Of a DNA stretch of 64,000 bases, positions 1 to 64,000 are shown piece by piece; position 1 is the stretch's first letter; each line of letters starts with the position of its first letter. The translations under genes and the position numbers were made by a program. The stretch is from Lineus longissimus (taxonomy: Eukaryota > Nemertea > Pilidiophora > Heteronemertea > Lineidae). The stretch covers positions 13,704,109-13,768,108 of the forward strand of contig NC_088325.1 in the NCBI RefSeq assembly GCF_910592395.1, read 5' to 3'. A model generated the notes under the pieces. It saw only the letters and a program-made list of their open reading frames with translations. It was not told where the DNA came from and searched no databases.

Positions 1-583
1 TTCCACTCTGCACAGGGTGGAGTGGATCCTCAATGTGGATTCTCAACAGACCCCGACTCCCAGGTGCAGGTATCAGATTTACTGGAACAGGCCCTGATGG
101 CGCCTCATCTGGAGGTATGAATGAATCAGCGCTTGTTGATGAACTTGGATGCCCAACAGAGCCAGCAGCAGGTTCTGTTTTGATCTTCGTGTCACCGTGC
201 AAAGCCCAACCAACTTCGCTATCCCCAGTCTTTATTTTCAACTCTGTTTCACTACTGCAATCCGTTGCATGATTCTGCATCTGAGTCTCATGAATCTCAC
301 TTGCTGTGTGATCAGCCGGCTCCATTTTATGAATGTTTGAACCGAACTGAGCACCATAGTCCAGCCCTGTTTTAATGTTTGAACTGAACTTATCACAAGA
401 ATCCAGCTCTGACTCTGTTTCAATCTTTGGATGGAAATGATCACCAGAATCCACAGAAAGATGTTGTTGTGATGGCTCAACCTTTACAGGAGTCAGTTCT
501 TTGGGATCTGACTTGACACCACCTGGGGACAAATTCAGATCCCCGACCTCAAACACGTCATGACTAACGGGTTTGTTACTCAT
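1..583 (-). CDS. 5' coding exon of a second zinc-finger unit (partial, runs off left edge)
   Basis: An open frame reads from an ATG at 583 to the window edge, about 194 residues, with an in-frame TGA four codons upstream of the ATG. The product is acidic and Ser/Thr-rich. It contains repeated Lys-centred motifs of the SUMO type (VKVE, IKTE). Its last residues (NLIPAPGSRGLLR, then IEDPLHPV) match the end of the exon at 13628-14278 almost residue for residue (NLIPAAGNQGLLR, VEDPLHPV), so the two are paralogous 5' exons. The splice donor and the zinc-finger exons it would serve must lie left of the window. No known domain is recognised. It is probably the regulatory N-terminus of a C2H2 transcription factor; that role is inferred from its paralogue. 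Confidence 0.75.
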   Translation of the reverse strand, partial: MSNKPVSHDVFEVGDLNLSPGGVKSDPKELTPVKVEPSQQHLSVDSGDHFHPKIETESELDSCDKFSSNIKTGLDYGAQFGSNIHKMEPADHTASEIHETQMQNHATDCSSETELKIKTGDSEVGWALHGDTKIKTEPAAGSVGHPSSSTSADSFIPPDEAPSGPVPVNLIPAPGSRGLLRIHIEDPLHPVQSG

Positions 584-1801
584 CTCCTCAGCTCATTCCT
601 GGCTGGCTTCTGTCTGAATCTTCCACAGGCACAAGCGTGTTGTCACTAAAGGGTCCAAGAAGGATGTCTCAGGTCTCCAAAAGAAGACAACAAATAAGTG
701 AATCATGCATCAATCATTGCCCATTCCTCCCTAGGAAGCCTTCAGTTCCTCCAATCCTTCTGGGGAGGGCCTAAAAACACATCCTCCTGTTGTGGTCACT
801 GTCATCAATGATCACGATGATTGAACGTCATGTATTGCAAGTGATGTCATCGTTATGATGACAACTAAATTTTGATTTGATGGCGATATGATGATTTTGA
901 AGGGGCGCATAAGCATGGGTAAGAGTATCTGCAAATGAAAGATTTTTCTTTCTTTTAACCGGGTAATTTTCAGCGGCATTGGAGAACGATTGCACACAAA
1001 AATCGTGTGTTTACCAACGAAAAATCAGCCAAAATAAAGAAAGAAAAGCCATACGCCATTTTCTTTTGCGAATTGAGTGAGACATAAAATGAAAGTGTAG
1101 AAAATAAAACTTTTTTCTATTATGATAAAAACTATTTAGCTTGACTTTTAAAAATATGTGATATGTTATATGTTCTTGATTGATTGAAAAGGCTATAAAG
1201 CCTTAAGTGCGAAATTGGACATTATTTAATATAAACCACACAATAATTTGCTAAATAAAATATTCCAATCTCCAAGCGTCGTCGGTCGTTGCCAAGTCCC
1301 ACTCGACCTACTCAGTCTCCAAGCGTCGTCAATGGTGATCGTCGTTTCAACGGTTGTATGTAAAATTCACATGGCCCGGCGGCCCGGCGACCGGGAGATT
1401 GAAAATATTCGTCGTGGTCGTCTTTGATCAATTCCAGCTGAGCCGTTTGCCATCCAACAGAATGTCTTCGGCCCCTTCGAGGTATTCGTCATGGATGTCC
1501 CTGCTGAAATTTAGCGAGGTTTTTGGCGCAAATTGTAAATGTCCTCAATAGCTGTGTATATGGAGGGACGATGTTCACCCTGTGGAATCAGCAACAACCC
1601 CTCTCTTAGAATCTCTGAGTCGCAGCCAATTACCTCTCCGAGCGAATTTACTAGGACAGGTTGTCGGCCTCAACTCAGGAGAACATAATCAGCGAGGTTG
1701 TCGAAGCAGTTTAAAGAATTATCTCCCTCTCACAACACAGATTTCTATTACATTGTATCGTCAAAGGCATGTGAAGAAATTCAAATTCAAACTATCGGCA
1801 A
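584..1801. other. spacer between zinc-finger units
   Basis: AT-rich non-coding DNA between the paralogous 5' exon and the last zinc-finger array. The block TCTCCAAGCGTCGTC occurs twice near 1268 and 1317. No convincing coding exon was seen on either strand. The part just above 583 presumably holds the 5' UTR or promoter of the left-hand unit. Confidence 0.4.
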
Positions 1802-1807
1802 TTTATT
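1802..1807 (-). terminator. poly(A) signal after array exon 1
   Basis: AATAAA on the minus strand, about 38 nt past the stop codon at 1845. It fits a 3' terminal exon that carries its own cleavage site. Confidence 0.5.
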
Positions 1808-1844
1808 CACAAGATCACATCAAATATACAACACGATTGCGTTT

Positions 1845-3091
1845 CTAATGATGAATGTTACGTCTGTGAGTGTAAAGGTTACTCTTCTGTGTGAATGTTT
1901 TGTCACACTGGTCACAGGAAAATGGTCTTTCTCCTGTATGAATACGTTTATGCTGATTCAAATGAATATTCTGCGTGAATGTTTTATCACACTGGTCACA
2001 GGCAAATGGTCTTTCTCCTGTATGAATACGCCTATGACGAGCGAGACCAGTACTCTCAGAAAACGTTTTACCACACTGGTCACAGGCAAGCACATGCATA
2101 TTTTCCCTAGTATGGATTTTGCGATGTTTATTAAGGTTACTACCAGAGGTGAATGAACTACTACACTTGTCACAACTAAATACAGGTCTTTCTACAGAAT
2201 GTGTTCTTTTATGATCATGGAGTGCACAGCTTCGCTTAAAAGTTTTATCACATTGGTCGCACGCAAATGGCCTTGCATCGGAATGAACAGTGCGTTTATG
2301 TACAGAGAGGTACTCTTTCCACTTGAATGTCTGATCACACAGATCGCAGGCAAATGGTCTCTCCACTGAATGAGTTAGCTTGTGTTGATTAAGGGCACTT
2401 CCCCTAGTGAACGACTCCTCACATCGATCACACTTATATGGTTTCTCTCCAGTATGAATAAGTTTATGCCGGGCAAGGTCAGTATGGCATGTGAAAGACT
2501 TATGACACCAGTCACAATGAAATGGTCTTTCTCCTGTATGAATACGTTTGTGCCTGATAAGATCAGCATTGCATGTAAACGCTTTGTCACATTCGTCACA
2601 TTTATAGGGCCTTTCACCTGAATGAATACGTCTATGTTGAGTGAGACCAGATTGCTGTTTGAATGATTTCTCACACTGCTCACAGGCAAATGGTTTTACA
2701 ATTGAATGAGTTTGCCTGTGCGAATGAAGGCCAGAGCTCTGCTTAAAAGTTTTATTGCACTGGTCACAGGCGAACAAGCTTTCTCCTGTATGAATAAGCT
2801 TATGATTGGACAGATGACTGCTCTGTTTGAAGGATTTACCACACTGATCACAAATAAATGGCTTTTTCATTGAATGCTTTCGCATGTGGTCCCTCAGTTG
2901 GCCACTATTCTTGAATATTTCATCACACAGGTCACATGGGAATGACCTTTCCATTCTTTCAAGCATTGCAACTGCACCACGCTTATTCTGGAGGGCTGAT
3001 GTAGATTTGTTCAACGGCTGATGGACTTCTTTCATGGATCTTTTCGCAGGTCTTCGAGCCTCGATTACACAACGACTGTCAACAGATGAAA
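1845..3091 (-). CDS. C2H2 zinc-finger array exon 1 (13 fingers)
   Basis: This terminal coding exon begins after TTTTGCAG at 3092 and ends at the stop at 1845, about 415 residues. A linker opening VSSVDSRCVIEARRP is followed by 13 C2H2 fingers, all with both Cys and both His. The first two joints are irregular, then most are TGERPF-type linkers, as in DNA-binding polydactyl factors. Finger cores differ most at the helix positions that contact bases. It is the array farthest from the 5' exon and has its own AATAAA at 1802-1807. By family, the product should be a nuclear sequence-specific DNA-binding protein. No orthologue can be named and its targets are unknown. An open frame extends upstream across the acceptor but has no ATG. 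Confidence 0.85.
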
Positions 3092-3388
3092 CTGCAAAAT
3101 ACAACAAGAGAACTGATCAATTCAAGAAATAGTTTTCACAGTGAAGTAGTGTCACAAGCATACCCTGGTATACAGGAAGGAGGAACTGTCCAGTTACGTC
3201 CTGCGTTATTTGCGTGGAACAAGCGCACATCTTGAAGCTGCTTGTGAATAGCCTAGTCCTGCCAATGTTGTTTTTTCACACCGTATCAATTTTTGAAATA
3301 AATGAAATAGAAAGCATATCACTCCACTGCTTCTGTTGTTTTAAAGTGGAATAAAATAAAATCTAGCATTTTCATTGTGCTTACCCCT

Positions 3389-4452
3389 TTAAGAGGAAAT
3401 GTACCCGTTAAAAGAACATATATTTTTATGTCGATCCAAGTGGCTTCTTTGTCTGAAAGCTTTCTTACAAGTGTCGCAGTGGTAAGGCTTGACCCCTTCA
3501 TGGATTCGGTAATGCTGAGTAAGAACCGATTTTTTACGGAAAGTTTTATCACACTGGTTGCAAGCAAATGGTCTTTCTCCTGTGTGAATATGTTTATGTC
3601 TCTTTAGATCACTATTCAACACGTACGTTTTGTCGCACTGATCACATGCAAATGGTCTTTCTCCAGTATGGATACGCTTATGCTGAAGGAAGTTGCCAAT
3701 GAGGGGGAATACTTTATCACACTGGTCACAAGAATATAGTCCTTCTCCCGAATGAATACGCTTATGTGCACCAAGGGTATAACTATGTTGAAATGATTTA
3801 TCACACTGGTCACACACAAATGGTCTTTCTCTTGTGTGAACTTGCTTCTGTTGGTTAAGATTACCTCCAGGATGAAATGTCACGTCAGACACATTCAGTG
3901 TTTCTCGAATATGAATTTTGCTATGCTGATTTAGACAACGCCTCTGTGAGAATGTTTTATCACACTGATCACATTCAAACCGATTTCCCTTAGCATGAAC
4001 AGCTTCATGGTTGTGAAGACTACTTTTATGTGAGAAAGTTTTCTCGCACTGAGCACAGGCAAATGGTTTTTCTCCCGTGTGTGTACGCATATGCTCAGAG
4101 AGAGCACAACTCTGTGCGAATGCTTTATCACACCAGTCACATTTAAATGCTTTTTGGGCTTTTTCTCCTAAATGAACCATACGTTTGTGCCTGTAGAGAG
4201 TACCTCTCTGTGTGAATGTTTTATCGCACTCGTCACAAGCAAACAGTCTTGGTCCTAAATGACTTCGTCTATGTGTCGTAAGATCACGACTCCAGGTGAA
4301 TACTTCGTCACACAGATCACAGACATATGGCCCCTGCTTTGTATGAATACGTAACTCAGGGAGTGCAGAAGTAGGAGAGGTTGGTGAAGCCTGGTGGAGT
4401 CCTTGAACGGGTCTTGAAGGCTTGATTTTGTGATGTTGGTCGAGAGGTGATA
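3389..4452 (-). CDS. C2H2 zinc-finger array exon 2 (10 fingers plus one broken)
   Basis: The exon starts after TTTTGCAG at 4453 in phase 1 and stops at 3389, about 354 residues. It opens VSPLDQHHKIKPSRP, the same linker family as the other arrays. Ten fingers keep their zinc ligands. Between fingers 5 and 6 one unit (LNVSDVTFHPGGNLNQQ) has lost both Cys and the first His, leaving a spacer of finger length. The last finger ends H-x3-C in place of H-x3-H, still a possible zinc ligand set. The frame upstream of the acceptor is open but looks intronic. It is predicted to act as a DNA-binding module of the shared locus; the broken unit may divide it into two binding blocks. Confidence 0.83.
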
Positions 4453-4694
4453 CTGCAAAATACAACAAGAAGACTGTGTGATAATTTCGTGTAGAAACAA
4501 TCCTACATTGTTTTATTCTCATCATATTTAATGGCACAACTAACAAACTAGAAAAATATCTTGGCATCTGGTTATGATTTGAGAAACATATATAATACAA
4601 GGTTTAATCCGGGAGCACGGAGGGGCAGACGTGAGCGAGGCCACTCATTTCACATACATTGTAATAACCCACTGGCAAATGTTACACTTTTTCC

Positions 4695-5986
4695 TCAATG
4701 AAACTTCAGTTTATGCGTATTGAGATTACTTCTCTGAGCGAATGTTTTGTCACACTGGTCACATGCAAATGGTCTTTCTCCAGTATGAATACGCTTATGC
4801 TGTCTAAGATTACCAGAATATGCAAATGCTTTCTCACACTGGTCACAAGGAAATGGTTTTTCTCCACTATGAATACGTTTATGCTGAGTGAGGCCACTAC
4901 TCTGATTGAAAGTTTTATCGCACTGGTCACAGACAAATTGTCTTTCTCCTGAATGGATAAGTTTATGCTGTTTCAGATGACTGATCTGAGCGAATGCTTT
5001 ATCACACTCATCACAGGCATGAAGTCTTTCTCCGGAGTGAAGACGATGATGCAAATTAAGGGTAGAACTTTGCTGAAATGTTTCACCACACTGGTCACAG
5101 ATGAAAGGCCGCTCTCCTGTATGAATACGCTTATGTTGGTTCAGGTTACCCCTTAAATGAAATCTTTTATCACACTGGTCGCAGGCAAACGGTCTTTCTC
5201 CTGTATGAGTCTGTTTATGTTGCTTAAGATGAGAAATCTGGGTAAAATTTTTATCACACTGGTCACAGGCAAATGGTCTTTCTCCTGTATGAGTAAGGCG
5301 GTGGTTATGAAGACTTCGTCTAAGTGTGAAAGTCTTTTCACACTGATCACATGCAAATGGTAGTTTTCCTGTACGAGTATGTTTATGCTCAGAGAGAGCA
5401 TAACTTTGCACAAAAGCTTTGTTACACTGATCATCTTTCAATGTTTTTTCTCGTAAATGAACCATCAGTTTATGCCGAGAGAGAGATCCACTCTGCTTGA
5501 ACGTATACTCGCACTGGTCGCAAGCGAATGGTCGCGGTCCTAAATGAGTCTGCTTTTGTTTTTTAAGTCTACTCGATATGAATGTTTTATCACACTGGTC
5601 GCAAGCAAGCGCTTTTTCTCCAGTATGAATAAGTACATGCTGATGTAGATCACTACGTTTTGGGAATTTCTCATCACACTGGTCACATTGAAATGATCGT
5701 TCTTCTGTAGGAAGACCAGGCTGATGCTGATAGATGGTCGACCGGATAAGTGTAAGTGTTTTACTGCACTGGTCACAGGCAGGAGGCCCACCTTCCGACT
5801 GAACAGGATTTTGCAGCCCTAGCGAAATGCAAAAAGTAGTGCAGGACTTATTACACTGGTAACATCTGTAGGTCTTTTTCGTAGCAAAGCCTTTCTGGGT
5901 TGTGGTCGAAGGATTAAGTGAAGACTGCTGGAATTCTTTTGCGGGTTGTAAAGTGTTGATTTCACCACTGCAGCCAAGGGATAATA
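4695..5986 (-). CDS. C2H2 zinc-finger array exon 3 (10 intact fingers, several degenerate)
   Basis: The exon starts at 5986 after TTTTGCAG and stops at 4695, about 430 residues. The opening linker (VLSLGCSGEINTLQPAKEF) leads into two eroded units that keep a CxxC but lack a proper His pair. Ten intact fingers follow, with two more damaged ones among them: KTFISSRLKKQKQTH has lost its first His, and KDDQCNKAF its first Cys. The C-terminal run of eight fingers is regular, with TGERPF linkers. The exon remains fully open despite these losses, which suggests it is still translated. Function is inferred from the family only: DNA binding in the nucleus. Confidence 0.83.
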
Positions 5987-6244
5987 CTGCAAAATACAAC
6001 ATTGAAGAGGACGAATGAGTTATAATTTCATGTATTGATGTGCACAAAATTTACGAGGGTCTGCCGGATGAGACTTAAAGCTGTGGTCCCTTGTACCTGA
6101 AAGTCTACACCAGGGCAAGTAAAAGATCCGAACAGCCTGACAGACAACCACTTTGAGTTGAAATATTCCGACATCTTCCTGAAGACGGCAGGGAGTTCCA
6201 CATGAGTTTGCAAACTTTTTGATTTCTTGTGCAGTAGAGGACAT

Positions 6245-6380
6245 CTTGAGTAGAGGACAAGTGCTGTCCTTAATAGAGAGGTGTCCTCATTAGAGACGTC
6301 AAATTGAATGGCAACAACCATTAATGAACCAAACGAGTGTTCTTGATAGAGAGGGTGTCCTTATTAGAGAGGTATAATAT
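6245..6380 (+). repeat. MITE fragment, family of 26625 and 41356
   Basis: It shares blocks such as GTCCTTAATAGAGAGGTGTCC, cut here to the core TAATAGAGAGGTGTCC, and the internal TCAAATTGAATGG with the copies at 26625-26840 and 41356-41517. The left terminal inverted repeat is missing or eroded. It lies in the intron just upstream of array exon 3. Confidence 0.6.
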
Positions 6381-6442
6381 CTACCAATGGCAGTTCAACT
6401 GGAGTAGCAAAAATAACAACTTTAAAGTTTAATTTCATTTTG

Positions 6443-6448
6443 TTTATT
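6443..6448 (-). terminator. poly(A) signal after array exon 4
   Basis: AATAAA on the minus strand, about 130 nt past the stop of array 4 at 6576. It is a second array exon with its own probable cleavage site, as expected for alternative terminal exons. Confidence 0.45.
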
Positions 6449-6575
6449 CAAAAACGACACTTCAGATAAAGTACATACACATTCATGATATCAACTCACT
6501 CCAAATCAAAATGACCAACTCATTTTACATCAGAAATTCTCCATTTACAGCGACAACAAAACTGACTGCCAAATG

Positions 6576-7780
6576 TTACGTATTTCTGCCTGAATGACAA
6601 TTTAGTTTGTGCTGATTAAGATTACTCCTGAGTGTGAATGTTTTATCACACTGGTCACAGGCAAATGGTCTTTCTCCAGTGTGAATTTTTCTATGCTGAT
6701 TGAGATTGCTACTTTGTGTGAATGCTTTATCACACTGGTCACAGGCAAATGGTCTTTCTCCTGTGTGAATACGTTTATGCTGAGTCAAATGTCTACTCTT
6801 TGTGTAGGTTTTATCACACTGGTCACAGGCAAATTGTCTTTTTTTTGTATGGAAAAGTTGATGCTTTTCGAGATATTGACTCAATTCAAATGTTTTATGA
6901 CACTGATTACAACAATAACGCTCTTCCCCCGAATGAAGACGCTTATGTGTATTAAGGGCATAACGCTGCTGAAATGTTTCACCACACTGGTCACAGGCAA
7001 ATGGTCTTTCTCCTGTATGAATACGCTTATGTTTGTTAAGATAACTGCGTAGTTGATATGTTTTATCACACTGATCACATGCATATGGTCTTTCTCCTGT
7101 GTGAATGAGTTTATGCTGTTTAAGATAGCTCTTGAATAAAAATCTCTTATCACACTGGTCACAGGCAAATGGTTTTTCTCCAGTGTGTGCGAGTCTATGT
7201 TTTTGAAGACTACTTTTATGTGCAAAGGTTTTCTCACACTGGTCACAGGCAAATTGCTTTTCATCTGTATGAGTGTTCATATGTCTTAGGAGACAAGAAC
7301 CTGTGGAGAAGGCTTTATCACATCTATCACATTCAAATGCTTTCTCTCTTAAATGAACCATACATTTATGGCGAGTGAGAGTACCACTCTGAGTGAAGCA
7401 TTTTTCACACTGGTCACAAGCAAATGGTTTTTCTCCAGTATGAACAAGTTTATGTTGCACAAGAATACTTCGCTGTATGAATGTTTTATCGCACTTGTCA
7501 CAGGCAAATTTTTCTCCTGAATGCATCAGTTTGATATGTTGGATAAGATCAGGGCGTCTCCTGAATGTTTCTACACACTGATCACAGGCAAAGGGCGAGT
7601 TGGAGCATTGAGTACATTGGTAACACCTTTGTCCGGCATAGGGCACAATTAGTTTACCACACTGGTCACATTTGTGGGACATTTTAACATTAACTTCCTC
7701 GCCAGATGTTTCCAAAGCATGAACACGTCCTGGCAGTAGTTCTGAAATCTTGATTTCATCCCTGTGGTCAATGGACAGAA
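6576..7780 (-). CDS. C2H2 zinc-finger array exon 4 (12 fingers plus a CxxC knuckle)
   Basis: The exon starts at 7780 after TTTTGCAG in phase 1 and stops at 6576, about 401 residues. The linker (VLSIDHRDEIKISELLPG) is followed by a Cys cluster, KCDQCGKLIV then CYQCTQC, which has three CxxC pairs and no His and may be a zinc knuckle made from decayed fingers. Twelve intact C2H2 fingers follow, mostly with TGEKPF or TGERPF linkers. The spacing between fingers 1 and 2 is short by a few residues (HSGEKFACDK). The acceptor here is preceded by TTTTTG rather than the CTTGTTG seen in arrays 1, 2, 5 and 6. A DNA-binding role is inferred from the family. Confidence 0.85.
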
Positions 7781-7865
7781 CTGCAAAATACAAAAAGGGG
7801 ACTATCAATTGTACTTTAAACCATTAGATTGTATGAATGCTGTGTTTGCACCGACAGATTCCACT

Positions 7866-7985
7866 ACGTGTACATGTAGTGTGCACATGTACACATGTAG
7901 TGTGCACATGTACACATGTAGTGTGCACATGTACACATGTAGTGTGTACATGTAGTGTGTACATGTAGTATGTACATGTACTTCT
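7866..7985. repeat. short tandem repeat ACATGTAGTGTGCACATGTAC
   Basis: About 120 bp built of alternating ACATGTAGTGTGCACATGT blocks. Each block contains palindromes (GTGCAC, ACATGT), so both strands are self-complementary and can form cruciforms or hairpins. It lies in the intron just upstream of array exon 4 and has no coding content. Confidence 0.85.
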
Positions 7986-8039
7986 AGGATGTTTCGCTAC
8001 ATACATTTACAGGCAAGCAGACTTTCTTCTGTTTGAAAA

Positions 8040-8289
8040 TTCAACAAGAGAAGGGAAACATCCATAAGCACCTTAAAAGCTTTATTACACTAGTCACGTT
8101 CTAATGTTTTTCTCTTGTATGAGTTCATTTATGCAAAGAAAATGCACCTCTCAGTGTAGAGACTTTATCACATTCAAAACTGAACTGACTGCCAAAGTTT
8201 GCAATGCTTTCCTATGGATTCATGAATTGGTGATGATTGAAACAACTTTTATCTTTGACTGCCTTATCACACGCATCACAAGCAAATGG
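8040..8289 (-). pseudogene. decayed zinc-finger units downstream of array exon 5
   Basis: Past the array 5 stop, the minus strand still shows finger-like pieces. Examples are the complement of TTATTACACTAGTCACG near 8080 and an almost complete finger start near 8262-8290. Frameshifts and lost Cys codons break the frame. Array 5 was once longer, and a premature stop now ends it. Confidence 0.6.
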
Positions 8290-9587
8290 TCATTCTCCGT
8301 TATGAATCCGTTTATGCTTCCTTAGACCATTACTCTGCCTGAATGACTTATCACACTGGTCACAGACAAATGGTCTTTCTCCTGTATGAGTTCGTTTATG
8401 CTCACTGAGGTGACTATTCTGAATAAATTTTTTATCACATTCATCACAGGCGAATGGTCTTTCTCTAGTATGAATCAGTTTATGATGCACAAGATCACTT
8501 TCACTCTTGAACGTTTTTACACACTGGTCACAGGCAAATGGTCTATCTTCGGTATGAATCCGTTTATGCTTATTTAGACCATTACTCTGCCTGAATGACT
8601 TATCACACTGGTCACAGGCAAATGGTTTTTCTCCAGTATGAATCAGCTTATGCTCGCCGAGGTGACTTTTCTGAGTAAATTTTTTATCACAGTCACCACA
8701 GGCAAATGGTCTTTCTCCAGTATGAATCCGTTTATGATGCATAAGTTCACTACCTCTCATGAACGTTTTAACACACTGGTCACAGGCAAATGGTTTTTCT
8801 CCAGTATGAATCACTTTATGATGCAGAAGATCACAACCTCTCTTGAATGTTTTTACACACTGGTCACAGGCAAATGGTCTTTCTCCAGTATGATTCAGTT
8901 TGTGATTTACAAGAGCACGACCTCTCTTGAATTTTTTATCACACTGGTCACAGGCAAATGGTCTTTCTCCTGTATGAACACCCTTGTGGCTAATGAGAGA
9001 ACCCCTTCCTGTGAAAGTTTTATCGCACTGGTCACAAGCAAATGGTCTTTCTCCTGTATGAATACGCTTATGCTGGTTAAGAGTACTAGACTGTCTGAAT
9101 ACTTTATCGCACTGGTCGCATTTAAAAGGGTTTTCTCCAGTATGAATACGCTTATGTTGATTGAGAGTGCCATGCTGGGTGAATGCTTTATCACACTGGT
9201 CACAGGCAAATGGTCTTTCCCCTGTATGAATACGTCTATGCATTTTGAGATGATCAAGCTTGGAGCATACTCTACCACACTGGTCACAAGTATAAGATTT
9301 TCCTCCTGAATGAATCTGATCGATGTGTCGCTGAAGATACCTCCTGTTCTTGAATACTTTTTTACACTGGTCACATTTAAATGTTTTTTCTCCAGTATGA
9401 ATACGTTTGCGTTGCCCGAGATCAGATAAACTTGCACAAGATTTATTACGCTGGTGACTTCTACGGGACTTGATAACCTTCACATTCCTTGGCCGCGTTG
9501 AGACGGTCACTGATCGTTTCAAAGATGGATGGGGTCGTGTGGTTGGTCTTTGAGAATCAATTTCACCACTGTGGTAGAAAGATGAAG
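8290..9587 (-). CDS. C2H2 zinc-finger array exon 5 (13 fingers)
   Basis: The exon starts at 9587 after TTTTGCAG in phase 1 and stops at 8290, about 432 residues. The opening linker ASSFYHSGEIDSQRPTTRP leads into a basic stretch (RPRNVKVIKSRRSHQR) that could serve as a nuclear localisation signal. Thirteen intact fingers follow with very regular TGERPF linkers. Fingers 8-10 and 11-13 are copies of one three-finger block (KTF...LxHH; KKF.Q.SHLxEH; KSFRQSNGLxKH), 252 bp apart. The stop falls right after the last His-linker (HKRIHNGE), and decayed fingers continue beyond it. Function by family is DNA binding; targets are unknown. Confidence 0.86.
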
Positions 9588-9889
9588 CTGCAAAATACAA
9601 CAAGATAACTGGTTCAGGAAAGTCGACCCACAACAAACATAGTTGAGATAAGTGCTCACACACTCGAGTCCACTTCCGAAATTTCATCATATATCAGCAA
9701 GAAGTCACATTTCTGGGGATAAACAGTAATTTTTCAGCTGCACATTTATGATGAGAAGTTGCCATTGCAACGCTTCAAGAAAAAAGATAAGATGAAAGTA
9801 CTCCTTTAGTTCAAACTAGAGGCAGACCTGTGGTTTATTTACAAAGAAAATACTACACTACATGAACATCCTTGTGTTTTGCAAGTTTA

Positions 9890-10183
9890 CATGAAGAACT
9901 TTATGACTGATCTATCACACGGGTCACAGAGAAATGGTCTTTCTCCTGTTTCGATAAGTTTAGGCCAGGAAGGGCACATCTCTATGTGAATGCTTATCAT
10001 ACATGTACTGGTCAGAGAGAAATGATCTTTTTAGTATGAATCTAATTAGGCCTATGCAGATACTGAGTGTATCTTGTATCACACTGGTCACAGCCAAATT
10101 TTTCTTCTCCAGAATTAACCTCTTGCTTATAAAGACCACAACTCTGTGTGATTTAGTATGACTATCTAGTAACAATCCCATGG
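9890..10183 (-). pseudogene. decayed zinc-finger units downstream of array exon 6
   Basis: The plus strand shows the finger signature in eroded form (TCACACGGGTCACAGAGAAA near 9915, TCACACTGGTCACAGCCAAA near 10079) with broken spacing and frame. These are remains of at least three fingers past the array 6 stop at 10184. Confidence 0.6.
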
Positions 10184-11568
10184 TCACTTTTCTTTATGAA
10201 TCTTTCGTTTATGATGATAGAGGCCACTTCTCTGTGTGAATGTATTATCACACATATCACAGGCATAAGGTCTTTCCCCCATATGAATCAGTTTGTGCTG
10301 ACTGAGTGTCGTACTCAGTGTGAATACTTTATCGCACTGATCACAGGCAAATGGTCTTACACCAGTGTGAAGACGCTTATGACAATTGAGATCACCTCTG
10401 CACCTGAATGTTCTATCACACTGGTCACAAGCAAATGGTTTTTCTCCTGTGTGAATCATTTTATGCTGATGCAGTCCACTACGCTGTGTGAATGTCTTAT
10501 CGCACTGGTCACAGGCAAATTGTTTTTCTCCCGAATGAATCAGTCTGTGCCGGGTAAGTTCTCCGCATCTCTTGAACGTTTTGTCACACTGGTCACAGGC
10601 AAATTGTTTTTCTCCTAGATGAATGAATCGCTTGTGCTGATTCACATCATTACTGCGTTTGAATGTTTTATCACACTGATCACAGGCATACGGTCGCTCT
10701 CCTGTATGAACAAGTTTATGCGCCTTCAGGTTATTAAGCTTGGCGAAATGATTATCACACTGGTCACAAGCATACGGTCTTTCACCGGTATGAAGATGTT
10801 TGTGTTGCGCAAGATTAAATGAAGTGGTGAATGATTTATCACACTGGTCACAGGTGAATGGTCTTTCTCCTGTATGAGTAAGCATATGTCGGTCAAGACT
10901 GCCACTTGCTGAGAATGTTTTAGGACACTGGTCACATGCAAATGGTTTCTCTCCCGTATGAATACGTCTATGTCGATTGAGAGAACTATTTGTTGTGAAT
11001 GTTTTGTCACACTCGACGCAGGCAAATGGCCTTTCTCCAGTATGAGTACGCTTGTGTTCCACAAGATTAGATGAAGTTATAAACGATTTATCACACTGGT
11101 CACATGCGAATGGTCTTCCTCCTGTATGAATAGGTTTGTGTTCGGCAAGATCAGATGAAGTGATGAATTGGAACTGGTTGCAGGCAAAAGGTATTTCTCC
11201 CGCATGGATTTGTTTGTGTTCTTTAAGATTAGAAGAAGTTATAAATGATTTATCACACTGGTTACATGCAAATGGTTTATCTGTTGTATGGATACGTTTA
11301 TGCCGATTGAGACCATTATTTGTTGTGAATGCTTTATCACACTGGTCACAGGCAAAAGGTGTCTCCCCCGTATGAATACGCTTGTGTCCTTCAAGGTTTG
11401 ATGAACTAATAAATGCCTGATCACACTGCTCACATTTGTAGCGTAAAGACTTGTTGATCTTCACATTCTCCCGGGATGCTGTAACAGTCGTTGAACTTTC
11501 GAAAGTCTGATGTGGACGTGTGAATGGTCTTGGAGCCATGTTTTCAGCACTGTAGTCCAAAGATAAAG
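10184..11568 (-). CDS. C2H2 zinc-finger array exon 6 (14 fingers plus one broken)
   Basis: The exon starts at 11568 after TTTTGCAG in phase 1 and stops at 10184, about 461 residues. The opening linker [19 protein letters not shown] resembles that of array 5, including a shared R.NVK basic patch. Fifteen finger units follow. Fourteen are intact. The fourth ([14 protein letters not shown]) has a 2-residue deletion that removes its second Cys. Several neighbouring units share the ITSS core, pointing to recent local duplication. It is the intact array nearest the 5' exon and so the default partner if splicing is sequential. The open frame also runs upstream through the acceptor but only with intronic sequence. 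Confidence 0.86.
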
Positions 11569-11690
11569 CTGCAAAATACAACAAGAAAACAAGTTCTTGA
11601 AAAAATACTGCAACGAAGAATTTAGAGAGATTCACATGCCTATGTCCGCTTCTGAAATCTGATTTGATCAAATGGCCTGGTTCCATGTGG

Positions 11691-12170
11691 TCATCTGTTG
11701 TCAGTGACAGGTGTAAGATCACAACTTCTCCTGAATGTTTTATCACACTGGTCACAGGCATAGGGTCTTTCATGGGTATGTAGACGTTTATGACGCACGA
11801 GACTGCCACTCTGCGTGAAACTTTTATCGCACTGGTCACAGGCAAATTGTCTATCTCCAAAATGAATCAGTTCATGTCGCATAAGATCACAACTGCTCCT
11901 GGACGTTTTCTTACACTGATCACAGACAAATGGTCTTTCACCAGTATGAAGAAGCTTGTGACGACTGAGATCACCACTCCATGTGAATGTTTTATCGCAC
12001 TCGTCACAGGCAAATGATCTCTCTCCTGAATGAACCCGCTTATGTTGACTCAGATTGCTAACAGTCTTGAAAACTTTTACCCACTGGTCACAGGCATAAG
12101 ATTTTTCTCTTGAATGTGCCGGTGTTGAAATTGTACATTTGATTTGGTCGAGTGGTAATAGATCAAAGCC
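11691..12170 (-). pseudogene. dead seventh zinc-finger array
   Basis: A short run of five finger units is open here, but three defects suggest it is dead. The first finger has Trp in place of its second Cys (CDQW). The last finger stops after its first half (RRSCDL, then TPVTDNR). The usual TTTTGCAG acceptor is gone: the segment LPLDQIKCTISTP matches the array 2 opening SPLDQHHKIKPSRP, yet the bases before it read CTTTGATC rather than TTTTGCAG. Three fingers are fully intact. It could still be used through a cryptic acceptor, but the common phase is not available at the nearest AG. Confidence 0.65.
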
Positions 12171-12230
12171 ATTGCTTTCAACAGACGTCTCCAGTTTCTC
12201 CATTTTGTCAACACTGATGATACCTCTCAC

Positions 12231-13418
12231 ATAATCCTATCTTCACAGGCCCGTCAAATCACATTAATTTGTTGATACAGAACACACTTAGTAAGAGCTA
12301 ACTAGTTTTTGAACTCCAGGATAAGTAATAGCATCACACTCTTGCTGAAAATAATTTGAAACTGCCTTTTCTCATTGAAAGTAAAGAGTTTGGCATCAAC
12401 TGCTGTAGTTGTCATCCGACTTCTCAGTTTAACCCTTGTCTGTCCTGAAACCTTCCAGTAGAACTCAGCTGAGCTGCTCAATTTTTTGCGATGTATTATA
12501 GAAAAGTCTCAATCATTACATTGAGTGAAGCTAAATTTATTTTGTGATTTGTGAGTGCGAGCAAACCCAAATAGCTTTCAGGTTTGAGTGATTACATAAC
12601 TCAACGCCTTCACTCCCTTTGACTTGCGAGGACTTGAACATGTCTAAAGAGAGATTGATATTAAATCCTGTTTGGCTACCTATTTATTTGTTATTTCTAT
12701 TGAAAGTGAATTATATTAGGCAATGTCAAATTCTTCCTTTGAATTGGAACAAATCCTTGAGTCAGAACTTTCTCCTGAAATATGAAGGCTGAAAATAATC
12801 CTGAAATTTGAAATATACAGACGTACAAACAAACAAAATGGTCTTGGATAAATGTAGGTCAAGCACATTTATGTGGATACAAATGTCACCACAGCCTCTT
12901 AGCACTAACTATTTCCTCCTAAAAGGTAGGCCTTGTATCAGTATATTCCTGGCAAATCAGCACACCAACAGTACACGGAAGGTATTTTTGTATGGAACAT
13001 CACATATCACCGATAGCTTATTTTATTGTAAGTGTAATCAAAAACCAATTCGGTACGTACACATGGAAATTGAACAAGAACAAGGGCAGATCCCTTAACA
13101 AAGTGTTCTGCACTCACTCATTTGGGGTAAACTGTAAAAAATATCTCAATAAAAACTGATTTGCCAGGGTAATTTATATACTAGCACAGAGGCAAACTGC
13201 TGATGCCCACCTGACAGCTTGTCCCGGTCGTTCAAAACAAGATATGTCACTAACTTGGTCTTATAACTTGAACTTGGCATTTAAAACTCCTTCAGGAAAG
13301 TGCATCCCCTCCCCTAACTAGACTTACAGGGCACATCGATCTGACAATGATGCCACATTTGTCAGATGGACAGAATCAGATTTTACCTGCGCAGCAGAAT
13401 GCTTTCAAAGAGACTTAC
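12231..13418. other. intronic DNA between the microexon and the dead array
   Basis: No coding exon was found on either strand in this roughly 1.2-kb AT-rich stretch. One element stands out: 13220-13262 resembles the terminal inverted repeat of the foldback element at 35321-35784 (CCCGGTCGTTCAAAACAAG). Confidence 0.4.
13220..13262 (+). repeat. solo terminal repeat of the 35.3-kb foldback family
   Basis: CCCGGTCGTTCAAAACAAG followed by TGTCAC and AACTTGGT matches the reverse complement of the right end of the element at 35321-35784. Only one end is present, so this is a relic. Confidence 0.5.
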
Positions 13419-13446
13419 CAGTATCATCTTCATCTTCCATATTCTG
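13419..13446 (-). CDS. acidic microexon with tandem NAGNAG acceptor
   Basis: Between CCAG (13450-13447) and the donor GTAAGT (13418 down) lie 28 nt coding QNMEDEDDT plus one base. The acceptor is CCAGCAG, so the second AG would give a 25-nt form lacking the Gln. Both forms start in phase 0 and end in phase 1. That is what is needed to join the 5' exon (phase 0 end) to any of the array exons (phase 1 start). The joined codon becomes GTT, GTA or GCT, never a stop. The match of phase at both sides is the main evidence that this tiny exon is real. Confidence 0.65.
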
Positions 13447-13627
13447 CTGGAATGATAGAAATAGCAAAGATATATGTAAGAAACAAGGCTTTTGAAATTA
13501 TGGGCTAGATGCTACTGGGTACCACAAATCAGAAAGTCAATGATAGATGCTGTATATACAGGGTGTGCCGTGGTTGGAGGAGGAGGCCTATTGCTTAATT
13601 TATTTATGAAAAGCTTATCATACTTAC

Positions 13628-14278
13628 ATCATCTGCATCTGCGCCTTCACCAAAACCATATGAGCTCTCCTCCATGTCTTCTTCAAGAGGCTCCTCTTTT
13701 ACGACTCCGCTTGGTACAGGATGGAGCGGGTCTTCAACGTCAATTCTCAACAGACCCTGGTTCCCAGCTGCTGGTATAAGGTTAAGTGGAACCGGGCCCA
13801 GCTCATTTTCAGCTCCATCCCACTGCTCGGATCCTGAACCCGCCAGTGCATAACCAGGCTCAAGTCCAAAGTCATCGGTTGGTTCAAATTTGATCTTTAC
13901 TTTATTCGATCCGGGAACTGGAAGATCATATTCCGACTCATTGACCTTGGTCTCACTGTCACTCCCCACAGGATCATAGAGCTCCGTTTTTATATTTGAA
14001 CTGAACTGATCACCGGAGTCCAGCTCAGTTTTAATGTTTGAACTGAACTGATCACTGGAGTCAACCTCAGTTTTAATGTTTGAACTGAATTGATCACCAT
14101 AGTCAACATCAGAAGGGTGTGGCTCTGAAGAATCATTCCAATCAGGAGTTATTCCATCCTGGTCGGCCTTAATAGCATTAACCGAGAATTCAAACTCATC
14201 ACTGCTTTCATGCAGGCCAGGACTCAAACTTTCCAACTTCACAGACATATCACTGTTAGTGTTGTTCCATTCGGACAT
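13628..14278 (-). CDS. common 5' coding exon of the zinc-finger locus, SUMO-motif-rich
   Basis: ATG at 14278 with an in-frame TGA two codons upstream; the exon acceptor (TATTTTGCAG) is at 14323-14326, so a 5' UTR exon lies further up. The coding part is 217 residues and ends at GAT before GTAAGTATG (donor at 13627). The protein is acidic and has no known domain. It carries six psi-K-x-E motifs, at about K14, K69, K83, K97, K130 and K194. Three of them sit in a 14-residue module (DQFSSNIKTE) repeated in tandem at residues 62-101. Such motifs in transcription factors commonly recruit SUMO and repressors. That role is inferred. The exon is paralogous to the one at 1-583. It has no zinc fingers of its own and must be spliced onward. 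Confidence 0.72.
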
Positions 14279-14322
14279 CGCTCACTGTCACAACTTCCAC
14301 AAGGGACCAGGGTTTCAGACAC

Positions 14323-15264
14323 CTGCAAAATAAGACATATTTGATTAGGAATTCAAAGTATTCCAAGAAACACAAGAACAATTGGCTAAATGAGATGAGA
14401 TGTTCTCTCCAAAATCGACCAAAGTTTGTGAGGGACTGAGTTTCGTCCGAAAATAGATAACTGTTTACACACAATGTCAATACAATATGAATATAGGTCA
14501 ACGGGTCATTGTCGGACGTCAGTTCGCCAAGAAAATCAAAGGAATTGAAGGATTCATTGAACTCATCAACACATCATTAGGCCCTACTAGTTTTCAGGGA
14601 TGTTCAACTGCATTCCTAGATAAATCACTTTGGTATGTAGAGAGTAAGATAACAATCAAAGGGACACTGTATTCAATTCTAAAACGAGCTAAGCTGCGCC
14701 ATCTTATTATTGTTCGATTATGAATAGCGCGAGTAAGCGCCAGGCCGAAGTGAGCGACCCTGCGAGCGGGTTACTTGGACATAAAATGGCCACCGCAAGT
14801 GACCTTTGAGAAAAGATGGCAAACGATCCTGTAAATACCGGCTTTACGAAATACACGAAATGTGTTTATTGCATCAGACTGCACTTTTTTGGCCTAAGTA
14901 GAATAGCTTTTGGAAGGAATTGATATTTAGATGTGAAAAAAATTTCAATAAGATTAGTGAGTCGTTTTTTGTAGTTAACGCACATCCGGTAGTGAGTCTG
15001 GTCATTCTTTTTTACGCTACTTTACCCGGGCTGCAAATTAGTGTGCGTTCGATTACGCGTTCTCGTGATGTTGACCCACATACGTATCGAGTACGTTGCA
15101 GGTCAAATGTCTATGCTGCCACCTTTTAGCGTTAATAACTCCGATGTGTGTACATCGAGGATGTAACAATTCGCGGGTCAAGATGGTGGCAAAAACTGAG
15201 ACTACCTTTTAGGCCTACATGTTTTAGCCATTTACATTCAATAAGATAAGGAAACAGCGCTAAG
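14323..15264. promoter_or_regulatory. candidate divergent promoter between zinc-finger locus and GPR89
   Basis: The two genes are divergent with start codons about 1 kb apart. The stretch 14725-14830 is relatively CpG-rich. It holds two YY1-like motifs (AAAATGGCCACC, AAAGATGGCAAAC), and a third (AAGATGGTGGC) lies near 15181. No TATA box is evident. Start sites cannot be placed from the sequence. The remainder shows no coding exon. Confidence 0.35.
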
Positions 15265-18200
15265 ATGTCGTTCTTAGTGGATTCTGTCATCATGTTTGTT
15301 TCCCAGGCATGTATAGGAAGAGATCATTTGGGACAATGGTGTTGAATGGTGTCCTGTTTGTCACTTGTGTGTCTTCCAAGTTCATCTGACTCTCACTCTG
15401 ACTCTTAGCAGGGGGGGGGGGGGGGCAGAGCCAGATGGATGCCACTACTGGCCCAAACAAACCTAAATATAGGCACAATGTCATGAACAAAAGAACATAT
15501 GGTGTGCGACCACCATGTGGTCTGTGAGGGCTCCATTTGTTTCTACTGTCAATCAATCCACTTCCAGGATCAGAATAAAACAACATATTGTATCTTTATT
15601 TCAGGTTCTCTTCTTCGGTGGAGGCTGGGTTTTCTTCCTCAAGCGACTTTTCAAGGATTATGAGGTGGGTATCATTATCGGGAATAGCTTAATGCTATTT
15701 TCTTGGCCTGTCAAAGGTATCATGTAGCGCTAGATTCTAGCAGCTGACCTGTTGCCGGGGTGGCCAACATTTTGGATATTTCACCTTTTCCAGAAAAGTG
15801 CTATTGACTTGTGAAGGAGGATGATAAACCCTACTTGGCAGGTTGTCTCAGTCATTGCCAACTTGACCTAGGGCCTTGAAATTGAACGCTATCATATAGA
15901 TGACATATCTTTGAGAATGATGCTCTGAGATTCCTTTGTCTCCACTCGTCTATAAAATGCCACGGACTACACTGCTTCCTAACCCCCTTAGGACTGATGT
16001 TGTACCGTACATGACCTCATAAATCTTTTGTTTCACATTCACCAGGTTCATCGGACAGTTGTCGTGCTTGTGTTCTCGGTGACGTTTGCTCTCTCCTGTA
16101 CCATGTTTGAACTCATTATCTTTGAGATTGTTGGTGTCCTGGATCCCTCGTAAGTATGGCAGGTTGGACAAATGCCTCTGGCTGGAGATCCTACAACACT
16201 ATTATTGATGCCGAATACATATATTACGCCAGAGAGGCTAAATGTTTGGCTCAGTGGGTAGACATGTAACCTTGTGTTAAGTTGAATTGAAATCCTCAAG
16301 TCGACGAAGAGAAATCAACAGTGTTGTATCCACTGTCACTGAGAAATTAGCACTCGGATACTCGGATAGAGGAAAGGAATGTGTTTGTGGAAAAAGATTT
16401 CTGCCGCTGCGTGTATGATTTATTGATGCAGGTGGACACTGCTTATTCTGAATAGATTGCAGAGTAAATGCAAATAACTACAAATTATGTTTCTACATTT
16501 CAGGTCTCGTTTTTTCCACTGGAAGCTGGGTCTCTATGCTATGCTCTTCACAGTTATTGTTGTTTTGCCATTCTACATTGCTTACTTCATTGTGGAGAAT
16601 ATTAGATTTGGTGAGTCTTTGTTTGAAATAACTTTTAGCTTTCAAATCATTTAAAGAAGCGTAAATGTCTCAAAAAATGACAACAAGAGAAAAGATCAAA
16701 TTGGTTTGGGAAGATTTTTGAATTGTAATACACTTGTGGGACTGTTGGTGGTTCAGGTTTTGATATGCACCTCCAACATCTCAATGATTCCTCTTCTTTG
16801 TAACAGTACCACGTGAGCGTCATCTGCGAGTGATATTGACCTGTGTTGCCTGGCTGCTGTTCCTTTACGGTTTCTGGAAGAGTGGCGACTCCTTTCCTAT
16901 TCTAAGTCCAAAGCATGGTAAGATTTCCAGACCCAAGAATGCAATATGCTAATTGATAAAGGTACAAGGGGAGGATCTAGGATTTGATGAGGGGCATTGG
17001 ATTGGCTGGCATTTGTTTACCTCCACCCCGTGTTGCATTCGTAGCTACACCATACCTTGAAAACATGCCAAAATCATCTGTTGTAATCCATGTGAGGAAA
17101 ATGATTTCCAACACAGTTGTGAGGAAATTGCCTCAGAGATTTTCCGACTAAATTTGCTCCCTTCTTCGACAATATCCTTTCTCATGTTTGTTAACTCCCA
17201 CCAGGGAATGTGTGCTGAAATTGTTAGTTTAGAGGTCAGAAAAGGTACCTCCCACATCTCGATGTATGGTCAACTTGTTCAAACATTATAATTTGAGATA
17301 TGACTTCGATTTTTTACAGGGATTCTCTCCATTGAGCAATGTATCGGCCGCGTGGGGGTTATCGGGGTTACGCTGATGGCACTGCTGTCTGGTTTTGGTG
17401 CTGTCAATTATCCATACACTTCAATGCATTATTTTGTCAGGTAAGACCAGTACTGTGGACGGTATAAATGTGGAAATTATCACAGACTGACCGTCTCTCT
17501 CAGGATGTTCATATTGGCCAACTGCAGAGGAGGGTCTTCTTCTTCTTCTTAGGACCCTTCGTGCCCTAGGTGGCACATGGGGCGTTCCCCAGGGTCCTCC
17601 ACTCAAGTCTGTTGGCTGCTCGCTGTCTGGCTGCCTCCCACGTTAGGCCCTTCTCTTGAAGTTCCTTTGGTGCTAGACCTACTGTTGTTTCCTGTCTTTG
17701 ATTTGAAAACTTTTTCCAGAACGGTTCATGACTCGGACGTGCAGGTCCTTGAGAGGCGGCTTATGCAGACCATGGATATGATTATTATGAAAAAGAAGAG
17801 GTTAGCCCTGGCAAAACGTGAGCTCTTGGCCAAGTCGAGTTTGAACAAGGACCGTGGAGGTCTATGGGGCATGATCAAAAGCGTGGCGACTTCTGGGACT
17901 GGAGAAAGTATGCTTTGAGACTGTTTGATCAATGGTTGTGGCAGCACATGAGTATAATATTATATGTATAGGATGGCCAATTGCTACATTTTACAGCATA
18001 TTAGTTTGGTTAGCCTTAACTACAACACAGATCTGAATACACTGAAAAATGAGTCTGACGCACTCGAAGAGCTTAGCAGGCAGTTGTTTCTGGAGTCCGT
18101 TGACTTGCACAATACCCAGGTAACAGATGATCATCTATCAAGGTTTTAACGTGATGTATTCTGTTCAATACCCGTACTACAAGATTCTAATTTCTTTAGA

Positions 18201-21082
18201 TTTATGTTGAAACTGGTGAGAATGTGACAATCATCAGGATTCATTGTTAAGTACTTTCTGGCTGTGCAATTTGCATGATACCTTGTTATAATTCTTAATT
18301 AATTATGTGTAAATATTCTCCAGTTTCTTTGGGGCATGTAAGCCAAATCAATGTAATGAAATAAGGAATAGTTAATAGCTCATTGTATACTTTTGTGGTA
18401 TTTGTTTCAGGAAAGGATGGAATATTCAAAAACATTCAAAGGAAAATACTTCAATTTTCTCGGCTATTTTTTCTCCATCTACTGTTGCTGGAAAATCTTC
18501 ATGGTAAGTCTGATGCACATCAAAAAGGACACAGCTCTCATGTTCACTTCGGAGGATACACGTTTGGGAAGTGTTAAATGGCCGAGTGTAAATACAGCAC
18601 GTGAAGATGAGGTTAAAAGCCATGGAATTCACCGTAACCTCTTTCTCCGAGAATGAGATAGCACAATTTTAGCAATTGAGACAGGTATCGATGCTATATA
18701 CTGTATAATGTAATTTTATTTGCTAAGTTTTTATCGGAAGGAATGGATTCCGTAAAGGGCACACTTTTATCAAAAACTCTTTCATGTGGTTTTAACCCAT
18801 TAAAGCTGATGATGGGAGAGGCTGTCCCTCACTCTTTGGCCCCTCGCCGCGCGGAGGATGGTGCCGTTGACAGTCTGCGCTGTCTCCTGCGGGACGAGGG
18901 CTACGGGGTCAGGGACCCCCCCTCCCATCGCTTGGTCAAATTATTGCTCAGGCATTAACTGTGTATATGATACTGTGATTTTATGTATGTGTTCAGGCAT
19001 CCTATTTATTACCGTAATTTTATGTACTATGTGTTCTTCATGTATATGGAGGTTTAATAAATAAATAAATAAATACTGGTATTTGAATTATGCCACTGAA
19101 GAATTCCAATCTAGCCACATCAGATTATGCGCTCATTTCATCTGTTTCTTCTTCAGGCTACCATCAACATCATCTTTGACCGAGTAGGAAGAGTCGACCC
19201 AATAACAAGAGGCATAGAAATTACTGTCAAATATCTTGGCATTCAGTTTGATGTAAGTACATTGTGCTGTGAGGTTAAACTGCGTTTAAGTACTATAACT
19301 TGTTGCTATTTTAACTAGTGTTGTACTTGGAATACCACTGAATATTGGGAATGTCATTTGAACTCATTTCTTGGAAGGTATTGATCAGTTAAAGTCAACC
19401 CCAGCCACCCTGATGAAGCCTAGAGGGGCAGAAACGCGCGTCGCTGGAGCAACACAACAGCCCAACAATAGGGACCGATGGACATTGTTGTAAACTACAG
19501 TGACGGTATCCAGTTTTACTTCTACTATATTGATCAGTTATAGTACCAGTAGTGTTTGGTTGATTTTTTGGCCTCTCCTTTCTTTCCAGGTGAAGTTCTG
19601 GTCGCAACACATCTCGTTTCTCCTTGTCGGCATCATTGTGATTACATCCATACGTGGTCTCCTCATAACTCTCACTAAGGTAGGTATTGTTAATGCGAGG
19701 CCAGAGACACGAAGGGCCTAAAGACACGAAGGTCGAAGAAAAGCTGTGGGGAACACAGCCGGACCTACGGGCGACAAGCCGCTTCATCTCCGCCACAGGA
19801 CTGAGGTTATAGTTTTACTTAGGCAGGTTGAACGCTGAAGAAGAAGAAGAAGTTAATGCGAGAAGTGGTTCTTCATACATTCTCAATAGCTGGCCTGGCC
19901 TGTTTATCAATGTCACAGATGTCGAGCATCGCGTCACTGTTGTCTTCTCATGCCTTTCTTTGTATTTACAGTTTTTCTACGCCGTGGCTAGCAATAAATC
20001 GTCAAATATCATTGTGCTGGCGCTCGCTCAAATTATGGTAAGCTTCTGTTCATTTTCATTCAAGACTTTTTCCAAAGAGTTGATCTAGACAAGACCATGT
20101 GTTGTAAATCTCTTGATGTGCATATTCTGATGGCACCAATCGTTTTATGATGAACCTAATTAGTGATTAAGAAAAAGCATATCTTTCAACTCCTTGAAGT
20201 AGTCAAAGTCCTCAAAGGGGGATTTAAAGGACCACCCTCATCAACCTGTTCATATGTCGTAAATTGACCTATTTCAGGGGATGTATTTTGTGTCGTCTGT
20301 CCTGCTGATGAGAATGAACATGCCATCTGAGTACAGGTATGTCTTCGTCGGCCGCGCACTGCTGACAACAGTTACATGCTGTCATTGGTTTCCATCTGGC
20401 CACGTGCTGTTGACAGCAGCTGCAATACTAGTCAATGTTGTGGCAACTGCCGCATCAAGTCATCGTGGTCCATCTGGCCACAAGTTTCTGTCAACAACCG
20501 TATTACAGGGCTTGGTTTTCCATCGTTGGTTACATTACTTGCGTGAGTGCTTGTGAGGCACTACACACAAAATGTACCTTTTATTGGCTTGCCTGATGTT
20601 CCAATTGGTCGCATCAAGGAACATGCTGTGGAGACAATGGAAACGACTCCACAAGGAAGCTGTCTATGATTACACTTACATTCACCCTGCCAAAGACGAT
20701 TTATTAGAATTTCATTTACATTTACCCTGCCAAAAACGATTTATTAGAATTTCATTTACATTTACCCTGCCAAAGACGATTTATTAGAATTTCATTTACA
20801 TTTACCCTGCCAAAGACGATTTATTAGAATTTCATTTACATTTACCCTGCCAAAGACGATTTATTAGAATTTCATTTACATTTACCCTGCCAAAGATGAT
20901 TTATTAGAATTTCTCATGTCTCTTCCAGGTCAATAATCACAGAAGTCCTTGGTGACCTTCAGTTCAATTTCTACCATCGGTGGTTCGATGTGATCTTCCT
21001 CGTGAGTGCCCTCTCAAGCATTGGTTTCCTCTACATTGCGCACAAACAGAATCCAGATCAATCAAGCATTGCACAATCATGA
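15265..21082 (+). CDS. GPR89: Golgi pH regulator GPR89 (14 coding exons)
   Basis: Exons: 15265-15306, 15605-15664, 16046-16149, 16504-16610, 16807-16917, 17320-17440, 17720-17907, 18031-18119, 18411-18503, 19157-19252, 19590-19679, 19972-20037, 20278-20336, 20929-21082. The product is 459 residues (human about 455), and phases close at each junction. It is a multi-pass membrane protein of the GPHR/GTG family, reported as an anion channel needed for acidification of Golgi lumen. Recognisable blocks are [107 protein letters not shown] and [15 protein letters not shown] near the C-terminus. The central loop (about residues 150-270) is charged and cytosolic in the family. Intron 1 uses a GC donor. 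The exon 8 start was chosen by phase: the nearer AG at 17996 would give a stop. Confidence 0.93.
17520..17700 (-). repeat. retroelement-like fragment with (GAA)n tail
   Basis: Read on the minus strand it ends in a run of AAGAAG units after GGCACGAAGGGTCCT. The end resembles the insertion at 19690-19860, which also has CACGAAGG and a GAAGAAG tail. It probably is the 3' end of a SINE or non-LTR element in GPR89 intron 6. The family cannot be named. Confidence 0.35.
18815..19076 (+). repeat. retroelement-like fragment with (AAATA)n tail
   Basis: A GC-rich block (18840-18930) is followed by AT-rich DNA and ends in AATAAATAAATAAATAAATA, a typical target-primed tail. It lies in GPR89 intron 9. No coding domain can be recognised in what remains. 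Confidence 0.4.
19395..19452 (+). ncRNA. hammerhead-ribozyme-like motif
   Basis: The order CTGATGA (19410-19416), a short GCC/GGC stem, GAAAC (19431-19435), GCGC and GTC (cleavage-site type, about 19440-19442) follows the hammerhead core. CCAGC before and GCTGG after can pair as stem I, though four unpaired bases separate that stem from the core. Hammerheads of this compact type are known from Penelope-like elements and retrozymes. It lies in GPR89 intron 10. Activity is not implied by the motif alone. Confidence 0.35.
19690..19862 (+). repeat. retroelement-like fragment with (GAA)n tail
   Basis: A block beginning GCCAGAGACACGAAGGGCC ends in GCTGAAGAAGAAGAAG. It sits in GPR89 intron 11, a few bases after the exon 11 donor. 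Together with 17520-17700 it suggests one dispersed family. Confidence 0.35.
20673..20912 (+). repeat. 40-bp minisatellite, about six units
   Basis: CAAAGACGATTTATTAGAAT recurs every 40 bp (20691, 20731, 20771, 20811, 20851, 20891) with very few changes. The array ends about 15 bp before the acceptor of GPR89's last exon, so the branch point probably lies within it. Confidence 0.92.
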
Positions 21083-21759
21083 TGTCGACTCGTGGCCGGA
21101 GAGATCAAATTCGACATTTTTGTTCTTTTACAGAAAGAAAATTTTATAAGCCATGGTCTTCTCGAACAGATGTTGTATCGATGTGGCATGTTGTGACATC
21201 ACTTTTCATACTTGTAGTCTTCATGACCATAGGCCCTCTGGGGCTTGCACATGTGTTTATGGTATTCCACATGTCTGAGACCACAATTGCTCAACCAGTG
21301 GTGTCATCTGTTAGAAACGTCCATATAGGCCGATTACATGTACACGCTTTAAAAATAGATGTTGACAAGTGTTAGATTTTAACAAATGCACTGTACAAGT
21401 GTCCGAAAATTGATAAGCTTTTACTGTAATTTTAATACGTCTGCTTGTCTGAAATACTATCGTCTTTTGGGAGGAAGGGGTTAAGAGCCACATGGTCACT
21501 GTCAGAAATTTAGTCTCTTGGTTTATAAAGCCTCATATTGAAACCCAAAGTCCACGTTTGTTGATGCTTTAGAGGTGGTCAAGAGTGACTGAGTGATTTT
21601 ATTTTCAGCTTCGCAATATTGTGTGATGGTCCCTGAAGTGATAGGATATAATCTTTCTGTCATCATGTTCATTATTCTCAGATAATTTGGCCTATATCTT
21701 TCTTATGTTTGTGGTCGAAATGTTATATTTTGTTTATAGTCTGTAAATAGTAGCAGAGG

Positions 21760-21765
21760 AATAAA
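21760..21765 (+). terminator. poly(A) signal of GPR89
   Basis: AATAAA about 680 nt downstream of the GPR89 stop, followed by CATAATG and T-rich DNA. Confidence 0.55.
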
Positions 21766-23880
21766 ACATAATGAACCCAACCATGTGTTTTCATTTATTC
21801 ATTAGTATCCAATGGCTGTTTTTTGTTAAAGTAGTTGGCCATCTCTTCTATACCGCCGGCACAAGAAGGGCCTAACGAAAAAGATCTTGGATTCGCCGTC
21901 GTAAAATCCGGATTGTAACGGGTACTGTCATCAGCTTGGTTGTGACAGTGTCTAGGACGAGTGAAGCCGACTGGTAACTACTATACAGATCTTGGACATT
22001 GCAGCAGATTGGTTGTGATATGGTCTCCGCAGGGAAACGTACAAGACATCATACGCTTTCCCAAATCAAATAATTGCTTGCTGTGAATTTAAAGGCCATG
22101 ACTCCTGCTTTTATGATTGCATGACATGTACAGATCCTCAAAGAGTAGCATTTTTTTTTTAAAGACGTTCTTGCAAATATAATGAGACAGTAGTGCACCA
22201 TATCTCTTCTGGATGTGCCCTCCCCTTCACAGCTCACCATGTTGCCAGAGAGTGTAAGTCTTTGCTGGATGTGCCATGCCCCTTCACCACGTACTCTGTC
22301 TGGCCTAGATGTGTACTCTCCCAACGTAGTGCACCATGATTCTACTGGGTGGGCCTTGTCTCCACCCTTAGGAAAAATGTGACCTGGCCCGCACCTGGCT
22401 GCCCAAGGTCAGTGAGCCACCCTGGGCCAAGCCTGGTCCTGACCTGGCTATATTGATGTATTTTTGGTAGGACGTTCTGCATGAGAGAAAGGACTTTGGG
22501 AGGATTCACCAATCTTCTAAGATGACTGTGGTCCCAAGTAGTACTCAAGTTGTACTTAAAGAGTCGTCAGGTAGATATTGGGTACAACCAGTCTCGTGAG
22601 ATCAGATAACAAACTGGCAGATGTTGGTTGTTCCATTGTCCGTCCTTGTGAGATGATTACCATGGTACAACCAAATCAGTTGTCTTGTATCACCCATGTA
22701 GAACGCAAGAGTAATATTGTCGTGCACAGCTAAAAGACCCTTTGAAGGTTGTGGCAATGTCTTCCCAACCTGACCAGATAACCAGCTGGTAGATGTTGGT
22801 TGTTCCATTATCCGTCCTTGTGAGATGATCACCATGGTACAACCACATCAGTTGTCTTGTATGACAGTGTAATGTTGTCTTGTACAGCTAAAGGACCCTT
22901 TGAAGGTTGTGTCAATGTCTTCACAACCTGACCAGATAACCAGCTGGAAGAGGTTGGTTGTTACGTAGGCTGTCCTGTCGTCTCCATGGTTTATAAGTGG
23001 TAACCTTGGTATAATTTTTAAGTTGTGTCAAGGTCTTCCCTTCTTTTTAAAGATGTTCTTGCAAATGCAATGAGACAGTAGTGCACCATATCTCTTCTGG
23101 ATGTGCCCTCCCCTTCATAGCTCACCATGTTGCCAGAGAGTGTACCAATTTCCCATTGAATGGTTTATCACCAGCATGAATCCTGGCTAACAGAAGCCCA
23201 AGGCTCCCCCCGAGGACCCCCTTCACAAATCCTACAGGGGTCATCCCTTTTTTTAAATTGTTAACTCACACGTGTGTGTGCATTCGAATTTCCCGCGTAT
23301 AGATGGTGGCGTCACCTGTTAGTCACTAGAAGAATTCCGAGATCCCTCAATGTGTACATCGAGGATGTAACAAATCGCCGATGTGCCATTCAATGGCGTG
23401 TGAAAGCTGGGTTTTGATTGGATAAATTTTTACAACCATTTCTACTATTACTCGATTAAACATATAATTTCGGGGTAAATATACACCTTTTGAGCTGAAC
23501 ATAATCCATGTATTACATTGCAATATATCAACACTTAGAATTTTATGCAAAACGCAAACTACAGGCAGAAATAAAGGAATACCACAAATATTATTAAAAT
23601 AGCTTAACCAATCACAAACGCTGTAGCAAATTGAAGTTGGGGAAAATTGGAAGGGAATCCCTTGCTCTTTAATGAATAATTTCCCCTCCCCATGAAGTCA
23701 ATACATTTGTAACCTTATTATAAAATATGTTGAATGAATCACATTAATCTCTATTGCAATGAAATAAGAATTATATATTTCATTTTTTATTATTGCTTGA
23801 TATCTAATTCTTTAAGATTTTGAAATTTCTGAAGACATTTTGCATCTGCCTGCAGTTTTGTTGTGGCTCTTCCCAGAAGC
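21766..23880. other. repeat-rich spacer between GPR89 and USP25/28
   Basis: No coding exon was found. It holds a split direct repeat (22150-22250 and 23045-23150) and a tandem repeat of roughly 180-195 bp (22600-23010). The last 200 bp before 23901 should carry the USP promoter; GCCGCCATGTTTT near 23881 is a reverse YY1-like site. Confidence 0.45.
22150..23150 (+). repeat. pair of ~100-bp direct repeats bracketing a tandem duplication
   Basis: The segment starting TTTAAAGACGTTCTTGCAAA at about 22158 and ending GCCAGAGAGTGTA recurs from about 23047 with few changes, some 890 bp away. Between them, units beginning AGATGTTGGTTGTTCCATT (near 22619 and 22792, and a third eroded start near 22949) form an imperfect tandem array. 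The layout fits an element with long terminal repeats or a composite satellite; no coding content is left. Confidence 0.6.
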
Positions 23881-23900
23881 CGCCATGTTTTGAATTCAAC

Positions 23901-26900
23901 ATGACAGTCGAGCAGTCTCTTTTTCCGACAAACTATCCGCAGGTATACCGCTGATCTATGAAACGGTTGCAGTAAACACACCGATAATATTATTCAGAAT
24001 ATATCAGTGCTCAAATTGGCTAAGTTTGAAGTGGTGTGATTGCGTAGATTTGCCCCAAATCACATTGATCTGAACATTGCGTGTTCCATTTTGGAGGTCT
24101 TTCCTGACCCTTCTGTGTGCTCCTGTACATTTTTGCATGGCCATGGCCGGGATGCATGTGGAGTGTGGTCAAGACGTTCAATATTTTCGCCTTCATCTTT
24201 TCCTTTCAGCGTTCTGTGAACTTGATTTGTCTTTGTTGCGTGTTTGTTTCCTAGATTACTATGTTAAGTCTGATTCACAAATTAATTCGTCATCTAAGAC
24301 TTTAGTCTTATCTTTCATCATGTTCACACTTCTTCACATCATTTTCCGAATCGGAGACTGAATAGTGACTCTCCAGAGACGCAGAGAGAGTGAAGAATGG
24401 GAAGGCGTCTCATTCTTCAGACTTCACTCTGACTCTAGTCAGCCTGGATTTCATCAGGATCCAGGACATGCCATACATCTGTTAGTGTTACACTACAGTT
24501 GATACTGATACTGATACTGATAGTCTTCAGATTGTCTTTCAGTTTCCATTTAACCAGAGCTCAAACAAATCAAATCAATGCACACACTCAGTCTCTGAAC
24601 AGAAGGCCTCGGCTAAATCTGACAATGCCATCAGGTGTGACTCTTTGTGTAAGTTGTAAGAGATGACTGGTCATCTTCCAAATAAGCGTTGTCAACATTT
24701 GTGACGTCTATTGCGGTCTATTGTGAATTACTGTAGTTATATTTTTCAGCCGCAGCAGCGTGGTGTCAGTGAGGAAACAATATATGCCAACATCAAGGAA
24801 GTGACAGGGATTTCAGATCAGCATGTGATCACCGAGGCTATCAAAGCCTGTCAGAATAACGAGGGGACATTTGAACTTCAAGATGTCGTAGATCATCTTC
24901 TGAACCCTCCAATGTGCAAAAATGAGAAAGCGGTAAGTCAATTGTTGATACTAATAACCCATTAACCCAAGACCCATGGATTCAATTGATTGCCGAAAAC
25001 GTTCACCAACACGCCACCATGCTTTAGTGTCTCGCCATTGGTGCCAACTAAGAATCCCTGTCCCTTGTTTCCAGGTTGCTCCTGTAGCAACCCATTCAGT
25101 TGGGACAGATGCCCTGCCAGCCAACAGACCAGCTCAGAGCGTACAAAGTGTGATCGATCTCACCAATGACAGTGGCGATGGTGACGAGCTCCAGCGGGCA
25201 ATCGCTGCCAGTCTCCAGGACTCGCAAGGAGGACTCATCTTGGGAGGACAGATCTCTCGTGAGGATCAGGATATAAGCAGGTGTGTTGGCGTCAGGGATG
25301 TTTCAGTTGGCATCACAACAAAGAACATATCTTGCAATGTTCGTGTAAAGTTAGTTAGCAGAGGCTGTGATAGACCATTGGTTTATGGGGAGGAACAAAG
25401 CATCGTGATCCATTCCGACCATTGATCTGTGAGTACGAACTTTGGGTATGCCTCATGAATCGTTTCAAGCTCGGAGGTAGATGTTGGCGATGGTGGTCTT
25501 CGTGACTCACTAACAAAAGAAGTGGTAGTCTATTGCTACTGGTTAAGAAGTTCAGGCCATCCCTAATACTGTCCAGTTGGGGATTGATTCATCAAATTCT
25601 CTTTTGCAGAATACTTGAGGCTAGTCTACTGGAAGAAAATGGTAAAGCAGGCACGAAACGAAAGAGGGGTGACATCTGGTTCGTTGACCCTCTGAATCCT
25701 CACGAAAGGAAGAGGACGGAAAACTGGCCTGTTGGTCTGAAGAATGTTGGGAATACTTGCTGGTTTAGCGCTGTCATACAGGTGAGAAACAGGAAAAATG
25801 CTTTGTTCTTTTGGTGAGACTGCTAAATTAATCTACAGTTAGAATCTGAGGCCATCATAGATATGATTCTGATGCGGCAGTAACACTAAACCAAGCCTAG
25901 TAAAACACAAAGATATATCAGACTGCTTAAAATTCTCAGCTGTTTTATACTTGACTGCATGGTACTTTTGATTTGAAGAATTTGCTCTGATTCAAAACCG
26001 AATTATTTTGTTTTCAGAGTTTATTCCATCTTCCCAAGTTTCGTCGATTGGTCCTTGGTTTTGTCCCGCCAAGTGGAGCCACAGAGGAGAATGCATTGGT
26101 AGGTGGAGTATACCGGAAACATGGCAAGACTGTCATGATCAGATAAAAACAATAAAAGCAATTTTATTTGCTGTTAAGTTGATGACAAATAGTATTCAAC
26201 ATTGAATACTTGTGTCAACAGTGAGAGACTACATATACATGCAGGTCTCAAACATGAATACCGAATAGTAGCAGTTCTTAATTAGCCCTGGTTTCTATTT
26301 TGGGTATATGTCATTGCAGTCTACTTTTGAAGTTTTCTGATTATAAAAGTTAACGATTTTTCGAATTCTAGCAACAGCGAAACCTGATATTCATGCAGGA
26401 GCTACGCCGTCTCTTTGCATTAATGATCGGTTCACGGAAGAAATATGTCGATCCGTCTCGTGCCGTGGAGATCTTGAAGGAGGCATTTACGGCGGCCAAC
26501 GGCAACGGTATCGCTGATAACCAACAAGATGTTAGCGAGTTTCAACATAAACTCCTCGACTGGTTAGAGGATGCTTTCAAACAGGACTGTTCGCGACCGA
26601 CATCTCCTGCTACACCAGAGTAAGTACTGTGGAACCTCCCTTAGCGGACACCTCTCTATTAAGGACAGCCTCTCTATTAAGGACAGCCTCTCTATTAAGG
26701 ACAGCCTCTCTATTAAGGACACTAGTTTTGTCTCAAATTGGTTGTTTCCATTCAATTTGACCTCTCTAATCAGGAGACCTCTCTACTAAGGACAGCACTT
26801 GTCAGTCACGAGGGTGTCCTTAATAGAGCGATTCTACTGTTCTGAGAAGTCAGCAATAATAATGTCATGGTTGTCAATTTGTCAATTTGTCTCATTGCGG

Positions 26901-29900
26901 TACCGTCTCAAAAAAGAAATTGTATCCTTCACTTGTTTGTGTTGTTTGCAGGACTCCTGATGACCTGTCAAGAGATAACCCGATGGTTGAACTATTTTAT
27001 GGCCAGTACAAGGCCGAGGGGACAAATGAAGGGAAGACGTTTACAAACAAGGAAACGTTTGGGCAGTTTCCGCTGCAAGTCAACGGTTTCCACGACATTC
27101 ATGAGAGTCTGGAGGCGGCAATGGCCGCTGGAGAGATAGAGACTGTTAGTAATGATACGTCATTAAAGTCAGGGCAAGAGGTGAGTTGGTAAATCAGACA
27201 TCTGCTGGACTTGGTCTCTGATGAGACTGGAGCTTATTCTTGATTCCATGCTGGTTAATCGCGGTTTACTCTCCATCTATACATTCTTCCCGAAATTGGT
27301 GGCTTGCATTGGAACTAACTTTTTCCCCCTTGTCTGTCATTAAAGGCATTCAAGTGTGTTGGTCAACCATGACTATCTCCTTTGTCCCTCCACCATAAGG
27401 CCTAGTTCCCCCTATGACATCACTATTTCGGACACTCAGCGCCGTATTTCTGGAAAGGTGTATAGTTTGTAGGGATGGCTCTATAATCGCTCATAAACAA
27501 AAGAAGTCAGTATAACCAAGAATATTCCAGATACAACTAGCCTATTATCTTTTGCATTGAGAAATGATCAACCCAAATGATCGTACTAATCATTGCCGCT
27601 TGTATCTTTCAGCAATGGTTTACACGGTTACCGTCAATGTTGACGTTTGAATTACTACGATTTCAATTCAATCAACAATTAGGACGACCTGAAAAAATTC
27701 ATAACAAATTAGCATTTCCTGAAGTCATTTATATGGATAGGTGGGTACAGTTTAAGTTCTATCAGTTTGCAGATAAAAGGTTGTTAGCTGTTTGATGTCT
27801 TCTCCGATTGCCATGTCACACACTTCATTGCAGAGCAAATTTGTTTCACCCTGAAGTTTATCGGACAAGGCTGCACCAGATCATGGGATTGAATTGACGT
27901 TTGTATCTCTGCCGAGGTCTGCTGTGGTGCTAGTTCATGTAGCCTGTCCCTTGCGGGGGTCATTATAGTAGGCCTACCCTATTGATCAGCATTTGAATTG
28001 TGAGGATTTTAGAATAGATTGATGCACAATCATGTTAAAAAAGTGACATTTTGAAAACACTTTCTCTTCAGGTATATGGAGTGTAATAAAGACACTACAA
28101 GGTTACGACGGGAGGAGGTTAAGAAACTAAAAGAGGAGTTGGTTCAGTTACAAACAAAACTAGACAAGTAAGTGATTATTCCCACTCCTGATGGGGGGGG
28201 GCACGTTCCATTTTCTCTCGCAGTAAGCCACCTCCAAGTGCTGAGCGTATGCTGAAGAAGAAGAAAAAGTTAAATCTTGAATCTTGTCCTTATCAAATAC
28301 CAAGTTCTGTGGCCAACATCATATGTGTTTTTCTCATCGTTTTCAGATTTATGAGTTACGGGTCTGGGACGAAACGATTTCCTCTGCAAGATGTGTTACA
28401 ATATGCGCTGGAATTCGCCGAGACACAACCTCCAACTTCATTGTGTTCAGATGTGGAGATGGAGTCACCTTGTAATTCAAAGTAAGTCGGAGTTTACAAA
28501 GAGGAATGAGGGTTGGCAGTTTCATTGGACTAGTTCAGAGAATCTGGAAACCTCGCTAGCTCAATACTTGACTTGCCAAACTCAGCTCGACGCCGAACTG
28601 CAGCGCCACTCGCGGACAAAGATAAAACAACTCGACATTTTTTTCACCGGTTTTCTCGCTGCGCATGCGTACCAGCGTCATCTTTTGTTGATTTCCGCTG
28701 GTACGCATGCGCAGCGAGAAAACCGGTGAAAAAAATGTCGAGTTGTTCTATCTTTGTCCGCGAGTGGCGCTGCAGTTCGGCGTCGAGCTGAGTTTGGCAA
28801 GTCAAGTATTGGTAGAGCATTGGGCCGACAATCTAAAGATCTGTGGTTCAAATCCCATCCAGAAAATCTGATTTTGCTGCATCTCTGATATTCTATTTCA
28901 GTATGCATGTAGAATCTCCAGACTCTGCTCCGCTAAAAGACTGTGAAGAGAACATGTCCATAGGAACTCCGAGTAGTAGTCAGTTGCCCGCCTCCCCAAA
29001 TAGAAACTCCTCGTCTGGAATCTCCACGTCACCGGCACCGCGACATGTGACCGGCGAAGAGCTCCATGTGTTACGGGAATGTATGAAACGGTGGCGAACC
29101 GAAGTGGAAAATGATGTGAAAGGTATTTACTGGCGAGAGATGTCGCATTTAATCTCATTCAATACTCACCATTTTGTTGTACCAAGTGAGAATCTTTGGG
29201 TCGATGTCTTTCAAAATACAAAGTTGAACAGCTCAGCGCTTCTGAATTTTGAGGACCAGGGTTGTTATGTGTGCCTTCTGATATTCTGATGGTGTGTCCT
29301 GTAAGTGAGTCAATTGTCACCATCTTGTTACAAGGACACAAGTTGTAATTTTGTTGTGAATGTTTGGGAACGCCTTCTGAGTGGTTCTGAGCTATATTGG
29401 CATGTGGTAGTTCTGTGGTTGGCTACCAGGTGCATGATGTAAGAATTTCTCTCTCGCTTCAGAATTACAAGATGGTATAAGTCAGTTAGAAAGTGCTGTA
29501 AATAGTATGTATGGTGATGAAGAAATGAAAAAAGTGAGTGGAGTTTTATTTTATTCGGTGCTCTCGCAGATATAAAGTGATTGGAGGATGTCTTTGATTC
29601 TGGACATAACAGTTAAGGAACAGCCTGTACTCGGGTGTGCGTTGAGATCATTGGAGTTACAAAGGTCACTAGACATAAAAACCGTTGTTGTGTTGGAGTG
29701 GCACTGGTGCAATGATGTTCTCCTGTACCTCCTGTGGGTTATTGGTGAGCAGTGTGACCTGGGGCTTACATGTAAGTCTGCACTGGCAATCTCAATTGGA
29801 ATATGGTCTTAATATTTACTGTGAAATCCACCAGCAACAGCTCTAACTCAACGATACGGCAAGTTATCTGTAACCTAATGATTTGTCTTTTGTTTCAGTT

Positions 29901-32900
29901 TCCGTATCAATTACACGCTGTGTTAGTCCACGAAGGGCAAGCAGCGTCTGGGCACTACTGGGCCTATGTCTATGATGCATTCGGCCAGCGATGGCTCAAA
30001 TTCAACGATATTGCCGTGACGGAGTCATCTTGGGAAGAGATTGTAAAGGAGAGTGTCGGGGGCTATCATAACACGAGTGCGTATTGCCTGATGTACGTGG
30101 ACGCAAACAGACTGGTCAAGATAGAAGATGGTATGTTTCTTGACACTCGTTACCTGTTTGTTATCGCATAAAGTGCTTGCAGCACCTCTTGAGCGTCGGA
30201 CAGATGAACAGTGTTAACTCCTGTGTTTATGATCTCTGATATGTGTCACATGTGATCTCTTGTCTACAGGTGTAACGCGTGAACACTGGGTTTGATATTG
30301 ACTGCAGGTGACTGCAATCGCGGATTGTTGTTGCAGGCGCCCGCAGTGACCTACCCAAATGAGCGATTTTGTCGCCAGCGATCATGATTGCCAGTCGCAG
30401 CGATTGTTGCTGGAGTGTTAGTGATGAATCAGAATGCCTGTTCTTTGTGAGCTCCTTGTTGTGTCCATTTTGCCAATTCTATCTCAAATTACTTTTTCTC
30501 TCGTTCAGATTCTGAGCAGGAGATGGGACAGGGTGATTGTGATGGTGCTACGGACGCTACGGCCTCATTATCAACAGATCTGAGGATTCTCGTCGAGCAG
30601 CACAACAAGTTATTTGCCCAGGAGATCGAGGAATGGGATCGGGCACAGCTGCGGAAAACTACGGGGGTTGACATGGAGCAGGGTGATTCGGAGGGAGTGG
30701 AGGAGAGCGGTAGGTGTTAATGGCGTGATACAGAGGGGTTAAAAGGGGTAAAGGTTAGTTATTTGCTCAGGAGATTGGAGACTGGAATAGCATCCCGCGA
30801 AGTTACTATTTATAGCTCACAAGGTCATTTGAATAAGATATTGATGAAGTTTTAGTCACGTGACAGGCGGACATCGACACTTATTTCTACGCATTTGAGC
30901 TTATTTCAAAGTCAATTATCTTTGACCCTGCATTCTTTTTAGCATGAATTATACCATAGAGTCAGAGAGAGAAATATTCAGAACAAATATGTAGTATTTC
31001 CAACACTCGAACATGTGCCAGATTGAATCTAACTGCCCTGGTTAGAAAGCCTGAATCCATTACGAAACCGCATATTTGTCCGACATTGCCTGTAATTCAG
31101 CGATGGGGAAATAGAGGGCAGCAGCTGCAGTGACTTCATCTTCGCGGAATGCTATTGGCTGCAGCCACATGTACTGTGATGCCGTCCAAGTGGAAAGTGG
31201 CTTGCACTTGCAGTCACCTCTTCCTCTGAATTCTGGTCAAAGCTGAATTCAGAGTTGCCACACCAATAACCCTCCAAAGAATGCTCCCCATTCCTTGATG
31301 GAGATAAGTGCTGTAGCACCATTCCACCTACCATCTCCGCTCTGTTATTGCTCCAACTTTGGTGGTCCCTCGCACTAAGTGCAAAAACTTTGGTGACCGT
31401 TCTTTTCACAAGTCATCACCGGTTCTATGGAACCAGCTACCTTCCAACATCAGGCTTGCTGGTTCCATAGACATTTTCAAAACTCTCCTGAAACGACACC
31501 TTTTCAGGGAGTGTTTTGCTTTGTAAAGCGCCTGAGAATTTAAGTTTTTCTTTTAATTCAGGCGTTATAGAAATTCTTATATTCATTCATTCATTCATTG
31601 GAGAGATTTTTGAGCTAACTCTCAAGAAGATGTACTATAATCTGTTGGTGCTGTTCTGATTCAGGTTCTCATCAAGTCAGCACGCAGACACACGATTCAC
31701 CGGCCAAGTTACACTTGGCTCAAGTCCATGCCCAACTCGCTCTCCGATCAACACTATGTTGTTATGAGAAGGCTATGGAGTCGGAAACACTCAGATTGAA
31801 AGGAATTGAAGCCGCCATGGTCGATGTGAGTACATGATGTTTTGAAGTTTAATTTTAGAATGAATTTTTTCAAATTTGTGTGTTGTCATGAAAAAGATCG
31901 CCACTCACTCGTGAAATAATCTTTGCTTTTTAGGCTGTGAACCAAGAGTGGCAACGCTTAGAGTTTCTTTCAAAACACCTGACGAATTCGCTACCCCAGC
32001 AGGACCCTCGACTGTCTCACGTGTTCATCTACACGCTAGCAAACGCTGGCCGTTCGCCCAATGATCACTTCCCTCCGAATAGAAATGTGCTTACAAGGAT
32101 TATGTTGGAGCAGTTTACGAACATGACGGCACTGGACAAGAACCAAAGGTTGGTGAAATAACTTTAGGGGTGGTTTGGGGGGCATGGGTTGTTGACTTTA
32201 ATCCTGGCAGGAACAAAAACTCTAAAGTCGCCCGTTGTGGTTCAATTCCACACGTACCACCTTGTTGCTGACATGAGGCAGGTCGCTTTACTTCCCTTGC
32301 CTCATCTTTTGACTGTGATGTGAAAGAGACAAAGGTTCAGTTTTTAGTTTTTTTGTGGAGTTGATATGACAAGGTGGTAGTTCCCAGTCTTTCATGGATA
32401 ATACACTCTCTTTACAGGGCTGTCCAGATCCGGCGGTCAGCGTCTGCCAAACTCGATGGCTTTTTAAAAAGTTGTACACCAAAGGATGAAAAATTATATA
32501 ATGTGAGTAAAACTCTTGAACATGTACATGTTTGTTCTGGAAGCAGAGGTTCTCTCTGAAATGTAGATGAATAGAAATGTTGATGATGGCATAGCATAAA
32601 TATTTGATCCCCTCTTTTTTGTCTTGAACCATGACGATTTCTGTTCTTTCTTCTAGGAAATCCACGCCGATTATCATCAGTTCCGACAACTGATCATGTA
32701 TTTCCTGACCGGTGTGACCCAGTTTCACCAGGAACAGTACCAGGATGCCATATACTACCTTCACCACGTTGTCAGCATGAATCGCATCTTGACGGGGAAG
32801 GATGGCCAGTGGCGGTGGCGGGGGATTGACTGCGACTTGTTGGGGTACTTCCAGAGACAGACGCTAATGGTGAGGGCATTGTCTTGAGCTCACTCAAGAG

Positions 32901-34613
32901 GTCTGGAAGCAATATGCTTCTATATTGGTTTCCTTTGGTGAAAATGGCATCGGAAGGGTGAAATTGAGAGAGAATGCTTTGTGGAAGGACACAGCCCTGA
33001 CCACAATACCTCTTCTATGACAATTTGCACTCAGTTCCTCAGCATTGGCCATGATGATGACAGAATATTGGGGGCCCTGGCCTACTGCAGTCTGTAGTTT
33101 AGTTACCATTGTGTACATGTATGAGGGTTGAGGTTTGTCGGTTCAGTAATATATCTTCAGGAATGGTGCAGAAAAGTTTCAGGGTCACCCTGTCCACTCC
33201 AGGAGAACATCCCAATTGGGGTGTGACTTACTTCTGGATGCGATACTTTAGGATTGACGCTAAATAATGTTAGCGCTGTTCACGGCGTCGCTTGTCGTCT
33301 GAACATTTCATACTTGCTGCGGGTGAGTCCAAAGCCGGTTGTACCATCATACGGTGACCGGGCTTTCTCTCTCGCAGCCCCACAGCTCTGGAATGCTCTG
33401 CCCGAGCGACTGAGATTGTGCGACAACCTTAACTCATTCAGAGTCCTTCTGAAAACCCACCTCTTTCGGGAGGCCTTTGGATGAGTTGGTGTTTCCATTG
33501 TAAAGCGCATTGAGCGGACAATTGTCTGGATACTGCGCTGTATAAGCATCATTTATATATATATATATTTTGTTTCCAGCACCTGAACGATGTGGCAGCT
33601 AGCCAGTTCGAGAACGACGACGATGATGAAGAGGCGATGCGGATCATGGACAACCTGGTTTTGCCGTGCCTACCAGCACTACTCGTGTCGTCACATCAGG
33701 AGGATGTGCAAGCCACCGAGGAGATTCGAGGAAAATGGTGTTCGTTTCTTGGACAAGAAATTTCAGGTACTTGTATGGAAATTTCAGAGGTGCAACTTGA
33801 TGCAATATTTGATGGAGAACTCATGGCTTATGTACAGTTTATACATAGTATTGATGACCTGCCTCTGTTTGCTCTGTGTATGCAGGCCTTTCGATAACAT
33901 CATTTTCACACCGCTATACGGTGTAGGAAATTTGGCATGTCCCCAAATTAGGCCCTGAAAAAATGTCCCCAAAATAGAAAAAAAAAAAAAAAAATTTTTT
34001 TTTTTTTTTTTAAGGGGTAATTTGACCCCCTGAAGCGTTTTTTGACACCTTAAATGACCAAATCTCATCCTAAATGGCCTAATTTGATACTTTTCATCCT
34101 AAAATTATGAGTTTTCAGGTGCATGTGACAATGTCAGTCAATAAGGACGTCGATGTTCAGGCAAATTGGCACGACGAAATGTCCCCAAATTAAGCTAAAA
34201 AGAAAAAAAAACATGTCCCCAAAATAGGCTAAAAAAATACAGGGTGTAGAGGTCTCCATGTAATTGAAAGGCCTGGTGTGACCAAGCCAAGCCATCTCAT
34301 CTTTTTGATCTCTCTCCTCTGCCTAGTCGTCATGCTTTGACATTCCTGGATCATACATTCATTGTTCACACAATCATTGTAAACAAAATATTTTGACTGT
34401 GATTTCATGTTACCTTCTTCTCTTTCAGACAAATGGAAATCGGAAAAGCTACAGGATTTGATATCAAAACTATTCGACTCTCCGTCAGAGATGCGGGAGT
34501 TAGACGAACCGCCGAGAATAGGGTTGCATGAAACCGACGATCTGGTGGAACAGTATGAGCAAATAATGTCGGAAGTTTTACATGGGTACGAGGAAACGTT
34601 GCCTGTGAACTGA
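23901..34613 (+). CDS. USP25/USP28: ubiquitin-specific protease USP25/28 (20 coding exons)
   Basis: Exons: 23901-23942, 24750-24932, 25075-25280, 25610-25781, 26018-26098, 26372-26619, 26952-27180, 27613-27740, 28072-28167, 28347-28481, 28902-29122, 29463-29533, 29899-30130, 30509-30709, 31665-31825, 31934-32148, 32418-32502, 32657-32869, 33580-33766, 34429-34613. The product is 1096 residues (human paralogues 1055-1077) and all phases close. Deubiquitinase: it cleaves ubiquitin isopeptide bonds. UBA-like region about 20-65; SUMO-binding VIDLTND at 101-107; [15 protein letters not shown] at 112-123; Cys box NVGNTCWFS with nucleophile C194; QQDVSEF; His box with H623 in GHYWAY, then NDIAV. The coiled insertion between catalytic halves (about 430-600) is the family's oligomerisation insert. 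The N-terminus MTVEQ matches USP25 while the KRKRG patch is USP28-like, so this is the unduplicated ancestor type. Confidence 0.94.
26625..26840 (+). repeat. MITE at the donor of USP exon 6
   Basis: Ends are CTGTGGAACCTCCCTTAGCG and, inverted, CAGTAGAATCGCTCTATTAA, flanked by TA. The inside has an 18-bp unit (CCTCTCTATTAAGGACAG) in four tandem copies and the family block TCAATTTGACCTCTCTAATC. It begins within the GTAAGTA donor of exon 6. A Tc1/mariner-type MITE is likely from the TA target. Confidence 0.75.
28562..28811. repeat. 116-bp-arm near-perfect inverted repeat
   Basis: The left arm 28562-28677 and right arm 28696-28811 are reverse complements with one mismatch (GATAAAAC against the complement of GTTCTATC) and an 18-bp spacer. 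As RNA it folds into a hairpin of about 116 bp in intron 10 of USP25/28. No target-site duplication is clear. Confidence 0.95.
28809..28862 (+). repeat. tRNA-like half unit (A box and B box)
   Basis: GGTAGAGCATTGG resembles a Pol III A box and TGGTTCAAATCCCA a B box, about 35 bp apart, with CCGACAATCTAAAGATC between them, as in a tRNA anticodon arm. The first part of the tRNA fold is missing and replaced by the hairpin arm, so it is not a functional tRNA. A tRNA-derived SINE head is the likely origin. Confidence 0.55.
31270..31602 (+). repeat. 3' fragment of a non-LTR retrotransposon
   Basis: It encodes a short relic, [19 protein letters not shown] then [13 protein letters not shown] and stop (about 31425-31526), typical of the C-terminus of CR1/L2-like reverse-transcriptase ORFs. 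It ends in ATTCATTCATTCATTCATT microsatellite. It lies in intron 14 of USP25/28. The rest of the element is absent. Confidence 0.65.
33250..33570 (+). repeat. 3' fragment of a second non-LTR retrotransposon
   Basis: An open relic reads [20 protein letters not shown] then [16 protein letters not shown] and stop at 33484, the usual end of CR1/L2-like ORF2. The tail is TATAAGCATC with a TA run. It abuts the acceptor of USP exon 19. Confidence 0.7.
33930..34250. repeat. low-complexity repeat with A16/T18 tract
   Basis: ATGTCCCCAAATTAG-type blocks recur at 33938, 33961, 34178 and 34212 around a run of A followed at once by a run of T (33976-34012), a perfect fold-back. It is intronic in USP25/28. 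Confidence 0.7.
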
Positions 34614-35320
34614 GGTAACTTGTCCTGGTGACGAGGTTGTTGACATTCGCCTCGTGGATTATACGATAATGTGACAGCTGGTGGAAGTCGACTTCCGTGA
34701 TCGGTCAATGTGGAAATTCTTGTGACAATGCCAGAAGTGGTTTACTGAGGGAGATTTCGACATGCGTACAAAAATGACAGGACAATCGCCAAACATGAGG
34801 AAGTGGCCTGAAAGAGTGGTTGACTTTAGTCAAAATCTCATCATTCATGTGTTTGTTTAATACAACGAGAGCAGATGAGTACAGAAAATGACTTGCCTGG
34901 AATTGTTGACTCAATATGCAGACATTTTAACCAATGATCATGTTCATTGACCAGTTATGTCGGTGCCAAATTCTGGCAGAATTTTGATTCGGTGGTAAGG
35001 TTGCTGGGGGTTACTCTTGACCAGATGGTTAACCTGGCGAAAAGAGTGACACGATTTACGTCACCGACGGTATGGACTGATCATGTTTTACCTGTGTAAA
35101 CTTACAAGAGTTTACTTCACTGATCTCCTGGTTCTGTTTTATCTAATGGTGTCATTACTATCAACAAAGATGTGATCTTGTATGGAAAGCTTTACTATCA
35201 GGCGATTATGTACACGCGCTCATTCAAACTATTCAAATCCATACAAGCTGGCTTTATTGTTGAACTCAAATCAGGAGTCCAGCACTAATTGCAATTTCCT
35301 CCATTGATAACTAACTGTTT

Positions 35321-35784
35321 AGGGCCTGGTTGGTCAGAACCAGTTTTGACACTTACGCTGGCGTTGACTTAATTGGGTGTTATCTCCTTCAGTTAAGTCC
35401 TTTAAACTTAATACCAAGTTGATGTTAAGTCCTTTAGACATAACACCAAGTTGATGTTAAGTCCTTTAGACGTAAGGCCAAGTTGATGTTAAGTCCTTTA
35501 GACATAACACCAAGTTGATGATAAGTCCTTTAGACTTAACGCCAAGTTGATGTTAAGTCCTTTAGACTTAACACCAAGTTGATGTTGAGTCCTTTAGACT
35601 TAACACCAAGTTGATGTTAAGTCCTTTAGACGTAACACCAAGTTGATGTTAAGTCCTTTAGACGTAACACCAAGTTGATGTTGAGTCCTTTAGACTTAAC
35701 GCCAAGTTGATGTTAAGTCCTTTAGACTTAACACCAAGTTGATGCCAGCGTTTGTGACACTACTTGTTTTGAACGACCGGGCCA
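35321..35784. repeat. foldback element with 11 tandem 32-bp hairpin units
   Basis: Imperfect inverted ends (AGGGCCTGGTTGGTCAGAAC on the left; GGCCCGGTCGTTCAAAACAA as complement of the right, each leading to a CGCTGGC block) flank 11 exact-length 32-bp units at 35393-35744. The typical unit TTAAGTCCTTTAGACTTAAC has arms TTAAGTC and GACTTAA around a CTTTA loop. About half of the units carry a change in one arm that weakens the pairing. Confidence 0.9.
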
Positions 35785-36968
35785 AGACCTGCTGTTTTCA
35801 ACCTTCAAGGACGCTTTTATCTGTTTGATTTGCTTCTTGGATGCTCTTGTTAGTTTGTACTCATTGACTGTACATAGGAGCGAGATTTTCACCCGTGTAC
35901 TTTTCCTGAAAGATTCATTCAAGGGTGATCATTCCAGAGAGAAGGAGAGTCTGCACTATAATGATACAATGTACAGTACGGTGGTACCCACAAGGAATGT
36001 AAGATGTCTTTTCCAAATTTTGTTGGTACAAATTTGAGAAGATGTGGTACCCAGTTTGGAATCTTGGGTGTGTGAAGCTGTAAATACAACCAGCAATGTT
36101 CCTTAGACTCGGCTAATGAATTGTCGTCTGCATGTATAGACATTTTTATGGATCGTTAAAAACTAAACATAAGGGTGCTTCCGACATTTTTTTAGGGTTT
36201 TGATTACGGCCATTTTTGCATTGATTGCCTTGCTTAGATAATCATTTCCAGATTTCTGGGTTTATTCAGAATGTGGGTTTCTAATTCGGGATTTGTCCTG
36301 AGGCGAATTGGTCTTAAGTTTTTTGGCTGCAAATGGTCTCAATTAATTTTTTGGGCCTCGAAATGCAGAATTGTGCTGCCAATGAGAACTTCATTACCAG
36401 TAGGCGGCAGTAGTCACATGTAGAGGTCCAATGCACAATAGATTACCAGCCAATGTCAATTTCATTCACAAGAGATTCTGTATTGTATTGGACCGCTACA
36501 ACTGCCACCTTTTGCAGTGAAGTCACTCATTGTCCTGAAAATTTTGTATTTTACCTGCATGCGAAGAAGTGTTTTTATTCGTTTTTCTGCTGAGAAGAAC
36601 TGCATTCACGGGCAATTTTTGTGGAAGACCACTCTCATCTATTGCCTGTGGTGATTTTATTGTTTTAATGTTGAATTTGCCCAAATATGAAGTCAATTGA
36701 TAGAAAAGTTGCATCCTATTGATCGGAATGTCTCTGAACTTTTTGGGGGAAAAATTCTGTCTTTCTCACTGGATAAGGGAGGAGACGGTTGGTAGCTGGA
36801 CATAGCTGCTTGAAAAAAGTATTTCAGAAATATCACTGTCTCAAACGGTTTTTAAAATATTCTAACTGAATGTTACCATAGAAACCTGTACATAGTAATA
36901 TATATAAATGTAATTATCCAATCCCGTATGTAAATAATAAGAATTTTGTATATGCTTATTTTATTGAC

Positions 36969-36974
36969 AATAAA
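36969..36974 (+). terminator. poly(A) signal, likely USP25/28
   Basis: AATAAA preceded by TTGTATATGCTTATTTTATT. It is the first good signal after the USP stop, 2.36 kb away. Confidence 0.5.
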
Positions 36975-37459
36975 AGAGGCTGAAATTTCACAGGGAAGTC
37001 TTTTGTGGGTGTGAATTTTGTAACTGAGGGGCTGCAAGGCGAAACAAACCAAGACATTTGGTAATTTCAAAGTGCTGCTCTGAATAAAAAAGAGAAACTC
37101 GTAGGTCTTTTATCAGAAGTATTATATTTGCACTAAAAACACAATGAAATGCTCTATGGACTGGTTGTACAGTGTTGATCAATAGAACAATTTTGTACGG
37201 ACAGATTGAAAAAGTGTGTACGGTATACATGATTATCACAGAAACTTTGACATCACAAGTATCTTATAATCACTAGAATTCGTAATGCATCCAGCATGAC
37301 TAACAAAGGACGTCCTTGAATTTCGAGTCGCTGACTAGGAATATTAACGTGATAAGTACACTTCCCAGGACTTGTTCAACAGGCTAGAAAGTCATAAAAT
37401 GACATGAACATTTGACAAAACATCTTCAGAGACCTGCAAAAAATGCAGTACTCTGCAAC

Positions 37460-37465
37460 TTTATT
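37460..37465 (-). terminator. poly(A) signal of CFAP68
   Basis: AATAAA on the minus strand, about 74 nt past the CFAP68 stop. With the plus-strand signal at 36969 it defines a convergent gene pair with about 490 bp between cleavage sites. Confidence 0.6.
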
Positions 37466-37538
37466 TCAATTGATGAAATATGTTGCATGAGACTATCAAT
37501 ATCATTGCTAAATATCAATGAGGTCACTCGAGCATAGT

Positions 37539-38721
37539 TTACTTTTCAACCGCTCCTAGTGGCTGTTTCCTGACTTTCGGATCTGCGTATGAAACTCGCT
37601 GTGTCGTCTCGAAGCTGTTGTACTCGTCCTTTTGACTCTGGTGATCAAGTTCTGGCTGGTGATGTGGGAACGCGTGTGGCTGACGAGCTGAACAGAGAGA
37701 TAAAGAGCAAAGTATTAGGGAAAGTGTTTTGAAAGAGGAGATGGAGATTCCACGTCATGTGCTTCAGATCTGCTCCCACATGAAAAATATATGGAGAGGA
37801 AGATAGGCCGAAGGAAGGTGACTGTCTTTCCGAAAGCTGATTGTGCTGTGACTGCTCCTGATCAACTTTACAGTAAATTTCATCTGGCCAAATTGAGAAG
37901 AGAGGAGTAATCATGTACCATTGGAAAGCATCCCATATTTTTTACCTTTCAGATGTTTTAGCACCTCCGGAGGCGAGTAAGGCTGAGTGTTGTGGCTTGC
38001 ATCATATGATGTCTGGAAGTAGTGGCCATACTGGAAAAGAATTAAACTTAATTCAAAAGACAAGAACAATATTCCAGACAACAAAAATGTTCAGTTACTG
38101 TTTTTTAAAATGTAGTACCTATATACAAACCACCATACACAAAGATAGTACCGAGGTAAAGTCACAACTAATAAGAATTTATTCATCTACTATAACTAGG
38201 GGTCCACGCAGGCCCAATACTCAAGTGTTGGTTGAAGGTCACATTACAGTTTAGTTTGAAGACTTACATGTATTTCAATTAAAAACAAGTCCCTCTTGAT
38301 GATCTAGTTGTTTTGTTGACATATCTGAATTCTAGTATGTCTTTAAAAATATTTGAGATGGATAATTAGGCCAACATGTAGGTGCAAAGTAAATCAGGCT
38401 AAGAAAACATTGAAAGCATGAATGGGAGAATGAATATTATAGGCTTTATTGATCCATCAAAGTCAAAGAACTAAGGAATCTGGACTGGCCTACCTGGGAG
38501 GGTAATCGTTTTGATTGTCTTTGCTTGGCTATGTCGAATCTTTGTTCATTCCAATTCCCAATCAAGGTATTATTAGAATACGATGTGTCCTTAGTGGTGC
38601 TTCTCCAGCCGAATTGAGTAAACTTTTGCTCATCATGAGTGTGGGTCCAAACTTCTGCCAAACCAGACGACCTAATCATAGAACGAAAAGGCGGATCTTG
38701 TTCTAATTCAACATTCGACAT
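37539..38721 (-). CDS. CFAP68: cilia- and flagella-associated protein 68 (C11orf1-like), 3 exons
   Basis: Exons in order: 38721-38494, 38030-37946, 37687-37539. Phases are 0 and 1, donors GTAGGC and GTAAAA, acceptors TTTTCCAG and TGTTCAG. The product is 153 residues (human about 150). Matching blocks are AEVWT, KFTQFGWRSTT, SYSNNTLIGNWNEQRFD, LPSQ-YGHYFQTSYD across the first junction, and PHAFPHHQPELD near the end. In vertebrates the protein is a microtubule inner protein of ciliary and flagellar doublets, so this gene points to motile cilia. The C-terminal tail (KVRKQPLGAVEK) is basic and differs from what I recall of the human end. The gene lies convergent to USP25/28 and divergent from Capicua. 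Confidence 0.9.
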
Positions 38722-38850
38722 TTTACACTTTTATTCCTGCTTCCTTGAAAATTTGATGAAAATCAGAACAGCAGTTTTGCCGCATGCAGTGTTTTTAATA
38801 AGGGAGTTGTATCCCCTTATTTCCCACTTCTGACACAGTAGCGTCGTTCG

Positions 38851-38863
38851 GTTGGGTGGCAAC
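38851..38863 (-). promoter_or_regulatory. X-box-like RFX site upstream of CFAP68
   Basis: GTTGGGTGGCAAC, about 130 bp upstream of the CFAP68 ATG, contains one good RFX half-site (GTTGCC on the minus strand) and a weaker second half. RFX factors drive ciliary genes. It sits in a short CpG-rich patch (38840-38960). Confidence 0.35.
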
Positions 38864-40384
38864 GGGGTCATGACATCTTCGCGCACACGCTCCAGGCCGC
38901 GGGCGCGTTACGTGGCTTTGTGGAGCGTGTTGTGTATGATGCTGCCGGCCGATGCTGCCCCCTCTTGAGGAGACGATAAACCTCTTAATTGACAAATGAC
39001 GTAATTGTAGCTATTTACTACAATGACTTGATCAGATCTAGATAGGCAAGCTTTAGAATGATAGTACAACCTCAGAGTTGATACGAAAATAAGTGAAAAG
39101 CCGGATGAAAATGAGACAGTAGGTTGTGTGGGATAAAATTTGTAGATTTAGGCTCAATTACTCCACCCCCCCCCCCCCTCCACAATTTGTTATCCTTTTT
39201 TATTTCAGTAATCTGTCAACTGGAAGGAAAACCAGTGAGTGATTATAGTTAAGTGGAATGGTTTTTAGTACCCAAGTGATGATAGTGTAAGGCAGTTGCA
39301 GAAAATCGGCCATTTGTGAATTTGTGGCCTTGATATTGCAGCACCTCAATAACATAGTAACGAGGCACATACACATACCTGGAACGGTGACGTCACATCA
39401 GTGGAATGACTATATTACCAGCTCGCATTCCCATTGGTTGAAATTATACTTATACAGGTTCTCGATCGTCTTTGTTACGGTTTTAGAATAATAATTAGTT
39501 GCAGGGGAAAAGACATCTTTCTCCAAAATGCGAGGTGCAATGACGTATGCGATGCAGTGTTACCTTGGAAAATACATTCTACAGCATATGCACTCTCATT
39601 TTGGAAAAGTTATCGTCTAGTTTGGGGTAATTGGTGCAAATATCAAATAGTCTGGTTACCTACTTTGCATAATTAGTGATTGAATAAACATACCATGTGA
39701 CTATTGCGGATGCAGTAGCCAATCAGTGGCGACATTCTCAATCTATGGAATGACGTCAATACGCACTACCCAATCACGTAGTATTCAGAGCCGTGCATAT
39801 GCTCATTCACTTATTTCACGGAAGGGACAAGACCAACTCACCACAAAATATCGGACAAGACAAGATACTTTGGGACCATCCAACAGTAAGTTGTTGTTTC
39901 TGAGTAACCACTCTACCGATTTCTTGCTTATTGTCACCATTAGAACACTTTAATCGCTCCTATCGGAGCCCTTTACCCCGATATACACGCTCATTGTTGT
40001 AATCTCACCATGTCTGGGCAAAAATTCCGCAGACATTTTCAGAACGATTCTCCAAATATCCTGCTCAATGTTGCCGAATTTAGCGCATTCTGTCAAAAGC
40101 CGTGAATGAAGCCATATTCTGGAAAACCTAAGCTTTTTGCTGGTACCAAACTTGTCCCTCGATGGGTGGGTTTTGTTGATGCATTTTCTTACGGAATTCA
40201 CCCAACCCATGTCTGGCGAGCTAGAATTGCGTAGCTCGGTGAAATTTTTTCTGGGCCATTGTACGGCGGTGTACACGTCCACATAAACAATGTGTAAGTC
40301 TGAGCTGACAGTCATCGCTCTCCACCGCCTGAATTCTGTCAACATTATGATATCCGGGTGAGAATTGGGGGTCATTAACATGTG

Positions 40385-40715
40385 CTAATGTTGATAGTTG
40401 GGAGTGGGTCCTTGGGTTTACTAAGTGTGAGGTGTGGGTCCTAGGGCATGACACTTGGCGGATGGGTCACGAAGTTAGAGGTGTGGGTCCTTGGGCAAGA
40501 CACTTGGTGACTTGGCATGCAGAATGAGAAGGGTCACTAAGTGTGAGGTGTGGGTCCTTGGACAAGACACTTGGCAGAAGGGTCACAAAGGTAGTGGTGT
40601 GGGTCCTTGGGTAAGGCACTTGGCATGCAGAAGTGTCACCAAGTGTGAGGTGTAGGTCCTTGGGCAATGCACTTGGCAGAAAGGTCACTAAATGTGAGGT
40701 GTGGGTCGGCCTTAG
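40385..40715 (+). repeat. tandem repeat of GTGTGGGTCCTTGGG units
   Basis: About six diverged units containing AAGTGTGAGGTGTGGGTCC and GACACTTGGC recur roughly every 60 bp. They differ by indels, so the array is old. Confidence 0.75.
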
Positions 40716-41355
40716 GCTAGAAAAGGAACAAGAAGGTATGTTAAAAGTTATAAAAGACTCGGGAGGGGGGGCAAATTGGCAATCATATGAGATTTTGGCG
40801 TTACGTAATCATTTATCAGGCAAATTCAATTGTGCCATTAAGACTGGAGGGTGTGTAGGCCCCTATCTTATATCAAAGAGTTCTTGTTCCCCCAATTGTA
40901 AGGGCACCCACGCAGCACCCTGCCATTCTGATTTGGGGAATGTCATGAATGTCAGACCTGGGCGATATAGGACACGGGGACATTCATCATTTTTGAGAAC
41001 CGATGGGGTATTGGGAAATGAGCTGGGACAGGACACCAGTTCATAAATGCCAGGCGGTGGAGAGTGATGACTGTCAGTTCAGACTATAGTTTTGTAATCC
41101 ATAGTTTTCCAATACCCGTTAAACTTAAATTAGTAACCAGTACTGGTCATGTTTGTTTGTACATGTACACCCGTGAATAGTTTGACGTACTGTGAGATGG
41201 GAGAGACCCCTAAAATGGTGACTACGTGTGGTAACTCTATCTTTCATACCTAGCTGCTGCCTAGCTCTATAGACTATAGAGTCCCTGTAGAGTCTGTCCT
41301 CAAGTAATCATTTTGTTTCCGACAGGCAACTGGAGTTAACCATGACATATGAAAG

Positions 41356-41517
41356 TACAGTAGTACCTCTCTATTAGGGACACCCTCGGGACTGACATGT
41401 GCTGTCCTGAATAGAGGTGTCCTGATTAGAGAGGTCAAATTGAATGGAAACAACTACTTTGGGACCAAAACTAGTGTCCTTAATAGAGAGGTGTCCACTA
41501 AGGGAGGTGCCACTGTA
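41356..41517 (+). repeat. complete MITE, 158 bp with TA flanks
   Basis: Ends CAGTAGTACCTCTCTATTAG and, inverted, CAGTGGCACCTCCCTTAGTG are flanked by TA on both sides. The inside has GTCCTGATTAGAGAGG and TCAAATTGAATGG. It is the best-preserved copy of the family also seen at 6245 and 26625. It carries no coding capacity, so a Tc1/mariner-like transposase would have to act in trans. Confidence 0.82.
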
Positions 41518-42577
41518 CATTTAACAGTAGAAAAAACTTTATTCAAACAATGTACTTGAAGTTGTTAGTGTCTTCAAATGTCATCTCAATGACATGTGGA
41601 TTTTGAAATTTACTTTACATATATCTAAAAAATGACCTTAAGTCATGATAAACTCTAGTTGTCTGTGAAATTTGAAATTTTTTGGGTAATTTCCAAAATG
41701 ATGAAATGGCCATCGATATTTTTGTAAACCATCTATTCAACCCTCTGTGAATAAGTATGGTGTTTTCCAATGGGAATGATTTTTGCAGAAGTGGTTTCAT
41801 TTTCGGTGAGGTTTTGTTAGTCATTGTCTAAACATAAACTTTAGTTTTTCCATTGCATAATATTGCCAAAGCATTCTTGACTAACTTGAGATTGCTTGGT
41901 CGGCCTTATCAAATTTATCAATTGTCTGAAGTTGCTAAAGGTCAAGTGCATTTTCACTCGGTCATTACTGCACTGACAATTCATGAAATGATATTGAAAG
42001 GCCTATTCCTGGTGAACATGTTCCTATTATTTCGTTAATGTATCTTATTTCGTTCCTGGGCCTTTGCTGGGAAATGCTATGTCTGGTTATAAATATTGCA
42101 GGTCAATATTGTGATTACCTTGGTACAAAAAACACTTCTTTTTATAGTGTTGCAGGACGACTTGTCGAGCATGTTCTATTTTCGGAAGTCTTTGTGTAAA
42201 ACACTTGGCACTCTATCAATTTAGATTGAGCGGTGATGAAATAGAAAAGTTCATAGTCCACAGTCATATTGATTGAAGCACAAACAATAACAATGATAAC
42301 TACCAAGTAGGATAAGAGTAAAGAACTGTTCTAACTGCCATTCAAGTAGGGTGGAGCTCAACAATACCATACCATGAAGGTCACTCAATCTTTACTTTCA
42401 TGCATAGTAATTTGGCTACATAAAACACAATGCCTACTGAAGATCTTTCGTTTGATAAAGGCTAAAGTATGGAATTTTTGAAAGCATTGACCAAGATCTA
42501 TCACCTTTTGCAGAAGTTTTCTCATCTGATTTCGTTGTTTTCACTTTTCTCTTTGCAGATGGTCTCAAACGTAGGCA

Positions 42578-64000
<21,423 letters not shown>

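Follow-up and report, generated by a model that had tools for sequence, protein, structure and literature searches.

The window analysed here, a 64-kb stretch of the Lineus longissimus genome (C19:13704109-13768108, where C19 is contig NC_088325.1, 15,888,539 bases long), carries on its minus strand a locus that we call unit A, consisting of one coding exon, one microexon and six open C2H2 zinc-finger array exons, A1 to A6. An arrangement of this kind, with one 5' coding exon and one microexon ahead of six array exons, had been proposed in a first-pass annotation of the same DNA, and it was confirmed when we re-derived the coordinates and phases. Rfam and tRNA scans of the window came back empty. 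Genome-wide searches covered the 391-Mb genome of this species in 30 contigs; among the matches listed by a six-frame protein search, there was no second 5' exon between exon 1 of unit A and A6.

Coding exon 1 (13628..14278, minus strand) encodes 217 amino acids and ends in phase 0 at a GTAAGT donor. A sequence match to the acceptor TATTTTGCAG is located 5' of this start-codon exon, at 14323..14332 on the minus strand, which implies a putative upstream non-coding exon. The microexon that follows (13419..13443, minus strand) is 25 nt long in the NCBI gene model and has a phase-1 GTAAGT donor; use of the first AG in CAGCAG would lengthen it to 28 nt (13419-13446). The exon 1 product is acidic (D+E = 50 and K+R = 11 among its 217 residues) and contains six psi-K-x-E motifs, a number reached by none of 5000 shuffles (mean 0.24), in part because a 42-bp unit is tandemly repeated in this exon. 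We take these motifs to be putative SUMO-acceptor-like sites. One block of the exon, LLRIDVEDPLHP, is invariant across the four units that were aligned. A Pfam search with exon 1 gave no family over the cut-off, neither BTB nor KRAB, and a PDB search gave nothing over the cut-off either.

The six array exons, all on the minus strand, are A1 (10184..11568; junction codon GCT), A2 (8290..9587; GCT), A3 (6576..7780; GTT), A4 (4695..5986; GTA), A5 (3389..4452; GTA) and A6 (1845..3091; GTT). Their start positions, phase 1 and junction codons agree with those given before, and their reading frames are open across 353-460 codons. The description of all six as intact arrays of 10-14 fingers holds only in part. 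The frames are indeed open and the upper bound of 14 stands, but strict C2H2 fingers number 14, 13, 12, 10, 9 and 13 from A1 to A6, broken fingers are present in A4 (which has degenerate fingers besides its 10 strict ones) and in A5 (one degenerate finger besides nine), and there is a seventh, truncated array. The open reading frame of the latter, A0 (11691..12236, minus strand), lies in the intron ahead of A1, bears three strict fingers and no TATTTTGCAG acceptor, and has its first finger broken by a Cys-to-Trp change; it is probably dead. Decayed finger-like sequence is also present between the arrays, which are separated by gaps of 596, 509, 589, 242 and 297 bp.

The acceptor TATTTTGCAG directly precedes each of the six arrays, in the phase that matches the microexon donor, as had been claimed. 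It occurs eight times in the window against 0.26 expected, namely at the six arrays, at the 5' acceptor of exon 1 (14323) and at 63231. A longer 16-mer, TTGTTGTATTTTGCAG, is found in the window with up to two mismatches only at the six arrays (0.11 expected). Pairwise identity among the unit A arrays is 96% over acceptor positions -16 to 0, and in the intron it drops to 44% between -30 and -16, to 27% between -60 and -30 and to 25% beyond, identity past -30 being at chance level; the first 60 exon bases are 51-61% identical. The acceptor is therefore the best-kept stretch among those compared. As it is far better kept than its flanks, which is unexpected for neutral tandem copies, this pattern of bases suggests that selection acts on the array acceptors. 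When a 20-mer built from the unit A array acceptors was used as a genome-wide query, there were five exact matches, all of them array acceptors of the family described below, and five further matches with one mismatch, four of which are array acceptors of the family. With up to three mismatches the signal became diffuse, there being 433 matches as compared with 202 when the pattern was reversed. Across all family units, phase 1 was found in 27 of the 27 array exons with a resolved acceptor.

Products of such a locus can be looked for among the NCBI gene models, which are predictions. A protein search with exon 1 retrieved P0001, 'zinc finger protein ZFP2-like isoform X5 [Lineus longissimus]', which is identical, letter for letter, to exon 1 joined through the 25-nt microexon to A4, and hence skips A1, A2 and A3. 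A search with the pre-finger parts of A1-A6 among public proteins of 341-1086 aa found P0001 alone, while the label X5 suggests that unit A has at least five products. A fuller picture comes from unit D, a related locus about 0.2 Mb away (C19:13.508M), where isoforms X1-X3 share both 5' exons exactly (C19 13507714-13508364 and 13508657-13508719) and continue into arrays starting at 13510483 (P0006, X3), 13512567 (P0007, X2) and 13516436 (P0008, X1). Non-first arrays are used at three further loci: the third of five in P0005 (unit C, isoform X7), the second of two in P0002 (unit G) and the second of three in P0004 (unit J). Six of the eight NCBI products (P0001, P0002 and P0004-P0007) were fully mapped and contain one array each. 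P0008 contains one array as far as residue 426, the edge of the DNA stretch compared. In P0003 (unit G), a piece of array 1 is spliced to array 2 via an internal GGTAAG donor, and array choice is thus not always exclusive. To sum up the layout, one 5' exon set stands ahead of several same-phase terminal exons at unit A, the neighbouring terminal exons are homologous with matching phase and splice sites, and predicted products with a common 5' part and different zinc-finger ends number three at unit D, with one seen at unit A. The proposal that one N-terminal part is combined with alternative array ends is supported by P0001 with its A4 end, by X1-X3 of unit D and by the non-first arrays at C, G and J.

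Unit A is a member of a larger family. The six-frame protein search listed 16 places for the 5' exon, of which 11 loci had E < 1e-10 and five places had E > 0.007, one of the five being a second piece of unit I. Array counts at these loci are lower bounds, with limited DNA around each 5' exon covered. Unit A has six arrays in this window. The 5' exon of unit B (window 1..583, minus strand) runs off the window and is followed by one array (C19:13702056-13703365), and that of unit C, 4 kb past it, by five, with gaps of 113, 412, 436 and 1135 bp. At least five arrays belong to unit D, one to unit E (8.40M), two each to F (14.43M) and G (12.38M), one each to H (C3 9.224M) and I (C3 9.222M), three to J (C1 4.13M) and at least one, partly visible, to K (C3 16.99M). 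Two or more arrays therefore stand behind the 5' exon at no fewer than six of the 11 loci. The 5' exon match of H and the second 5' exon piece of I contain stop codons, so both units may be damaged, as judged from their sequence.

This survey changes the idea that the whole cassette had been duplicated, with the 5' exon at 1-583 opening a second unit of the same kind. Further 5' exon units do exist and that exon does open one, but it has a single array, it is the next unit that has five, and arrays were also multiplied in place within units. The latter is indicated by a midpoint-rooted tree of 26 arrays (D5, which extends past the DNA covered, was left out, and the D1 acceptor was taken from the NCBI model, the automatic choice being different), in which A3-A4-A5 (support 0.97), D2-D3-D4 (1.0) and C1-C2 (0.87) form groups, many other nodes being weak. 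From these groupings, in-place multiplication of arrays has probably happened three times or more.

Signals for the start and end of transcription were also inspected. When the 34 kb that include units A, B and C (C19:13688000-13722000) were scanned in 413 windows of 300 bp, CpG counts reached the 95th percentile in only two places, one ahead of the 5' exon of A and one ahead of that of B. The block at 14792..15091, upstream of exon 1, is a candidate promoter of unit A, which may be common to this unit and a divergent neighbour gene; the block at 1292..1591 is a candidate promoter of unit B. No CpG-rich block was seen in this 34-kb scan in the gaps between arrays, nor before the 5' exon of unit C, which has five arrays, so we treat the CpG argument as no more than supportive. 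As for polyadenylation, AATAAA had been reported after two arrays, which turned out to be too few: five of the six have it before the next acceptor (or, for A6, before the exon of the next unit). Examples are 6443..6448, 127 nt past the A3 stop, and 1802..1807, 37 nt past the A6 stop, both on the minus strand. A5 lacks both AATAAA and ATTAAA in the stretch up to the next acceptor. Base composition would, by a rough hand estimate, give about 2-3 AATAAA anyway, and five of six is thus weak evidence.

The fingers themselves are diverse. Among the 71 fingers of the unit A arrays there are 62 distinct quadruplets at helix positions -1, 2, 3 and 6, and no two arrays share two consecutive quadruplets, from which we infer that the arrays would bind different DNA. 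In 58 regular fingers, the sites of highest entropy are helix positions 5, 3, -1 and 6 together with the residue that precedes -1. Because two of these sites (position 5 and the one preceding -1) are not classical DNA contacts and position 2 has a lower entropy, the pattern matches that of contact residues only in part. The dN/dS ratio among the unit A arrays is 0.24-0.46. It was considered as proof of present constraint on each array and rejected, because the truncated A0 scores alike (0.22-0.42 where computable, A6 being not computable), which makes this measure non-discriminating.

Taken together, unit A is, with high confidence, a single gene whose terminal exons are alternatives. Its transcript would begin upstream of 14.3 kb and pass through the arrays. 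An effector half that is acidic and carries many SUMO-acceptor-like motifs would come from the 5' exons; the microexon, through its phase-1 donor, would be spliced to one of the six near-identical acceptors, and the chosen array would contribute both the stop codon and the half that binds DNA. The simplest reading is a single transcript whose terminal exon is chosen. Presumably one promoter serves the six arrays, splicing takes place in cis and A1-A3, A5 and A6 are used as well as A4, the one array of unit A for which a product was found. A docking or selector sequence, taken simply as the complement of the acceptor core, was sought between 14400 and 11700. The best match was 11 of 18 positions (30 base-shuffles: mean 11.7, maximum 14), and this candidate was dropped, the test being a crude one and other RNA structures being possible.

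One could argue that one or a few arrays are in use (A4 and perhaps its neighbours), the others being ageing duplicates that are becoming relics like A0. It would agree with this that public proteins of 341-1086 aa yielded A4 alone, and that decay is visible in the truncated A0, in the finger-like sequence between arrays and in the broken fingers of A4 and A5, with dN/dS failing to discriminate. Still, we consider it unlikely, as all six frames are open (353-460 codons) behind an acceptor that is 96% identical, the A4 product is numbered X5 by NCBI, and three arrays are used at the sister locus, unit D.

A second alternative gives the arrays promoters of their own, with their transcripts being joined in trans to separately made 5' exons. 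The available parts of published work offer a precedent in Drosophila lola and mod(mdg4) (PMC1947980, PMC5666082), and the protein models fit cis and trans splicing alike. The gaps, which go down to 113-297 bp and leave little room for separate 5' genes, and the lack of a CpG-rich block in the five unit A gaps scanned speak indirectly against it, and we regard trans-splicing as improbable here. Six separate genes, each with its own short 5' exons or an unspliced start in the gaps, are very improbable. Every unit A array does have an in-frame ATG before its fingers, within the intron ahead of the array (A1, A2, A4, A5) or within the array exon itself, upstream of finger 1 (A1, A3, A6), and an unspliced start is compatible with the sequence, so ATGs as an argument against independent genes proved neutral; however, the acceptors are conserved while sequence farther upstream is random, 5' exons are joined to non-first arrays in the models of five loci (A, C, D, G and J), and no further 5' exon was listed between exon 1 and A6.

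Beyond the reading of unit A as one gene with alternative ends, a broader idea can be put forward tentatively, at somewhat less than even chances. The effector exon may be a lineage-specific hub to which whole arrays were added by terminal-exon duplication alone, and the choice of each array may be regulated or cell-specific; this nemertean would then have at least 28 DNA-targeting arrays behind about 11 5' exons, and new specificities would be created inside existing genes and not as new genes.

How does this compare with known systems? In the portions of the literature available to us, lola combines a common 5' part with one of many alternative C-terminal exons, most of them zinc-finger exons, into at least 20 isoforms (PMC1947980), and mod(mdg4) produces more than 30 isoforms from one N-terminal part via alternative 3' exons (PMC5666082). 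Both had been named earlier as parallels. The common part of lola has a BTB domain, whereas none was found in exon 1 of unit A; with no Pfam match over the cut-off in that exon, unit A would operate in the manner of lola while standing outside the lola/BTB family. Most lola isoforms, as described there, have one or more zinc fingers, while each alternative of unit A is a 9-14-finger array; lola uses both cis- and trans-splicing, and for unit A splicing in cis is presumed. Mod(mdg4) is a BTB protein, mainly trans-spliced, with most C-termini of the FLYWCH type, while the ends of unit A are C2H2 arrays. Drosophila pip has tandemly duplicated, mutually exclusive terminal exons, but it encodes a sulfotransferase, and the duplication is discussed, in the part of the paper at hand, for a 3' UTR region and not for a DNA-binding domain (PMC9013439). 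In vertebrates, the accessible text on KRAB and FiNZ clusters describes clusters of fast-changing poly-finger arrays that come with an effector part at the N-terminus (PMC5363842, PMC10547256), and a mouse study refers to array units with KRAB sequence within 30 kb upstream, in text that is silent on several arrays sharing one KRAB exon (PMC5363842). Those, however, are presented in that text as clusters of tandemly repeated genes, whereas at unit A the array exon alone has been multiplied behind one effector exon; KRAB genes carry a KRAB domain, and in exon 1 there was none over the Pfam cut-off.

In the literature searched, which leaves most subscription papers outside it, we found no description of this type of locus in nemerteans, and the layout is not described in the available parts of PMC6444547, PMC1947980, PMC5666082, PMC2443715, PMC2865497, PMC10547256, PMC5363842 and PMC9013439. 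To the extent that these sources show it, the principle is already known, from the zinc-finger 3' ends on one N-terminus in lola, from mod(mdg4) and from the tandem exclusive terminal exons of pip. What is new is that the swapped unit is an entire 9-14-finger array, and that this recurs across one nemertean gene family. Poly-zinc-finger families are described, in the sources as far as available, as growing through whole-gene copying. Here, a single promoter and effector would be kept and the DNA-binding exon would multiply; any new array would therefore have expression and an effector from the outset, and the arrays would all be competitors for a single transcript. Regulatory or transposon-silencing repertoires would in this way be reached by another route and be under another kind of control. 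If true, one gene could aim the same protein at several DNA targets. As a side observation, the automatic annotation of NCBI already contains such isoforms.

Membership of the shared 5′ exon family is probably not confined to Lineus longissimus. P0009, a metagenome protein of 288 aa, is related to this exon, with 33% identity to the 5′ exon of unit D (the sister locus at about 13.508M on contig C19), and it also contains the block RRGLLRIDVEDPLHPVQSG; this relationship and the block together suggest that the 5′ exon family reaches past this genome. Within the genome, many short C2H2 open frames, mostly of about 90-200 aa, were found on contig C5 among the best 150 of 3920 candidates, to which scoring was applied, and in this set they cluster near 5.7, 7.0, 11.4-11.6 and 22.4-22.6 Mb. 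They look like an expansion distinct from the family carrying the shared 5′ exon.

At unit G, a family locus with at least two arrays at about 12.38 Mb on C19, a GGTAAG donor lies inside a zinc-finger array (C19:12384378-12384593) and is used by the predicted NCBI isoform X2 (P0003). Mapped to the locus, this model splices part of array 1 onto array 2, giving a composite array.

Repeats occur between arrays. The gap between A2 and A3 of unit A holds a 21-bp tandem repeat (7868-7986) in which GTGCAC and ACATGT steps recur. Between the arrays of the sister locus, four near-identical repeats of 62-65 codons (4429-5190 of the stretch L035) each carry one finger and one stop; they are a broken array piece copied recently in tandem.

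Elsewhere in the window, plus-strand frames at 24958-30171 match UCH and, below the cut-off, USP-UIM, and presumably resemble USP25/28. Further plus-strand frames (42575-56209) have domain matches to DUF4819 and an HMG box, which we take to resemble capicua, and are followed by a Q-rich frame of 853 aa (59461-62022). A 45-bp tandem repeat at 51771-53211 (32 copies, 95% match), open on both strands (511 aa on plus, 483 aa on minus), looks like a minisatellite.
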